A stretch of 64,000 nt of DNA from Bifidobacterium psychraerophilum (GTDB taxonomy: Bacteria > Actinomycetota > Actinomycetes > Actinomycetales > Bifidobacteriaceae). The position numbers were made by a program, and so were the translations under genes. The stretch covers positions 1 to 64,000 of the forward strand of contig NZ_JGZI01000011.1 in NCBI RefSeq assembly GCF_000741705.1, written 5' to 3'. This document shows positions 1 to 64,000 of this stretch, one piece after another. The notes beneath the pieces are model-generated. The model made no database searches. It saw nothing but the letters and a program-made list of their open reading frames with translations, and was not told the origin of the DNA. How positions within the stretch are numbered: position 1 is the first letter of the stretch; each line of letters begins with the position of its first letter.

Positions 1-57
1 GTCACCAGTTCAGTGACACGGCGCCCCCAGGCGCACGACGATGGTTTGGTGGGCAGA

Positions 58-1485
58 CTACCCCTTGTTGTTGGCGCTCTCCACGCCGCTGTCTCCGGCG
101 TAATCCACACCCTTGGTCTCCTTCATCAGGATCAGGGAGATCAGGGTGAGCACCGCCGCCACGGCGAGATAGACGCCGACCAGCCATGTGCTACCACCTG
201 CGAGGGTCCACAGGGCCGTTGCGATGATCGGCGCGAGGGCCGCACCGAGGATGGAGCTGACGTTATAGGCGATGGCCGAACCGGTGTAACGCACATTCGT
301 GGGGAACATCTCCGGCAGAAGCGCACCCATCGGGCCGAAGGTAACGCCCATCAGGGAGAAGCCGATGATCAGGAAGGACTCCACCATCGCCCCGTTGAAC
401 GATGTGCCGCCCTTATTGTCCAGGAACAGCGGGAAGGCGAGTGCGAACACGATGATGATCACCGTGATGATGAGCAGCAGCTTGCGCCGCCCCATCGAAT
501 CGGCCAAGGGACCGGAGAACATGGTGAATATGCCGAAGAAGACCACACCGATGATCTGCATGATCACGAAGTCCGTGTAGGTGATACCCAATCCGGCCGG
601 CGATGCGGTCGTGGGTTTCGTGCCATAGGTCAGGCTGAAGGTGGTCATCAGGTAGAAGAGCACATAGGTGGCGAGCATGGCGAAAGTACCGAGCACAACC
701 GCCCTGAAATGATGCTTCATCGTGTCCACGAAGGGCACCTTGACGATTGCGCCACGCTGCTGCGCCTTTTTGAAGGCATCCGATTCCACGAGTTTGAAAC
801 GCACCCACAGGCCGATGGCCACCATCACCGAGGAGAAGATGAAGGGTATGCGCCATCCCCACGAGAGGAAGGCTTCGGACTGCATCAGGCTGCTGGTCGG
901 ATGCGGCAGCAGGAAATTGATGATCAGGAACAGGCCGTTGGCGATGATGAAGCCGATGGGAGCACCAAGCTGCGGGAAGGTGCCGTACCAGGCACGCTTA
1001 CCGGCGGGGGCGTTCTCCGTGGCCACCAATGCGGCACCCGACCACTCGCCGCCTATCGCGAAACCTTGCGTCAAACGCAGCAGCAGCAGCAGGATCGGTG
1101 CGACGATGCCGATGTGGTTGTATGTCGGCAGCAGTCCGATGACGAAGGTCGCGATACCCATGGTCAGCAGGGAGGCGACCAGGGTCGCCTTTCTGCCGCG
1201 CTTGTCCCCCATATGCCCATAGAACACGGCGCCGATGGGTCGCGCGACCATCGCGGCCCCGAAGACGGCGAAGGACGCCAGCAGTGAGGCGGTGTCATTG
1301 GCGACGGGGAAGAACAGCTTGGGAAACACCAGAACCGCTGCTGTCGCATAGACATAGAAGTCATAGAACTCGACGGTGGTACCGACCAGACTGGCGGCGA
1401 TCACCCTTGCCGGCGAATTCAGAGGCTTGGAAACAGGTTTGGACACAGATGCAGGCGCGTTGGCCTGCGAGGACGCTGAAGACAC
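58..1485 (-). CDS. MFS transporter, metabolite:H+ symporter (MHS) type
   Basis: Polytopic membrane protein of 475 aa. It carries the MFS loop 2-3 signature RPIGAVFYGHMGDKRGRK at about residues 82-99 and the early segment GTTVEFYDFYVYATAAVLVF, both typical of the MHS branch (ProP, KgtP and shikimate permease relatives), which imports organic acids, betaines and similar metabolites by proton symport. The GTG at 1485 is chosen because AGAAGG lies 6 bases upstream. The frame stays open further upstream, but that part runs through a terminator hairpin and encodes no recognisable protein. The gene follows a short-chain dehydrogenase and a class III aminotransferase on the same strand, so a metabolite linked to amine catabolism is a reasonable guess. 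The substrate cannot be told from sequence. Confidence 0.85.
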   Translation of the reverse strand: MSSASSQANAPASVSKPVSKPLNSPARVIAASLVGTTVEFYDFYVYATAAVLVFPKLFFPVANDTASLLASFAVFGAAMVARPIGAVFYGHMGDKRGRKATLVASLLTMGIATFVIGLLPTYNHIGIVAPILLLLLRLTQGFAIGGEWSGAALVATENAPAGKRAWYGTFPQLGAPIGFIIANGLFLIINFLLPHPTSSLMQSEAFLSWGWRIPFIFSSVMVAIGLWVRFKLVESDAFKKAQQRGAIVKVPFVDTMKHHFRAVVLGTFAMLATYVLFYLMTTFSLTYGTKPTTASPAGLGITYTDFVIMQIIGVVFFGIFTMFSGPLADSMGRRKLLLIITVIIIVFALAFPLFLDNKGGTSFNGAMVESFLIIGFSLMGVTFGPMGALLPEMFPTNVRYTGSAIAYNVSSILGAALAPIIATALWTLAGGSTWLVGVYLAVAAVLTLISLILMKETKGVDYAGDSGVESANNKG

Positions 1486-1504
1486 GATGACCCTTCTGCT
1501 CGTG

Positions 1505-1540
1505 TAAAAAAACAAAAACCATGACCCAACCGTCATGGTT
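1505..1540 (-). terminator. Intrinsic terminator or attenuator in the transporter leader
   Basis: On the minus strand the 9-bp arms AACCATGAC and GTCATGGTT (1532-1540 and 1517-1525) enclose a 6-base loop and are followed by TTTGTTTTTTT. The U-tract ends only about 8 bases before the Shine-Dalgarno sequence of the transporter gene, leaving no room for a promoter between them. The gene must therefore be read through this hairpin, which suggests conditional termination. It could alternatively end the dehydrogenase transcript, whose stop lies 217 bases upstream. Confidence 0.7.
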
Positions 1541-1610
1541 AACTCTCTGCTCAGGAGCTTCGTCCTTGTGGGATCCCGCTGGACAGTCACCATATCACCA
1601 GCACACCACA

Positions 1611-1639
1611 TATTGAACATCTGTCCACGATGAGAACAA
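1611..1639 (-). promoter_or_regulatory. Candidate promoter with overlapping operator
   Basis: A -35 box TTGTTC (1634-1639), a 17-bp spacer and a -10 box TCAATA (1611-1616) face the transporter gene. An imperfect inverted repeat TGGACA-GA-TGTTCA (1614-1627) covers the 3' half of the spacer and part of the -10 box. A closely similar perfect element lies at 24463-24477. Assigned by eye. Confidence 0.4.
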
Positions 1640-1756
1640 TAAATTGTATTACGTCGCACATTCACATAAGGGTGCCCACCCGGAGGCATGTCATCCCCAT
1701 CATTGCAGATGATGCCATCCCGGTGAGACGCTTAGGCCAAAGCTCCGGTCATGCGA

Positions 1757-2554
1757 TCAGGAACGACGGTCGAGTTTGGTGTAGGATCCCTCAGCCCGTG
1801 GACGGATAACCAGTGAATCGACATCGACGGTGTCCGGCAGATCGACCGCCCAACGGATGGATTCGGCGATGTCACCGGCATGCAGAGGATCGGGGACGCC
1901 TGCATAGACGTCTGCCGCCTTATCCGCATCACCGCCGAACCTCTTGACGGCGAACTCATCGGTTTTGACCATGCCCGGCGAAACATCGATGATGCGTACG
2001 GGTTCGCCGATCTGCTCCAGACGCAGCACACGCGCCATCACACGCTCGGCGAACTTCGAGGCGCAATACCCCGCGCCCCCTTCGTATGGCTCGATTCCCG
2101 CAGTCGAGGAGACGATCAGTACCGTGCCTTCGGATTCCTTCAAGGTCGGCAGCAGCTTCTGCGTGATACGCAGGGTGCCGATCACATTGAGTTCATACAT
2201 GGCCCGCCAATCATCGAGATCGGCACTGGCGACCGGATCCTTGCCTATCGCGCCGCCTGCGCAATTGATCAGCGCCTTGACCGGTCCTTCGGCGATGATC
2301 CGGCGAACGGCCGCGTCGGTCGACTCTTCATCCGTGATGTCACAGACCACATAACTGCCGACTCCGCCTGACGACTCGATCTCATCCACCAGGGCTTCCA
2401 ACTTGTCCTGACGCCTGGCCAGAAGCACCACCTGCCATCCGTCCTTCGCCAGCACCCTTGCCGTCTCGGCACCGATACCACTCGAAGCACCGGTCACCAC
2501 CGCACGTCTGCCCCCGTCGAATGCATGTTCCCGTGTCGTCGACACCTCAGTCAT
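1757..2554 (-). CDS. Short-chain dehydrogenase/reductase (SDR)
   Basis: Classical SDR of 265 aa. The NAD(P)-binding motif TGASSGIG is at residues 21-28, NCAG at 98-101, the catalytic Ser near 149-150, and Tyr163 and Lys167 within YCASK. The family interconverts alcohols and carbonyl compounds. The region after the glycine-rich loop (LLARRQDKLEAL) suggests NADP(H) preference. ATG at 2554 is used because AGGAG lies 8 bases upstream; the 17 codons before it look non-coding. The gene sits between a class III aminotransferase and a transporter on the same strand, with gaps of 135 and 271 bases, so it might reduce the carbonyl product of transamination. Substrate unknown. Confidence 0.85.
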   Translation of the reverse strand: MTEVSTTREHAFDGGRRAVVTGASSGIGAETARVLAKDGWQVVLLARRQDKLEALVDEIESSGGVGSYVVCDITDEESTDAAVRRIIAEGPVKALINCAGGAIGKDPVASADLDDWRAMYELNVIGTLRITQKLLPTLKESEGTVLIVSSTAGIEPYEGGAGYCASKFAERVMARVLRLEQIGEPVRIIDVSPGMVKTDEFAVKRFGGDADKAADVYAGVPDPLHAGDIAESIRWAVDLPDTVDVDSLVIRPRAEGSYTKLDRRS

Positions 2555-2689
2555 ATCGCATCTCCTCAGATATTCGAGCATTGTTGCTCCCGCACCAACC
2601 ATCAACAGGCTAACCCATCATGACCGGACCGCGCATCCCTTGATTCCAACGGCATATCCGCCGCGCGGCACCGCCAATTCACACAAGCC

Positions 2690-4015
2690 TCAGCATCCGG
2701 TCGCCGTCAGCACCTCGTCCAGTATCGCGATGCCCGCTTTCGCCTCGTCATCCGTGATCACGCATGGAGGCACCACATGGATGCGGTTGTCGTGCACGTC
2801 GACGAGCAGGCCCGATTCCTTCGCCTTCGTATGGATGGCGGCCATGGTTGCCGCATCAAGCATATGTTTATCGTCCCGGCTCGAAACCATCTCCACAGCC
2901 CACATCACGCCCTTGCCCCGCACATCGCCTATATGCCGATGCCTGAGCTTCAGATCTTCGAGACCCGGTCCGATGACCTTCTCGCCGACCCGACGGGCAT
3001 TGGCGACGATGCCCTCCTCCTCCATGGCCTCCTGCGCCGCGACGATGGAGGCCATGGCCAGAGGATGACCGGAATAGGTGAGACCACCCGGGAATACACG
3101 CTCATCGAAAGCATGCGCCACCTCATCGGAGAAGATGACCCCACCGGCCGGAACATAGCCCGAATTGCATCCCTTGGCGAAGGTGATCAGATCCGGCTCA
3201 TAGTCGAATGCATCCAGTGCGAACCACTCCCCGGTACGGCCGAATCCCGCCATCACCTCATCGGTGATCATCAGAATGCCGTACTTCCTCGTGATCTCAC
3301 GCACACCTTCGAAATACCCGTCCGGAGGCACCATGACCCCGGCGGTTCCCGGAATGGACTCCAGCAGCACCGCGGCAACGGTGTCCGGCCCTTCAAAACG
3401 CAGCACCTGTTCGAAATGCTCCAGGGCGCGGGCGCATTCCTCATCCTCGCTTTCGGCGAAGAAAGGCGAACGGTAGAGATACGGGGTCATCACATGCACA
3501 TGGCCACGCGAATAGTCGTTCGGCTTGCGTCTCCAGTCACCGGTCGCCGCGATGGCCGCACCGGTGTTGCCGTGATAGCTCCGATATGACGAGATGATCT
3601 TGTCCCGACCGGTGAACTGCCGCGCCGCACGTATGGCATTCTCGTTGGCGTCGGCGCCCGCATTCGTGAAGAACACCTTGCTGAAGCCTTCCGGCGCCCG
3701 TTTCGCAACCAGGCTGGCCGCACGGCCGCGTGCCAGATTCGCATACCCGGGACCGAGCGTGCACATCAGTCTGGCCTGCTCCACGATGCCTTCAATCACC
3801 CGTGGATGCTGGTATCCGATATTCACATTCACCAGCTGGCTGGTGAAATCCAAGTACTCACGACCCTGCCCATCAACCAGGGTGGAGCCATGCCCGGAAA
3901 CGATTTCGAAAGGATGCACCTTCCCCTGCGCACTCCAGGAGTGGAACACGTGCGCCTTGTCCAAAGCCGAAGCATCATCCCAAATCGTCGAATCTCCGGG
4001 AAAATCGTGTCCCAT
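2690..4015 (-). CDS. Class III (omega) aminotransferase, PLP-dependent
   Basis: Complete fold-type I aminotransferase of 441 aa. The cofactor aspartate is D252 in LMITDEVMAGFGRTG and the Schiff-base lysine is K281 in FAKGCNSGYVPAGG. The N-terminal segment LVNVNIGYQHPRVIEG resembles taurine/beta-alanine:pyruvate and putrescine-type enzymes, which move a terminal amino group to a 2-oxo acid. ATG at 4015 follows GGGGGAG by 6 bases, making it a better start than one 6 codons earlier. It heads a three-gene same-strand set with the dehydrogenase and the transporter. It is one of three class III enzymes in this window and differs clearly from the other two. The amino donor cannot be assigned. Confidence 0.88.
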   Translation of the reverse strand: MGHDFPGDSTIWDDASALDKAHVFHSWSAQGKVHPFEIVSGHGSTLVDGQGREYLDFTSQLVNVNIGYQHPRVIEGIVEQARLMCTLGPGYANLARGRAASLVAKRAPEGFSKVFFTNAGADANENAIRAARQFTGRDKIISSYRSYHGNTGAAIAATGDWRRKPNDYSRGHVHVMTPYLYRSPFFAESEDEECARALEHFEQVLRFEGPDTVAAVLLESIPGTAGVMVPPDGYFEGVREITRKYGILMITDEVMAGFGRTGEWFALDAFDYEPDLITFAKGCNSGYVPAGGVIFSDEVAHAFDERVFPGGLTYSGHPLAMASIVAAQEAMEEEGIVANARRVGEKVIGPGLEDLKLRHRHIGDVRGKGVMWAVEMVSSRDDKHMLDAATMAAIHTKAKESGLLVDVHDNRIHVVPPCVITDDEAKAGIAILDEVLTATGC

Positions 4016-4178
4016 AGTGCACTCCCCCACCATTCATGTAGTCGATTACCTCAGTGACAGGTATTCATCGGATACATCACGATTCTTCGGCATGAACATT
4101 TCCCGGTGATTTCGGCTCGCGAAATTCTCTTCGCAGGAAGGCGCGTCTGCTCGCCCAGGATTTGTATCCATCGTGCGT

Positions 4179-4184
4179 GATACT
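4179..4184 (+). promoter_or_regulatory. Candidate -10 box of the SRAP gene
   Basis: GATACT lies exactly 6 bases before the ATG at 4191, which has no Shine-Dalgarno sequence. That is the spacing expected of a leaderless transcript. No convincing -35 box is seen, so support is weak. Confidence 0.3.
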
Positions 4185-4190
4185 GGGAAT

Positions 4191-4856
4191 ATGTGTGGAA
4201 GATTCGCCGCAAGCCTCGACTATCCCTCCCTTGCCGCCCGTTTCGGCACGGCGATGGAAGGCGGTCTCCCCTCTCCATCATGGAACATCAGCCCTTCCCA
4301 ACGCATAGCGGTCATCGCCCAGGACGAGCAGGGCGGGAGGCATCTGACTGCCGCGACCTGGGGGCTGGTGCCGACCGCCTCACCCACCCGAAATCTTGGC
4401 TATCCGACGCATAACGCGCGGATCGAAAGCGCGCTGAGCAAACAGACATTCGCCGCCGCGGCGCGTGCACGCCGAGTCATCATTCCGGCGACGGGATACT
4501 ACGAGTGGAGCAAGGACCATCAGCCCTACTATTTCCGCAAGAACTCGCAGGAGGCGCTGCTCATCGCCGGATTGTGCTCATGGTGGCGGGAGGATGAGGA
4601 CTCACCCTGGGAGTTGACGGCGACGATACTGACGACCGAGGCCGTCGGTCGGGCTGCCGAGGTGCATCATCGCATGCCCGTGTTGATACCGGACGATCTT
4701 GCCGAGGAATGGATGGATCCGTCAAGCGACGCCGAGGAGGTCTTCGCACGCGTGGCCGAGGAAGGTCCCACGCTGTCGCGGCGTTTGCTCTCACACCCGG
4801 TTCGCCCGCTCACCGGTCGGGATGACGCCGGACTCACCGACGCGATCTCGATCTGA
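4191..4856 (+). CDS. SRAP domain protein (HMCES/YedK family)
   Basis: The 221-aa protein begins MCGRF, and the start is fixed by the family: after removal of Met, Cys2 is the catalytic residue that forms a covalent DNA-protein crosslink with abasic sites in single-stranded DNA. Further family landmarks are NISPSQRIAVI, TWGLVP, NARIES, RVIIPATGYYEW (with the conserved Glu) and HHRMPVL near the C-terminus (the conserved His). The role is protection of abasic sites at replication forks. It is transcribed divergently from the aminotransferase gene and convergently with the Ppx/GppA gene. No Shine-Dalgarno sequence precedes the ATG. Confidence 0.93.
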   Translation: MCGRFAASLDYPSLAARFGTAMEGGLPSPSWNISPSQRIAVIAQDEQGGRHLTAATWGLVPTASPTRNLGYPTHNARIESALSKQTFAAAARARRVIIPATGYYEWSKDHQPYYFRKNSQEALLIAGLCSWWREDEDSPWELTATILTTEAVGRAAEVHHRMPVLIPDDLAEEWMDPSSDAEEVFARVAEEGPTLSRRLLSHPVRPLTGRDDAGLTDAISI

Positions 4857-4914
4857 GCGCTGCGAAGGGCATCCGAGGGCGCAATGGACGCGGCTCGGGT
4901 GGCTACGGCATCCC

Positions 4915-5883
4915 CTAGAAGCCCAGGCGGGTACGTCCGAATTGGTCCAGCCAACGCAGGATGGCGCCTTCGCGCAACGCCCACGGGCAGATTTCAACCT
5001 GCTCCACGCCGAGTCTGCGCATGATCTCCGAGGCGACGATGCCGCCGCCGACGATCTGCACGGTGCGCTCAACGGTGATACCCGGCAGCGCGACCCGCTG
5101 CTCCGGGGAGATGGCGGCCAGGCGCGGGATCCAATCATCCAATTGCTCCCGTGTCATGATCCAAGTGTCATCACCGCCGGGCGAGCGCACCTGGTTACCG
5201 GCCAAACGCGCCAGCGAGCGGAAGGTCTTCGATGTGGCGACGGCATGGTTGGGGTTCGTCTCGCCGTCATACGATTTGCCGATCGGTTCCAGAATCTCCC
5301 GGACCTTGGCGCGGACGGAATCCAGCGCCTTGGAGGAAGCCATACCCTCCGGCAGCAGCTCCCTGGTGATTCTTCCGGCTCCGGCAGGAACCGACATGGC
5401 AAGGGAAGGGTCCTCATCGCTACCCAGCGCGACCTCCAGGGATCCCCCACCGATGTCCAGAACCAGCAGGCGCCCGGCATCCCAACCGTACCAACGTCTG
5501 GCGGCGAGGAAGGTGAGACGGGCCTCATCATTACCGGAGAGCACCGCAACCCCCTGGCCGATGCGCTGCTCGATCTGCTGCAGGATCTTATTGCCGTTGG
5601 GAGCCTCACGGAGGGCGGAGGTCGCCATCGGAAGCAGCTGTGTGACGTTGTATTCCTCGGCCAGTTTCATACCCCGGTCCACACCGCCCAGAATCGCCTC
5701 GGCGCCCGATTTCTTGATGCTGCCATCCTCTTTGAGGTACTGCATCAGCCGAACCGTGGATTTGGCGGATGCCTCGGGATCCGGTCTGGAACCGGGAGCC
5801 GCATCGACGATCAACATATGGATCGTGTTGGAGCCGATATCAAGCACACCCAAGCGGGTACTGTCCGAACGATGTTTAGCCAT
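4915..5883 (-). CDS. Ppx/GppA-family phosphatase
   Basis: The 322-aa protein belongs to the ASKHA superfamily branch containing exopolyphosphatase and guanosine pentaphosphate phosphohydrolase. The first nucleotide-binding loop is GVLDIGSNTIHMLIVD near the N-terminus. The second phosphate loop is LLVLDIGGGSLEVALG, with the catalytic Glu typically found just before it within SGNDEARLTF. At this length it is a short actinobacterial form without the C-terminal domain of E. coli Ppx. Such proteins hydrolyse polyphosphate or (p)ppGpp, and sequence alone does not decide which. ATG at 5883 (MAKHRS) leaves a normal family N-terminus. Peptide deformylase and glmM lie upstream on the same strand. Confidence 0.85.
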   Translation of the reverse strand: MAKHRSDSTRLGVLDIGSNTIHMLIVDAAPGSRPDPEASAKSTVRLMQYLKEDGSIKKSGAEAILGGVDRGMKLAEEYNVTQLLPMATSALREAPNGNKILQQIEQRIGQGVAVLSGNDEARLTFLAARRWYGWDAGRLLVLDIGGGSLEVALGSDEDPSLAMSVPAGAGRITRELLPEGMASSKALDSVRAKVREILEPIGKSYDGETNPNHAVATSKTFRSLARLAGNQVRSPGGDDTWIMTREQLDDWIPRLAAISPEQRVALPGITVERTVQIVGGGIVASEIMRRLGVEQVEICPWALREGAILRWLDQFGRTRLGF

Positions 5884-5947
5884 GATTCTCGACCTTAGCA
5901 AGCACCGTAGTCGTCGGGTCATTCACCACCGTGCGAGCACGGTCCTA

Positions 5948-6664
5948 TCAGAGCGTGAAACCCAGTTCCTTGGCGGCATCGCGCGGAACAGGATCATAGG
6001 CCCATAGCTCTTCGAGGTTCTCATTGCTGGTCAGGCTGCGGATCTCCGCCTTATCGATATAGATTTCACCGGAGAGATGATCCGTCTCATGCTGGAATAT
6101 ACGTGCCGGCCACCCATGCAGATGTTCCTCGTGCTGCTTGCCTTGGGCATCCTGCCAGCGTGCAGTGATATCCAGCCAACGTCTACGGACCGCCTGGTAG
6201 CCATCGAAGGAGAGGCATCCCTCGTAGAAGCTCCTGGTCTGGGTCCCTATTGGCTCGTAAGTCGGATTGATGATCTCGTGGAAGGGGAGCTCCGCTATCT
6301 CACGCGGATCCTCGCCCGCGTCGTCGGGATCATCCCCACCCTCGTCCTCGTACTCATCGGACTCCGCTTCCGCATCGTCCTCATCACCGTCGTCACGCAC
6401 ATGGTCCTCGACAACCGCAATCGCCAGCCCCAGACCGATCTGCGGTCCGGCAAGGCCAACGCCCGGTGCCTCCAGCATCGTCGCCCGCATGGCTTCGATC
6501 AACCTGTGCAGGGTTCTGCGGGAGAGCTGCCCCCGCAACGCCTCGGTGGGCTGACGGAGCACCGCTTCGCCCATCTGCACGATGGGAAGCAGATGATTCC
6601 TTCCCGCATCATGCAGAAGCTGCTCCACCTCCCGGTCCAGCGTCGATCGTGTTCGCATCGCCAT
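5948..6664 (-). CDS. def: Peptide deformylase with an acidic insertion
   Basis: This enzyme removes the N-formyl group from nascent proteins. All three metal-site motifs are present: GVGLAGPQIG (motif 1, with the usual second Ala replaced by Gly), EGCLS (Cys ligand) and QHETDHLSG (two His ligands and the catalytic Glu). The protein is 238 aa, longer than typical 165-200 aa deformylases. Part of the excess is an almost entirely Asp/Glu stretch of about 30 residues, roughly 95-125, between motifs 1 and 2. The likely start is 6664, with AAGGAT upstream; a second ATG two codons later is also possible. It lies between glmM and the Ppx/GppA gene. Confidence 0.92.
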   Translation of the reverse strand: MAMRTRSTLDREVEQLLHDAGRNHLLPIVQMGEAVLRQPTEALRGQLSRRTLHRLIEAMRATMLEAPGVGLAGPQIGLGLAIAVVEDHVRDDGDEDDAEAESDEYEDEGGDDPDDAGEDPREIAELPFHEIINPTYEPIGTQTRSFYEGCLSFDGYQAVRRRWLDITARWQDAQGKQHEEHLHGWPARIFQHETDHLSGEIYIDKAEIRSLTSNENLEELWAYDPVPRDAAKELGFTL

Positions 6665-6744
6665 ACCCCGTATCCTTAGTGTCTCTTCATGCCATGGTCG
6701 TCATCGATGCGGCCGCGCGGCCAAGCCGGTAACCCGGGCCCGAA

Positions 6745-8118
6745 CTACAGGCTCAACTCGTCGGCCACAACCTGGGCCAGACGCTCGCATACCTCATCCG
6801 CCTGCTGTTGCGTCTCCGCCTCGGCCATCACGCGCACCAAAGGCTCGGTGCCACTCGGCCTGAGCAGCACCCGCCCGGTTTCGCCAAGCAGGGCCTCCTC
6901 ACGCTTCACGGCTTCCTGAACCTTCGCATTGGTCGGCGCGGCGAGTTTATCGACATTCGGCACATTGATGAGCTGTTGCGGCAACTGTGGGAAGTCCGAA
7001 GCCAGTTCCTTCAGGCTGCGTCCGGTGCGCACCACTTCATTGGCCAGCGTCAGGGCCGTCAGGGTCCCATCGCCCGTCGTCGCGAACTCGCGATTGATGA
7101 CATGCCCCGACTGCTCACCACCCAGTGTGAAACCGCCGCGCAGCATCTCCTCAAGCACATAACGGTCCCCCACGGCCGTCTGAACGGTGGCGATGCCCAT
7201 GTCCTTCAACGCGAGTTTGAGACCGAGGTTGCTCATCACCGTGACCACCAGGGTATTGTTGGCGAGCTTTCCCTCGCGCTGCTTCGCGTGGGCGAGGATT
7301 CCCATGATCTGATCGCCATTGACCATCGTGCCCTCTTCATCGACTGCGAGACAGCGGTCGGCATCGCCGTCGAAAGCCACTCCCATAACCGCATCCGAGG
7401 CCTTCACCATCGCCTGCAGCTGTTCGGGATGGGTGGAACCGGCATGTTTGTTGATGTTGTATCCGTCAGGGGAGGCGTTGATCACCACCACATCCGCTCC
7501 TGCCTGACGCAGAGCCTCAGGTGCCACCACCGATGTCGCACCGTTTGCGCAGTCGGCTACGATGCGCAGACCCGCCAGGGGTTTCGGCCTGGTTTTATCC
7601 GTGCCCGTCGGGGCCACAGAACTAACCAGATGGTCGATATACATATTCGTCGCGGTTACGGTGTCATGGGATACGCGCCCCACACCCTCACCGGTCGGAC
7701 GCTCCCATTCCTGGCCCAGGACCTTCTCTATATCGTCCTCTTTGGTGTCGGCGAGTTTGAAGCCGCCGCGCGCGAAGAACTTGATGCCGTTGTCGGGCAT
7801 CGGATTATGCGAGGCCGAAATGACCGCGCCCATCTCCACGTTCAGCACCGAAGTGAGAAAAGCGATTCCCGGGGTCGGAATGATGCCGACATCGATCACG
7901 TCGAAACCACCCGAACTCATACCCGCAGCCAGTGCGGAAGCCAGGAAGTCACCGGATACACGGGTATCACGACCGATCAGCGCACGACGCCGCCCGCCGT
8001 TCTGGTCGCTGCTTCCCAGCACGCGCACGGCCGCATCACCCAAATCCAAAGCCAACTGCGCTGTCAGTTTTCTATTGGCCAGTCCTCGCACGCCGTCAGT
8101 TCCAAATAGCCTTGGCAT
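6745..8118 (-). CDS. glmM: Phosphoglucosamine mutase
   Basis: The 457-aa enzyme converts glucosamine-6-phosphate to glucosamine-1-phosphate for peptidoglycan precursors. It begins MPRLFGTDGVRGLAN, the standard GlmM N-terminus. It has the phosphoserine loop ISASHNPMPDNG, the metal-binding loop AFDGDADR, the sugar-binding segment GGEQSGH and a C-terminal phosphate-binding RPSGTEP. ATG at 8118 is preceded by GAGGAG at good spacing; the frame remains open upstream but without similarity. It is followed on the same strand by def. Its upstream neighbour is the last gene of the catabolic island, so the boundary between core and accessory DNA lies near 8120-8295. Confidence 0.97.
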   Translation of the reverse strand: MPRLFGTDGVRGLANRKLTAQLALDLGDAAVRVLGSSDQNGGRRRALIGRDTRVSGDFLASALAAGMSSGGFDVIDVGIIPTPGIAFLTSVLNVEMGAVISASHNPMPDNGIKFFARGGFKLADTKEDDIEKVLGQEWERPTGEGVGRVSHDTVTATNMYIDHLVSSVAPTGTDKTRPKPLAGLRIVADCANGATSVVAPEALRQAGADVVVINASPDGYNINKHAGSTHPEQLQAMVKASDAVMGVAFDGDADRCLAVDEEGTMVNGDQIMGILAHAKQREGKLANNTLVVTVMSNLGLKLALKDMGIATVQTAVGDRYVLEEMLRGGFTLGGEQSGHVINREFATTGDGTLTALTLANEVVRTGRSLKELASDFPQLPQQLINVPNVDKLAAPTNAKVQEAVKREEALLGETGRVLLRPSGTEPLVRVMAEAETQQQADEVCERLAQVVADELSL

Positions 8119-8294
8119 CTTGCTCCTCGTCTCTGTGCCTACCACCAAACTACATGGTAACCATGAAGCCCTATGTCTCGGCAAGATGACGCGCAATCGC
8201 CCGGAACTCTCCGCAATTCGCACCCTCCTTCGATTCCCGGTGCCATGCCCCGGTCCACGCAATCGCCTGTATCACAGGGTTGCGGTCAGGCACC

Positions 8295-9689
8295 TCACCC
8301 GAAGTAGCCTTCCGAACAGAGCAACTCGCATGATTCCAGAAGACGTTCGGCATCCTGCTGGGTGAACACCAGCGGTGGTCGAAGTTTCAGCGTGCTGCCC
8401 TCCGCGCCGGCGGCTGAGATGAGCACCCTCTCGTCACGAAGACGGTTGATGATCGACCGTGCAGCCTGCGGATCGCCGCCGTGGCATCCGCTGGAATCCC
8501 GGCCGTCGCTAATGTCGATGCCGATGAACAGACCGGCATGTCTGATGCCGCCGAAGCGTGATCTTCCGGCGAGCAGGGATTCCAGCTCCGTGCTGATGAA
8601 ATCCCCCATCCCTTTGGCGTGGGACTGCAGATGCATATCCTCGATCTGGTCAAGAACCGCGCCCGCTGCCCTCATCGAGACGGGATTGCCTCCGAAGGTA
8701 TTGAAATATCTGGTGCTTTCCGCAAAGGCATCGCCGACGGCCTCCTTGTACACCACAGCCCCCGTGGGGATGCCGTTGCCCATCGGCTTGCCCATCGTCA
8801 CCACATCGACCGCGGCATGATGCCTCTCGAAACCCCAGAATTCATCGCCTGTTCGGGCGAAACCCGACTGCACCTCATCGGCGATGAGTATGCCGCCCAC
8901 CTTATGCACCGCTTCGGCTATATCGTCCACCCACCCGGGCGCGCCCGGAAGAACCCCGTCGGAGGAGAAGATCTGGTCGAGCAGCACGGCCGATACGCCA
9001 TAACCCGCAGCGTGCAACTGCCGGAAGGCATGCTGGAAGCGGCTGAGCAGGGTGGCACGGATCTCCGCTTCGGGCAACCCGCCCGTGAGCAGGTCGCTGA
9101 CCTCGACCGTGGCGAGGAACGGCGCCAGCGGCACACCCGTCCCGAAACTCGGCGACACCGAGGAGACCAATGATGTTATGCCGTGATAGGCGTTCGAAGT
9201 GACCACCACCCCTTGATGACCCGTGTACACCCTCGCCATGCGCAAGGCCAGATCATTGGACTCGGAACCCGAATTGGTGAAACTCACCCGGTTCAGCAAT
9301 GCCGGAAAATGCCAGAGCAGACGTTCGGCATAATCCAGAACCTCATCCTGGAGATACCGCGAATGCGTGTCCTGGAGTCCGAGCTGCCCGTTGACCGCCT
9401 CGCGCACCTTGGCGTTGGCATGGCCGACGCAGGCCACGTTGTTGTAGCAATCGAGAAAATCGTCCCCCTGCGCATCGAAGAGGTGGGCGCCCTCCCCGCG
9501 GACCACATGGATGGGCCGGTCATAGAACAATGGCCCCAGCGTGCCCAGCACCCGCCTGCGCCTTTCGACCAGCGCGCGTTCCTGCGGATTCAGGGCCTTC
9601 ATCCCCTGAGCGAAATCAAAGGCGTTCGACACCTGCTTCTTGCCCGATGCGGATTCACCCTGTGCTGATTCACCCCGTGACAGTGACAT
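8295..9689 (-). CDS. Class III PLP enzyme, ethanolamine-phosphate / phosphohydroxylysine phospho-lyase type
   Basis: The 464-aa protein has the class III fold, with PLP aspartate D271 in LIADEVQSGFARTG and lysine K301 in VTMGKPMGNGIPTG. The segments TMGKPMGNG, STRYFNTFGGNPVSMRA and LKLRPPLVF are characteristic of the AGXT2L1/AGXT2L2 (ETNPPL/PHYKPL) branch. Those enzymes carry out ammonia- and phosphate-releasing elimination on O-phosphoethanolamine or 5-phosphohydroxylysine instead of transamination. The gene for a matching kinase lies immediately upstream (111 bases), preceded by an alcohol dehydrogenase gene. The start at 9689 is preceded by AAGGGAAG. The N-terminus encodes RGESAQGESASG from a two-copy 15-bp repeat (9645-9674). 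Which of the two substrates is used cannot be read from sequence. Confidence 0.85.
   Translation of the reverse strand: MSLSRGESAQGESASGKKQVSNAFDFAQGMKALNPQERALVERRRRVLGTLGPLFYDRPIHVVRGEGAHLFDAQGDDFLDCYNNVACVGHANAKVREAVNGQLGLQDTHSRYLQDEVLDYAERLLWHFPALLNRVSFTNSGSESNDLALRMARVYTGHQGVVVTSNAYHGITSLVSSVSPSFGTGVPLAPFLATVEVSDLLTGGLPEAEIRATLLSRFQHAFRQLHAAGYGVSAVLLDQIFSSDGVLPGAPGWVDDIAEAVHKVGGILIADEVQSGFARTGDEFWGFERHHAAVDVVTMGKPMGNGIPTGAVVYKEAVGDAFAESTRYFNTFGGNPVSMRAAGAVLDQIEDMHLQSHAKGMGDFISTELESLLAGRSRFGGIRHAGLFIGIDISDGRDSSGCHGGDPQAARSIINRLRDERVLISAAGAEGSTLKLRPPLVFTQQDAERLLESCELLCSEGYFG
9645..9674 (-). repeat. 15-bp tandem repeat, 2 copies, in coding sequence
   Basis: Two adjacent 15-bp units (9645-9659 and 9660-9674) sharing the gattcacc core encode GESA-type pentads near the N-terminus of the phospho-lyase-type enzyme. 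It is the shortest of several 14-15 bp tandem tracts in this window. Confidence 0.5.
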
Positions 9690-9800
9690 ATTGCTTCCCT
9701 TTCCTCGACGTCCGTCCAATTCGAAAACATTCACTTCGCCATCATTCATTCCGATGCCCGTAGCCTCCCTGTGGGTTGCCCTCCGCGGGGATCAGGATCA

Positions 9801-10946
9801 TCAGGTCGACATCCGATCTCCCGCGGCCCGGGGATCCTCCCGCCCGGCATCGCCCAGGCCCAGCATCTCCAGGAGTTCCTGCTTGCTGTGGCTTTGCATC
9901 ACATTCAGGCGTCCCAATCGTGCCTGAGGTCCGGAGAGGTAGTGATCCGGGTCCACGCCCGCTTGCAGCTGCGCCATAATCGGAAGCACCAGGGCCAGGG
10001 CGCTGCGTGCCTCCATCAGGGTCGGCAGCAAGGCGAGTGTATCCTCGTCGCCGTGCATCACCTGTGGTGATGATGCATCATTGCGCACACTCCAGAGATA
10101 CCCCTGCAGCAATCGTCGGCAGGCCTCCAAGGGGGCCTGGGAAGAGGCATCCGCATCAACCCCATAGCAGAGGCACGTCCCCACATCGCAGATCGGCGGC
10201 ATCATATGCATATCCCCGAAATCCATGATTCCGGCGAGGGCATTCGGCCTCGACGGCTCGACCGTCAGGTTCCCCGGATGGAAATCTCCGTGGCACATGC
10301 TTTCGGGAAGGCTCTCCACCTGCGACGACACAGACAGGTAGCTCTCCACGGCATGCTCGACCGCGCTGCGGATTTCGGCATTGTCCATCTCGGGAAGGGT
10401 CCCCTCGGCGATCTCCGGCAGCAGACGAATATCCCAAAGCACTCTACCGAGTCGATCCTCGAAAGCCCGCTGGCGGGCCAGCACGCTTTGGATACGCGCC
10501 AAGGAGTCCCCCATGGCGAAGAGCAGCAGGTCGGAGGGCGCATGCTCCGACTGGGCAAGCACCTGCCCTGGAAGGAAGGTGGTGAGTGTGACGGCCCGAC
10601 TCTCATCACCCTGCCGGTATGCGGATACCAGTTGCCCATCCGTGCCGGCCAGGATTCTCGTCACCGGCAGATCGGGCTCATGTTCCTGCAGCGATCGCAG
10701 GGCCTCGGCCCTCATCCTCACGGCCTCCCGGCTTTCCATGGGATGTTCGATCTTCAGAATCCACTGCGGCCCACTCCGCCCCGATGCCGTCACAGCGAAG
10801 GTGTCGTCTCGCTCCGTGGCGATGCGCCTGAGATTCGCCCCTCTGATCGCGTAGCCGTCTTCAAGCACCGCCAAGGCATCATGCTCGTCGACAGGACGAT
10901 GCGGCACGCACAGCGCCTGGTACCCTTCATAATCCTGCATCCCCAT
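9801..10946 (-). CDS. APH-fold small-molecule kinase, hydroxylysine/ethanolamine kinase type
   Basis: The 381-aa protein has an aminoglycoside-phosphotransferase-like kinase fold. The N-lobe reads ATERDDTF (48-51 region) and WILKI with Lys65. The catalytic loop is HGDFHPGN at 219-226 and the metal-binding segment is GIMDFGDM at 239-246. The TERDDTF, ILKI, PDLPVTR and DFGDM combination is what is known of hydroxylysine kinase (AGPHD1) and of the kinase domain of bacterial proteins in which this kinase is fused to a class III phospho-lyase. Here the two are separate adjacent genes. The product would be a phosphorylated amino alcohol. It starts 5 bases after the dehydrogenase stop, with GAGG upstream, so translation is probably coupled. 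It is not expected to be an antibiotic resistance enzyme. Confidence 0.8.
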   Translation of the reverse strand: MGMQDYEGYQALCVPHRPVDEHDALAVLEDGYAIRGANLRRIATERDDTFAVTASGRSGPQWILKIEHPMESREAVRMRAEALRSLQEHEPDLPVTRILAGTDGQLVSAYRQGDESRAVTLTTFLPGQVLAQSEHAPSDLLLFAMGDSLARIQSVLARQRAFEDRLGRVLWDIRLLPEIAEGTLPEMDNAEIRSAVEHAVESYLSVSSQVESLPESMCHGDFHPGNLTVEPSRPNALAGIMDFGDMHMMPPICDVGTCLCYGVDADASSQAPLEACRRLLQGYLWSVRNDASSPQVMHGDEDTLALLPTLMEARSALALVLPIMAQLQAGVDPDHYLSGPQARLGRLNVMQSHSKQELLEMLGLGDAGREDPRAAGDRMST

Positions 10947-10951
10947 GATGA

Positions 10952-11995
10952 TTACCTCACTTTGATCATCGGTTTGATCGTGCGTCGCTGATCCATATCG
11001 GCATATGCGCGGGCGATGTCTTCAAGCCCGTACTCCTGCGTGTACACCATTCCGGGGTCTATCTGCCCATCGAGCACCGCGGGCAGCAGGGACCCGATGT
11101 AGTGATGGGCCGGCGACATACCGCCCGTGATGGTGATGTTCTTGTAGAACAGGGTTTTCACATCGATTTCCACCCCATGCGGCAGACCCACATAGCTGAG
11201 CGAAGCGCCCGCTGCGCACATGTCGATCGCCGTGGTGAAGGATTGGGCGGAACCGACGCATTCGAGCACCACGTCGGACATGCTGCCCGATGTGAGCGTC
11301 CCGACCATCTCCACGGCTTCCTGTCCCCGCGCTTCGATGACCTCATCGGCTCCGAAGAGGCGTGCAAGCCTGTGCCTGTCCTCATGGGAGCTCCCGGCAT
11401 TGATCACACGCCCGGCCCCAAGGAGTTTCGCCGCCATGATCGCGCAGAGACCCACCGCCCCATCACCCACGACGGTGACGGTATCGCCGGCTTTCACATG
11501 GGCGCATACGGCCGCGTGATAGCCGGTGGTGAACACATCGGTGAGCGTCAGTAGGCTGGGGATCAGGGATTCATCAGGTCTGCCCCCATCGGGAAGGGCT
11601 TTGACCAAGGTGCCGTCCGCCTGCGGCACGCACGCGGCTTCGCCCTGACCGGCATCGATGCTTTCGCGGCCCCAGAAGCCACCGTTGATGCAACTGGTCT
11701 CCAAGCCTCTGCGGCAGTAGTCGCACTCACCGTCGCTGTACCGGAAGGGGACCACAACCCAGTCCCCCGCCTTCACACTGCTCACCTGCGAACCGACTTC
11801 ACGTACCGTTCCCACGAATTCATGCCCGATACGGCTCGGCGCATCGGCCCCCTGGCCACGGTAGGTCCACAGATCGGAACCACATACCCCTGCGTATTCG
11901 ATGTCCACGATCGCATCGGTGGGTCGCGCAATCACCGCATCGGGTACATCATCAAGCGTCACCGAGTGGTCTCCGTGGTATACAGCTGCCTTCAT
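10952..11995 (-). CDS. Zinc-dependent alcohol dehydrogenase (MDR family)
   Basis: The 347-aa protein has a GroES-like catalytic domain with catalytic zinc ligands in GVCGSD and GHEF, and a Rossmann domain with VVGDGAVG. The structural-zinc lobe has only three of the usual four cysteines (CDYC...C), and the first position is occupied by an acidic or polar residue, as in the actinobacterial subgroup with the following SCINGGFWG. The reaction is NAD(P)-linked alcohol/aldehyde oxidoreduction. ATG at 11995 has GAAAGG 9 bases upstream, better than the ATG two codons earlier. The kinase gene follows after 5 bases. The operon context suggests that it reduces the aldehyde made by the phospho-lyase, for example acetaldehyde if the substrate is phosphoethanolamine. 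Confidence 0.87.
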   Translation of the reverse strand: MKAAVYHGDHSVTLDDVPDAVIARPTDAIVDIEYAGVCGSDLWTYRGQGADAPSRIGHEFVGTVREVGSQVSSVKAGDWVVVPFRYSDGECDYCRRGLETSCINGGFWGRESIDAGQGEAACVPQADGTLVKALPDGGRPDESLIPSLLTLTDVFTTGYHAAVCAHVKAGDTVTVVGDGAVGLCAIMAAKLLGAGRVINAGSSHEDRHRLARLFGADEVIEARGQEAVEMVGTLTSGSMSDVVLECVGSAQSFTTAIDMCAAGASLSYVGLPHGVEIDVKTLFYKNITITGGMSPAHHYIGSLLPAVLDGQIDPGMVYTQEYGLEDIARAYADMDQRRTIKPMIKVR

Positions 11996-12151
11996 ATTCA
12001 TTCACCTTTCTGTTCCGTCATATACGGCAATCGTGTTCCCTGATCCCCGAGACAATGCACATGGCGCGATAATCGGGGGATCTTCGCACCACGACGGATG
12101 CGGGACCCTCGATTCGCCGCACCCGCCCGGGATGCTGGGATGCCACGGCTT

Positions 12152-13465
12152 TCAATATTCATTCGTCCAGCTCCCTGCGCTGATTTCGGCATTCCGCTGC
12201 CGAAGATTGCGCAAAGCCTTCGGCAGCATCACGCTGAAACCGATAAGACCGATGATCCAGATCGGATATTGCGCCAGCACCGCAATGCGCATCGTGTGAT
12301 CCGAGTAGAGATTCGGATTGTCCGCACCCTGCCAGTCGAGCAGCAATCCCACGCCGAGCAGCACCAGACCGGATGAGAGGAAGCCTCCGATGTTCGCGAG
12401 CCCCGTGGCAGTGCCCAGATCCCTGGGAGCGTTGGCCTCCCGCGCGAAATCGAAGGCCAGACTCGAAGCGGCCATACCGCTGGAAATGGCAAGCAGCAGC
12501 GCGATCATCAGCACTCTGGAATGCGGTCCCTCCGTCAGCAGCAGAATGGTCCAACAGAGCATCTGCGCACCGACGGTCCCGTACACCAGCAGCACACGAC
12601 CCCGCACCGGATGCGAACTGGCGAAACGGCCGAAAAACATCGCCAACACCACGCAACTGAGCGTGCCACTGGCCAGGTATGCGCTCGCCTGCGCATATGA
12701 ATACCGCTCGACTGCGAGCAGGAAAGGGAAACCCCATAACTGGTTCATCATCGTATTGGAGAACCAGGTGATGCTGTGCACCCAGAAACCGCATACCGTT
12801 CCCGGTATCCTCGCCACGGTACCCAGATTCCTGATCGCATGGTGTCCGGTGCCGACGGGTGGCCGTATGGCGGGTGCGGATGGGTTCGCCGGGCTCTCTC
12901 GCAGCAGCGTCATCACGCAGAAGGCGATCATCAATCCGACGCCGGCGAGCGACAGGAAGGCGGTCTGCCATGATGTCAGATTCATCACCCACACGAAGGG
13001 GTATACCGAGATGATCTGCCCCAGATTACCGATCTGTCCTGTCAGCTGGTTCATCAGAGGCAATCGGCGCAAGGGGAACCAGGCAGCCAGCAAACGGATC
13101 ACCGAGATGAAGATCAGGGCATCCCCTGCACCCACGATCGCTCTGGCCACAACCGCCATGCCGGTGACCGTGGAGACCGCCAGCAGCCCCTGTCCCAGTG
13201 ACATCAGGCAGCAACCCGCCACAATCATGGCCTTCGGGCCGAAGCGGTCCAGCAGCATGCCGGCAGGAATCTGCATAATCGCATAGACGAAGAGCTGCAG
13301 ATAGACGAATGATGAGAGCGCCGAGCTGGAGATGTCGAAATACAAGGCGGCCTGAATGCCTGTGGCGGAAAGCGATGACCGGCACGTCGCCGCGAAGATA
13401 TATCCTCCCAGCGCCAGCGCCCACATCGCATATGCCATAGGGCTGCCGCGGCGTATCGTACTCAT
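12152..13465 (-). CDS. MFS transporter
   Basis: The 437-aa membrane protein has twelve probable hydrophobic segments. After a short cytoplasmic N-terminus, the first helix begins at about residue 10. MLLDRFGPKAMIVAGC matches the MFS loop 2-3 signature (D-R-x-G) and FFGRFASSHPVRGRVL lies at the equivalent loop in the second half. The general form is that of metabolite transporters of the MFS_1 group. Start 13465 follows GAGGTGAG closely. It lies within the co-oriented island between the amidohydrolase gene and the alcohol dehydrogenase gene, so it may import the amide substrate or export an end product. The direction and substrate are not evident. Confidence 0.82.
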   Translation of the reverse strand: MSTIRRGSPMAYAMWALALGGYIFAATCRSSLSATGIQAALYFDISSSALSSFVYLQLFVYAIMQIPAGMLLDRFGPKAMIVAGCCLMSLGQGLLAVSTVTGMAVVARAIVGAGDALIFISVIRLLAAWFPLRRLPLMNQLTGQIGNLGQIISVYPFVWVMNLTSWQTAFLSLAGVGLMIAFCVMTLLRESPANPSAPAIRPPVGTGHHAIRNLGTVARIPGTVCGFWVHSITWFSNTMMNQLWGFPFLLAVERYSYAQASAYLASGTLSCVVLAMFFGRFASSHPVRGRVLLVYGTVGAQMLCWTILLLTEGPHSRVLMIALLLAISSGMAASSLAFDFAREANAPRDLGTATGLANIGGFLSSGLVLLGVGLLLDWQGADNPNLYSDHTMRIAVLAQYPIWIIGLIGFSVMLPKALRNLRQRNAEISAGSWTNEY

Positions 13466-13560
13466 CTCACCTCTCTCCTCATGCTGCCATTCCTCCGCTG
13501 TTCATGACCGTGACCGGCCCCTCAGCGCTTTCACTGCGTGATGTTCCCTGCCGTCGGCGG

Positions 13561-15204
13561 TCAGGAACGCGTGTACCGCACGACTCCACCGATAATCGTC
13601 TGCATCACCGCGATCTCATGCAATGCTCCGGGTTCGACGCGATGGGGATCTTCGTCAAGCACGGCGAAGTCGGCGAATTTCCCGGGACTGACCGATCCGA
13701 GCACATCCTCCTTATGCGAGGCGTAGGCGCTGCCATAGGTGTATGCCTTCAAGGCATCATCAACACTCAGACGCTCCTGCTCCCCCAGGAGGAAGCCTTT
13801 GGCGGTCAGCCGTGTCACCATGCCCTCGATCGAGGTCAGCGGATCGACGGGTGCGCAGGGGGCATCGGTGCTGCCGGGGATCAGTGCCCCTCTGTTCACG
13901 AATGCCCCCATGCGATAGGCTCGGCGAGCCCGCTCCTCACCGAGCAGTTCAACGTAGGCGTCACCGTTGTTCTTGATGAAACTGCCCTGCGGATTCGGGA
14001 TGATCCCATCGGCGATGATCCGCTCGACGGTGGCGTCGTCGGCGATGCCGCAGTGTTCCAGACGATGACGTGCATCCTTCCTCGGATACTTCGCCTGGGC
14101 GTATTCGAAGGCATCCAATGCGATGTTGATGGCCCTGTCCCCTATCGCATGGACAGCGACCCGCCATCCTTCACGCTGCAAGGTCGCCACGTGGTGTTTG
14201 AACTCCTCAGGATCCCAACTCAGCACCCCGTGGTTTTCAGGATGCCCCAGATACGGCTCGCTCAGCAGGGCGGACAGGCTGTTGAATGCGCCGTCCAGAA
14301 TCACCTTGGCCGGGCCGATGTCGAGCAGTCCTCCTTCGAATCCACTGCGGATGCCAAGGTCGAGACCGAAACCTTCCGTGATGTCCCCGGTGAGCTGCCC
14401 AAGATCATGCAGCGCGCTGTAGTACGGCATCATCGTGCCGCGCTGATGGATGAGCCCACGATCATAGGCGCTCTGGAACAATCCGATATCATCCGGCGTC
14501 TGCCCGATGCCCTCCCAGTTATGGTCGGTGCCGGTACCGCCGTCGGTGAAGCTGGTGATGCCGAGGGCGAGGGTGTGTTCACCCGCCAGGCGCAGCTGGT
14601 GCAACAAGGTCTCCTCGGGCACGCGGTTCGCTACCCCGGTCAGCATGAAACAGAATTTGTCTTTTACCAGACCGGTGACCTTCCCGTGCTCCTGAATCAC
14701 CAGATCGGTGTCTTCAATCTCCTCGGGACGCTCGAAGCCGGCGCGTCTGAACGCTTCGGTATTGACCACGGCCGCATGATTCGACAGATGCAGGATCAGC
14801 AGGGGGTGCCCGTGGGAGATGGAGTCGAGCCGCTCGATATCGGGGAAGGCTCCAAGTGAGAATTGGTCGAATCCCCAGCCAAGCACCCAGCCTTCACCTG
14901 GCGCGGATTCACAGGCGGATTCGACTTTTCGGTACAGCTCATCAAGCGTGCCGGTCGTCTGCTTGCGCAGATCGACCTGGTTGAGATTCGCCCCGAGCAA
15001 GGAGAAATGCAGGTGCACATCGTTGAAGCCCGGGCACACATACCTTCCCTGAAGATCGATATGCTCCTTGGCTTCGACGCCGTCCAACTCCTCGTCAAGG
15101 GCCACGATCCGACCGTGGTGGACGCCTATCGTGGTGGCCGTCGGATGTGCAGGATCCATGGTCTGCACACAAGCGTTTTCAAAAATCGTATCGATCGCAA
15201 ACAT
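13561..15204 (-). CDS. Amidohydrolase family protein (YtcJ-like, amidohydrolase 3)
   Basis: The 547-aa metal-dependent hydrolase belongs to the amidohydrolase superfamily. The N-terminal composite-domain strand MFAIDTIFENACVQTMD is followed by GRYVCPGFNDVHLHF, in which H-L-H gives two metal ligands. Further landmarks are GWVLGWGFDQ, VAVHAIGDRAI, HRLEHC and the late PGSTDAPCAPVDP, whose Asp is typically catalytic. Homologues of the YtcJ group hydrolyse N-substituted formamides and related amides, but most are uncharacterised. No signal peptide is seen, so it acts in the cytoplasm. Start 15204 has AGGGGG about 10 bases upstream. It lies directly after the amidase gene, and the two probably act on the same class of substrate. 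Confidence 0.87.
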   Translation of the reverse strand: MFAIDTIFENACVQTMDPAHPTATTIGVHHGRIVALDEELDGVEAKEHIDLQGRYVCPGFNDVHLHFSLLGANLNQVDLRKQTTGTLDELYRKVESACESAPGEGWVLGWGFDQFSLGAFPDIERLDSISHGHPLLILHLSNHAAVVNTEAFRRAGFERPEEIEDTDLVIQEHGKVTGLVKDKFCFMLTGVANRVPEETLLHQLRLAGEHTLALGITSFTDGGTGTDHNWEGIGQTPDDIGLFQSAYDRGLIHQRGTMMPYYSALHDLGQLTGDITEGFGLDLGIRSGFEGGLLDIGPAKVILDGAFNSLSALLSEPYLGHPENHGVLSWDPEEFKHHVATLQREGWRVAVHAIGDRAINIALDAFEYAQAKYPRKDARHRLEHCGIADDATVERIIADGIIPNPQGSFIKNNGDAYVELLGEERARRAYRMGAFVNRGALIPGSTDAPCAPVDPLTSIEGMVTRLTAKGFLLGEQERLSVDDALKAYTYGSAYASHKEDVLGSVSPGKFADFAVLDEDPHRVEPGALHEIAVMQTIIGGVVRYTRS

Positions 15205-15256
15205 CGTGTTTCGTTCCCCCTGATTCGTTTACCCGTATTCCGTGCTGTTCCCACCC

Positions 15257-15353
15257 GGTGGTATTCACCCGGCGTTATTCATCCGGTGCATCTACCCGGT
15301 GCCACCTACCCAGTGCCATCGACCCAGTGCCATCGACCCAGTGCCATCGACCC
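15257..15353. repeat. 14-bp tandem repeat array, about 7 units
   Basis: Seven consecutive units of 14, 14, 13, 14, 14, 14 and 14 bp end in accc or atcc. The last three (15312-15325, 15326-15339, 15340-15353) are identical copies of agtgccatcgaccc, and the earlier ones are progressively diverged. The array fills the space between the amidohydrolase start and the amidase stop. It is too short and has no spacers, so it is not a CRISPR. Confidence 0.85.
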
Positions 15354-15357
15354 CGCT

Positions 15358-17400
15358 CTATATCAAGGAGGAGGTCGTCGCGCCCAGCCGTGGCATATCC
15401 CGAACCTTGACATCGGCTCCTATGGACCCGCCGCTGCCCGAGTACAACGCGACCACGGCGATGCGCCTCGCATCGAATATGGATGCAAGGGAGATCTCCC
15501 CGGTCCAGGGCTCATCACGTGACCACTCGTCGACCAGCATGCCGTTGATGAAGATCCTGCATGCGCAGCGGTGTTCCGGCTGTGCGGCATGGACACTGTA
15601 TGCGACGGCACCGTTCCCGACCTCCACTTCAAGTGCCGCCTGCATCGCCGGACCGGACGCACCCGCACCCGCAGCGCCATAATCCATATCGATGCGTGCG
15701 AGCTTCTGTATCGGCGGGGTGCGTGCGGGGGCCGTGCGCCGGTGCCCCGACTGCTCATAGGCATACGCGCATGCGAGCAACAAGCGGTCGCTGCCCGAAG
15801 GAGCCATGAAGGTGAGCCCGGCTGGAACACCGGTGTCATCCATCAGTCCCATATTCACACTGACGGTCGGGATGCCCAGATGCCGTATCATGCGGTTGCC
15901 GTTGGAGAAGAAGGTGCCATCCTGCCATGCTTCGGTGTTATGCACCGTATCCACATCGGCATCGGCGCGCCCGATGTTGCTGTTCGTCGGGAAGATCAGC
16001 ACATCCAAGCGCTGGGAGCGCATCCACTCCTCCAGATGCCGCTGGCGAATACTCTCAAGCCCCCGCAGCCCCTCGGCCAGTTTCGGTGTGCTGTCGAGGG
16101 GAAGCAGTCTGCCCGAGCGGATGTATTCGGCGGCCTGCTGGTAGAAACCGTATTGCCAGTGGGTGCGATGCGCCACCGAGTTGAAAGGGTTGGGGAAGAT
16201 GTCATCCGGATTCACATCAAGCAGGCTGTCCAACCCGGACATATCGAATGAGGTGATGAACTCCTGCAATGCGGCTGCATTGAGTTGGAGCCACTCATGC
16301 TCCATCCAATCGCGCGGGATCAGGCCTTCGTCCGCGAAGGTCTTCAGATCGCGTGGGGCGGCTTCGTAGGCATCGCGCAATGGGAGCGAGGTCCACCGCA
16401 CTTCGGCGCCGAGCGCTTCGAGATCGTCCACGGCGCGCAGCAGCAAGGCGCTGATGCTCGGTCTCGTGTAGACGGAGGGTATCACTCCCCCGATGCGACC
16501 GGCGTATTCCTTGACCACCCCGATGCGAAGCCCGGCCAAGGCATCCATATCCGCGACCCCGGCAAAGCCTTCCTCGCGGAATCGCCGTGCCCCCTCGAGC
16601 GGGACATATGATTGCCTGCGCCACATATCGCCCCGGGTGTCGTCATCCTCACGCGTGAGCGCCGGCAGCAGTTCCAACAGATCCGGAACCGTCCTCGTAT
16701 GCGGTACGACTTCATCCTTGGTCGCGTGCAGCACCCAGTTGCCACGCAGCGAAATGACCCCGCGCGACGGCGTGTAGGCGACAACACCGTTATTGGCCGC
16801 CGGGGAGCGTCCGGAGGAAACCGTCTCCTCACCCATGCCGAAGGCCGCGAAACTGGCCGCGGTGGATACCGCCGATCCGTGGGATGAACCGGAGTACCAT
16901 GCCGCGGCAAGGTACTCGCCGTTGTAGGGGTTCTCGGATCTGCCGTAGACCCCGCGCTGCACGCCACCGGCCGCCATCGGCGGCATATTGGTGCGCCCCA
17001 GGAGTATGGCGCCTTCCTGTCGCAGCGATGCGACCGAAAAACTGTCTTCGTTGGCGACGACGTGCGCGAATGCGGGTGAGCCCGCCGCCATGGTCATGCC
17101 CTTGGCCATATAACTGTCTTTTACGGTATACGGAATGCCATGCAAGGAGCCATGCGCCTTGCCTTGGGCACGCTGAGTGTCTTTGCGCATCGCCTCCTTG
17201 ATGGCATCGGAGGCGATGATCGGTGTCGAATTGAGATGTATGCCGTTGACGTCGTAGAAGAACAATCTGTTCAGGTATGCGACCACGAGTTCCGTGGAGG
17301 TGCTTCGTCCGTCGGCCAGCATGGCTTTCATATCGCTGATACTCAGCTCACAGGGATCCTGGTACTGCTGCCCGATGGCGGTATTCCTCGATGAACGCAT
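15358..17400 (-). CDS. Amidase-signature hydrolase with a C-terminal beta-rich extension
   Basis: The 680-aa enzyme is a member of the amidase-signature family (GatA, fatty acid amide hydrolase, allophanate hydrolase and others). The Ser-cisSer-Lys triad is recognisable: Lys94 in YTVKD, cis-Ser about 172 in SGSSHGSA, and nucleophile Ser about 196 in ETVSSGRSP, where the family usually has D-T-G-G-S-I-R. The core is longer than in typical 450-500 aa amidases. About 115 residues at the C-terminus (from about 566) form an additional domain with short hydrophobic strands and a surface glycine/serine loop, of unknown role. ATG at 17400 has AAGGAG at 7-8 bases. Neighbours are a peptide-type binding protein upstream and an amidohydrolase downstream, suggesting hydrolysis of an imported amide. 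Confidence 0.82.
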   Translation of the reverse strand: MRSSRNTAIGQQYQDPCELSISDMKAMLADGRSTSTELVVAYLNRLFFYDVNGIHLNSTPIIASDAIKEAMRKDTQRAQGKAHGSLHGIPYTVKDSYMAKGMTMAAGSPAFAHVVANEDSFSVASLRQEGAILLGRTNMPPMAAGGVQRGVYGRSENPYNGEYLAAAWYSGSSHGSAVSTAASFAAFGMGEETVSSGRSPAANNGVVAYTPSRGVISLRGNWVLHATKDEVVPHTRTVPDLLELLPALTREDDDTRGDMWRRQSYVPLEGARRFREEGFAGVADMDALAGLRIGVVKEYAGRIGGVIPSVYTRPSISALLLRAVDDLEALGAEVRWTSLPLRDAYEAAPRDLKTFADEGLIPRDWMEHEWLQLNAAALQEFITSFDMSGLDSLLDVNPDDIFPNPFNSVAHRTHWQYGFYQQAAEYIRSGRLLPLDSTPKLAEGLRGLESIRQRHLEEWMRSQRLDVLIFPTNSNIGRADADVDTVHNTEAWQDGTFFSNGNRMIRHLGIPTVSVNMGLMDDTGVPAGLTFMAPSGSDRLLLACAYAYEQSGHRRTAPARTPPIQKLARIDMDYGAAGAGASGPAMQAALEVEVGNGAVAYSVHAAQPEHRCACRIFINGMLVDEWSRDEPWTGEISLASIFDARRIAVVALYSGSGGSIGADVKVRDMPRLGATTSSLI

Positions 17401-17559
17401 CACTGACTCCTTAGGACTCGTCGGCATCTCCCGCACCGGCCTGTCATCATGCCGGATCGGTCGGTCATATATGAGCTCGCAGTGCTGCCGCGACGCCTGT
17501 GACCAGGCGCCATAGCAGCATGCGAGATTGCTTATTGCTGATGAACGGCCAAGCCGCCC

Positions 17560-19122
17560 CTACTCCTTGAGCTGCAGGTTGTAATACACCGGTCCCTGCA
17601 TCCCTGATGAATAGCCGCCGAGTTTGCTCGATACGGCGCTGATCTGCTGGTATTTGCTGACGATGATGTTCGGCACATAGTCGTAGAACCAGTCCTGGAG
17701 CTTGTCGTAACCGGCCTTCTGATCACTCTCCGAGGTGGCTGCATTGATGCTGTCCGCGATGGTCTTGAACTCGGGGTCGGTGTTCCAGCCCGCACCCGAA
17801 GCCTGGAAGAAGGAGTAGCTGATCGGGTTGGCGGAGTAGCTGTAGCTGGAGATGAGCATATCCCACGATCCCGGCTCGAACATCTTCTGCAGCACGCTGG
17901 CCCAGTCGAGTACCTGGATGTCGGTTTTGATGCCGACCGCATTGAGCTCGTTCTGGATCTCCATGCTCTCGTCGTACATGTATGGATAATCCTTGGTGGT
18001 CAGGAAGGTGATCGTGCTTCCGTCGTATCCCGATTCCTGGATGAGCTTCTTGGCCGCCGCGGTATCCGGGTTGTTGTACTTATCGAGGCTCGACTCCGAA
18101 CGCAAGGGGCTGGTCTTGGGCATCAGACCGCCATCGGTGTTGTACAGATCCGAGTTCTGGTGTCCCGCCTTGGCGATCTTGCTCATATCGAGGCTTGCGA
18201 GAATCGCCTGGCGAAGCTTCTGGTTGTCCTTGAAAATGCCCTCCTGCTTGTTGAAGATCAGGGTTTCCAGCATCTCGTCCTTCTCGACCTTGACGTCCGA
18301 GCTGGCCTTCGCCTGGGCGTACTGGGAGTCCGCGAGCGAATATCCGATTTCGTATTGTCCGCTCAACGCTCCGGTCAGACGTGTGGTGCCGTCGGTGACG
18401 AAATCGAATTCCATCTTGTCCGCGTGAGGTGTGCGGGCACCCGAATAGCCGTCTGACTTCCCGTCTGGGGAGGAGTAGTCCGCGAACTTCTCCAGGATGA
18501 TATTCGTATCCTTCTTCCACGAGCTGTACTTGTACGGACCGGTGCCGATATACTCCTGCACGCCGGTGTCGGTGGCCTTGTCGATAACCGTCTTCGGCAT
18601 GATGGCCGCGATCCTTCCGGTGTCGGCCATCAGGTAGAGGCCTGTCGAAAGGGCCTTGGGGGATGTGATGACCACGGTATCGGCGTCGGGCGATGTGACC
18701 GTCGAGCCGGTGAAGAAGGTGCTGCCGATCTGGGAGAGCTTGATCCAGCGTTGCATGGAGGCGACCACATCCTCGGCCTTCATCGTCGCCCCATTATGGA
18801 ATTTCACTCCGGTGCGCAGTTTGAAGGTGAAGGTCTTGTTGTCGCTGCTCACCTCATAGCTTTTGGCGAGCAGGGGCGCCACACTGCCGTCCGCCTTCAG
18901 CGTGACCAGTGATTCGTAGATGTTGCGCATGGTGTCACGGGCGACGTAGGCCCCCGTGATCATAGGATCGAGACTGGTGACCGTGGCATTGAGCGCGATG
19001 TGGACCGTGCCCCCTTCCACGCCTTCCCCTGATGATGATGAACTTGAACCGCAGGCCGTCAGGCTGAGCAGCGTTGCGATGGCCGCCCCGATGGCGATCA
19101 CCTTATTCCTCAACTTGTTCAT
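17560..19122 (-). CDS. Extracellular solute-binding lipoprotein, family 5 (DppA/OppA type)
   Basis: The 520-aa lipoprotein has a positively charged N-terminus, a hydrophobic segment and the lipobox LTAC at about residues 21-24, followed by a serine-rich linker. The SBP family 5 landmarks are TVTSLDP, FTFKLRTGVKFHNG, GTGPYKYSSW and the C-terminal YVPNIIV. It should be anchored to the outer face of the membrane and deliver a peptide, or another ligand such as an opine or amide, to the ABC permease encoded upstream. Its gene comes last in the transporter group, whereas the binding protein gene usually comes first. GAGAGG precedes the ATG. The ligand is unknown. Confidence 0.92.
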   Translation of the reverse strand: MNKLRNKVIAIGAAIATLLSLTACGSSSSSSGEGVEGGTVHIALNATVTSLDPMITGAYVARDTMRNIYESLVTLKADGSVAPLLAKSYEVSSDNKTFTFKLRTGVKFHNGATMKAEDVVASMQRWIKLSQIGSTFFTGSTVTSPDADTVVITSPKALSTGLYLMADTGRIAAIMPKTVIDKATDTGVQEYIGTGPYKYSSWKKDTNIILEKFADYSSPDGKSDGYSGARTPHADKMEFDFVTDGTTRLTGALSGQYEIGYSLADSQYAQAKASSDVKVEKDEMLETLIFNKQEGIFKDNQKLRQAILASLDMSKIAKAGHQNSDLYNTDGGLMPKTSPLRSESSLDKYNNPDTAAAKKLIQESGYDGSTITFLTTKDYPYMYDESMEIQNELNAVGIKTDIQVLDWASVLQKMFEPGSWDMLISSYSYSANPISYSFFQASGAGWNTDPEFKTIADSINAATSESDQKAGYDKLQDWFYDYVPNIIVSKYQQISAVSSKLGGYSSGMQGPVYYNLQLKE

Positions 19123-19172
19123 GGTTTCCTCTCTTATTGGTGTTGTAAGGGTGTGGAGTTACAGATGTGGTG

Positions 19173-20003
19173 TTATGCGGCCATCAGCTGGTGCCGCCGC
19201 GGGTCGGGAAGCGGGATGCTCCCCAGGAGATTGCGGGTGTAGTCGGTCCGGGGATTCCCGAAGATCTGCTCGACGGTGCCCTCCTCGACCAGCTCCCCCT
19301 TGCGCAGCACGCCGATGCGGTCGGCGATGAACCTGACCACGCTCAGATCGTGGGTGATGAAGAGATAGCTCAGTGAGAACTCCTCCTTCAGATCCTGCAG
19401 CAGGTTGAGCACCTGGGCCTGCACCGAGACATCCAATGCGGAGACGGACTCGTCGAGAATCAGAATCTTCGGTCTCACCACAAGCGCCCTGGCTATATTC
19501 ACACGCTGCAACTGGCCTCCGGAGAACTGATGGGGGAAACGGTCGATCTGCTTGCTGGACAGTCCTACACGCTCGATCATGTCCACCGCCATATCGAGAC
19601 GGTCACTGCGGGAATCTCCGATTTTTTGGATCTCCAAGGCTTCCACAATGGCGTTGCCCACGGCTTTGCGTGGGTTCAACGCCGAGAAGGGATCCTGGAA
19701 GACCATCTGGATATTCCCTCGGATACGCTCGCGCAGCAGCGATGGGGAATAATCGGTGTAATTGTTTCCCTCGAACACGATAGAACCGGTCGTCGGCTTC
19801 TCCAGGGCGCAGATGATGCGGCCGGTGGTGCTCTTACCGCTTCCCGATTCGCCCACCAAGGCATAGGTCTGCTTGCCCGCGAGTTCGAATGAGACATTCT
19901 GCAGGGCATGGAAGACCGAAGCGCCCTTCCTGGTCAGACCCCGGCTGATGAAGTCCTTGTAGATGCTGTTGACCTGGAGTATCGGATTCTCCTGATTCGT
20001 CAT
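19173..20003 (-). CDS. Peptide-type ABC transporter ATPase (DppF/OppF type)
   Basis: The 276-aa nucleotide-binding subunit has Walker A GESGSGKST, Q-loop QDPFSALNPRK, signature HQFSGGQLQRVNIARAL and Walker B ILDESVSALDVSVQ. The Walker B motif has ILDESVSALD, as in the OppF/DppF group. The protein ends shortly after the conserved region, without the C-terminal cysteine-containing extension seen in its partner. The ATG overlaps the stop of the partner ATPase gene by 4 bases, so translation is coupled. Together the two ATPases form the motor for the DppB/DppC-type permeases encoded upstream. Confidence 0.92.
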   Translation of the reverse strand: MTNQENPILQVNSIYKDFISRGLTRKGASVFHALQNVSFELAGKQTYALVGESGSGKSTTGRIICALEKPTTGSIVFEGNNYTDYSPSLLRERIRGNIQMVFQDPFSALNPRKAVGNAIVEALEIQKIGDSRSDRLDMAVDMIERVGLSSKQIDRFPHQFSGGQLQRVNIARALVVRPKILILDESVSALDVSVQAQVLNLLQDLKEEFSLSYLFITHDLSVVRFIADRIGVLRKGELVEEGTVEQIFGNPRTDYTRNLLGSIPLPDPRRHQLMAA

Positions 20004-21103
20004 GACGCCACCTTCCTGAATTCACCGATTTCCGCGAGTCTGATGCACCGGGCTCCATGTCGTTCGGCGATGGATTGCATGTCGATGACGCTTTTCCTGC
20101 ACTCGTCGGCGACGAAGGGACATCGTGATGCGAAGCGGCATCCACTTCCTGCCACCTCCGACAGCTGCGGAACGGAGCCGGGAATGGTGCTCAAGCGCTC
20201 GGGCCTGTCGCCATCCAGAGGCGGTGTGGCGGCGAGAAGACCCTGCGTGTAAGGATGCCGTGGGTGTGCGAACAGCTCATCCACTGGAGCGGATTCGACG
20301 ATCTGCCCCAGGTACATCACCTCGACCCGGTCGCACATCTGCGCGACCACACCCATATCGTGGGTGATCAGGATGATGCTCATGCCCCGCTTGTCCCGGA
20401 GACCCCGCAACACCTTCAGCAACTGCATCTGAATGGTCACATCGAGTGCCGTGGTGGGTTCGTCTGCGATCAGAAGCTTGGGATGGTTGATCAATGCGAT
20501 GCCGATCACGACGCGTTGCAGCATGCCACCCGAAAGCTGGTATGGATACCGTTCCATCCATGCTTTGGGATCGTCCGAACCGGCATCCTCCAACGCTTCG
20601 ATGCAGCTGGCTTCGACCTCCTCCTTGCCAAGGGAGGTCTGATGGGCGTGCACCGTCTCCCTGAGCTGCTGACCTATGGTCATCAGGGGGTTGAGGCTCG
20701 ACATCGGATTCTGAAAGATGAAGCCGATATCCCCGCCCCTGAGCTCCCTCAACTGTTTGGGGGACAAGGAGAAGATATCGCTGCCATCGAAGGTGATGCT
20801 GCCCTGGTACTTCGTGCTGCGTTCGTTATGCAGGCGCATGATCGAGAAGGAGGTGACGCTTTTCCCGCAGCTGGATTCACCGACGATACCGAGGATCTCA
20901 CCTTGGCGGACGCTGAAATCAACTCCTTCGACCGCGTTGTTCCAGGACTTTTTCGCTCCCTGGAAGCTGACCACGAGATCGCGCACCTCCAACATCGCGC
21001 TCATGGCACCCGAATCCTGCCGACCGTCAGGCATATCCTCCCCCGTCCCTTTGTGCGCATCCACGGATCCGCCGATTCTTGTCGCTTCCGCAATACCCGT
21101 CAT
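20000..21103 (-). CDS. Peptide-type ABC transporter ATPase (DppD/OppD type)
   Basis: The 367-aa nucleotide-binding subunit has Walker A GESSCGKSV, Q-loop QNPMSSLNP, signature YQLSGGMLQRVVIGIAL and Walker B LIADEPTTALDVT. It ends with the oligopeptide-transporter C-terminal domain: HPYTQGLLAATPPLDG followed by GCRFASRCPFVADEC, whose cysteines can bind an iron-sulfur cluster in relatives. ATG at 21103 has GAAGGTG 6 bases upstream. Starts further in are possible because the first 35 residues are not conserved. The gene begins 5 bases after the permease stop and overlaps the next ATPase gene by 4 bases. Confidence 0.9.
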   Translation of the reverse strand: MTGIAEATRIGGSVDAHKGTGEDMPDGRQDSGAMSAMLEVRDLVVSFQGAKKSWNNAVEGVDFSVRQGEILGIVGESSCGKSVTSFSIMRLHNERSTKYQGSITFDGSDIFSLSPKQLRELRGGDIGFIFQNPMSSLNPLMTIGQQLRETVHAHQTSLGKEEVEASCIEALEDAGSDDPKAWMERYPYQLSGGMLQRVVIGIALINHPKLLIADEPTTALDVTIQMQLLKVLRGLRDKRGMSIILITHDMGVVAQMCDRVEVMYLGQIVESAPVDELFAHPRHPYTQGLLAATPPLDGDRPERLSTIPGSVPQLSEVAGSGCRFASRCPFVADECRKSVIDMQSIAERHGARCIRLAEIGEFRKVAS

Positions 21104-21108
21104 GCCAA

Positions 21109-21990
21109 TCACCTTCTTCTCTTGGGATCGAAGACCTCACGCAGGCCGTCGCCGAACATATTGATGACGAAGACGGTCAAAGCCAGCGCGACACCTGGGA
21201 ACACCGTCATCCACCAGGCCGAGTAGATGTAGGTGCGGCTGTCGTAGAGCATGTTGCCCCAGCTCGCCTGGGGCTGTGGGATACCCGCGCCGATGAAACT
21301 CATCGCGGCCTCGACCAGGATGGCGTCGGCGAACACGAAGGTGACTTCCACGATCCACGCGCCGATCACGTTGAGCACGATGTTCTTCCACAGGATGCGG
21401 AAGCTGCCCGAACCGAGATTTACCAATACCTGCACGTAGTTTTCGTTCATATTGGTCATCGTCGCGGAACGGACGACGCGTGCGACCATCGGCACGAACA
21501 CGATCGACAGGGCCAGCACCACGCTTCTGGTGCTTTGGCCGAAGGAGCCGATGAATACGATTGCGAACAGGATGGCGGGGAAGGCCATCAGGCCATCACA
21601 GATACGCATCAGCAGATAGCCGATTTTGGGATAGTAGGCGGCGTACAGACCGACCACGAATCCTATTACCCCGGAGATCGCGGCGACTGAGATGCCCACC
21701 GTCAGCGATGCCTTGCCACCCAGCAGCACACGGGTGAAGGTGTCGCGTCCGACGTTGTCCGTTCCCATCGGATGCCCGGCACTCGGCGAGAGCAGCATGG
21801 CCGAGGTGTTGGTGGTGTAGCCGTCCATATTCCCCAGCCATGGCACCAGCACACAGGCCAGTGCGATCAGCAGCAGCAGCCCGCCGCCGATCATGGTTGA
21901 TGGGGAGGAGAGCACCGCATTCCACCAGGAATTCGAGCCCCTGCGTGTTTTCGCGGGCTTGTTGTGCGTGACAGCAGTTGCTTCGGTCAT
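21109..21990 (-). CDS. Peptide-type ABC transporter permease (DppC/OppC type)
   Basis: The 293-aa membrane subunit has one N-terminal helix, the domain-swapped segment HPMGTDNVGRDTFTRVLLGGKASL typical of DppC/OppC (positions about 73-96), then five helices. The cytoplasmic coupling loop is SFIGAGIPQPQASWGNML near the C-terminus. It forms the channel together with the DppB-type subunit. GAAAGG precedes the ATG at 21990, and the gene follows the DppB-type gene after only 2 bases, so the two are made together. Confidence 0.92.
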   Translation of the reverse strand: MTEATAVTHNKPAKTRRGSNSWWNAVLSSPSTMIGGGLLLLIALACVLVPWLGNMDGYTTNTSAMLLSPSAGHPMGTDNVGRDTFTRVLLGGKASLTVGISVAAISGVIGFVVGLYAAYYPKIGYLLMRICDGLMAFPAILFAIVFIGSFGQSTRSVVLALSIVFVPMVARVVRSATMTNMNENYVQVLVNLGSGSFRILWKNIVLNVIGAWIVEVTFVFADAILVEAAMSFIGAGIPQPQASWGNMLYDSRTYIYSAWWMTVFPGVALALTVFVINMFGDGLREVFDPKRRR

Positions 21991-21992
21991 GA

Positions 21993-22943
21993 TCAGAACG
22001 ACCTTTCTCGTATTCTCGGGTCAATGACCGCATACAGCACATCCGTGATGAGATTGACGATGATGAATACCAAGGCGACGAAGATCATGATGCCCTGGAT
22101 CATCTGGTAGTCACGACGAAGAATCGAATTGACGACCAATTGCCCGATACCCGGCACGTTGAAGACGGTTTCGACCACGATGGCCCCTGCTATCAGCTCG
22201 CCGAAGGACTGGCCGACAATGGTGAGGATGGGGATCGATGAATTCTTGAAGGCGTGTCCCCACAGCTGCTTGGAACGCGGGAGGCCTTTGGCCGCTGCGG
22301 TTCGGATATAGTCGCTGCCGAGGGCGTCGATCATCGAGGATCTGCTCATCCTGGAGATCAGTGCGATCTGCAGTGTGGCCACGGAAACCGCGGGGAGTAT
22401 CAGATGGGTGATGTATCCGGCGAAATCGTCGGAGGGGTACACGAATCCGCTGGCCGGCAGTAGTTTGAGCTGCAGCACGAAGAGGATCATCAGCAGCAGA
22501 CCTGCCAGGAAGCTGGGCAGTGATGTGGTCAGTGTGGCGAAGGCCAGCACGATCTTGTCCGCCAGCCTGCCATGCTTGTCGGCGGCGAGCACGCCCAGAG
22601 GTATGGCGATCGCCAGCGCGATCAACTCGCCGAACAGGGCGACCGAGAGGGTGGGGAACACATGGGACAGAATCGTCGGTGTCACCTTCTCGTTGAGGAT
22701 GTACGAATACCCCAGATCACCGTGCAGCATATTGACGAACCAGGTCCACAGCTGATTCGGCAGCGAGGCATTCAGCCCCATCTGCTCCCGTATGGCCTCG
22801 ACCTGTTCGGTGGTGGCATCGTTCCCGGCCACCACCCGGGCCGGATCCCCGCCGCTCAGATGCGACAGAGCGAAAGCGATGATGCCGACGATCATCAGTA
22901 CGGGTACTGCGGAGAGCAGCCTTTTCATCACATATCTACCCAT
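21993..22943 (-). CDS. Peptide-type ABC transporter permease (DppB/OppB type)
   Basis: The 316-aa subunit has six transmembrane segments. The N-terminal MKRLLSAVPVLMIVGIIAF segment, the large extracytoplasmic stretch with GLNASLPNQLW, and the coupling-loop region DYIRTAAAKGLPRSKQLWGHAFKNS are typical of DppB/OppB. It is the first gene of the transporter group, 106 bases after the class III aminotransferase, and those bases contain a 15-bp tandem repeat. No separate strong promoter is obvious in the gap, so the transporter is probably co-transcribed with the aminotransferase. Confidence 0.92.
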   Translation of the reverse strand: MGRYVMKRLLSAVPVLMIVGIIAFALSHLSGGDPARVVAGNDATTEQVEAIREQMGLNASLPNQLWTWFVNMLHGDLGYSYILNEKVTPTILSHVFPTLSVALFGELIALAIAIPLGVLAADKHGRLADKIVLAFATLTTSLPSFLAGLLLMILFVLQLKLLPASGFVYPSDDFAGYITHLILPAVSVATLQIALISRMSRSSMIDALGSDYIRTAAAKGLPRSKQLWGHAFKNSSIPILTIVGQSFGELIAGAIVVETVFNVPGIGQLVVNSILRRDYQMIQGIMIFVALVFIIVNLITDVLYAVIDPRIRERSF

Positions 22944-22990
22944 TGGTCACCCCCCTTTTCAGACAGCTTCGTGCTGCTTCGCATCGCCCT

Positions 22991-23050
22991 GTTCCCCAAC
23001 ACCTTGTTCCCAGACAATCTGTTCCCAAACATCCCGCTCCGAATCACCTT
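22991..23050. repeat. 15-bp tandem repeat, 4 copies
   Basis: Four consecutive 15-bp units (22991-23005, 23006-23020, 23021-23035, 23036-23050) share the pattern gttccc-a-aca. The tract fills the gap between the DppB-type gene and the stop codon of the class III aminotransferase, which begins at the last base of the fourth unit. Confidence 0.75.
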
Positions 23051-24357
23051 CACACCGACGCAAGCACTTCCTCCAGCACGCCAAGCCCCTCATCCACCTC
23101 TTCGACCGTGGAGTTCAATGGAGCCGCGAATCTGACGGCGTCATGGTCGGCACCGCATCCCAACAGCAGCAGTCCTCGTTCCAGCGCTTTCTCGGACACC
23201 GCATGGAAGACATCGGAGCCGGTCATCCCGTCTTTGTCGCCGAATTCGATGGCGAGCATCATGCCCACGCCCCGCACATCGGTGATCCAGGGGAAGCGTG
23301 ACTGCAGTTTGACCAGGCTGGCTTTGAAGTATTCCCCGAGGGCCGAGGCGTGCTCGACGATGCCTTGTTCCTCGAACTCGTCGAGTACGGCGAGACCGGC
23401 CGCGGCTGCCACCGGATTGCCCCCGAAAGTTCCACCGTGCATACCGGGGAGCCACTTATTCATGTTCTCCTCGGTGGAGATCACCGCACTCATCGGGAAA
23501 CCACCTGCGATGGCCTTGCCGACGGTCATGATGTCCGGGACGACACCTGTATGCATACTGGCGAACATTTTCCCGGTGCGCCCGTATCCTGATTGGATTT
23601 CATCGAAGACTAGCATGATGCCGTGTTCCGAACAGATTTCGCGCAGCCCTTTCAGGAAACTTGGATCCGGGACCACATAGCCGCCCTCGCCCTGCACGGG
23701 CTCGACGTAGATGCATGCCACCTCATCCGGCGAGACGCAGTACTTGAAGAGTCGGGCGATCTCATCGAGGCACCACGATGCGCGCTGCCCGGCGTCATAT
23801 CCCTCCGGGCACAGATCCTTGGAGGGGTAGGGGGCGAAATAGACGCCACCCATCATCGGCTCGATGCCTTTGCGATAAAAGGAATTGGAAGCGGTGATGC
23901 TGACGGCGCCCATCGTCCGACCGTGGAAGGAACCCTTGAAGGCTATGACCGCAGGCCGTCCGGTAATCACACGCGACAGTTTGATCGCCGCATCGGTGGC
24001 TTCCGCACCACCGTTGGCGAAGAGCATCGAATCGAGCTTGCCGGGTGTGACCTGCGCGATCCGCTTCGCAAGCTTCAGCGTCGTCGGATAGTTCACGACA
24101 TTGAAGGATGCCGTGATCAGATGGTCGATCTGCTGCTTCGCCGCGGCCGCCACCTTGGGGTGCGCGTGGCCGAGCGCATTGACCGCGATGCCCTGGACCC
24201 AGTCGATGTATTGTTTGCCATTGACGTCGGTCAGGTACATCCCATGTCCTGATTCGGCGACCAGTGTGGTGGCCTTGGACAGTGCCGGACTGAGATATTC
24301 CTTGTAATCGGCGAAGACCACATCCGAATCCTTGATTTCCTGTGATGTCTGCAACAC
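23050..24357 (-). CDS. Class III aminotransferase, GabT-like
   Basis: The 435-aa PLP enzyme has D252 in VFDEIQSGYGRTG and Schiff-base K281 in TVGKAIAGGFPMS. Further group landmarks are NALGHAHP, FKGSFHGRTMGAV and YVEPVQGEGGY. These place it with 4-aminobutyrate, acetylornithine and related omega-amino-acid aminotransferases that use 2-oxoglutarate or pyruvate. GTG at 24357 is preceded by AGGAGG at 4-5 bases; the TTG one codon later has a more usual 7-base spacing and cannot be excluded. It is the first structural gene after the PucR-family regulator and precedes the ABC importer on the same strand, so its substrate probably enters through that importer or arises from its cargo. Confidence 0.88.
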   Translation of the reverse strand: MLQTSQEIKDSDVVFADYKEYLSPALSKATTLVAESGHGMYLTDVNGKQYIDWVQGIAVNALGHAHPKVAAAAKQQIDHLITASFNVVNYPTTLKLAKRIAQVTPGKLDSMLFANGGAEATDAAIKLSRVITGRPAVIAFKGSFHGRTMGAVSITASNSFYRKGIEPMMGGVYFAPYPSKDLCPEGYDAGQRASWCLDEIARLFKYCVSPDEVACIYVEPVQGEGGYVVPDPSFLKGLREICSEHGIMLVFDEIQSGYGRTGKMFASMHTGVVPDIMTVGKAIAGGFPMSAVISTEENMNKWLPGMHGGTFGGNPVAAAAGLAVLDEFEEQGIVEHASALGEYFKASLVKLQSRFPWITDVRGVGMMLAIEFGDKDGMTGSDVFHAVSEKALERGLLLLGCGADHDAVRFAAPLNSTVEEVDEGLGVLEEVLASV

Positions 24358-24462
24358 TCTTCCTCCTGACGGCTGCTGTTGGCATTGAACGCCTGTAAGC
24401 GGCATTCTTCATGACTACGGATACGGAAACAATGGAATATTCAGCACACGCGGCCTTCCGAT

Positions 24463-24477
24463 TGGACATTCTGTCCA
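24463..24477. promoter_or_regulatory. Candidate operator, perfect 15-bp inverted repeat
   Basis: TGGACA-TTC-TGTCCA is a perfect inverted repeat 106 bases upstream of the GabT-like gene start. A near-identical element with a 2-base spacer lies in the promoter of the transporter gene at 1614-1627. A regulator shared by the two catabolic groups, possibly the PucR-type protein encoded next door, could bind both. Confidence 0.4.
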
Positions 24478-24616
24478 TGCTCGAAGCCTTGTAACATAAC
24501 GCCGCCGCCGCGGCATCAGGCCCGCTTTTCCTTGTGCCCGCAGTCTTTTCGAAGCGGGCGGACCGAACACCGTCCGTAGCGGGCAACAGGACGCTCACTT
24601 TGGAACGAGCATGATG

Positions 24617-26236
24617 TTAACGTGATGTTGACATTTCGGCGTCACGTATGAACGAGCAGGCTATCCAGACTTTCACCCTCGCCGACTCATCGTTGAAATC
24701 CAGTCCCAGCAGGGATTCCAACTTGCTCATCCTGTTCTCGACGGTATGGCGGTGCACGTCGAGCCGTTTCGCCGCCGCACCGACGTTGAAGGCCGTGAAC
24801 AGCAACTCACGCAAGGTCCCCATCAGCAGGTGCTGTTCGCCCGGAGGCAGTTTTCTCACCAGCGCGAACAGCTCATCCGCATACACCGCGGCTATGTCGG
24901 GGCTCACGAGCTCGTGCGGCGAAAGATCCACGACGGACTCGTGACTGCCTATACGTCTCAATCGCAGATTGCGCAGGGCCTGCCTGAAGGCTTCGGGGGC
25001 CGTCGAGAAGGCGCTCATCGTGCAGGAGCCGTAGACGGTGGAGTCCAGGTCATCAAGCAGGGCCGCCACATCGGCACGACGTGTCTGCGAGACCAGAATC
25101 CACAGACGATCCTGATACCGGCCCACCATGCTGCCCGTGCCCGTCACATCGCCGGCCAGGGTGAGGGCGAAGTCATCGTCCGCGCCGGCATGCTCCACGC
25201 AGAAGAGCTGGGCGGGAAAGGTCAGATTCGCCTCTCCCAGCTCGTCCATAAGGGCCGTGGCTATCTGCGTATGCCCTGCTGCGAGTTCCTCGAAAGCCAG
25301 ATCACGAATCCTGGATTGCCGCTTGTACTGCTCCAGACGTGGGGGAAGGCTCCACGACAGAGCATCCGCCGCCGCAACACCCACGGCCCTGGAGACCGTG
25401 TTGTTTCCATTGTTGCCGAGCGAAGACACGATGATCGTCCCCAGACGCTGCTGATCATGTTCGACGGCGCACATGTAATAGCGGTTACGGCCTCTGGCTA
25501 TGCCGAATATGGCCTTCGCGTTGTTGGCGCGCTGCTCCTCCTGCTGGCGCATGTGCAGGGCAAGCTGTGTGGCCTGATGTTTCATCGCCTGGTTGGATAT
25601 GGCGGCTATCCTGCCACGGGAATCCAGGAAGGCGGCCCACCCGTCCACCAGTTTCGCGCTCTGCTGGATCACCGACTGCACCACGTCGGGACTGTCGGTG
25701 GCCCTGAACAGATCACGTTGCGCCGCATACATCAGGCGCTGCACGCTTTCGCTTTCCTCGGCCTGCCGGCGCAGCACGGTTTTCACGATCACCGAGAAAT
25801 TGATCTCCTCAGGCACTTCGAAGAGGATGATGTGATGCTCTTTGACCGCACGCAGCAGGGCCTGCGGGATGGTGGGATGCTTCATTTTGACGCCGAAACC
25901 GATCGCCATCACCCCGGCACGGCTGAGATCCGCGACGTATTTCATCCACAGCGACTTGTAGGCCGCCTCCACGTCGGCAAGGGATGTGGAAAGTCCGGCC
26001 TTGCGCAGATCGCGCTTCAGCAACGACAGATCATTGGCGTTGCTCATGCTTTCCAGCGGGAAGTTCGTGGAGCAGGTCAGCAATATCTCGCCTGGTTCGG
26101 CGAAGTCGGCCGCATTGATGACATCGGTCGGATGCACCCAGATGATACCCGAATCCATCGCATGGTTGTCGCCATCGTAGATGAGATTGAGATGGAGTTC
26201 AGGTGTCGCCAGCAGTTGTCTGAATGTAAGGGCCAT
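24617..26236 (-). CDS. PucR-family transcriptional regulator
   Basis: The 539-aa regulator starts MALTFRQLLATPELHLNLIYDG, the usual beginning of the N-terminal PucR ligand-sensing domain (about residues 1-125). A variable middle region is followed by a C-terminal helix-turn-helix of the PucR type: LRELLFTAFNVGAAAKRLDVHRHTVENRMSKLESLLGLD (quoted here in part as FNVGAAAKRL and HRHTVENRM). Known members control purine, amino-acid and gamma-glutamyl amine catabolism, usually as activators. The gene lies upstream of, and on the same strand as, the whole catabolic island, and is the obvious candidate regulator. ATG at 26236 lies inside a large palindrome; an in-frame ATG at 26260 would add 8 residues. 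Confidence 0.88.
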   Translation of the reverse strand: MALTFRQLLATPELHLNLIYDGDNHAMDSGIIWVHPTDVINAADFAEPGEILLTCSTNFPLESMSNANDLSLLKRDLRKAGLSTSLADVEAAYKSLWMKYVADLSRAGVMAIGFGVKMKHPTIPQALLRAVKEHHIILFEVPEEINFSVIVKTVLRRQAEESESVQRLMYAAQRDLFRATDSPDVVQSVIQQSAKLVDGWAAFLDSRGRIAAISNQAMKHQATQLALHMRQQEEQRANNAKAIFGIARGRNRYYMCAVEHDQQRLGTIIVSSLGNNGNNTVSRAVGVAAADALSWSLPPRLEQYKRQSRIRDLAFEELAAGHTQIATALMDELGEANLTFPAQLFCVEHAGADDDFALTLAGDVTGTGSMVGRYQDRLWILVSQTRRADVAALLDDLDSTVYGSCTMSAFSTAPEAFRQALRNLRLRRIGSHESVVDLSPHELVSPDIAAVYADELFALVRKLPPGEQHLLMGTLRELLFTAFNVGAAAKRLDVHRHTVENRMSKLESLLGLDFNDESARVKVWIACSFIRDAEMSTSR

Positions 26237-26270
26237 ACCGACATGCTCCATAAGGTGCATGTCGGTATGG
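26233..26270. promoter_or_regulatory. Perfect 14-bp-arm palindrome over the PucR start codon
   Basis: ccataccgacatgc (26233-26246) and gcatgtcggtatgg (26257-26270) are exact reverse complements separated by 10 bases. The region includes both candidate start codons and the GGAG ribosome-binding sequence. It could be a DNA operator for autoregulation or an mRNA hairpin that hides the start codon. Confidence 0.75.
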
Positions 26271-26279
26271 TTGCCGGAA

Positions 26280-26320
26280 CGTTACCTGTACATTATTTCC
26301 AAGCCTGGCCCTGCGGTCAG
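26280..26320 (-). promoter_or_regulatory. Possible promoter of the PucR-family gene
   Basis: On the minus strand TGACCG and TAATGT are separated by about 17 bases, just upstream of the palindrome. The match is only moderate, and the -35 part overlaps the composite hairpin at 26309-26359. Confidence 0.3.
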
Positions 26321-26359
26321 GACCTTGATGCGTGCATCACAGGATTGCTGACCGCAAGG
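26309..26359. terminator. Composite hairpin after pepN
   Basis: Outer 12-bp arms at 26309-26320 and 26348-26359 pair with a single G-U wobble. The 27-base interior contains a second perfect hairpin GATGC-GT-GCATC (26327-26338). It lies 12 bases past the pepN stop and is a likely terminator, though no T-tract follows it. Confidence 0.5.
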
Positions 26360-26370
26360 CGTGCCCCCGC

Positions 26371-28989
26371 TCAGGAAAGCTGTTCGTTGTAGTTGCGAAC
26401 GGTCAGCGTACGGCGTGATTCCTCGGTGTTCTTGGTGATCATGCCTTTGAGTGCGCGGTCCGCATCCTGGTGGGATGCCAACCACTGCTCCCCCGCCGCG
26501 ACCAGCTGTGCAGGGTCGGCATAGCGCGGGTAGAGGCCACGACCGGAAAGCGGATCGATCAGGCTTTCGGCGACGTGGAAGGACTTGTTCTTCCAAATCC
26601 AATCGACGCTGTCGAAATAGCGCTGGACGTAATCGACGTACAGGGCGGGGACGGCATTATCCGAGAAACCGCCCGCGACTTCCTCGATCTGCGAATTGGT
26701 GAGGCTCTCGTCATGCAGCGCGGCATCCCAAGCCCAGGCCTTGACACTGTCCGTGGGCACGGAAGCCTTGGCACCAATGGCGAATTCCCTGTTCTCGGTG
26801 GTGTCCTTCTTCGCCAGCTCGGCATCTATCTCACCATCCGCCAGCAGATCCTGGGCCGCAAGCGCGGTGATGATCGCCCAACGCAGGTTGTTATCCACCG
26901 TCAGCCCCTCGAATTTCAGGTCGCCGCTGAGCAGACCCCGCGCATGATCCTCGAAATCGGGATCGACGCCATATCCGAGATAGGACCGGACCAGCTGGAA
27001 CTGCTCATCGGAACCGGCCTTGCTCTGCGTCGCCAAGGTCCACAGATTCTGAGCCACCAATGAGAGCACCGGCTCACGTCGACGTCCCGCCACATAGGAA
27101 TGGGCCGCGGTCGAAAGCTGGCCTATGGCATAGCGGAATGTGGTCGAATGCTTCTCCGTGGACAGGGCCTTCAAGGACAGCCCGATGAAGTGCTCGGCCG
27201 GATATTCGCCGTCGCGCGTGATATCCCAGAAGCTCAGCCATACCAGGGCGCGGGCGAGGGAATCCTCGAAGCGGTAGAGATTCTCCTGAGCGAATTTGCG
27301 GGATTCCTCATCGAGACGGATCTTGGTATAGGTCAGATCGTCATCGTTGATCAGAATGAAGGCCGGACGCTTCCTGCCCACGACGGCGTCGACCGCCGTG
27401 TGTTCGCCATCCACATCGAGCTCGAAGCGTTCGGTGCGCACGACCGATCCCGCTTCGTTCAGATCGTAGAAGCCGACTGCCAGACGGTGCGGACGCAGTA
27501 CCGGGTGTTCCTCCGGTGCGCTCTGCGTCAGGGTCATCGCGGTGATGATGCCCTGATCGTCGCTCCGCACATCCGCGCTGATCGTATTGATGCCCGACTG
27601 TTCGAGCCAGAGCTTCGACCAGGCATTGAGGTCGCGCCCCGAAGCCGCGGCGAGTTCGGCCAGCAGGTCGTTCAGCGTGGCGTTGGAGTATGCATACTTC
27701 TCCAGATAGTTGTGGATGCCCTTGAAGAAGTCCTCGCGTCCGACGTATGCGACCAGCTGCTTGAGCACCGAAGCGCCCTTGGCATAGGTGATGCCATCGA
27801 AATTGACGTAGGTGTCGTTCAGATCGTTGATCGGCGCGACGATCGGGTGCGTCGTCGAAAGCTGATCCTCGCGCAGGGCCCAGCTTTTCTCGCCTGAGCA
27901 GAACGTGGCCCAATCGCCCGACCATTCGGTGGCCTCCGCGGTGGCCAGAGTGGACATGAACTCCGCGAATGACTCATTGAGCCAAAGATCGTTCCACCAT
28001 TTCATCGTCACATAATCGCCGAACCACATATGGGCCAGCTCATGCAGCACGGTTTCGACGCGACGGTTCGCCACAGCGTCGGTGACCTTTGATTCGAAGA
28101 TGTATGAATCACGGAAGGTGACCATGCCTATGTTCTCCATCGCGCCGGCGTTGTATTCCGGAACGAAGACCTGATCGTATTTCGCATAGGGGTATGGCAC
28201 GCCCCAGATGTTGGCGTAGAAGGCGAAGCCCTTCTTGGTGATGTCGAAGAGATACTCGGCATCCTTGTCCATCGCGTCCTTGAGCGCCTGGCGGCAATAG
28301 AGAGCCATCGGCACGGTACGGCCGTCCTCGTTGGCGTACTCGCTCGTCCACCGGGCGTATGGCCCGACGGCGAATGAGGTGAGATAGGAGCTCATCTTCG
28401 GCGTGGATTCAAACACCCAACGACGCACGCCCTCGGCCTGACGGCCCTCTCCCAAGGTGCCGTCCTCGGTGAGACGATCGAGGTTGTCGACCTTCTCAAG
28501 CGGCATATTCGAGATGGCTTCCCAGCTTTGCGGGGCCTGCACGGTGAAATCGAACACCGCCTTGAGATCGGGCTGGTCGAACACCGCATAGACGCGTCGG
28601 GCATCCGGAACCTCGAATTGGCTGTACAGATAGATGTTGCCATCCGAAGGATCGACGCTACGATGCAGCCCTTCACCCGTGTTCGAATACTGGCAGCTGG
28701 CCACCACGTGCACGGTGTTGTGCTCGTCCAAGCCCGGCAGTTCGATTCTGCTGTCAACAAACACCTGGGATACGTCGAGCTCCTCGCCGTTCAGCGTGAT
28801 CGTCTCAACGGTGTCCGCTATGAGATCCAGAAAGCTGCTCGAGCCCTTCTTCGCGTCAAAGGTGACAGTGGTGTCCGAGACGAAGTTCTTGGGCCCGACG
28901 GTGAGATCCAGCTCCACCGCATAGTGCGGGTTGGCTATGACGGCACTGCGTTCCTGCGCTTCGACTCTGGTGAGATTTGCTCCTGGCAT
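26371..28989 (-). CDS. pepN: Aminopeptidase N (M1 family)
   Basis: The 872-aa zinc metallopeptidase removes N-terminal residues from peptides in the cytoplasm. The exopeptidase motif is GAMEN (within YNAGAMENIGMVTF). The zinc site is HELAHMWFGDYVTMKWWNDLWLNESFAEF, quoted here as HELAH plus the downstream NESFAEF that supplies the third zinc ligand (Glu). The long ERAP1-like helical C-terminal domain is present, so length and domains match actinobacterial PepN. ATG at 28989 has AAGGAG 5 bases upstream; the upstream extension of 20 codons is rejected. The gene follows RNase J on the same strand, separated by a terminator. Confidence 0.97.
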   Translation of the reverse strand: MPGANLTRVEAQERSAVIANPHYAVELDLTVGPKNFVSDTTVTFDAKKGSSSFLDLIADTVETITLNGEELDVSQVFVDSRIELPGLDEHNTVHVVASCQYSNTGEGLHRSVDPSDGNIYLYSQFEVPDARRVYAVFDQPDLKAVFDFTVQAPQSWEAISNMPLEKVDNLDRLTEDGTLGEGRQAEGVRRWVFESTPKMSSYLTSFAVGPYARWTSEYANEDGRTVPMALYCRQALKDAMDKDAEYLFDITKKGFAFYANIWGVPYPYAKYDQVFVPEYNAGAMENIGMVTFRDSYIFESKVTDAVANRRVETVLHELAHMWFGDYVTMKWWNDLWLNESFAEFMSTLATAEATEWSGDWATFCSGEKSWALREDQLSTTHPIVAPINDLNDTYVNFDGITYAKGASVLKQLVAYVGREDFFKGIHNYLEKYAYSNATLNDLLAELAAASGRDLNAWSKLWLEQSGINTISADVRSDDQGIITAMTLTQSAPEEHPVLRPHRLAVGFYDLNEAGSVVRTERFELDVDGEHTAVDAVVGRKRPAFILINDDDLTYTKIRLDEESRKFAQENLYRFEDSLARALVWLSFWDITRDGEYPAEHFIGLSLKALSTEKHSTTFRYAIGQLSTAAHSYVAGRRREPVLSLVAQNLWTLATQSKAGSDEQFQLVRSYLGYGVDPDFEDHARGLLSGDLKFEGLTVDNNLRWAIITALAAQDLLADGEIDAELAKKDTTENREFAIGAKASVPTDSVKAWAWDAALHDESLTNSQIEEVAGGFSDNAVPALYVDYVQRYFDSVDWIWKNKSFHVAESLIDPLSGRGLYPRYADPAQLVAAGEQWLASHQDADRALKGMITKNTEESRRTLTVRNYNEQLS

Positions 28990-29171
28990 TACACTCCTTT
29001 TACGTATGGTGTGCGGCTTCTGACCGCTTCCCCGACTCTGTCCGGTCAAACATATTCATGAGACTGCTTCCTGAGATAGCCTATCGCGTTCTCAAACAAA
29101 TGTCTGTAAGCATAGGGGCCTCGCACGAGGTCGGCCCCACTGCCACGGACGCCACGGACCTCCCAAGCAAG

Positions 29172-29206
29172 AAGAACACATGCCGGATTGACCGGCATGT
29201 GTTCTT
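29172..29206. terminator. Terminator hairpin after the RNase J gene
   Basis: Perfect 15-bp arms aagaacacatgccgg (29172-29186) and ccggcatgtgttctt (29192-29206) have a 5-base loop. On the minus strand the stem starts about 24 bases after the RNase J stop and is followed by a short pyrimidine-rich stretch. It separates this gene from pepN. Confidence 0.8.
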
Positions 29207-29229
29207 GGAGGATAAGAGGAAGGCTGAAT

Positions 29230-31068
29230 TCAGCGCTCCTGCTTTTGGACATCCTGCGCGAGATCAGCGACCACCGGCACGATCATCGGACGGCGGTGCA
29301 GCTTGCGGGAAACCCATCCCCCAAGCGTGCGGCGCATGATCTGCTGCAGCTGATAGGTGTTGCGGGTGCCCTGCATCATCGCATCCTGCAACTGTTCGGT
29401 GATCTGCTGACGCACCTTGACGAATTCGCTCTCATCCTCGGCGACGGCGTTGAGGAATATCTTCGGCCCGGAAACGACCTCCGAGCTTTCGGTGTCAACG
29501 ACCGCGAACGCGGAGACGAAGCCTTCGGAACCGAGGATACGGCGCTTCTCGAGCTCGTCGTCGGTGAGTTCACCAACCGAATCGCCATCAACGTACACAT
29601 ATCCGCATGGAACCGAACCGACCACTGCGGCCTGCCCATGATAGAGGTCAACCACATCGCCGTCCTCGGCAAGCACCACATTCTTCGGATCGACACCGGT
29701 CTTGACCGCGATCAGTCCATTGGCCACCAGGTGGCGGTTCTCACCGTGGATCGGCATCGCGCATTTCGGCTGCACGATGTTGTAGAAGTAGAGCAGCTCG
29801 CCCTCGTCGGCGTGGCCGGAGACGTGGATTGCGGCATTGTCCTTGTTGATCACCCTGGCACCCATTCGGATGAGCTTGTTGATGACCTTGTAGACGCCGT
29901 GCTCGTTGCCCGGGATGAGCGAGCTCGCCAGCACCACGGTATCGAACTCGTTGACCGTGATGTCACGGTGCGTGCCCTCCGCGATACGACCAAGGGCGGC
30001 CATCGGCTCACCCTGCGAACCGGTGCACATGTAGACGATCTTATTGTCCTGGATGTCATGCGCCTGCTTGAGATCCACAACCGTGTTCTCCGGCAGATGC
30101 AGATAACCCAGATCCGAGGCGATGCCCATGTTGCGCACCATGGAACGGCCGACGAAGACGACCTTGCGCCCGTTCTTGTGCGCGGCGTCCACAACCTGCT
30201 GAACACGATGCACGTGGCTTGAGAAGCTGGCGACGATGATCTTACGCGTCGCTTCCGCAAAGGCACGGTCCAAAGCCGGACCGATCGTGGTCTCGGGCTT
30301 GACGAAGCCTGGGACCTCGGCGTTGGTGGAATCCACCATCAGCAGGTCGACCCCCTGCTCGCCCAGACGACCGAACTCGCGCAGATCGGTGATCTTGTGA
30401 TCCAGAGGCAGCTGATCCAGTTTCATATCACCGGTGTCGATGATGTGACCGGCCGGGGTCTTGACCGAAACAGCCAGGGCATCAGGGATCGAATGCGTCA
30501 CGGTGATGAATTCGAGGGTGAAGGGACCTACCTTGAGCTTGTCACGCCCCTCGACCTCGACCTTCGTGGGGTTCAGTCGGTGCTCTTTGCACTTGGCATC
30601 AACGAATGCCAATGTCAGTTTCGAACCGATCAGAGGAATGTCCGGGCGCAGCTTCAACAGATACGGCACCCCGCCGATGTGATCCTCATGCCCGTGGGTC
30701 AGCACCAGGGCTTCGACCTCATCGAGCCGGTCCTTGATATAGCTGAAATCAGGCAGAATCAGATCGACGCCGGGTTGCTCCTCTTCGGGGAAGAGCACGC
30801 CGCAATCGATCAGCAGGATATGCCCGTTGTATTCGATCACATTCATGTTGCGGCCGATTTCACCGAGCCCACCGAGTGGGGTGATGCGCATCGAGCCTTT
30901 TCTGTACTTAGGCGGTGGGACGAGCACGACCTCCTGCTTCTCCACCTTGTTCCTGTTGTTGCGACCGTCTCCCTGCCGCGAGCGTCCGCGACCCGCTCCC
31001 CGTCCACGGCCTGAGCCTGATGACTGACGGTTTTTACTGCGTGTATTCGTTTCTTGTTCTTTTGCCAT
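29230..31068 (-). CDS. rnj: Ribonuclease J
   Basis: The 612-aa enzyme is a metallo-beta-lactamase/beta-CASP ribonuclease with 5'-exonuclease and endonuclease activities in mRNA decay and rRNA maturation. The catalytic motif LTHGHEDHIGG is near residue 130. DTGDMK follows later, and the beta-CASP motifs include VSGHADEGEL. The first 45 residues form an extension rich in Arg and Gly (several RGRG-type pairs), before PPPKYRKGSMRITPLGGLGEIG where the family normally begins. ATG at 31068 is used; a GTG two codons earlier is also possible, and neither has a clear ribosome-binding site. dapB and dapA lie upstream on the same strand, as in many actinobacteria. Confidence 0.95.
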   Translation of the reverse strand: MAKEQETNTRSKNRQSSGSGRGRGAGRGRSRQGDGRNNRNKVEKQEVVLVPPPKYRKGSMRITPLGGLGEIGRNMNVIEYNGHILLIDCGVLFPEEEQPGVDLILPDFSYIKDRLDEVEALVLTHGHEDHIGGVPYLLKLRPDIPLIGSKLTLAFVDAKCKEHRLNPTKVEVEGRDKLKVGPFTLEFITVTHSIPDALAVSVKTPAGHIIDTGDMKLDQLPLDHKITDLREFGRLGEQGVDLLMVDSTNAEVPGFVKPETTIGPALDRAFAEATRKIIVASFSSHVHRVQQVVDAAHKNGRKVVFVGRSMVRNMGIASDLGYLHLPENTVVDLKQAHDIQDNKIVYMCTGSQGEPMAALGRIAEGTHRDITVNEFDTVVLASSLIPGNEHGVYKVINKLIRMGARVINKDNAAIHVSGHADEGELLYFYNIVQPKCAMPIHGENRHLVANGLIAVKTGVDPKNVVLAEDGDVVDLYHGQAAVVGSVPCGYVYVDGDSVGELTDDELEKRRILGSEGFVSAFAVVDTESSEVVSGPKIFLNAVAEDESEFVKVRQQITEQLQDAMMQGTRNTYQLQQIMRRTLGGWVSRKLHRRPMIVPVVADLAQDVQKQER

Positions 31069-31091
31069 TCTCACTTGATTTTCTGCTGTGT

Positions 31092-31111
31092 GCTTCCGCC
31101 TATACGGAAGC
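31092..31111 (-). promoter_or_regulatory. Hairpin in the RNase J 5' leader
   Basis: Perfect 7-bp arms gcttccg and cggaagc with a 6-base loop lie about 24 bases before the RNase J start codon, without a T-tract. A stem near the start of an RNase mRNA may influence its own decay. This is inference from position only. Confidence 0.4.
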
Positions 31112-31155
31112 GACGTCCGACATTCGCCGAATACAAGGAGCCATCAGCGTATGCA

Positions 31156-32061
31156 TCAGAGCAAACCCGCCTGACGCATACCTTCCTCGGCCTTGTCCAA
31201 TTCCTTCGGACCCGGCTCCATATTCGGCAAGCGCATTGCTGCACTTGGTATATATCCTTTGATTTTGAGTGCGGCCTTTGCCATCACCGCTTGGTACCCA
31301 TCCCCGTTCAACGCTTCGATGACCGGGCAAAGCTGCTCCGCGATCCGCTGCGCCTTGCGGATATCCCCTTGGTTGAAAGCGTCGACAAGACCCCTCATCG
31401 GCCTGGCCGCCACATGTGCAGCCACCGAGATGATACCGACGGCACCGATGGAAAGGAAGGGGAGGAACAGCCCGTCGTCGCCCGAATACCAGTCAAGGCC
31501 GGTTGCGGCCTTTTTGGCTATCGCTGCCGCGAGATTCCCGGTGGCGTCCTTCACGGCTTTGACGTGTTCCAACTCCGCCAAGCGGCGATAGGTATCCAGA
31601 TTCACATGCAATCCGGTGCGTCCTGGAACGTCATAGATCAGAATCGGCTTTTCGGCGACCTCATCCACGGCCCGATAATGCTCGACCACGCCGTTGCCGG
31701 AAGGCCGCGAATAGTAGGGCATGACGATCAGGAGTCCATCGGCCCCTGCTTCCTGCGTCATCTGTGCCATGCGTACGGTATGGGCGGTGTCGTTGGAGCC
31801 TGCGCCCGAAATAACCGGCACATCGACGGCCGCCTTGACGGCCCTGACCAGATCGACCTTCTCATCCAGATGCGTGACGGGCGACTCACCCGTGGTGCCA
31901 TTGACCACAAGACCATCAGCGCCATCAGCCACAAGATGCTGGGCAAGCGCGGCCGCGGCATCGAAGTCCACCGAGCCGTCAGCCCTCATCGGAGTAGCCA
32001 TAGCAGGAAGGACGCGTCCAAAAGGAGCCGCGTCCAGCAGTTGCATCTCACCGTCACTCAT
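31156..32061 (-). CDS. dapA: 4-hydroxy-tetrahydrodipicolinate synthase
   Basis: The 301-aa enzyme condenses pyruvate with aspartate semialdehyde in lysine and diaminopimelate synthesis. It has the NAL/DapA family GTTGESPV motif, the Tyr of LIVMPYYSRPS, and the Schiff-base Lys in VKAVKDATGN. ATG at 32061 is chosen because it sits exactly 7 bases after a -10 box with a good -35 box, giving a leaderless mRNA, and because the extra N-terminal residues of an upstream start are not conserved. dapB ends 48 bases upstream and the RNase J gene follows. Confidence 0.95.
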   Translation of the reverse strand: MSDGEMQLLDAAPFGRVLPAMATPMRADGSVDFDAAAALAQHLVADGADGLVVNGTTGESPVTHLDEKVDLVRAVKAAVDVPVISGAGSNDTAHTVRMAQMTQEAGADGLLIVMPYYSRPSGNGVVEHYRAVDEVAEKPILIYDVPGRTGLHVNLDTYRRLAELEHVKAVKDATGNLAAAIAKKAATGLDWYSGDDGLFLPFLSIGAVGIISVAAHVAARPMRGLVDAFNQGDIRKAQRIAEQLCPVIEALNGDGYQAVMAKAALKIKGYIPSAAMRLPNMEPGPKELDKAEEGMRQAGLL

Positions 32062-32068
32062 ATATCTC

Positions 32069-32097
32069 AAGGTACTTCTGGGCTGAGACCAGAGCAA
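32069..32097 (-). promoter_or_regulatory. dapA promoter, leaderless arrangement
   Basis: The -35 box is TTGCTC (32092-32097), the spacer 17 bp and the -10 box TACCTT (32069-32074). The ATG starts 7 bases after the -10 box, so the start codon would be at or next to +1. No Shine-Dalgarno sequence is present. This would let dapA be transcribed independently of dapB. Confidence 0.6.
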
Positions 32098-32109
32098 GTC
32101 CCCTTCCGA

Positions 32110-32856
32110 TCACAGATCGAGGAAATTGTTCAATCCCACCGTCAGACCCTGGTATTTTCCTGAAGACAACTTGCGCACGGCCAGCAGCACTCCGGGCATG
32201 AAGGAGGAACGGTCGAAGCTGTCCGCACGTATGACCAGCTGCTCACCGGCGTTACCGAAGAGCACCTCTTCATGGGCGTTCAGACCACGCAGACGGACTG
32301 CATGCACATGCACCCCATCCACAAGCTGCCCTCTGGATCCCCCATCGCTTTTCGTGTCGTCCGGAATAGACCCGAGTCCGGCTTCGCGGCGTGCCTCGGC
32401 TATGCCCTTGGCGGTGTGGATTGCCGTACCCGAAGGGGCATCGACCTTATTCGGATGATGCATCTCGATGACTTCGGCGGACTCGAAGTACTTCGCCGCA
32501 ATCGTCGAGAAGTAATCGGCGAGCACCGCGGAAATCGCGAAATTCGGAGCGATGAACACACTCGTCCCCGGATGCTTGCCTACGGCCTCGCGCACCTGAT
32601 CCAGCTTATCGTCCGTCCAACCGGTGGTACCGACGACCACGCTGACCCCATGGGAGACCAGCGAGAGCACATTGTCCAAGGTCGCCGACGGAACGGTGAA
32701 ATCCACCGCCACATCCGTATTCTCCGGGGTGATCGCGTCAAGCCCGTCCCCGGCATCCACCGTGACGGACAACTCCATATCCTTGGCGCCTTCAACCGCT
32801 TTGACGACATTGCCTCCCATACGCCCATGAGCGCCGACCACCGAGACACGCACCAT
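32110..32856 (-). CDS. dapB: 4-hydroxy-tetrahydrodipicolinate reductase
   Basis: The 248-aa enzyme catalyses the NAD(P)H-dependent step after DapA. The dinucleotide-binding motif is VVGAHGRMGGNV near the N-terminus; a second motif is VVVGTTGWT, and the catalytic signature is EMHHPNKVDAPSGTA, with the His pair and Lys. GGAGG precedes the ATG by 6 bases. It is the first gene of the dapB-dapA pair, but dapA also seems to have its own promoter. Confidence 0.97.
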   Translation of the reverse strand: MVRVSVVGAHGRMGGNVVKAVEGAKDMELSVTVDAGDGLDAITPENTDVAVDFTVPSATLDNVLSLVSHGVSVVVGTTGWTDDKLDQVREAVGKHPGTSVFIAPNFAISAVLADYFSTIAAKYFESAEVIEMHHPNKVDAPSGTAIHTAKGIAEARREAGLGSIPDDTKSDGGSRGQLVDGVHVHAVRLRGLNAHEEVLFGNAGEQLVIRADSFDRSSFMPGVLLAVRKLSSGKYQGLTVGLNNFLDL

Positions 32857-33006
32857 CCCACACCTCCATCAACTGACTGTTCCGACCGAATCCACCATAC
32901 AGTCCCTTTCCGATGAACGCCGTTGCGCCCCGTCACCAGACCGGAATGCGGATCCTCACCTCCGTGGGCTGCAGGCAGACGCCCCGCTCGCGATGGTGAA
33001 AGACAA

Positions 33007-33768
33007 TCAGGCGGCACCCAGATAGATGTACCTGGTGTCGTCGGATGGCCAGAAGGGCTTGTCATCGTCACCGGCGACAACGGCGTCTTCAGAGGATGGC
33101 CGTTCGGCGATGCGTTCCAGGCCCTGATGGTCATAGAAACTGTAGTTGCAACTGGTATCGGTGTGCAGATAGTAGCGTTCCACGCCATAGGCGCTCAAGC
33201 GCTGCTTCATCCTGCGGAAGAGGGTGCCGCCCACCCCGTGCCCGCGGGAGCGTGAGGAGACCACGAAGAGTTGCAGTTCCGCACCGCTGCGCTCCTGTAC
33301 ATCGGCATCCTTGTCCATGCAGACCTCGATGCCATGCCAGTGCATCAAATCGGACAATGCGCGCGAGCCTTCCTCATCGGCCGAAAGCCTGGCGTCGACG
33401 ATATTCAGTTTCGTCCCGGCATCCTTGAACAGCACGGGGCGCTGCGGGACCCTGAGCAGCACGACGCCCGCGATATGCCCGTCGAGCACCGCGACCTCGC
33501 CATCGGTGCTCTCGCACAGATAGCGCAGCACACTGCGCCGTGCGCTCAAGGCAGCGATGGGCGTGCCTACATGAGGTTCGATATGGAACCACATATCCTC
33601 GAACAACTTCGTGATCTCATCCACATCGGACCATGCCACGTCGCGGTATTCCACCTGCGACCGTTCTTCCGCGGCCGCCGTCGAAGCGGCGTCCCTTGTG
33701 GTGTGTTCGGCGCCTGTCGCGTCATTCGTTCCGGTCATCATCATTTCCTGCGCATCTGCGTCTTGCAT
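33007..33768 (-). CDS. GNAT-family N-acetyltransferase
   Basis: The 253-aa protein has a GNAT fold in its middle part. The acetyl-CoA loop is SSRSRGHGVGGTLFRRM at about residues 170-186 (R-G-H-G-V-G), followed by YYLHTDTSCNYSFYDHQGLE, the usual final strand and helix. The first 38 residues are low-complexity (Thr, Ala, Glu). The acceptor is unknown. AAGGAG precedes the ATG at 33768. The gene stands between the AdnAB-like pair and dapB on the same strand without an obvious functional link. Confidence 0.8.
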   Translation of the reverse strand: MQDADAQEMMMTGTNDATGAEHTTRDAASTAAAEERSQVEYRDVAWSDVDEITKLFEDMWFHIEPHVGTPIAALSARRSVLRYLCESTDGEVAVLDGHIAGVVLLRVPQRPVLFKDAGTKLNIVDARLSADEEGSRALSDLMHWHGIEVCMDKDADVQERSGAELQLFVVSSRSRGHGVGGTLFRRMKQRLSAYGVERYYLHTDTSCNYSFYDHQGLERIAERPSSEDAVVAGDDDKPFWPSDDTRYIYLGAA

Positions 33769-33853
33769 GATGCTCCTTATGTTGTTTTGCTATGTCGCGT
33801 CCTTCGACCGATCAGCGTCTCATGCCCTGTTGCATTGCAGGGACCACCGGTCT

Positions 33854-36800
33854 CTAGTCGTTATCGGACGCTTCCGGGACACCCACTGTCACGATGTCCA
33901 TGATCTCTTCCCGCGTCATGCCCTTCACGGGGATTTCGGCTCTTTCCGCCCCAGCCTCACTCAGATAGTAGAGGCACGCGTCGATAGTGTCCAATTCGAT
34001 GTTCTCTATTACCGAAAGCAGGAGGCGGTATATTTCGAGCTGCAGGAGCTTCTGATCGCTCTCGGGCCCATCGGAGGGACGCCTGCCTGTTTTCCAATCG
34101 ACAACGGTGAAGCGCTTGGCCGGATCGGAGGGATCAAGACCGCCTTCGAAGACGGCATCAAGCTTCCCATTGACGACGGAGTCACCAAGATATGCGACGA
34201 TGGGCCGTTCGACCCAACGAACCGGCCTGTGCGCCCAATGGGACTGCGCCAATCGCTGCTGCCAGAGGTGCAGCTTCGCCGACTGCTCCGAGGGCAGTAT
34301 ATCCGTAGCGGGTTCGGGCTGCTGGAGCATCGACTGGCGGATCAGTTCGACATCGGGCATCGGGCCGTCGTCCACCGGCACGGATCCCTCCGCATCGAAG
34401 GAGGGTATGAGGAATTGGCTGGCCCAAGCATGGAAGACGGTACCGGCCTGTGCGGATGGTGAAGACACCCGTGGAACAGGTCGGACGATTCCTTGCCAGT
34501 AGCGATGCTCACGTTCTTCGGAAAGGGCACCCGTACGGGCCTGTATCGCCGTCACGTTCTGGGTGCCGTGCATAAGGATCCGGCCACCGAGCTCGCGCAA
34601 GGCGGATATATCATCAGGGTCGATCGCTGGGCCGCCGAAGCGTCCGGCATTGGATTGGACGACTCTCACGGCCTGGGCCAGAAGCGAAGCATCCGCAGGC
34701 AGCGAATCCACTGCACCGTCATCGCTTTCCCGCGCATCGCGAAGCAGGGTCGCGGAGCGTTCAAGAATCCACGACAGCGAGCGATCCAGCACAACAGGCC
34801 ACCTGTTCACCTGTGGCCGTTCAGCGCTCAAGGAGGGTGCGTCACGCTGCGCAGCATGCACCACAGCGGATTCATAGGCCTCGGCATCAGCCCCCACGAA
34901 CACTCCGCTCGGAGGCTGTGCGTCTCCTGCTTCAAGCGTGCGATCCGCTCCCGCGGGGACGCATCCTGATCGCCCGCGGAAGAGATCCCAGAGTTCAAGC
35001 CAGAAGTTGGAGGCTTTGGACTCGGGGTCAACCTGCTGATCATCCAGTGCCACACGGGGGTCACTCGGTGTCTCGGCGAAAGTGAGCAGGAGGTCATGCT
35101 TCGCGCGGGTAAGCGCCACATACGCCAGACGCCGTTCATCGGCAAGCAGCCGAGCGCCGTATTCCTGCTCCTGGGTGAGATATCCGGGATCGCCGCGTTC
35201 GGTGCGAACGTCGATGTCGGCCTCGACGTCGCCCGCATCCTCCTCATCGTATCGGGGATAGGCGCGCAGAGTGCCGAAGGCCTCATCGACGACGGTATGG
35301 ATGTTCAAGGTCCGCAAGGAGCTGATCGGATCGACCCCTATTGCGGCGTCATGAGGGAATCGCGGCAGTATCATCGCATCCGCGCGCACAGGCACCGGAA
35401 CCGCCGTGGGATCGGTCAGCCAGGTATGGGCGGTCTGTTCATACCGACGAAGCCCCTCCTGTGAGCCCTTCGGATCGACACAGGTGACGCTGAGTCCGTC
35501 CCCTTGGCTGCTGGGGAAACTCCCCGCCTGCAAACCCACCAAGGCCACGGCATCCCACTCAAGGCCCTTCGCCTGGTGAATCGTCATCAGCACCACATCG
35601 GCATGGCTGTCAGCCCCGCTTGCCGGCTCATCAGGGCTTTTCTTCATCGAATCGATCCACGAGACGAAAGCAGGCAAGGATGCGACACTTCCCGCAGGCA
35701 AATCGGCGATAAAGCTATCGGCCAGATCATACAGCGCACCCAGTGCGGCCGTCGATTCGCTTGGCTGCAGGGCTTCATCGGGATGATGCAAGGCATGGGC
35801 GAGAACGACGTCGATATCCAGGTCCAATGCCTGAACGGCCCCACGCACCGCCTGCCTCAAGCCGGTTGTGCTCTCCGCCTGCGCACGTCGCAGCACCTCG
35901 GAGGCTCTGAGCAGCAGTTTCCGCCCCGTCTCGGTGAAGCTCGCCCGCGCTCTCGGCTTCGCCAGGGTCTCGGCGCAGTGATCGTCAAGAAGCACATCGG
36001 TGAGGAACACACCGTCGGGTACCAGATCCCTATGGGCGACCACCGCACGGCTCATTGCCGAAGCGCGCAATCCACCCGGCACAACACCGGCCTCGACAAG
36101 GGCACGGTACTGATGCTCGGTATTGAGACGCTCACACATCCTGGCCAAGGCGTTCAAATCCTTTGGCGCGATATTGAAGCGTGCCGAGGCCAGCAGACGC
36201 ATCAGTGACCCGGAATCGGTGTGATCGCTGATCACATGGAGCACCGCGAGCGCATCCATGATCTCAGGCTTGTCAAGCAGGGCGGAATACCCGACGACCT
36301 CACAGCTCAGACCCGCGGCGAGCAGTGCGTCCCTGTATTGCGGCATCGTCGACTTGGCGCGGAACAGCACCGCGACATGGGGTGCCGAGGTGTCGGCTCC
36401 CCCTCTTCCGTCGCCACTGGAAGCATGCCGTGCGATCGCATGTTTGGCGAAGCGCAGCACGCCGTCGATCTCCTGGGCGAGCGTGCGGTACCCGAGCAGT
36501 CCCAGTGTGCCCTCATCGGCACCATCACGAGGCCTGAGCTTGAGTACATCCACCTCCCTCATGGAGGCGCTGGATAAGGATCCGGAATCCTCACGAAGAT
36601 CGCGGGTCAGGGCGTTCGCGGCCTCCAGTACGATCCTGGGATTACGGAATGTGGCGGATAACGAGGCGGCTTCCTGCCGCTGGCCGAACTGTTGCTGGAA
36701 AGTTCTGAAGGCTCCTGGGCTCGCACCTCTCCAGGCATAGATCGACTGGAAGGGATCACCTACGGCGGTGACCGAAGTCCTGCCATAGGAGCCCCGCTGA

Positions 36801-37837
36801 CCCTGTACTTGCTGACCATCCCCGCTCTGATGCCGATCCGACCGCGGTCCGTCGATATGGAACAGCGCCGCAAGAAGCATCGCCTGGGTGGTTGATGTGT
36901 CCTGGTACTCATCCAGGAAGACGTGCGAGAAACGCTGCCGATAGTGTGCACCTATGGATGGGAATCGAGTGACCAGCTGGAATGCGGCCAGTGTGAAATC
37001 ACTGAATTCGGCCATATTCGCTGCACGCTTGGCCTCTTCGTACTGTCCGGCGAGATCAAGCAGCACTTCGCGCTGACCTGCCACCTGCAGCAGACGATTC
37101 ACATCGAAGAGCTCCTGCAGATGTTGCCTGTCGCGCATCAGCCTCAGTTTCTCGACGTAATCGGATTCGGAATCCTTCTTGTTCCTTCTTGGCATGCCGA
37201 GGGCACTTGCCGTCAATTCCTTCTCCGGTATATCCTCACCGTCGATCGCCGCACGCAGGGAATCGATGAAGGCCTCGTCCCAAGCGCTCACGCGTTCGGC
37301 CGCCTCATCGAAGCTCGGGCAGTCCTCGCTGATCATCGCATTCGTACAGGCGTGGGCAAGAGACAGGATCTGTCCCACGATCGTGTCGAAGGACGTCGTA
37401 GGCAAAGCGCCAGGCGTCATGAAGAGACGGTCCAGGTTCTCGTGCACCACCGAAGCCGCGAGCTGATAAGCGCCTGCTTCACTCAAGGGCTGTGTCTGCT
37501 GGTCCATGCCCACGAGCAAACCATAGCGACGCACGATGGATTGGAAGAAGGCGTCGTAGGTGTACACCTCGGGTTTGAGGAAGCCGTAATCGGCATCCGA
37601 GGCGTTTTCACCATCCTGATCGAGCACGGCGGCCGACACCCGTGACAGCAGTTCGGAGGCCGCTTTCCGTGTGAAGGTGAGCCCAAGAATACGCTCGGGG
37701 GCAACGCCCTCCTTGATCAGATGGATGATGCGCATCGTCATCGTCATCGTCTTGCCCGATCCGGCACCTGCCACAACCAGCAGATCACCCTCGATCGGCG
37801 CTTCGATAACCGCCCGCTGCTCCTCGGTCCCCCTCAT
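33854..37837 (-). CDS. AdnB-like UvrD/RecB-type helicase-nuclease
   Basis: The 1327-aa protein combines an SF1A helicase with a C-terminal RecB-family nuclease. Helicase motifs are GTEEQRAVIEAP (Q motif), VVAGAGSGKT (Walker A), LDEYQDTS (Walker B), VGDPFQSIYAWRGA (motif III) and MTIHQAKGLEWDAVALVG (motif V region). The nuclease has GTVFHAW and VVDWKTGRR with the metal-binding Asp and Lys. Its features match AdnB, the leading motor of the actinobacterial AdnAB double-strand-break resection machine. A Gln/Gly-rich insertion of about 30 residues lies between motifs II and III. ATG at 37837 overlaps the partner's stop by 4 bases, with GGAGG upstream, so translation is coupled. Confidence 0.87.
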   Translation of the reverse strand: MRGTEEQRAVIEAPIEGDLLVVAGAGSGKTMTMTMRIIHLIKEGVAPERILGLTFTRKAASELLSRVSAAVLDQDGENASDADYGFLKPEVYTYDAFFQSIVRRYGLLVGMDQQTQPLSEAGAYQLAASVVHENLDRLFMTPGALPTTSFDTIVGQILSLAHACTNAMISEDCPSFDEAAERVSAWDEAFIDSLRAAIDGEDIPEKELTASALGMPRRNKKDSESDYVEKLRLMRDRQHLQELFDVNRLLQVAGQREVLLDLAGQYEEAKRAANMAEFSDFTLAAFQLVTRFPSIGAHYRQRFSHVFLDEYQDTSTTQAMLLAALFHIDGPRSDRHQSGDGQQVQGQRGSYGRTSVTAVGDPFQSIYAWRGASPGAFRTFQQQFGQRQEAASLSATFRNPRIVLEAANALTRDLREDSGSLSSASMREVDVLKLRPRDGADEGTLGLLGYRTLAQEIDGVLRFAKHAIARHASSGDGRGGADTSAPHVAVLFRAKSTMPQYRDALLAAGLSCEVVGYSALLDKPEIMDALAVLHVISDHTDSGSLMRLLASARFNIAPKDLNALARMCERLNTEHQYRALVEAGVVPGGLRASAMSRAVVAHRDLVPDGVFLTDVLLDDHCAETLAKPRARASFTETGRKLLLRASEVLRRAQAESTTGLRQAVRGAVQALDLDIDVVLAHALHHPDEALQPSESTAALGALYDLADSFIADLPAGSVASLPAFVSWIDSMKKSPDEPASGADSHADVVLMTIHQAKGLEWDAVALVGLQAGSFPSSQGDGLSVTCVDPKGSQEGLRRYEQTAHTWLTDPTAVPVPVRADAMILPRFPHDAAIGVDPISSLRTLNIHTVVDEAFGTLRAYPRYDEEDAGDVEADIDVRTERGDPGYLTQEQEYGARLLADERRLAYVALTRAKHDLLLTFAETPSDPRVALDDQQVDPESKASNFWLELWDLFRGRSGCVPAGADRTLEAGDAQPPSGVFVGADAEAYESAVVHAAQRDAPSLSAERPQVNRWPVVLDRSLSWILERSATLLRDARESDDGAVDSLPADASLLAQAVRVVQSNAGRFGGPAIDPDDISALRELGGRILMHGTQNVTAIQARTGALSEEREHRYWQGIVRPVPRVSSPSAQAGTVFHAWASQFLIPSFDAEGSVPVDDGPMPDVELIRQSMLQQPEPATDILPSEQSAKLHLWQQRLAQSHWAHRPVRWVERPIVAYLGDSVVNGKLDAVFEGGLDPSDPAKRFTVVDWKTGRRPSDGPESDQKLLQLEIYRLLLSVIENIELDTIDACLYYLSEAGAERAEIPVKGMTREEIMDIVTVGVPEASDND

Positions 37838-40800
37838 CGTCCGTCCTCCATCACGTTGCCATGCAGCTTCATCCAGGCCGGGCACTCACCCCTGCCATTG
37901 TTCTGGCAACGATCCGCATCGAATTCCGCCAGATCCGTGCCGAGTGAAAGCTTGACCCCGGCCGCGAAGAACACCCTCGCCATCATCGTCAGCGACCATA
38001 TCCCCTGCTGCCCCTGCTGCTGCAGCACGAAGCGCCATGTCGAATCGCTCACTCCCTCCGGTGCATCTTCAGGGAGTTCAGGACCCTTGAACACGCCGGC
38101 GAGCTTGGTAACCCCAGAGCGTGGTGCGAATACGGTATTCAGCCCCTTCCCACGGATAAGCGCAGGCTGGTAGCTGGATTCCTCCTGCCTCGAATAAGCA
38201 GGGGCGCTGTTCTCGGAGACATCGAACAGCACGGCTTGGGATATCTGCGGGGCAGGATGCTCCTCGGCTCCGAAATACTGTCCCAACTGGTAGCAGACCA
38301 GTTGCAGATCACTGAAGACCTTCGCCCGGGCATGCGCCTTGCCCGTTTTGTAATCCAACAGCCGGACCACAGGTGCTCCGTTGACGATACGATGCTCCAA
38401 GCGGTCGATACGTCCCGAAAGTCGGACGACGAGCCCCTCATCCAAGGCTTTGGGAAATCCCCCGACCAAAGCCGACATCACGGCGAAGAGCTCATGCTGG
38501 TCGAGCGGGCATTGATCGCCGTAGCTCGTATTCCATAAGGGCAGTATGTCGGACATCGAGAATGCTGCCATGAAGGGCAGCTCGCATTCGACCCCGGCCA
38601 GTTCACCGACCGGCACCGGCAGCTTGCCGGATTGCGCATAGTCATCCTGCACGCTGCACACGAAATATGATGCGATATTGCTCATGATCGTTTCGGCGAT
38701 GGCATCCCTGCGACGCAGATCATAGGACTGCACATAATCAGGCGGTTTGATCAGATCAGCGGAGTATTCACGGTATATGCCCATCATCTGCTCCGCGATA
38801 TCAGCAATCAAGGCCTGCTGCCCGGATGAGGGCAGATGCTGATGGATCCACGAGGATCCATCGAGACCGCGCTCGCTGGCAGCCTGGGCGACATGGTGGA
38901 TCACCGTGCCGAAACTCATGTATATGGAACCCGGACGCGGACCGCTGAGTCGGTTATCCACAGCCCATTCAAGCGGGCACATCCAGATGCTGTCGACTGC
39001 GGAGGGAGACAGGGTCACAGACGGTGCGGCGCTTTCCACCGTGTTGCTCAACACAGTGCCACCGAAGGCTGCGCCGTCGCCGTTGCCCACGGCATCCTCA
39101 GCCTGTTCGGGGAGCGTCGGATCGGCCGGCTCGCTACCGGCCGACGAAGGGGCTGAAGGACTGCGGAAGGCCCACGCATCAGGATCCGCGGATGAATATC
39201 CGAGTTTGGCAAGCATGCCCAAGGTGGCCACCGCATCCTGGACGCGCGCATCACCATGGTCACCATCATGCATGCCGATCTCCTGCGCGAGAACGCTGCG
39301 CGCAATGGTGACCAAGCCGCGCGCGCTGACCTCAAGCCCACCGAAGGGAGCCTTCTCCCCCTGGCCGGATCCGACCTCGGTGAATGCGGCCTGCGTCGAA
39401 TCGGAGACACGAGGGCACAACTCCGGCAGATAACCGAAGACGAAATCGGAGGGTACCGAATCGTCATTCCACACCGCACTGACGATCACCCGCTGCGAGG
39501 CTCTGGTCAAGGCCATCAGCAGATTCTTCTTCTCCGCATACAAGGTCGCACGCAGTCGACGATTGCCGTAAGCAGCGGATGGCCTGCGGGAGTCATCGCC
39601 GTAGCGCATGACCAGCTCGGCCAGGTCCTCCGTCCCGAACAGGGTGTCACGCTCGGTCAGATTCGGCCACACACCTTGCTGCACCTGGGGCAGCCACACC
39701 AAAGGCCAACGTTGGTCTTCGGCGACCGCACCGGCTGGCGTGGTCAGGGTGACCGCCTGCTCGACCGGACCTATATGCGCCAGGGAGTCCGCCTCGATCT
39801 GCATGCCACGGACCTGTTCGATGAATGCAGCGACGTTCTCGAAGGTCTGTGAACCGGAGGCGAATTGGAACAGTCTCATCACGGCATCGAGACGGTCATT
39901 GGCCACCTCGCCCCGATGTGTGGCCTCAAGGGAATCACGCTGCCATTGCTCCGCCTTGCCGCAGGCATCCCAGGCTTGCCAGAGCGCATACTCAGGCTCT
40001 TCGGAGTCCAAGGATGCAAGTCCCTGTGCCGTTCGGGACATCATCGTGCAGGCGGCACGCAAGGCCTCGACGTCCGGATCGCTGCGACCACCCGATGCAA
40101 TCGCCCCCATCATCGACAACAGACAATCGCGGCTCTCCTGATCGCCCAGCAGCAGGACGGCATACAATGAGGCACCGTTGAGCGTCTCCTCACCGCCATA
40201 CCCGGCACCGCCGCCTTGCCGACGGCGCGATGCAGTCAGTGAATCGTCGATGGTGATGCCACTCGCTTCGAAGCGTTGCCGTCTGCGTGACTCGATGGCC
40301 TCGCGTATGCCATGCCAGGCGGTCTGAAGTCTGCGGGCATTGGACAGCTCCACATCCGAGGATGCCTGCCCTGGCTCGCCGCCATCGGGTTGAACGGTCT
40401 CATCGTGCAGGGCCTCACCTTGCAGAGCGTCATCATGCGGAGCATCGCCCAGTGTCGCGAGCGCGGCGCAGGAGTCCATCAGCATCTCCAGACGCTGCAC
40501 ACGTACCGGTCGCTGGGTGCTTTCATTGCCGGGCTGCACCTTCAGCAGAGGACTGGAGAGCAGTATCCGCATACGTGCACCTATCCATTCCGCCTGTTCG
40601 GCGGCATCAGGCATCGCGCCGACACGTGAGGCGGAATCAAGCAGGGCGTCGTCGCACTGTCGCTGCGAGAGTTCGATCAGGGCGAACAGCCCTTGCACGA
40701 CCGCCTCATCCTTCAATGGCCTGGTGACCGAGGAGTAGCGGACGGGCACACCTTCCTCACGCAGACGTTGGCCGAACACCTCCACGGTGGCGTTGTCATG

Positions 40801-42432
40801 GGCGATGATCGCCATATCGTTCCAATCCCGGCCGCGGGACAGCGATTCATGTTTGATCTGCCACACGATATGCGACAGCTCCTCATCGGCTGTGCGGAAC
40901 AATCGTTGCTCCACACTGCCGTCGGATGGCAATGCACTGTCCGGCAGAAGCTTGCGAACAGGCAGCGTTCCCTCCCATTGCGGCAATTTCCCAGGACGCA
41001 GCGGCAGGGCGAGATTCTCATCCTCCTCGCTTGGGATGCCAAGGGACACCCTGGATGCCAGAACATCAAGATAACTGTGCTTCCTCTGCTGCATGGGAGC
41101 GGACTCCCCGATGGTGGAAGCGTTGACATCGTCCTCACGGTCCTGCGGCCGCATCGCTTTGGCCACAAGCACCGCACGCTTGGCACCCAGACGCCCGAGG
41201 GTATGCGCGTTGGCGTATAGGCGTGAGGATGCCGTCGCACCACCGAATCCCTGTGGGCCCGAGGCATCGTGCACCTGGGGGCTCGTGGTGACCCTGACCT
41301 CAAGATATTCGGGGTACGATCCCCTGAATATCTGGACCGCCTCATCGCTGTTGCCGACCAACACCAGCCGGCAACCCTCATTCGCCAAGGATTGCAGCAG
41401 CGTCATCCCCGCAAGCGTCACATCCTGCCAATCGTCGACCACCAGCACAGCCGGGATATCCGATGGCGCCTCACCCACCACCTCGGCAGCCTCGACCAGC
41501 AGACGCGAGGAGTCGAGACGCGCCTCCTTCGGGTAACGCCTTTCGATATGCTCCGCATATTCCCGCCAAAGTCTGAAGGTGAGCTGCCATTGCAGCTCCA
41601 ACTGTTCGCGCTCGTTCACAGGCAGAGAGGAGGCTCGGAGTGCTGCGATCACCTCATCCTCGTCGCCGAATTCAAGTCCGAGTTCGTTGACGCGGGCCAA
41701 GGTGTCCCTGAGCTGGGCCACGAAATCGGCACTGATTCCTGCGGCCTCAGTCGCCAGGGACAAGTCTTCGAAGGTATTCCCGTCTTCACGCGGAGCAGCG
41801 CCGGATTCGCCGCCTCGCCCCTTGGCACCAGGCGCATCGGCAGCGCTAGCCGCACCATGCATCGCTGGTGACCCCTCTGCACGCTGTGCGCCCGTCTGGT
41901 GGGTGCTGCGACCGCCGGCTCCTCGTCCTCCCAGCAGATCTATCCATGAGGGGACATTGCCGTAGTACCGAGCGATCAGGGAACAGCTGTCGCAGGGCTC
42001 ACCCCTGAGCACATGCTGCACATGTTCCGCCAGAACCCGACGCAGCAGTGCCTCCTGCTCGGCACCATTCAGCAGCTTGGGCATCGGCTGCCCCTTGCGC
42101 AGGTGAGCCGCCGAGAGCACTCGGAAGGCGAGGGCGGCCAGCGTGCCCACCGGGCGCGACTGATCGACCACACCCCTGGCCTCGATCACCCTGCGGCTCA
42201 TCCGCGCCGCCGCCTTGCGCCCTGACACCACCATCACCGCATCCTCGGCTCCGAGGACGCGCATCCCCTCAAGCAGAGCCCCGAGTGCGAAAGAGGTTTT
42301 TCCACTGCACGGAGGGCCGGTGACCACCAAGGTATTCGTTGGCTTCCGCTCCTCATTAAGCAGTCGACCGTTCAGCAGATCTCGAGTCCAGGACAAGGCC
42401 TGCTGAATGTCTGCGTACCCATGAGCTGTCAT
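37834..42432 (-). CDS. AdnA-like helicase-nuclease subunit
   Basis: The 1532-aa protein has Walker A VTGPPCSGKTS near residue 40, a Walker B-like VVDDWQD, a degenerate motor, and a C-terminal RecB-type nuclease with GTVIHHVAQ and VRLLDYKTGKA. The order AdnA-like then AdnB-like, with a 4-base overlap, and nucleases in both subunits match mycobacterial AdnAB rather than AddAB or RecBCD. It is much larger than the roughly 1050-aa mycobacterial AdnA. The expected iron-sulfur cysteines are incomplete: WMCPLEW supplies the first, but the C-terminus has C-x7-C with no C-x2-C pair. A 15-bp repeat encodes pentads at 40396-40440. The ATG may be leaderless (TAGTCT 6 bases upstream). Confidence 0.82.
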   Translation of the reverse strand: MTAHGYADIQQALSWTRDLLNGRLLNEERKPTNTLVVTGPPCSGKTSFALGALLEGMRVLGAEDAVMVVSGRKAAARMSRRVIEARGVVDQSRPVGTLAALAFRVLSAAHLRKGQPMPKLLNGAEQEALLRRVLAEHVQHVLRGEPCDSCSLIARYYGNVPSWIDLLGGRGAGGRSTHQTGAQRAEGSPAMHGAASAADAPGAKGRGGESGAAPREDGNTFEDLSLATEAAGISADFVAQLRDTLARVNELGLEFGDEDEVIAALRASSLPVNEREQLELQWQLTFRLWREYAEHIERRYPKEARLDSSRLLVEAAEVVGEAPSDIPAVLVVDDWQDVTLAGMTLLQSLANEGCRLVLVGNSDEAVQIFRGSYPEYLEVRVTTSPQVHDASGPQGFGGATASSRLYANAHTLGRLGAKRAVLVAKAMRPQDREDDVNASTIGESAPMQQRKHSYLDVLASRVSLGIPSEEDENLALPLRPGKLPQWEGTLPVRKLLPDSALPSDGSVEQRLFRTADEELSHIVWQIKHESLSRGRDWNDMAIIAHDNATVEVFGQRLREEGVPVRYSSVTRPLKDEAVVQGLFALIELSQRQCDDALLDSASRVGAMPDAAEQAEWIGARMRILLSSPLLKVQPGNESTQRPVRVQRLEMLMDSCAALATLGDAPHDDALQGEALHDETVQPDGGEPGQASSDVELSNARRLQTAWHGIREAIESRRRQRFEASGITIDDSLTASRRRQGGGAGYGGEETLNGASLYAVLLLGDQESRDCLLSMMGAIASGGRSDPDVEALRAACTMMSRTAQGLASLDSEEPEYALWQAWDACGKAEQWQRDSLEATHRGEVANDRLDAVMRLFQFASGSQTFENVAAFIEQVRGMQIEADSLAHIGPVEQAVTLTTPAGAVAEDQRWPLVWLPQVQQGVWPNLTERDTLFGTEDLAELVMRYGDDSRRPSAAYGNRRLRATLYAEKKNLLMALTRASQRVIVSAVWNDDSVPSDFVFGYLPELCPRVSDSTQAAFTEVGSGQGEKAPFGGLEVSARGLVTIARSVLAQEIGMHDGDHGDARVQDAVATLGMLAKLGYSSADPDAWAFRSPSAPSSAGSEPADPTLPEQAEDAVGNGDGAAFGGTVLSNTVESAAPSVTLSPSAVDSIWMCPLEWAVDNRLSGPRPGSIYMSFGTVIHHVAQAASERGLDGSSWIHQHLPSSGQQALIADIAEQMMGIYREYSADLIKPPDYVQSYDLRRRDAIAETIMSNIASYFVCSVQDDYAQSGKLPVPVGELAGVECELPFMAAFSMSDILPLWNTSYGDQCPLDQHELFAVMSALVGGFPKALDEGLVVRLSGRIDRLEHRIVNGAPVVRLLDYKTGKAHARAKVFSDLQLVCYQLGQYFGAEEHPAPQISQAVLFDVSENSAPAYSRQEESSYQPALIRGKGLNTVFAPRSGVTKLAGVFKGPELPEDAPEGVSDSTWRFVLQQQGQQGIWSLTMMARVFFAAGVKLSLGTDLAEFDADRCQNNGRGECPAWMKLHGNVMEDGR
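40396..40440 (-). repeat. 15-bp tandem repeat, 3 copies, in AdnA-like gene
   Basis: Three in-frame 15-bp units (40396-40410, 40411-40425, 40426-40440) encode a degenerate pentapeptide series APHDD-ALQGE-ALHDE in a hydrophilic region between the helicase segments. Unit length matches the other tandem tracts in the window. Confidence 0.55.
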
Positions 42433-42762
42433 ATTCCAAGACTATGACCTGGCATGGTCGCCACCGCAAGCCCGTCATCCTTCACGCCGACCGCAGCGCA
42501 GTGAACCGGCCCTGTCCTCGGCGTTGCACGTGAGGCGTGCGCGGCCATACCGCATAACAAACACGAAGGGCATTCGCTTTCGTGGATAGTGTGTACGACT
42601 GGGGCAAAGACTGTTCACGGGAGGCCGACGCGGCGAGGATATGTTAAGGCATCGGTCGGGGGACGATGTGGGTGGGATCCCCCATGCATGCCAAGGCTAT
42701 CGGTATGCTCGCGTACCGCAAAGCGGTGTAGGACAGAGCACCTGAGAACGACATGGGAGATT
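42433..42762. other. Divergent intergenic region
   Basis: 330 bases separate the divergent AdnA-like gene and the MFS gene. On the left, TAGTCT (42439-42444) lies 6 bases before the AdnA-like ATG and is a candidate leaderless -10 box. An inverted repeat cacgaa/ttcgtg (42562-42567 and 42579-42584, 11-base spacer) is a possible operator. I see no convincing promoter for the MFS gene and no further gene. Confidence 0.45.
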
Positions 42763-43971
42763 ATGAAAACATCAAGCTACGGCTGGGCAATGAAACTATC
42801 CTTGCTTTCGATTTCGATGCTGCTGACTTCATACAATGCCATCGCGGGCGCATTGCCTGCGCTGATCAAGCAATTCCCCGAACAATCACGGACGAATGTC
42901 GAGCTGCTGAGCACGGCTCCGACCTGCGCGATGATCGTGATGATCATCGTTTCGGGCTTTCTCGCCAGGACGGTGAGTGATCGCGCACTGGTGATCACCG
43001 GCATCTGCATCGCCACGGTGTTCGGCATCATACCCTTCTTCCTGACGAGTAATTTCTGGCTCATCATGGCTTCCCGCATCGGCCTGGGCATCGGACTCGG
43101 TCTGATCAATTCACTGGCCGTGAGCCTGATCGGCAAGTATTTCTCCGGCGAGGAGCGTGCGACGCTGATGGGATTCCGGAGCGCCTTCGTCGCCCTTGGA
43201 CAGGCCACGCTCACACTGATCGCAGGACTCCTGCTCAATCTGGGATGGCATGGACCCTTCCTGCTCTACGTGCTGGCCATACCCGTGCTCATCCTGTTTG
43301 TCAGCTTCGTGCCGAAGGACCCGGCGACACCCGCGACCCCGGCTCTTTCCGACACCCCGCAGAAGCAACGCGTCAATGCCCCGATACTGCTGATCACCGC
43401 TTTCCTCTTCGTCACCGTCACGATGTACACAGGTGTGACGGTCAGGCTTTCTTCGATTATCACCACCAATGCCTTCGGCAGCATGCAGCAGGCCAGCACG
43501 CTGTTGAGCGTGATGATCTTCTGCGGCATGCTGATGGGTTTCGCATTCGGCAGGCTGCATAGGATCCTGAAAGGTCAGACGCTCACCTTGGGCGTACTGT
43601 TCCTCACCGTAGGATGTTTCCTGATCTTCCTCGCACCGAATTTCCCGGTATTATGCCTCGGTGCCCTGGTCTCAGGATTGTCCTACCCGACGATGATCGC
43701 CTACTGCTTCAACAAGATCAACGAGGTCTGTCCTCCGCGTTCCGCCAACCTGTGCACCTCGGTCGTACTCGTCGGCTGCAATCTGAGCATTTTCACCGCG
43801 CCCTACATGCTCAAACTCTCCTCGATGCTCGTCTCCTCCGAATCCCTGCAATCACCATTCCTCGTCTACGGCATCCTGCTCACGCTGATCGCACTGGTCT
43901 ACGGATTATGGTCTGCCCGCATCACGAAGCGACGCAGCACCATCCCCGGTGATTCAGCCATCCCCCGCTAA
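42763..43971 (+). CDS. MFS transporter (CynX/NarK-like general type)
   Basis: The 402-aa membrane protein has twelve hydrophobic segments. The first starts at about residue 10 (WAMKLSLLSISMLLTSYNAIAGALPAL, key residues only). A short RTVSDRALVITG occurs in loop 2-3 and SLIGKYFSGEERATLMGFRSA in the fourth/fifth segment region, both typical MFS positions. ATG at 42763 follows GGGAGATT closely; the upstream open stretch is Cys- and Arg-rich and not protein-like. It is one of three plus-strand genes in the window and stands alone. The substrate is unknown; the best guess is a small organic anion or nutrient. Confidence 0.82.
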   Translation: MKTSSYGWAMKLSLLSISMLLTSYNAIAGALPALIKQFPEQSRTNVELLSTAPTCAMIVMIIVSGFLARTVSDRALVITGICIATVFGIIPFFLTSNFWLIMASRIGLGIGLGLINSLAVSLIGKYFSGEERATLMGFRSAFVALGQATLTLIAGLLLNLGWHGPFLLYVLAIPVLILFVSFVPKDPATPATPALSDTPQKQRVNAPILLITAFLFVTVTMYTGVTVRLSSIITTNAFGSMQQASTLLSVMIFCGMLMGFAFGRLHRILKGQTLTLGVLFLTVGCFLIFLAPNFPVLCLGALVSGLSYPTMIAYCFNKINEVCPPRSANLCTSVVLVGCNLSIFTAPYMLKLSSMLVSSESLQSPFLVYGILLTLIALVYGLWSARITKRRSTIPGDSAIPR

Positions 43972-43998
43972 GCCCACCGGGGTGCGGGCCTGGCAACG

Positions 43999-44058
43999 AC
44001 GTAGACGGCAATGGCGTAGAAGGCTTTGGTGTAGAAGGCTTTGGTGTAGAAGGCAGTG
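43999..44058. repeat. 15-bp tandem repeat, 4 copies
   Basis: Four 15-bp units (43999-44013, 44014-44028, 44029-44043, 44044-44058) share the core gtagaaggc. Two neighbouring units differ by one base. The tract lies between the convergent MFS gene and the PH-domain gene, outside both reading frames. Confidence 0.8.
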
Positions 44059-44116
44059 GCACGCAGTCGGATGCGGACAGGCCCCACGGGTCGAAGCACC
44101 GTCTTCCCGCAGGGAC

Positions 44117-45781
44117 TCAGCTGCGGACGCGCATGGCCCATTCCTGCAGTTGTGCGGCCTGACTCTGGTGGATGACGGAGAATCGCAGCTCCGTCTCCCC
44201 CGAATACACGAAGAGCGGCATGGTCAGTCGCTCCACTCCCCGACGCTGGCGCAGCACGGTGGTCTGCCGTTCCACGCTTTGGATTCTGGATCGCCGGGTG
44301 ACCACCCAGAAGAGAGCGAAACCTCGGGCACCCGACACGATGATCCTCTTGTCGTCCAATAGTTGGAATCCTTCGTACCGGCCACGGATCCAACGGAAGA
44401 AACACCACAGCGCGCCGATCGCCAGCGGCAGCAGCGCCCACAGCAGAGCCATGCCATCATGTCTGAGCACTGCGAACAGAATGACCGCAAGCACAGCCAG
44501 CCCCGTCATCATGCAAGGCAGGAACAGCAGATACCTCGTCAGATGCCGTGAGGTGCGTTGCACCTGCGGATTCGGGATATCCCACTGCGGCAACACACGC
44601 GCGATCGTCTCGATGAGTTCACGCTGCCTGATGACCGGCAACAGACTGATGCTGGTGGAGTCCCCATCGTCATCTTCACCGTGCGACGCGCTGAGTGCCA
44701 CAGCCACCGAATTCAGATGCAGCATGCGGCGAATCACCGATTGGCGGATGCCCACACTCTGGATTCTGTTCACGGGAACGGTAACCCTCCGTCTGGTCAG
44801 CAGACCGCGCACGATGACAAGATCATCCTTTCTGCGCCACACTTCAAAACCATAGAATTGCAGCATGCTGTTGACCACGCTTGCCACCATGAGAACAATC
44901 ACCACGAGCACGATGAGAGCGATCACCACTACCGTCCCACTGGTGAAGACACTGGTGACCCTGCTCGCGGCCTCGTCGAAGAGCCGCTCGGAAATCACAT
45001 CCTTTATCCTGTCCAGCAGACCGATCAGGGCGACGAAGGCGGCCAGGAACCGCAGATCGGTGAGGGCATAGAGCAGGATATCAGCGGTCGAAGCCCTGTA
45101 CAGCATCTCGCCATGGCCCTGCTCCTCCTCAATGGATGCACCGGGCCTGACGTGTCCGGTGACTATGGCAGAAGCCTCCGCGCCGATGCCTGCGACAATC
45201 CCCTCCTGAGCTGAGGCCTGAGACGATTGAGCTGAGACCCGTGCATGCCTCAAATGCTCCAGTTCATACTGCACATCCGATGGCACGGCCTTGAGCTGCA
45301 TGTCGGCAGCGACCGTGCCCGCACTCGCGATATTGAGTTTCACCACGGAAAAGGGCTTGTAATAGAAAGGTTCGTCACTGCTGATGGCATGGATATGCGA
45401 ATAGGCGATGATGTTATGTTTACGCACCACGATGCCGCTACGGTATTCAACCGATTCACCGGTCATGCGGTATCTGGTGCTGAAATAACCCACCATCGGA
45501 GCGATAAGACAGGCGCAGACCACCACGAATGCGCCAAAGGCCCAGATCACCCAATGCGGTGGATTGAAATGAAAGATGACCACCGCCGCAGCGATGATCA
45601 GCGATACGCTGCTTTTGACGCCGTCTATCGCATCCTCGACCAGCACCAAGGGGTGGAGCAGACGCCACTGCCCCGACTCTTGGCTTCCGGAAGCATTCCG
45701 GGGCTTCTGATTGCTCCCGTCGCTCCGCTCCCCTTGTCCGGACTCGTCCGCCTGATGCGTGCCCGCGGCGGGGGCGCTCAC
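44117..45781 (-). CDS. PH-domain membrane protein (YdbT-like)
   Basis: The 554-aa membrane protein has a 40-residue hydrophilic N-terminus and three bacterial PH (bPH2, formerly DUF304) units interspersed with pairs of transmembrane helices. Telltale strands are YRMTGESVEYRSGIVVRKHNIIAYSHIHAI, VWRRKDDLVIVRGLLTRRRVTVPVNRIQSVGIRQ and LLDDKRIIVSGARGFALFWVVTRRSRIQSVE, each with a conserved Arg-Ile-Gln pattern (given here as landmarks RIQSVG and RIQSVE). The function of YdbT/YdbS pairs is not well defined; membrane stress or defence against antimicrobial compounds has been proposed for relatives. GTG at 45781 overlaps the upstream gene's stop by 4 bases with AGGAGG before it, so the two are co-translated. 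Confidence 0.85.
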   Translation of the reverse strand: MSAPAAGTHQADESGQGERSDGSNQKPRNASGSQESGQWRLLHPLVLVEDAIDGVKSSVSLIIAAAVVIFHFNPPHWVIWAFGAFVVVCACLIAPMVGYFSTRYRMTGESVEYRSGIVVRKHNIIAYSHIHAISSDEPFYYKPFSVVKLNIASAGTVAADMQLKAVPSDVQYELEHLRHARVSAQSSQASAQEGIVAGIGAEASAIVTGHVRPGASIEEEQGHGEMLYRASTADILLYALTDLRFLAAFVALIGLLDRIKDVISERLFDEAASRVTSVFTSGTVVVIALIVLVVIVLMVASVVNSMLQFYGFEVWRRKDDLVIVRGLLTRRRVTVPVNRIQSVGIRQSVIRRMLHLNSVAVALSASHGEDDDGDSTSISLLPVIRQRELIETIARVLPQWDIPNPQVQRTSRHLTRYLLFLPCMMTGLAVLAVILFAVLRHDGMALLWALLPLAIGALWCFFRWIRGRYEGFQLLDDKRIIVSGARGFALFWVVTRRSRIQSVERQTTVLRQRRGVERLTMPLFVYSGETELRFSVIHQSQAAQLQEWAMRVRS

Positions 45782-46344
45782 AGGTCCTCCTTCTCGCTAC
45801 GCACCTTCGCGGTGATCTGGCCGACCACGCTCATGGCATCGTCAATCTCCAAGGCATCGATGACATGCGCCCCCACCGCGGTATGGATCTCCACGGACAT
45901 CAGTGAAAAGGCGTGCAGGAAGGGACCCTGTTTCGTCTCCACGTGCTGGACGCGGTTATAGGGAATCACCGTCAGTTTGCGCAGGAACCAGCCCTTGCGA
46001 ATCGAGACCTCATGTTCACCGAGTATGAATTGGTTCACCGCATATTCATACCGTGAGACCAGCGGTCGAAGCATCAGATCGAGCAGGGAAAGCACCGCAG
46101 CGATCACCACCACCGTCCGTTGCCACACGCCCCACCATTCCAGATGCATCAGCACCACGACTGCGACCGCGCAGATCAGCAACACCACCACGTCCGTCAA
46201 TGCCGAGGAAATATACCATACCCGTTTCACCCTGCTGGGCAGCTTGGTCCACTGTCCTTCATCACGCCAATCCTGCTGCAAATACCCCAACCCCTTGAGC
46301 CTTAACCATGTGTTGCGACGTGCGCCGTCGCTGAATTCTCCCAC
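45778..46344 (-). CDS. PH-domain membrane protein (YdbS-like)
   Basis: The 188-aa protein has two transmembrane helices (about residues 48-90) followed by one bPH2 domain: YEYAVNQFILGEHEVSIRKGWFLRKLTVIPYNRVQHVE (landmark IPYNRVQHVETKQGP) and VEIHTAVGAHVIDAL. It is the usual small partner of the YdbT-like protein encoded next, and the two probably form a membrane complex. The reading frame begins with GTG at 46344; no strong ribosome-binding site is visible, and the first 20 residues are uncertain. Confidence 0.82.
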   Translation of the reverse strand: MGEFSDGARRNTWLRLKGLGYLQQDWRDEGQWTKLPSRVKRVWYISSALTDVVVLLICAVAVVVLMHLEWWGVWQRTVVVIAAVLSLLDLMLRPLVSRYEYAVNQFILGEHEVSIRKGWFLRKLTVIPYNRVQHVETKQGPFLHAFSLMSVEIHTAVGAHVIDALEIDDAMSVVGQITAKVRSEKEDL

Positions 46345-46409
46345 ATCAAGCCTAACAGCAGCGATTGTTCCTCAGACGGAGCTCCCCCGAGCCCCCGGAT
46401 CCCGGGCAA

Positions 46410-46457
46410 CCGCGAGCCGTGCCGCTTCCCCGCAGGGATCACGGCACCGGCTCACGG
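46410..46457. terminator. Terminator-like hairpin after the ABC ATPase gene
   Basis: A GC-rich stem with arms at 46410-46424 and 46442-46457 pairs over about 15 bp with one bulge and one wobble. It lies 12 bases past the ATPase stop on the minus strand. No T-tract follows, as often in high-GC actinobacteria. Confidence 0.55.
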
Positions 46458-46468
46458 CAATGGATGTC

Positions 46469-47890
46469 TCATTGCGCGTTGTCATCCAAGGTGAGGGTAT
46501 CGTCGTCCGAGTCGTAGTCGAAGAGCTCACCGTAGCGTCCCCATTCGACCGCTATGCGGAACTGCTGTTGCGCGGCCTCATCGTTATGCTTGCCTCGCAG
46601 CAGATCCACTATCAGATCACCCCTGACCTTGCCGTTCTTGGACTGGCGCAGGGTTCTGTCTATGGCGCGGATCAGCGGGACATGGCTTATCGCCATCCTG
46701 GCGAAGATCATCTTGCTGTCCAGAATATCGGCGTCATTCCACTCACGGCCGGCAGGGGTCAGGCTGACGTGCCCCTCCTCGACGTCCAGCATCCCCAGAA
46801 GCGTTCCCGCATCGAGCAGCGGGAACAGATCATCCACCTCGAAGGTCAACGCCGACGCCAGATCCGCAAGGTCCACGCCATCCTCGTGGTCGGCCACGAT
46901 CTCCAGCAATCCCGCCATACCACCCGGGGTGGCGTCAGGCAGTGAATGGCTGCCTTGGGAGGAGTCGGCGAACATCTGCTGCAATCCCGAAAGAGCCTCC
47001 TCACGGTGTCCGCCGCGCGCGGCGTCGGCTTGTCCGGTAAGAATCGCATACAGGGAATCCACGGTGGATTCGAAGGCTGCGGTGTGCTTGTCCCTTGGCC
47101 GGGGAAGCGTTATGGGCACATCGGCTATGACGTGTCCCGGATGGGAACCCAGCACCACAACCCTGTCAGCCATCTGCACCGCTTCCTCGATGTTGTGGGT
47201 CACGATGAGAATCGAACGCAGGGCGCCGCTGCCATCCGCCCATAGCTTGAGCACCTCCTGACGAAGGTTCTCCGCGGTGAGCACATCGAGGGCGGAGAAT
47301 GGCTCGTCCATGAACAGTGCATCCGGCTTGAGCACCAAAGCGCGAGCGATGCCGACGCGTTGGCGCATGCCTCCGGACAGCTCCTTCGGATACGCCGACT
47401 CGAAGCCGTCCAGCCCAATGGAATCAATGGCTTTGAGCGCGGCCGCCTTCCGCTCCTTGCGGCCGACGCCCTGCGCCTGCAGACCAAGCTCCACATTCGA
47501 TTCAACCGTCAGCCAGGGCATCAGAGCGAAGGTCTGAAACACCATCGCCACCCCTGGATTCGGCCCGGTGAGAGGCTTCCCGCGATACTTCACACGACCA
47601 TCGCTCGGGGGAACCAATCCCGCCAGAATACGCAGGAAGGTCGATTTTCCGGCGCCGGATCGACCGAGAATCGCCACGATCTCCCCTTCATGAAGGGTCA
47701 TCGATATATGCGTCAACACTTTCAGATCCTCACCATTATCGGTGAGGAAGCTCTTGCTCACATGGTTTGCGGTGATCACCGGAAGCGCTGTGCCTTTCAC
47801 GGCGGTATTCTCCATTGCGGTGTTCTCCACAGCCGTGTTGTCGATCACGCTGTTATCAATATTGTTGTTTGCTGTCAAAGTGTTCTTCAT
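46469..47890 (-). CDS. ABC transporter ATPase with C-terminal AAA-associated domain (nitrate/taurine class)
   Basis: The 473-aa ATPase has Walker A GRSGAGKST, signature ELSGGMRQRVGIARAL and Walker B LFMDEPFSALD in residues 60-260, closest to the nitrate/sulfonate/taurine group. The C-terminal half (about 310-473) is the AAA-associated domain found with COG4986-type duplicated permeases, and may be regulatory. ATG at 47890 has GAAGGA 6 bases upstream; an overlapping ATG at 47941 is less likely. The first 30 residues come from six exact 15-bp units (47801-47890), giving NTAVENTAMENTAV-type pentads. It forms an importer with the permease upstream. Confidence 0.88.
   Translation of the reverse strand: MKNTLTANNNIDNSVIDNTAVENTAMENTAVKGTALPVITANHVSKSFLTDNGEDLKVLTHISMTLHEGEIVAILGRSGAGKSTFLRILAGLVPPSDGRVKYRGKPLTGPNPGVAMVFQTFALMPWLTVESNVELGLQAQGVGRKERKAAALKAIDSIGLDGFESAYPKELSGGMRQRVGIARALVLKPDALFMDEPFSALDVLTAENLRQEVLKLWADGSGALRSILIVTHNIEEAVQMADRVVVLGSHPGHVIADVPITLPRPRDKHTAAFESTVDSLYAILTGQADAARGGHREEALSGLQQMFADSSQGSHSLPDATPGGMAGLLEIVADHEDGVDLADLASALTFEVDDLFPLLDAGTLLGMLDVEEGHVSLTPAGREWNDADILDSKMIFARMAISHVPLIRAIDRTLRQSKNGKVRGDLIVDLLRGKHNDEAAQQQFRIAVEWGRYGELFDYDSDDDTLTLDDNAQ
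47801..47890 (-). repeat. 15-bp tandem repeat, 6 units, containing the start codon
   Basis: Six in-frame 15-bp units (47801-47815, 47816-47830, 47831-47845, 47846-47860, 47861-47875, 47876-47890) encode diverged pentapeptides of NTAVE type. The last unit contains the ATG start codon of the ABC ATPase, so gain or loss of units changes the N-terminus without breaking the frame. Confidence 0.75.
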
Positions 47891-47937
47891 GGGTTTTCCT
47901 TCAAACGAATTGGAATGCACGCTTGCGCTGTGCGGGG

Positions 47938-49710
47938 TCATGCGGTCAGTGAGAAGCGACGATCAGCCAGGCGCTCCAGAGGGTGCCAGAACACTCGATT
48001 GACCACCACTACGAAAATGCTCATCATGGTCACGCTAAGCAGCGTGCGCGGCATATTGCCCTCCGCGGTGGAGGCGGCTATGTATGAACCGAGTCCTGTT
48101 GCGGTCAGCGTGGTGTGACCGTAGCTCACGGTTTCGGAGACGATCGAGGCGTTCCACGCCCCTCCTGCGGCGGTAACGCCACCCGTGCACCATGCACCGA
48201 AAACCGCAGGGAGAATGAGTGTCTTCCAGCGCTGCCAGGTGCCCATGCCCAGACTTCGGGACATTTCGCGTAGATCGTCGGGAATCGCACTCGCTCCTGC
48301 GATCACGTTGAACAGGATGTACCACTGCGTGCCCAAGGACATCAGCAGCAGATTGCCCCAGTTGATGTCGATATGCCACGCGATGAACCATAGCGTCACC
48401 AAGGGGAAGGTGAAGTTCGCAGGAAAACTCGCCAGAATCTGTATCACCGGCTGGAAGAAGCGTGCGAGCTTCGGGTTCATGCCTATCATGGCGCCGATGG
48501 GCACCCAGATGATCGAGCAGATCAAGGTCAGCAGCATCACGCGCAGAAAGGTCAGAAAACCAAGCCCGGCAACATGCCAGATCTCCGCGATTCCCGCTCC
48601 TTCACGGATGTAGTCGAACCATAGAACGACACCGAAGATGCTCACGGCAGCGGCGACGACGGCGAATAGGACGTCACCGATGCGGCTACGCGTGCCTCTG
48701 ACATGCCAATGCGCTCCCGTCCTGCCCAAGGGCAGGGTCAGGCGATCCAACACATCCGCAATCGGGCGCCCGATTGTCGCCAGCACATCATTGAGGTGGG
48801 ATTGCCTGATGACGCTCAGCACCAGGCTGCGCTTCTGGGAGACCGAGCTGTTCGAAGTGATGCGGAACTTCTCGGCCCATGCGGTCAGCGGCTTCCACAG
48901 ACAGAAGTCGATGAGCACCACGACGATCACCATGGTGAGTATCGCCCAGCCGATATTACCAAGCTGCTGACGCTCCGAGGCCTCGGCCACGTAGCTGCCG
49001 ATGCCGGGTAGAACATAGGTGCTGTTGTTGACGGATATCATTTCGGATGCCGTCAGGAAGAACCATCCTCCGCCGACGCTCATCATGCAGTTCCACAGCA
49101 GGGGAATCATCGAATTGGGAACATCGAGCTTCCAGAAACGCTGCCAGTGGCTCAGTTGGAGCAATCGTGCCGCTTCGTCCAGCTCAGGCGGCTCGCTCAT
49201 CAGGGAGCGGTGGAAGGAGAAGGTCATATTCCATGCCTGACTGGTGAAGATGGCGAAAATCGAAGCCGCCTCCACACCGAGTATCGATCCCGGAAAGAGC
49301 ACCAGCCAGATGGTGATGGTCGCGGAAAGAAAGCCCAGGATGGGAACCGACTGCAGGATATCGAGCAGCGGTATCAGAATGGCCCCGAGCCGCCTGCTCC
49401 TTGCCGCGGCAAGGCCATACACGACGGTGAACAGAAAGGAGAATCCCAGTGCGATGAACATTCTGAATACGGAACGCAAGGCATAATACGGGAGTAGGTG
49501 CGGGTCGGTGGATATGCTTGAGGGTATTCCCTGCGGACCGATGGCGGCATTCACCTGTGGCAGCAGCGCGGCGACCGCTCCCAGAACCGCCAGGATTCCT
49601 GCGACGACGATCACATCGGATATGACGGAACGACGCAGCCGGCCTGATGCCGAAGCGGGCGCATCACCTCGGATCAGCGCCCCTGCATGGGTTGAAAACA
49701 ATGATGGCAT
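47938..49710 (-). CDS. ABC transporter permease, duplicated (COG4986 anion type)
   Basis: The 590-aa integral membrane protein contains two binding-protein-dependent permease domains in one chain. The first spans about residues 25-300 (coupling region LDEAARLLQLSHWQRFWKLDVP), the second about 350-590 (coupling region LREMSRSLGMGTWQRWKTLILP; landmarks LGMGTWQRW and AARLLQLS). This duplicated type pairs with the AAA-associated ATPase encoded downstream and is annotated as anion transport, but the substrate is not established. No solute-binding protein gene is adjacent. ATG at 49710 has AGAGG 8 bases upstream. It follows a 336-base leader with a strong promoter and a small ORF. Confidence 0.88.
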   Translation of the reverse strand: MPSLFSTHAGALIRGDAPASASGRLRRSVISDVIVVAGILAVLGAVAALLPQVNAAIGPQGIPSSISTDPHLLPYYALRSVFRMFIALGFSFLFTVVYGLAAARSRRLGAILIPLLDILQSVPILGFLSATITIWLVLFPGSILGVEAASIFAIFTSQAWNMTFSFHRSLMSEPPELDEAARLLQLSHWQRFWKLDVPNSMIPLLWNCMMSVGGGWFFLTASEMISVNNSTYVLPGIGSYVAEASERQQLGNIGWAILTMVIVVVLIDFCLWKPLTAWAEKFRITSNSSVSQKRSLVLSVIRQSHLNDVLATIGRPIADVLDRLTLPLGRTGAHWHVRGTRSRIGDVLFAVVAAAVSIFGVVLWFDYIREGAGIAEIWHVAGLGFLTFLRVMLLTLICSIIWVPIGAMIGMNPKLARFFQPVIQILASFPANFTFPLVTLWFIAWHIDINWGNLLLMSLGTQWYILFNVIAGASAIPDDLREMSRSLGMGTWQRWKTLILPAVFGAWCTGGVTAAGGAWNASIVSETVSYGHTTLTATGLGSYIAASTAEGNMPRTLLSVTMMSIFVVVVNRVFWHPLERLADRRFSLTA

Positions 49711-49824
49711 GACGTAGCCTCTTCTCAATGGATGGATGTATCTATCCACTGCACGCCTGCGCATCCCTGTCATGCTGTCCAGGCTGGATCCACGATCCGT
49801 GCTGACAAGAGGTTCATCAACGCT

Positions 49825-49929
49825 TCATTGAGTTCGAGCGGCGCTTTCGATGGACCTTGAATGGGCATCCGACGTGAGTGGAATAGGTTGGTGATGGTCG
49901 TCTATAGGTTGCGGACTGTCGATGTCCAT
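49825..49929 (-). CDS. Small upstream ORF (34 aa) in the ABC operon leader
   Basis: A 34-codon frame begins with ATG at 49929, 7 bases after a perfect GGGAGGT ribosome-binding sequence, and ends with TGA 114 bases before the permease gene. The peptide is hydrophilic (begins MDIDSPQPIDDHHQPIPL), rich in Asp, His and Pro, without a signal peptide or membrane segment. The ribosome-binding sequence is better than those of most genes here, so it is probably translated. It may be a regulatory leader peptide. No homology is claimed. Confidence 0.5.
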   Translation of the reverse strand: MDIDSPQPIDDHHQPIPLTSDAHSRSIESAARTQ

Positions 49930-50113
49930 GACGTGCACCTCCCTCAGATTGATGTTTCGGCGATCAATGGTCATGATGATGAGCGTTGTCTTCGCCGCAA
50001 TCTGTCAACTACCCCGGTGTGATTCCATCCAGGTGCCCTGTTGACTGCCCAAATATATACAGTCCATACCATTTTTGTCAATTCGCGACATGCATGGACC
50101 CCGGCGGGATACG
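49930..50113 (-). other. Upstream leader of the ABC importer operon
   Basis: Together with the small ORF this forms the 497-base gap between the permease start and the rpoC stop. It holds the promoter at 50054-50081, a second TTGACA-like stretch near 50003, and the ribosome-binding sequence of the small ORF. I recognise no known riboswitch class in it, but its length leaves room for one. Confidence 0.45.
50054..50081 (-). promoter_or_regulatory. Promoter of the ABC importer operon
   Basis: Consensus -35 TTGACA (50076-50081), 16-bp spacer, -10 TATATA (50054-50059), facing the small ORF and the permease gene. One of the best sigma-70-like promoters in the window. The predicted transcript start near 50047 gives a leader of about 336 bases. 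Confidence 0.7.
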
Positions 50114-50153
50114 ACAGGGGGCTCCGATCCCATGATGGAATCGGAGCCCCTGT
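50114..50153. terminator. rpoC terminator hairpin
   Basis: A 14-bp stem with one bulged base has arms at 50114-50128 and 50140-50153, about 55 bases past the rpoC stop. No T-tract follows on either strand. It separates the rpoBC operon from the downstream ABC importer promoter. Confidence 0.65.
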
Positions 50154-50207
50154 GTTGGCGGCAGGTGAGGCGGAGCGCTCTAAGGCGTATCCGCATCACC
50201 TTGGCTG

Positions 50208-54245
<4,038 letters not shown>

Positions 54246-54345
54246 TCTATGTCCTGTCTTTCGCTTGTTACTGCTTTATGCGTTTCTTGAGGGGCTGTGC
54301 GGGCGGGTGTCCTTCCTGCGCCCGCACAGCCGTGTCGATCGGTGT

Positions 54346-57300
54346 TCAGCGATATTCCGGTTGGGAATCGTTCGATGACATCGCAGCTCCGGCATCAGGT
54401 CGCGCATTGATGTTGAAACCGAGATCATCCGATGCCGATGCGGGATCGTCGTCCTCGTCCTTCATGTCGATGGCGACGCCTTCGGCGTTCAGCACCTCGA
54501 CGTTCAGGGACAGGGACTGCATTTCCTTGAGCAGCACCTTGAAGGATTCCGGGATGCCTGCCGGCGGCAGGTTGTCGCCCTTCACGATTGCGCCATAGAC
54601 ACGCACGCGGCCGTCAACATCATCGGACTTGGTGGTCATCATTTCGTGCAGCGTGTAGGCGGCACCGTAGGCTTCGAGGGCCCACACCTCCATCTCGCCG
54701 AAACGCTGTCCACCGAACTGAGCCTTACCGCCCAGAGGCTGCTGGGTGATCATCGAGTAAGGACCGGTTGAACGTGCATGGATCTTGTCGTCCACAAGGT
54801 GGTGGAGCTTCAGCATGTACATGTAGCCCACTGAGATCGGCTTGGTGAATGGCTCGCCGGTGCGGCCGTCATACAGCACCGCCTTGCCGTGATCCCCAAC
54901 GAGGTGCTCGCCGTCGCGGTTCGGCAGCGTGGTCTTGAGCAGACCGTGCAGCGCGTCCTGACGGACACCATCGAATACCGGTGAAGCGACAGGAGTGTCC
55001 GGATCGGCCTTCTCGGCGCCTGCCGGGATGTGCTTCTTCCACTCCGCCTCAAGGTTCGGATCGAGGTTGATATCCCAGCCTGCGTGGGCGATCCATCCGA
55101 GATGCAGCTCGAGCACCTGGCCGAGGTTCATTCGGCTGGGCACGCCCAAGGGGTTGAGCATGATGTCGATCGGGGTGCCGTCCGGGAGGAATGGCATATC
55201 CTCTTCCGGAAGGATCCTGGAGATGACACCCTTGTTGCCGTGACGGCCGGAGAGCTTGTCTCCCTGGGTGATCTTGCGATGCTGGGCGATGTAGACGCGA
55301 ATCATCTGGTTCACGCCGTTGGGCAGCTCGTCACCGTCCTCCTCGGCATCCTCACGCGAAATCTCCTTGACGGCGATAACCGTTCCGGTCTCACCGTGAG
55401 GCACCCGCAGTGAGGTGTCGCGCACCTCGCGGCTCTTCTCGCCGAAGATCGCACGGAGCAGACGCTCTTCCGGCGTGAGTTCGGTCTCGCCCTTCGGCGT
55501 CACCTTGCCCACCAGGATGTCTCCGGCCTCGACCTCGGCACCGATGCGGATGACGCCACGCTCATCGAGGTTGGCAACCGCATCCTCGCCGACGTTCGGC
55601 AGATCGCGGGTGATTTCCTCGGATCCGAGCTTCGTCTCACGTGCATCGATTTCGTATTCCTCGATGTGGATGGAGCTCAGGGTGTCATCCTGCACCAGAC
55701 GCTGCGAGATGATCACGGCGTCCTCGTAGTTGTAACCGTTCCAAGGCATGAAGGCCACCAGAAGGTTCTTGCCGAGCGCCATCTCGCCATTCTGGGTGGC
55801 AGGGCCGTCGGCCAGCACGGAACCGGCCTCGACTCGCTCGCCATCCTTGATGGTTGGCACCTGGTTGTAGCAGGTGGTCTGGTTCGAACGCTGGAACTTG
55901 GACAGCTTGTAGCTGGACTGCGTGCCATCGTCGTTCAGCACGCGGATGATGTCGCCGGAGACGTAGGTCACCACGCCGGGCTTGTCGGAAAGAATCACAT
56001 CGCCTGAATCGACGGCTGCACGCCATTCGGAGCCGGTTCCCACCAGCGGGCGTTCCGACTTGATCAGCGGGACGGCCTGGCGCTGCATGTTGGTACCCAT
56101 CAGCGCTCGGTGGCCCTCATCGTGCTCAAGGAAGGGGATCAGCGAAGCGCCAAGTGAAACCATCTGGCGTGGGGAGACGTCCATGTAGTCGACCTGCTCG
56201 ACCGGAACATCCTCCGCCTCGCCCTCACTGTCGCGCACCAGGGCTGTGGACTCGACCAGATGACCCTTCTCGTCGATGATCTGGTTGGCCTGCGCGATCA
56301 CGTGCTCGGTCTCCTGATCAGCGGTCATGTAGGTGATTTCATCGGTCAGCTGACCGTTGTCGACCTTGCGGTACGGGGTCTCGATGAATCCGAATGGGTT
56401 GATGCGACCGAATGTGGCCAATGATCCGATCAGACCGATGTTCGGGCCTTCAGGGGACTCGATCGGGCACATACGACCGAAGTGGGAGGGGTGCACGTCT
56501 CGCACTTCCATCGAAGCGCGGTCGCGGGAAAGGCCGCCGGGGCCCAGAGCGGAGAGACGACGCTTGTTGGTCACACCTGCGAGCGGGTTGTTCTGATCCA
56601 TGAACTGCGAAAGCTGTGAGGTTCCGAAGAACTCCTTGATCGTCGCGTTCACCGGACGGATGTTGATCAGGGACTGGGGCGTAATGGCCTCGGCGTCCTG
56701 GGTCGTCATGCGCTCACGAACCACGCGTTCCATACGGGAAAGACCGGTACGCAGCTGGTTCTGGATCAGCTCGCCCACCTGGCGGATACGACGGTTGCCG
56801 AAGTGATCGATATCGTCCACGTCAACGCGCAGATCGACTGCTTCTCCGTTACGTGAGCCGGGGAAGGTCTTGTCGCCGGCATGCAGGGTCACCAGGTATT
56901 TGATGGTGGCGATGATGTCGTCGCGGTTGAGGCTGCGATCGTTGAAATCGGCTTCGAGACCAAGCTTGCGGTTGATCTTGTAACGGCCGACGCGGGCGAG
57001 GTCGTAACGCTTCGTGTTGAAGTAGAAGGAGTCGAGCAGATTTCGCCCGGCCTCTGGGGTCGCGGTGTCGGAAGGACGGATCTTGCGGTACAGATCGGTC
57101 AGGGCCGCATCCTGGTTGTCGATGGATTCCTTTTCCAAGGCATCCAGCACCAGCGGGTAGCCCTGGAAGGACTCCTTGATCTCGGACTTGGTCATGCCGA
57201 TGGCCTCGAGGAACACGATGGCCGACTGCTTGCGCTTGCGGTCGACGCGCACGCCGAGGACGTCACGCTTGTCGATCTCGAACTCAAGCCAGGCGCCACG

Positions 57301-57912
57301 GCTCGGGATGATCTTCGCGCCGAATACTTCCTTGTCGGTCGTACGGTCGCGGTTGCGGTCGAAATAGACACCGGGCGAACGAACCAGCTGCGAGACGATG
57401 ACGCGTTCGGTGCCGCCGATGATGAAGGTGCCGTGAGGGGTCTGCAGCGGGAAATCGCCCATGAAGACGGTCTGCGACTTGATCTCACCGGTGTCGCCGT
57501 TCTCGAACTCGGCGTTCACATACAGCGGTGCGGAATAGGTGTAATCCTTCTCCTTGCATTCGAGCACCGTGTGGCGTGGCTCCTCGAAGTATGGATCGGA
57601 GAATGCCAGGCTCATGGTCTGGGCGAAGTTCTCAATCGGTGAGATCTCCTTGAAGACTTCGTCGAGTCCTGAGATGTGGGCAACGGTGTTGGTGCCATCA
57701 CGCTCATCCTCTTCGACGCGCTGCTTCCAGCGCTCGTTGCCGATCAGCCAATCGAAGCTGTCGGTCTGGACGCCCAGCAGATAGGGGACGTCGAGCGGCT
57801 CCTGGATGGAACCGAAGTTCACGCGGTTCGGTGCCTTGTGAAGTTTGATGTCTTCTTCATCAGCGCGTGCGTATGTTTGTGTGGTATTTCTTGCAGCTTT
57901 GTTGGCAGCCAA
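54346..57912 (-). CDS. rpoB: DNA-directed RNA polymerase beta subunit
   Basis: The 1188-aa subunit is complete, from [24 protein letters not shown] to the conserved C-terminal region with [19 protein letters not shown]. The rifampicin region reads [29 protein letters not shown] (landmarks QFMDQNNPL and [12 protein letters not shown]). An Asn stands at the position equivalent to E. coli His526, codon at 56566-56568; other main resistance positions (Ser531, Asp516 equivalents) are unchanged. It is the first gene of the rpoBC operon, with a strong promoter at 58054-58082 and a leader of about 135 bases. Confidence 0.99.
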
Positions 57913-57994
57913 AGTAGACTTTCCTTATCGCTCGCTATGTTCGATGGATCGTTGCTTGCCTGGAAAACGCCTCATGGCCACCATATGCCTATTC

Positions 57995-58025
57995 GCGGGC
58001 ATTCTCCCCAATGATGCATGCCCGC
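57995..58025. promoter_or_regulatory. Leader hairpin upstream of rpoB
   Basis: Perfect 8-bp arms gcgggcat and atgcccgc (57995-58002 and 58018-58025) enclose a 15-base loop in the rpoB 5' leader. No T-tract follows, so it may affect mRNA stability rather than termination. Confidence 0.45.
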
Positions 58026-58053
58026 TATATGACACACTTCACGCAAAGACACA

Positions 58054-58082
58054 ATAGTAACACGATTGATATCGCTGCGCAA
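58054..58082 (-). promoter_or_regulatory. rpoB promoter
   Basis: -35 TTGCGC (58077-58082), 17-bp spacer, extended -10 TGTTACTAT with TACTAT at 58054-58059. Spacing and both boxes are good, and the position is right for the rpoBC operon. The 58083-58347 part of the same gap has no gene; it holds a run of nine G (58289-58297). Confidence 0.75.
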
Positions 58083-58347
58083 GAAACTCCCCTATTCCTC
58101 TTTCCTCCCCACATCCCCGACTATGCACTGGGTTGTGGTGCCTTGCCTGCCGAGTGACCCAGGTGTGCAGTGCCGATATCGTCTCACAACACTTCATCCG
58201 TATGGATTGCGTTAATCGCATTGTCATTCCCTCTTCTTCTGCAGCCCCTTCACCACCGGCTGCCTGGTGGAGAGTCACCCGACCGGGTGGGGGGGGGCGG
58301 AGGACCGCGCTGGCTTCAGGAGGCGATGTCGGGTACGGGGGACGGTG

Positions 58348-58959
58348 CTATTGCACCGCTATGGAAACGGGTGCGGATTGCACCTTCGCGTCCTCCTTGA
58401 GGGAGAGTTTGGCAACATAGGTGCCCCGCTGCACATTCAGCAGCGCGGAATCCTGCTGGCATTGCGACGTGGTGGCGTTGGCGTTCCAGGTGATCGTCTG
58501 GATATCCTTATCATTGCCCGCCATAAGCAGCATACGTGAATCCACCGGGCATGAATCCGAACGCCAGATCGTCTCGTTGCCGGAGGTTATGGTGAGCACG
58601 CGTGAGGCATTCGACCCGTCGATCAGGCAGCTGCTTGCTCCGTGATGCTTGATGGTGGCCACGAACTGCACCGAACCACCCAGTGAGGCGGTTGCGGAGT
58701 TCGCGCTCAAGGTCAGATCCACATCATCACCCGTGCAATCCTGAACTCCCGAAATCTCTTTGGGACTGGGCGCCGCCTCACGGGAGATGGCGTTGATGTC
58801 ATCCTTGTTGATCGCGTAATTGACGGCGCTTACACCCCGCACCAGCAGCCATCCGATTCCCCAACACAACACAAGAAAGACCACCGCCACCAACGCGGCG
58901 ATTATGCGGCGTCGACGGTAGATGCGGCGTTGTTTTGCACTGATCTTTCGCTTGGCCAT
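58348..58959 (-). CDS. Conserved-type hypothetical protein, single-pass membrane anchor
   Basis: The 203-aa protein begins with a strongly basic stretch (MAKRKISAKQRRIYRRRR), followed by one transmembrane helix at about residues 20-42 (IIAALVAVVFLVLCWGIGW) and an extracytoplasmic domain of about 150 residues that looks beta-rich, with two Cys pairs (ISGVQDCTG with SSCLIDG, and DSCPVD with TSQCQQ) able to form disulfides. I do not recognise the family. ATG at 58959 is chosen since the frame before it runs into the mutY 3' end with no protein character. mutY lies 49 bases upstream on the same strand. Confidence 0.75.
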   Translation of the reverse strand: MAKRKISAKQRRIYRRRRIIAALVAVVFLVLCWGIGWLLVRGVSAVNYAINKDDINAISREAAPSPKEISGVQDCTGDDVDLTLSANSATASLGGSVQFVATIKHHGASSCLIDGSNASRVLTITSGNETIWRSDSCPVDSRMLLMAGNDKDIQTITWNANATTSQCQQDSALLNVQRGTYVAKLSLKEDAKVQSAPVSIAVQ

Positions 58960-59008
58960 ATAGCCGAGTGTACGACGGATGGCAGTGCGGATGCGAGCAC
59001 CGACGCGC

Positions 59009-59905
59009 TCAGGAGGGAAAGGACACCGATGAATCCGGGTGAATCTCAATGAGCCCGTCTTCGTCAAGCGATGCCAGGCATGAGTCAAGCTGACCCGTAA
59101 CGGGCCACAGTGCCGCAACGTCATCATGGCTGATCCTCGAACCGGACGGCAATGTACGCAAAGCCTCCAGTATCAGACCGCGCACCTGCCGGTCGGTCCC
59201 TTTGAAATGCTGCCGTGGGCGTGTCGGCTTATGCCCAAGACCGGGCTTCCCGGCCAGGTTGAACGCGCAGACCCGTGCGAGGGGGCACTGCTCGCACTGT
59301 GGGTTTTTGGCCGAGCAGACCAGGGCGCCCAACTCCATAATCGTCTGATTCCATGTGACCGATTCATCCGCGTCCTGGGGCAGCACGCGTGCCGCCAACT
59401 CCCGTTCCTCGCGGCTTGCGGTGCCACCCTGCGATTCAATGCCCAGAAAGACCCGCGACAGCACACGACGAATATTCGTATCGATAACGGCTATGCGCTC
59501 ACCGTAGGCAAAGGACATCACGGCACTCGCGGTGTAATCCCCGATGCCGGGCAAAGCCGTCAATTCCTCGTAGCTGCGTGGCAGGACGTCATCATAGGCT
59601 TCGGTCACCACACGGGCGCATGACTGCAACCTGAGCGCACGACGAGGGTACCCCAGTCTCCCCCAGGCGGTGATGACCTCTGCGGAGCTTGCCATGCTCA
59701 GCGCCCTCGCGTCAGGCCATACCTCCATCCAGGCGATCCAATAGGGCACCACCCGGCTCATCTGCGTCTGCTGGCTCATCACCTCGGAAACCAGCACCCC
59801 CCAAGGCGTTGTTCTGCCGAATCGCCAGGGCAGATCCCGTGCATGCCCGTCCCACCATGGGAACAGCAGACTGCGCACCACGGCAATATCGGATGCCTCA
59901 CTCAT
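59009..59905 (-). CDS. mutY: Adenine DNA glycosylase
   Basis: The 298-aa protein is a HhH-GPD base-excision enzyme that removes A mispaired with 8-oxoG. Key elements are LPWRFGRTTPWGVLVSEVMSQQTQ (landmark SEVMSQQTQ, with the catalytic Glu), the helix-hairpin-helix TALPGIGDYTASAVM with the MutY-specific Tyr, the catalytic Asp in IAVIDTNIRRVL, and the iron-sulfur cluster C-x6-C-x2-C-x5-C (CSAKNPQCEQCPLARVC). The C-terminal 8-oxoG recognition domain is shortened, as in many actinobacterial MutY. ATG at 59905 has GGGGAG 5 bases upstream. Divergent from trmL. Confidence 0.93.
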   Translation of the reverse strand: MSEASDIAVVRSLLFPWWDGHARDLPWRFGRTTPWGVLVSEVMSQQTQMSRVVPYWIAWMEVWPDARALSMASSAEVITAWGRLGYPRRALRLQSCARVVTEAYDDVLPRSYEELTALPGIGDYTASAVMSFAYGERIAVIDTNIRRVLSRVFLGIESQGGTASREERELAARVLPQDADESVTWNQTIMELGALVCSAKNPQCEQCPLARVCAFNLAGKPGLGHKPTRPRQHFKGTDRQVRGLILEALRTLPSGSRISHDDVAALWPVTGQLDSCLASLDEDGLIEIHPDSSVSFPS

Positions 59906-60162
59906 CGTCACTCCCCATATGTCGACCCTTGCTCCATGCGGCGCGTGCGCAGCTTTCGCAATAACCCCAAGGTATGCGCATCACGGTTGACCAGCCTAGC
60001 CGATATGCGGGCGTATTCCGCGATTCACCAGCGCAGAGCGATAAGGAGAGTGCAGCGGGGCAAGGCGGCGACAGCGGCTTGGCGGCCGTCACGAGGGGAA
60101 AGAACCCGCGAAGATCATCGAAGGCGCGGCGGAAGGTGCGGCGGACTGTCGTTCTTCACTCC

Positions 60163-60168
60163 TATTCT
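60163..60168 (+). promoter_or_regulatory. Candidate -10 box of trmL
   Basis: TATTCT is followed by seven bases (TGCCCTT) and then the GTG start, with no Shine-Dalgarno sequence. pdxS on the other strand has TATCCT, TGCCCTC and ATG, an almost identical arrangement. A clear -35 box is absent. Confidence 0.5.
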
Positions 60169-60175
60169 TGCCCTT

Positions 60176-60862
60176 GTGAACAATCAGGAACAGGCATCAG
60201 CACTTGGCGGTGGGTCGCGCGACGAGGCCGCTTCGGATCATCCGGAACAGCACGTTGAGAAGATGTATGAGTACGGATACCGCAAATCCAACATCCGCAC
60301 CGATGAACTGGTGACCGACGCCCATGGCAATCCGATCAGCGTGGTTGATGCCATGCTCAAAGCCGAGGACGCGGCCAAATCGACCACGATCACACCGCAG
60401 CTGTGCTATTACTCACCGAGGATCCCCGGGAATACCGGTTCGGCCATACGCCTGTGCGCAGTGACCGGCACGATACTGCATTTGGTAGAACCTCTCGGTT
60501 TCAACCTGCAGGACACCAAACTGCGTAGGGCAGGACTTGATTATCACGATATGGCGCATGTGGTTTTGCATCCGAATTTCCAGAGCCTCATTGATTCGAT
60601 GCCGGGCTCACGCATCATCGCCTTCACCGCACATGCCACGAAACTCTATACCGAAGTGCAATACCGCCCATCGGATATTCTGCTCTTCGGCCCGGAACCG
60701 GGCGACATCCCCGATCCGATGGACATCATGGCCGGCCCTCATGTCGCCGAGCAGGTCCGACTGCCGATGCGCCCCTCGCTGCGCAGCCTGAATCTCACCA
60801 ACTGCGCGTCGATCGCAATCTACGAGGCCTGGCGGCAACTCGGCTTCAACGGCGGCAACTGA
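60176..60862 (+). CDS. trmL: tRNA (cytidine(34)-2'-O)-methyltransferase
   Basis: The 228-aa protein is a SPOUT (SpoU) methyltransferase that modifies the wobble position of tRNA-Leu using S-adenosylmethionine. The family core is IPGNTGSAIRLCAVTGTILHLVEPLGF and LRRAGLDYHD (landmarks PGNTGSAIRLC and LRRAGLDYHD), then LLFGPEPGDIP, and the trefoil-knot segment LPMRPSLRSLNLTNCASIAIYEAWRQLGF (landmark RSLNLTNC). It carries an extension of about 70 residues before the core. GTG at 60176 is preferred because a -10 box lies 7 bases upstream; a later ATG at about 60262 would shorten this extension. Confidence 0.87.
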   Translation: MNNQEQASALGGGSRDEAASDHPEQHVEKMYEYGYRKSNIRTDELVTDAHGNPISVVDAMLKAEDAAKSTTITPQLCYYSPRIPGNTGSAIRLCAVTGTILHLVEPLGFNLQDTKLRRAGLDYHDMAHVVLHPNFQSLIDSMPGSRIIAFTAHATKLYTEVQYRPSDILLFGPEPGDIPDPMDIMAGPHVAEQVRLPMRPSLRSLNLTNCASIAIYEAWRQLGFNGGN

Positions 60863-60894
60863 ACACCGCCTCCGGATGCCCGCTCACATCCCTT

Positions 60895-61482
60895 TCATGC
60901 TCCTGATCTCCGCCGCAACACCATCGTGTCGAGGAAATAGCGATGCATCGACAGATCATCATTCAACTCGGGGTGGAATGAGGTGACGAGCATCGCGTTC
61001 TGCTGCGCGGCGACGATATGCCCGTCCACCCGTGCCAGAACCTCCGCACCCTCCCCCACGCTTTCGATGTACGGAGCCCGGATGAAGGTCATCGGCACAT
61101 CCCCGACTCCTTTCACCTCCGCTCTGGTGAAGAAGGATCCGAGCTGGCGCCCGTAGGCGTTCCTTTTCACCGTCATATCCATCACGGCGAGATGGGTGTC
61201 CCCATCCTCGACGTGTTTGGCGAGCAGCAGCAGGCCGGCGCAGGTGCCGAACACCGGCAGGCCATTGGCGATCAGCTCGCGCAGTCTGTCGAACATGCCC
61301 AAATCACGCAGCAATTTGCCCTGCACGGTGGATTCGCCACCGGGAAGCACTATGGCATCCAACTGCTGGTCGAGGTCACGGGACTGTCGTATTTCCACGG
61401 TTGCGGCGCCCAGTTTCCCGAACATCGCCTCATGCTCGGCGAAAGCCCCTTGCAATGCCAGCACGCCGAGCAATGGTGTCAT
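60895..61482 (-). CDS. pdxT: Pyridoxal 5'-phosphate synthase glutaminase subunit
   Basis: The 195-aa class I glutaminase supplies ammonia to PdxS. The N-terminus [14 protein letters not shown], the VLPGGEST loop, nucleophile Cys in [11 protein letters not shown] and His-Glu in TSFHPEL complete the triad. ATG at 61482 has AGGA 7 bases upstream; a GTG at 61524 that overlaps the pdxS stop is also in frame but would add 14 non-conserved residues. It follows pdxS on the same strand. Confidence 0.96.
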
Positions 61483-61520
61483 CCGAGCATCCTGGTGCTG
61501 CGAGCCATGCACGGTGTCCC

Positions 61521-62396
61521 TCACTTGCCGCGCTCTGCCATCAGCACGGCGATTTCGCCTTCATTGATGCCGACCATCGCTTCACCCAGACCTTCGGAGA
61601 CACGAGCCACCAAGTCCCAATCCTGGTAGTTGGTCGTGGCCTGCACGATCGCGGTCGCACGCTGGGCGGGATCACCGGATTTGAAGATTCCCGAGCCCAC
61701 GAAAACGCCTTCGGCACCGAGCTGCATCATCAGGGATGCATCGGCCGGTGTGGCCACGCCGCCAGCGGCGAAGTTGACCACCGGCAGGCGTCCGTTGTCG
61801 TGCACGGAACGCAGCAGATCGACAGGGACCTCAAGCTGCTTCGCCTTCTCGAAGAGTTCGTCCTCGCGCAATCCGGCCACCTCCCGGATCTGCCGGTTCA
61901 TCTCGCGCATATGCCGTACGGCCTGAACCACATCCCCCGTTCCCGGCTCTCCCTTGGTGCGGATCATCGAAGCACCCTCGGCGATTCGACGAAGGGCCTC
62001 CCCGAGATTCTTCGCGCCGCAGACGAAGGGCACGCTGTATTGGGTTTTGTCGATATGGTAGACGTCGTCCGCGGGTGTCAGCACCTCGGACTCGTCGATG
62101 TAGTCGATATCAAGGGCCTGCAGGACCTGCGCCTCAACGAAGTGACCGATGCGGACCTTCGCCATGACCGGAATGGAAACCGCCTTCTGGATGCCGCGTA
62201 TCATCTTCGGGTCGCTCATACGTGAGACCCCGCCCGCCGCGCGGATGTCCGCGGGAATACGTTCCAAAGCCATAACCGCGCAGGCTCCGGCATCCTGTGC
62301 GATTTCCGCCTGCTCGGGTGTGGTGACGTCCATGATGACGCCGCCTTTGAGCATTTGGGCAAGATTCTTATTCAATTCATAACGATCGTTGGTCAT
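61521..62396 (-). CDS. pdxS: Pyridoxal 5'-phosphate synthase lyase subunit
   Basis: The 291-aa TIM-barrel enzyme makes PLP from ribose 5-phosphate, glyceraldehyde 3-phosphate and PdxT-derived ammonia. Its sequence is closely similar to known Pdx[16 protein letters not shown], the active-site Lys80 in [27 protein letters not shown] with the second Lys near 148, and [22 protein letters not shown] at 62396 fits the family N-terminus and a -10 box 7 bases upstream, so the transcript may be leaderless. PLP is the cofactor of the three class III enzymes in this window, but no direct link is claimed. Confidence 0.98.
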
Positions 62397-62403
62397 GAGG
62401 GCA

Positions 62404-62431
62404 AGGATACCCATATTTCGATTTCGGGTAT
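62404..62431 (-). promoter_or_regulatory. pdxS -10 box with overlapping inverted repeat
   Basis: TATCCT (62404-62409) lies 7 bases before the ATG. An inverted repeat atacc c/gggtat (62407-62412 and 62426-62431, 13-base spacer) overlaps the -10 box and the region just upstream. It could be the operator of a MocR/PdxR-type regulator that senses PLP, which is known for pdxST in other Gram-positive bacteria; no such regulator gene is seen here. Confidence 0.45.
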
Positions 62432-62485
62432 GCAACATAACCATATTCGGTCATATTGGCCAGGAATGCGGCCACAGAGGAACAG

Positions 62486-62566
62486 AAGAAGAGAAGCGCA
62501 TCACATGCCGAGACCGCCGCCTGCGATCGGGCAGCATATCCCAAAGCGTGATGCGCTTCTCTTCTT
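62486..62566. terminator. Long-armed hairpin between the PFL gene and pdxS
   Basis: Perfect 19-bp arms (62486-62504 and 62548-62566) enclose 43 bases that hold a smaller hairpin. On the minus strand it begins 14 bases after the stop of the PFL gene and is followed by a pyrimidine-rich stretch. A terminator or 3'-end stabiliser is the simplest reading. Confidence 0.75.
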
Positions 62567-62580
62567 TGATGGCCTATGGA

Positions 62581-63945
62581 CTAGTTCTTGAAACTATGGA
62601 TCGGTGCGGGGATTCTTCCACCGCGGTTGATGAAGGCCTCACAGCTCTTCTGATTGACAGGCATGATCGGCGCACGACCAAGCAGACCGCCGAATTCCGC
62701 CATATCACCCACATCCTTGCCGATCACCGGGATCACACGCACAGCGGTGGTTTTCTGGTTGATCATGCCGATTGCGGACTCGTCGGCGATGATGCCGGCA
62801 ATCGTGGCCGCCGAGGTCTTCCCCGGAATGGCGATCATATCGAGTCCGACGCTGCACACACAGGTCATGGCTTCGAGCTTCTCGATGGTCAGGCAGCCCG
62901 ACGCTGCCGCATCGATCATGTTCTGATCCTCCGAAACCGGGATGAACGCTCCGGACAGCCCTCCGACATAACTGGACGCCATGATGCCGCCCTTTTTGAC
63001 CTGATCGTTCAGCAGTGCCAGCGCCGCCGTGGTACCAGGCGCGCCTACCTGCTCAAGCCCGATCTCCTCAAGCACTTCGCCGACCGAATCTCCGACGGCC
63101 GGGGTTGGTGCCAGGGAAAGGTCGATGATGCCGAATGGCACACCGAGTCGCTTGCTTGCCTCCTGAGCGACCAGCTGACCCACCCGTGTGATTTTGAAAG
63201 CCGTTCTCTTAATCGTCTCGCAGAGCACACCGAAATCCTTGCCGCGGGCCGCTTCCAAGGCGGTACGAACCACACCCGGACCGGAGACTCCGACATTGAT
63301 CACGGCATCCCCCTCGGTGACGCCGTGGAACCCACCCGCCATGAAGGGGTTGTCATCAGGAGCGTTGCAGAAGACGACGAGCTTCGAGTTGCCCGAACTG
63401 TCGGTATCGGCGGTCGCCTTGGACACCTCAAGGACCATGCGGCCCATCAAGGCCACCGCATCCATATCGATGCCCGTTTTGGTCGAGCCGACGTTCACGC
63501 TGGCACAGACCCTCTCCGTCACGGATAACGCGGTGGGCAGCGATTCGATGAGCAGACGCTCGGTCGGCGTCATGGATTTGCTCACCAGGGCGGAATACCC
63601 GCCGATGAAATTCACACCCACCTCGGCGGCGACCTTGTCAAGGGTCTGCGCGATTTTCACATAGTCATCCACGTCATTGCACGCACTGGCCCCGATCAGG
63701 GAGATTGGCGTGACCGTGATGCGTTTGTTGACGATCGGGATGCCGTAATCCCGCTCGATCGCCTCGCCTGTGGAGACGAGGTTCTTGGCGTATGTGGTGA
63801 TTTTCTGATAGATATTCGTGCGTAGTGTCGCGAGATCATCACTCACACAATCCAACAGGCTGATGCCCATGGTGATTGTGCGGACGTCGAGCTTCTCCTG
63901 CTCGATCATCTGATTGGTCTCGTGAACCTCCATGATGTTCAGCAT
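62581..63945 (-). CDS. UPF0210 / PFL-family protein
   Basis: The 454-aa protein is a member of the UPF0210 (DUF711, PFL_4705) family. It is recognised by [56 protein letters not shown] and the C-terminal [23 protein letters not shown] (landmarks [10 protein letters not shown] and [11 protein letters not shown]). The protein forms oligomers in known structures, but its biochemical function is not established. It is usually encoded beside a small ACT-domain protein (UPF0237), which would lie just beyond the right edge of this window. GAAGGACAGCA precedes the ATG at 63945. Confidence 0.9.
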
Positions 63946-64000
63946 TGCTGTCCTTCACCTTTCTCGTACTGAGGATGCCTTCTGATCTCGAATGATCAGA

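What the first reader, a model, noticed from the sequence alone, without database searches (positions are those of the whole stretch)
8295..11995. Unfused kinase, phospho-lyase and dehydrogenase genes for an amino alcohol
The APH-fold kinase (TERDDTF, PDLPVTR, DFGDM) and the class III enzyme (TMGKPMGNG, FNTFGGNP) match the two halves of the AGPHD1/AGXT2L1-AGXT2L2 system, in which an amino alcohol is phosphorylated and then ammonia and phosphate are eliminated to give an aldehyde. In several bacteria the two are one fused protein; here they are adjacent genes, with an alcohol dehydrogenase gene 5 bases upstream to deal with the aldehyde. The operon predicts conversion of ethanolamine to ethanol or of hydroxylysine to a semialdehyde, without microcompartment genes such as eutBC. 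This would be unusual for a bifidobacterium.
Basis: partly seen in the sequence, partly recalled or inferred. Interest (0 to 1): 0.75.

Follow-up and report, generated by a model that had tools for sequence, protein, structure and literature searches.

The report
Bifidobacterial amino-alcohol breakdown operon
A bifidobacterium carries a cluster of genes that probably imports an amide-bound amino alcohol, tags it with phosphate and splits it into ammonia, phosphate and an aldehyde; the core chemistry is of a known kind, but this branch of the enzymes looks new and its natural substrate is unknown.

Summary
In detail: an APH-fold kinase (9801-10946), a PLP phospho-lyase (8295-9749) and a zinc alcohol dehydrogenase (10952-12001) lie in a row on the minus strand, kinase and dehydrogenase 5 bases apart. 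The lyase assignment is strong: in a 137-protein tree it falls with ETNPPL and phospholyase 5g4i against 16 transaminases, and it keeps the lyase-specific residues. Unfused neighbours are normal (41 of 80 named relatives adjacent, 1 fused), and phospholyases occur in 45 of 189 Bifidobacteriaceae genomes, so neither point is unusual. The three genes end a 13-gene PucR/aminotransferase/ABC/amidase/amidohydrolase/MFS cluster found in 8 family genomes; 4 others show only PucR, another ABC importer, kinase and lyase. In the samples searched, kinase and lyase form Bifidobacteriaceae-only clades on long stems, with lyase residues rare elsewhere. The same genome has a second set (kinase like the M. 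smegmatis aminopropanol kinase, amino acid permease, lyase) that better fits a free small amino alcohol. Most likely: a divergent pathway for an amino alcohol released from an amide. Ethanolamine or hydroxylysine cannot be read from the sequence. New variant of a known kind.

The parts
8295..9749 (-). PLP-dependent phospho-lyase (PLY, class III fold); GKPMGNG motif with the PLP lysine (lysine role recalled); start codon uncertain
9801..10946 (-). APH-fold small-molecule kinase (KIN), of the PRK06148 N-terminal type; HGDFHPGN and DFGD motifs
10952..12001 (-). zinc MDR alcohol dehydrogenase (ADH); common subfamily: matches at E <= 1e-75 in 200 of 396 order genomes, own genome included
12152..13465 (-). 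MFS transporter (found in 6 of 8 full-type genomes)
13561..15204 (-). amidohydrolase (Amidohydro_3, AH3; the comparison with YtcJ is recalled)
15358..17436 (-). amidase-signature enzyme (AMD; PRK06565, 584 bits against cut-off 575)
17560..19122 (-). family 5 solute-binding protein of an Opp/Nik-type ABC importer
19173..20003 (-). ABC importer ATPase
20000..21112 (-). ABC importer ATPase
21109..21990 (-). ABC importer permease
21993..22943 (-). ABC importer permease
23050..24405 (-). class III aminotransferase (AT3; PRK08117, 587 bits against cut-off 574); falls with the transaminases, not the lyases
24617..26260 (-). PucR-type regulator at the head of the cluster (regulation inferred)

Best explanation
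The cluster at 8295-26260 is a catabolic operon whose last two genes encode a two-step ammonia-and-phosphate-eliminating module. Proposed order: the ABC importer (perhaps also the MFS protein) brings in a compound in which an amino alcohol is held in an amide bond; the amidase and/or the amidohydrolase frees the amino alcohol; the kinase puts a phosphate on its hydroxyl; the PLP lyase removes phosphate and ammonia together to leave an aldehyde; the dehydrogenase reduces (or oxidises) the aldehyde; the aminotransferase handles another amino group of the compound or of its partner; PucR controls the set. Shown by sequence: families, order, conservation, and membership of the lyase clade. Inferred: co-transcription, the reactions, their order, and that the substrate is not plain ethanolamine, because kinase and lyase have both diverged from the rest of their families and the same genome holds a second, permease-linked pair.
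For: Both proteins hit the two ends of one fused model. The lyase's best solved relatives are two phospholyases, 5g4i (1.3e-95) and 6tor ETNPPL (1e-85), far ahead of the next entry, an aminotransferase (4.2e-41). 121 lyases and 16 transaminases split with 100% SH-aLRT (quick search). N103, N104, R131, W305, N325 and K455 are in 12 of 12 window-type and 109 of 109 other lyases and in 0 of 16 transaminases. Window-type lyases share D127 (11 of 12; 0 of 109 others, N in 101), S164, R360 and H404 (12 of 12 each; 4, 2 and 0 of 109 others) (picked after the fact by scanning about 415 positions). Stems 1.02 (lyase) and 1.87 (kinase). Kinase model pLDDT 88 matches homoserine kinase 2ppq and aminopropanol kinase 6ef6 (ranks 1 and 4). 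A PucR-family gene, aminotransferase, ABC set, binding protein, amidase, amidohydrolase and dehydrogenase are all found in 8 of 8 full-type genomes (in G116 the amidase and PucR gene on another contig; in G170 PucR only about 30% identical and divergent) and the four enzymes are absent together in the stretches of 4 of 4 minimal ones, which keep kinase and lyase. Recurrences with divergent members: in G116 C27 another kinase-lyase pair sits with amidase, aminotransferase, nitrilase-type and Amidohydro_3 genes; in G116 C29 and G131 a third lyase sits with another Amidohydro_3 gene and dehydrogenase; Ancrocorticia populi has aminotransferase (56%)-dehydrogenase (57%)-ABC-lyase-kinase; 5 of 22 order genomes outside the family have an amidase within 10 kb of the lyase, 0.47 expected (22 of the 27 such genomes with a lyase were tested).
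Against: No substrate can be derived; no activity is shown. G677 has PucR, aminotransferase, dehydrogenase, ABC and amidohydrolase together without kinase or lyase in the 16 kb fetched, and G131 has an aminotransferase-nitrilase-amidohydrolase group without them within about 9 kb (L210), so that half can stand alone. Two of 13 strong amidohydrolase hits in full-type genomes, and 4 of 4 in the two minimal genomes searched (G155, G156), are not near a lyase. Four of the five amidase-lyase neighbours outside the family are in one genus. Among the 78 named loci that are not window-type, only 1 shows an amidase hit and 3 an amidohydrolase hit (blastp with the window proteins only). The dehydrogenase subfamily is common. 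That the window-type residues line the pocket was not tested.
Confidence: 0.6

Rival explanations
1. Ethanolamine is the substrate: kinase makes phosphoethanolamine, lyase makes acetaldehyde, dehydrogenase makes ethanol.
For: Of the two closest solved relatives, 6tor is named ethanolamine-phosphate phospho-lyase; no EutB found in the genome, so a eut-independent route would be useful.
Against: The window-type lyase departs from 5g4i and ETNPPL at positions that almost all other lyases keep; the permease-linked second pair of the genome would suit a free small amino alcohol better; plain ethanolamine needs no amidase or binding-protein importer (inference).
Confidence: 0.15
2. 1-Amino-2-propanol or aminoacetone is handled here, with the dehydrogenase as aminopropanol dehydrogenase, as in the Mycobacterium/Rhodococcus microcompartment pathway but without a shell.
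For: Kinase model matches 6ef6 at rank 4; the profile of 14 kinases finds 6ef6 at 9.2e-9, just after homoserine kinase 2ppq at 8.5e-9; the dehydrogenase scores against L-threonine 3-dehydrogenase models, below their cut-offs; RMM1 loci also carry 'multiple hydrolases' of unstated kind (PMC4207490, passage).
Against: 6ef6 is much closer to the other kinase of this genome (5.7e-50) and the window kinase has no PDB hit by sequence at 1e-3; [quoted passage not shown]
Confidence: 0.1
3. Hydroxylysine (for example from collagen-type peptides) is the substrate; the lyase gives 2-aminoadipate semialdehyde and the second aminotransferase acts downstream.
For: Peptide-type ABC importer; human kinase-lyase precedent (recalled; Veiga-da-Cunha 2012 was not held, and was seen only in a reference list); D127 could in principle bind a second amine (speculation).
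Against: No aldehyde dehydrogenase among the 13 genes; an alcohol dehydrogenase is not expected; no direct comparison with human PHYKPL or HYKK was made.
Confidence: 0.08
4. The class III protein is an ordinary aminotransferase and the kinase phosphorylates something unrelated.
For: Same fold superfamilies.
Against: Tree split, lyase residues, kinase among partner kinases of lyases, both matching one fused model.
Confidence: 0.04

Closest known systems
Fused kinase/phospho-lyase proteins PRK06148 and PRK06149
   Same: Window kinase and lyase match their N- and C-terminal parts; fused kinase-lyase ORFs of 735-894 aa are in 11 loci of the phylum sample
   Different: Two separate genes here; far below the full-length cut-offs (358.6 and 115.4 bits against 1128)
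Phospholyase 5g4i/5g4j (Arthrobacter aurescens A1RDF1, organism and accession recalled) and human ETNPPL 6tor
   Same: Same lyase clade, same hallmark residues
   Different: Window-type has D127, S164, R360, H404 and a long stem; substrate unknown
Aminoacetone utilisation (RMM/Aaum) microcompartment pathway, kinase 6ef6
   Same: Phosphotransferase plus class III enzyme in an amino-alcohol locus (PMC4207490 and PMC8007038, passages)
   Different: No shell genes found, PucR and ABC importer instead of GntR and permease; 6ef6 is a close relative of the second kinase of this genome, not of the window kinase
KIN2-APC-PLY2-GntR set of the same genome (C9, L080:9233-14597)
   Same: Kinase and lyase of the same superfamilies
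   Different: 45% identical lyase, other kinase subfamily, amino acid permease and GntR/UTRA regulator

Membership tests
ETNPPL/PHYKPL-type phospho-lyases | Falls inside the lyase clade with ETNPPL and 5g4i, apart from transaminases | tested here: met
   121 lyases and 16 transaminases split at 100% SH-aLRT (quick search; the tool warns of long branches, ETNPPL among them)
ETNPPL/PHYKPL-type phospho-lyases | Residues shared by lyases and missing in transaminases; GKPMGNG motif kept | tested here: met
   N103, N104, R131, W305, N325, K455; motif
ETNPPL/PHYKPL-type phospho-lyases | Ammonia and phosphate release from phosphoethanolamine or phosphohydroxylysine | not testable with these tools
   needs purified enzyme
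AGPHD1/HYKK hydroxylysine kinase family | Direct orthology with human HYKK | not tested
   only indirect, through the N-terminal part of PRK06148
PRK06148/PRK06149 fused proteins | Kinase and lyase in one chain | tested here: not met
   two ORFs 51 bases apart; 358.6 bits against a cut-off of 1128
RMM/Aaum microcompartment pathway | Shell proteins | tested here: not met
   no PF00936 match in the genome; control rang in 2 of 14 genomes
RMM/Aaum microcompartment pathway | 6ef6-type kinase | tested here: not met
   window kinase: no PDB hit at 1e-3; the other kinase of the genome: 5.7e-50
eut ethanolamine ammonia-lyase pathway | EutB | tested here: not met
   no PF06751 match in the genome; control rang in 1 of 14 genomes

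The most novel reading that the evidence does not exclude
The window-type kinase and lyase are a co-diverged enzyme pair with a new substrate, and the full cluster is an undescribed pathway for amide-bound amino alcohols (amidase/amidohydrolase, then kinase, then phospho-lyase, then dehydrogenase), which some bifidobacteria use on a plant, food or host amide such as an N-acyl amino alcohol.
Probability: 0.35. Interest if true: 0.6.

Novelty: new variant of a known kind. Interest (0 to 1): 0.42.

Why it matters
Phospho-lyases of this kind have few known substrates. A clade seen only in Bifidobacteriaceae in these searches, tied to amide hydrolases and an importer, offers a concrete place to look for a new one, and would show how fermenting bifidobacteria take nitrogen and carbon from amino-alcohol amides without a microcompartment. 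It also corrects the view that kinase/phospho-lyase pairs are exotic in this family: two different systems coexist in one strain.

Tried and rejected
Rejected: 'unfused is unusual' and 'unusual for a bifidobacterium'. Rejected: a pseudogene in the G156/G157 kinases. One search counted one TAG in each, but the ORFs used run unbroken (352 aa each) and end inside the matched stretch, so the TAG is their own stop, read through by the search. Rejected as evidence: the dehydrogenase alone, because 200 of 396 order genomes have a match at 1e-75. The promoter and terminator scan found no more than shuffles did. Paper searches (one search was for the species) listed no paper on a bifidobacterial kinase/phospho-lyase pair or on 5g4i; many journals are not held, so this is not proof of absence. 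Rows dropped before counts: lyase matches with under about 330 residues and identical copies; kinase matches under about 180 residues and identical copies; kinase hits at or under 25 bits; in the amidase count 5 of the 27 out-of-family genomes with a lyase (G753, G666, G755, G814, G922) were not tested. The ORF picker sometimes chose the wrong strand in G+C-rich loci, so one search misses genes and its absences are weak. The kinase tree holds rows found by similarity to these kinases, mostly beside lyases, so its nesting is partly built in.

Own-genome identity: 2,615,078 bases in 11 contigs equals Bifidobacterium psychraerophilum LMG 21775, pig caecum, in the table of PMC5540593 (passage).
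Full report
What is there. Three minus-strand genes match the finding: lyase 8295-9749, kinase 9801-10946, zinc dehydrogenase 10952-12001, with 51 and 5 bases between them; all quoted motifs are present. Pfam gives Aminotran_3, APH and ADH_N/ADH_zinc_N; NCBIfam puts the kinase on the N-terminal and the class III protein on the C-terminal part of the same fused model PRK06148. They close a longer same-strand series: PucR regulator, class III aminotransferase, two permeases, two ATPases, binding protein, amidase, Amidohydro_3, MFS, then dehydrogenase, kinase, lyase. Gaps run from -4 to 211 bases and the pattern scan found no more terminator-like sites than shuffles; co-transcription is inferred. 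The next gene reads as glmM (named by eye).

Is it a lyase. By sequence the two best solved relatives are phospholyase 5g4i and ETNPPL 6tor, ahead of every transaminase listed. I gathered 137 related proteins (16 transaminases, 12 window-type, 109 other lyases including those two). N103, N104, R131, W305, N325 and K455 are in all 121 lyases and in none of the 16 transaminases; K455 aligns with R in 9 of 16, A in 5, H and Q in one each. That this column holds the carboxylate-binding arginine of GABA aminotransferase is recalled, not tested. The tree separates lyases from transaminases with 100% SH-aLRT (quick search; the tool warned that long branches meet, for example between transaminases and ETNPPL). 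The neighbouring aminotransferase 23050-24405 falls with the transaminases. Passages of PMC8154272 say that the documented lyases of this class were ethanolamine-phosphate phospho-lyase, a closely related enzyme and, newly, PbfA; the window lyase scores far lower with the PbfA model (153.9 bits) than with PRK06148 (358.6).

Is the kinase the right kind. In a 103-row tree the window kinase lies among kinases that sit beside, or are fused to, phospholyases, apart from a second subfamily. Its model (pLDDT 88) matches homoserine kinase 2ppq first and the aminopropanol kinase 6ef6 fourth, with amicoumacin kinase between. By plain sequence no PDB chain is found at 1e-3; a profile of 14 kinases finds 2ppq and 6ef6 near 1e-8. 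The rows were chosen by similarity to these kinases and the supports around the nesting are 80-95% with long branches, so this is weaker than the lyase result.

Ordinary and special. Among 80 named lyase loci (the best 80 of 584), 41 have a kinase next door on the same strand, 1 is fused, 19 have one within 6 kb otherwise, 19 have none found. In 189 family genomes 45 have a phospholyase at 1e-60. A window-type kinase at E below 1e-60 is in 12 of 189; a thirteenth genome passes 0.001 weakly. What is special is the clade: window-type lyases were seen only in Bifidobacteriaceae (12 genomes), on a stem of 1.02 changes per site; the kinases on one of 1.87. Outside the family the best lyase is 51% identical in a sample of 396 order genomes. 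Window-type lyases share D127 (11 of 12), S164, R360 and H404 (12 of 12 each), which 0, 4, 2 and 0 of 109 others have; these columns were picked after the fact from about 415 scanned.

Conservation of the cluster. In 8 genomes a PucR-family gene, aminotransferase, ABC set, binding protein, amidase, amidohydrolase, dehydrogenase, kinase and lyase are all found; MFS in 6 of 8. In G116 the amidase and a PucR gene, with a second copy of the aminotransferase, lie on another contig beside a different kinase-lyase pair; in G170 the PucR gene is only about 30% identical and points the other way. In 4 genomes of one other genus only PucR, a different ABC importer, kinase and lyase are found in the stretches examined (PucR and permeases not seen in G157, where the contig ends); the aminotransferase hits there are the lyase itself. 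pepN and/or glmM are found beside the set in 8 of the 11 other genomes. The kinase is the least conserved of the enzymes (36-53% against 70-78% for the dehydrogenase).

Recurrence elsewhere. G116 C27 has aminotransferase, nitrilase-type hydrolase, Amidohydro_3, kinase, lyase and PucR. G116 C29 and G131 have an ABC permease (by eye, sugar type), Amidohydro_3, dehydrogenase and a 5g4i-like lyase, with a kinase beside it in G131. Of 13 strong Amidohydro_3 hits (over 200 bits) in the 8 full-type genomes, 11 lie within 10 kb of a phospholyase; eight of these are one orthologous group, so there are three separate cases. The other two (L209, L210) have no lyase within about 9 kb, and L210 is an aminotransferase-nitrilase-amidohydrolase group like that of G116 C27 but without kinase and lyase. 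In two minimal genomes (G155, G156) 0 of 4 strong hits are near a lyase. Ancrocorticia populi has aminotransferase (56%), dehydrogenase (57%), another ABC importer, lyase, kinase. Of 27 order genomes outside the family with a lyase I tested 22 for amidases: 5 have one within 10 kb of the lyase against 0.47 expected (P 7e-5 if independent; four are one genus). Against: G677 has most of the upstream half without kinase and lyase in 16 kb, and the named loci show 1 amidase and 3 amidohydrolase hits in 78.

The other pair. The same genome has, on contig C9, kinase, amino acid permease, lyase and a GntR/UTRA regulator. Its kinase matches 6ef6 at 5.7e-50. [quoted passage not shown] The C9 set looks like that pathway without a shell; no PF00936 was found in the genome. 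If it takes a small free amino alcohol, the window pair is more likely to take something else (inference).

Conclusion. The chemistry is of a known kind, predicted with good support for the lyase and fair support for the kinase; the substrate is not determined. Novelty: a new variant, by clade, residues and gene company.

Noticed in passing
L080:9233-14597 (own genome, contig C9): Second kinase-permease-lyase-GntR set; kinase 5.7e-50 to the M. smegmatis aminopropanol kinase 6ef6; looks like a shell-less aminoacetone/aminopropanol pathway. Non-window-type lyases are in 38 of the 45 family genomes with a lyase, not all of this set
   Followed up: partly
L087:11055-16524 (Bifidobacterium subtile): Between lyase and permease of the second type lie a metallophosphoesterase and a family 6 binding protein with ABC ATPase and permeases (by eye), as if a phosphodiester or phosphonate of the amino alcohol were taken up
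   Followed up: partly
L178:5666-12243 and L176:5014-10607: Third, 5g4i-like lyase with an ABC permease (by eye), Amidohydro_3 and dehydrogenase
   Followed up: partly
window:15358-17436: Best solved relative of the amidase is Tse8 (6te4, 5.8e-144); about 115 C-terminal residues lie beyond the part matched
   Followed up: no
window:2690-4033: Another class III aminotransferase on the same strand, on a long branch of 2.72 among the transaminases
   Followed up: no
L206:1831-14118 (G677): PucR, class III aminotransferase, a hydroxyacid-dehydrogenase-like protein (by eye), dehydrogenase, ABC importer and Amidohydro_3-like gene without kinase or lyase: the upstream half as its own unit
   Followed up: partly
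L234 (G877): PucR-like gene (25%), class III aminotransferase (32%), phospholyase and amidase together in another family of the order; no kinase found by the two kinase profiles
   Followed up: no
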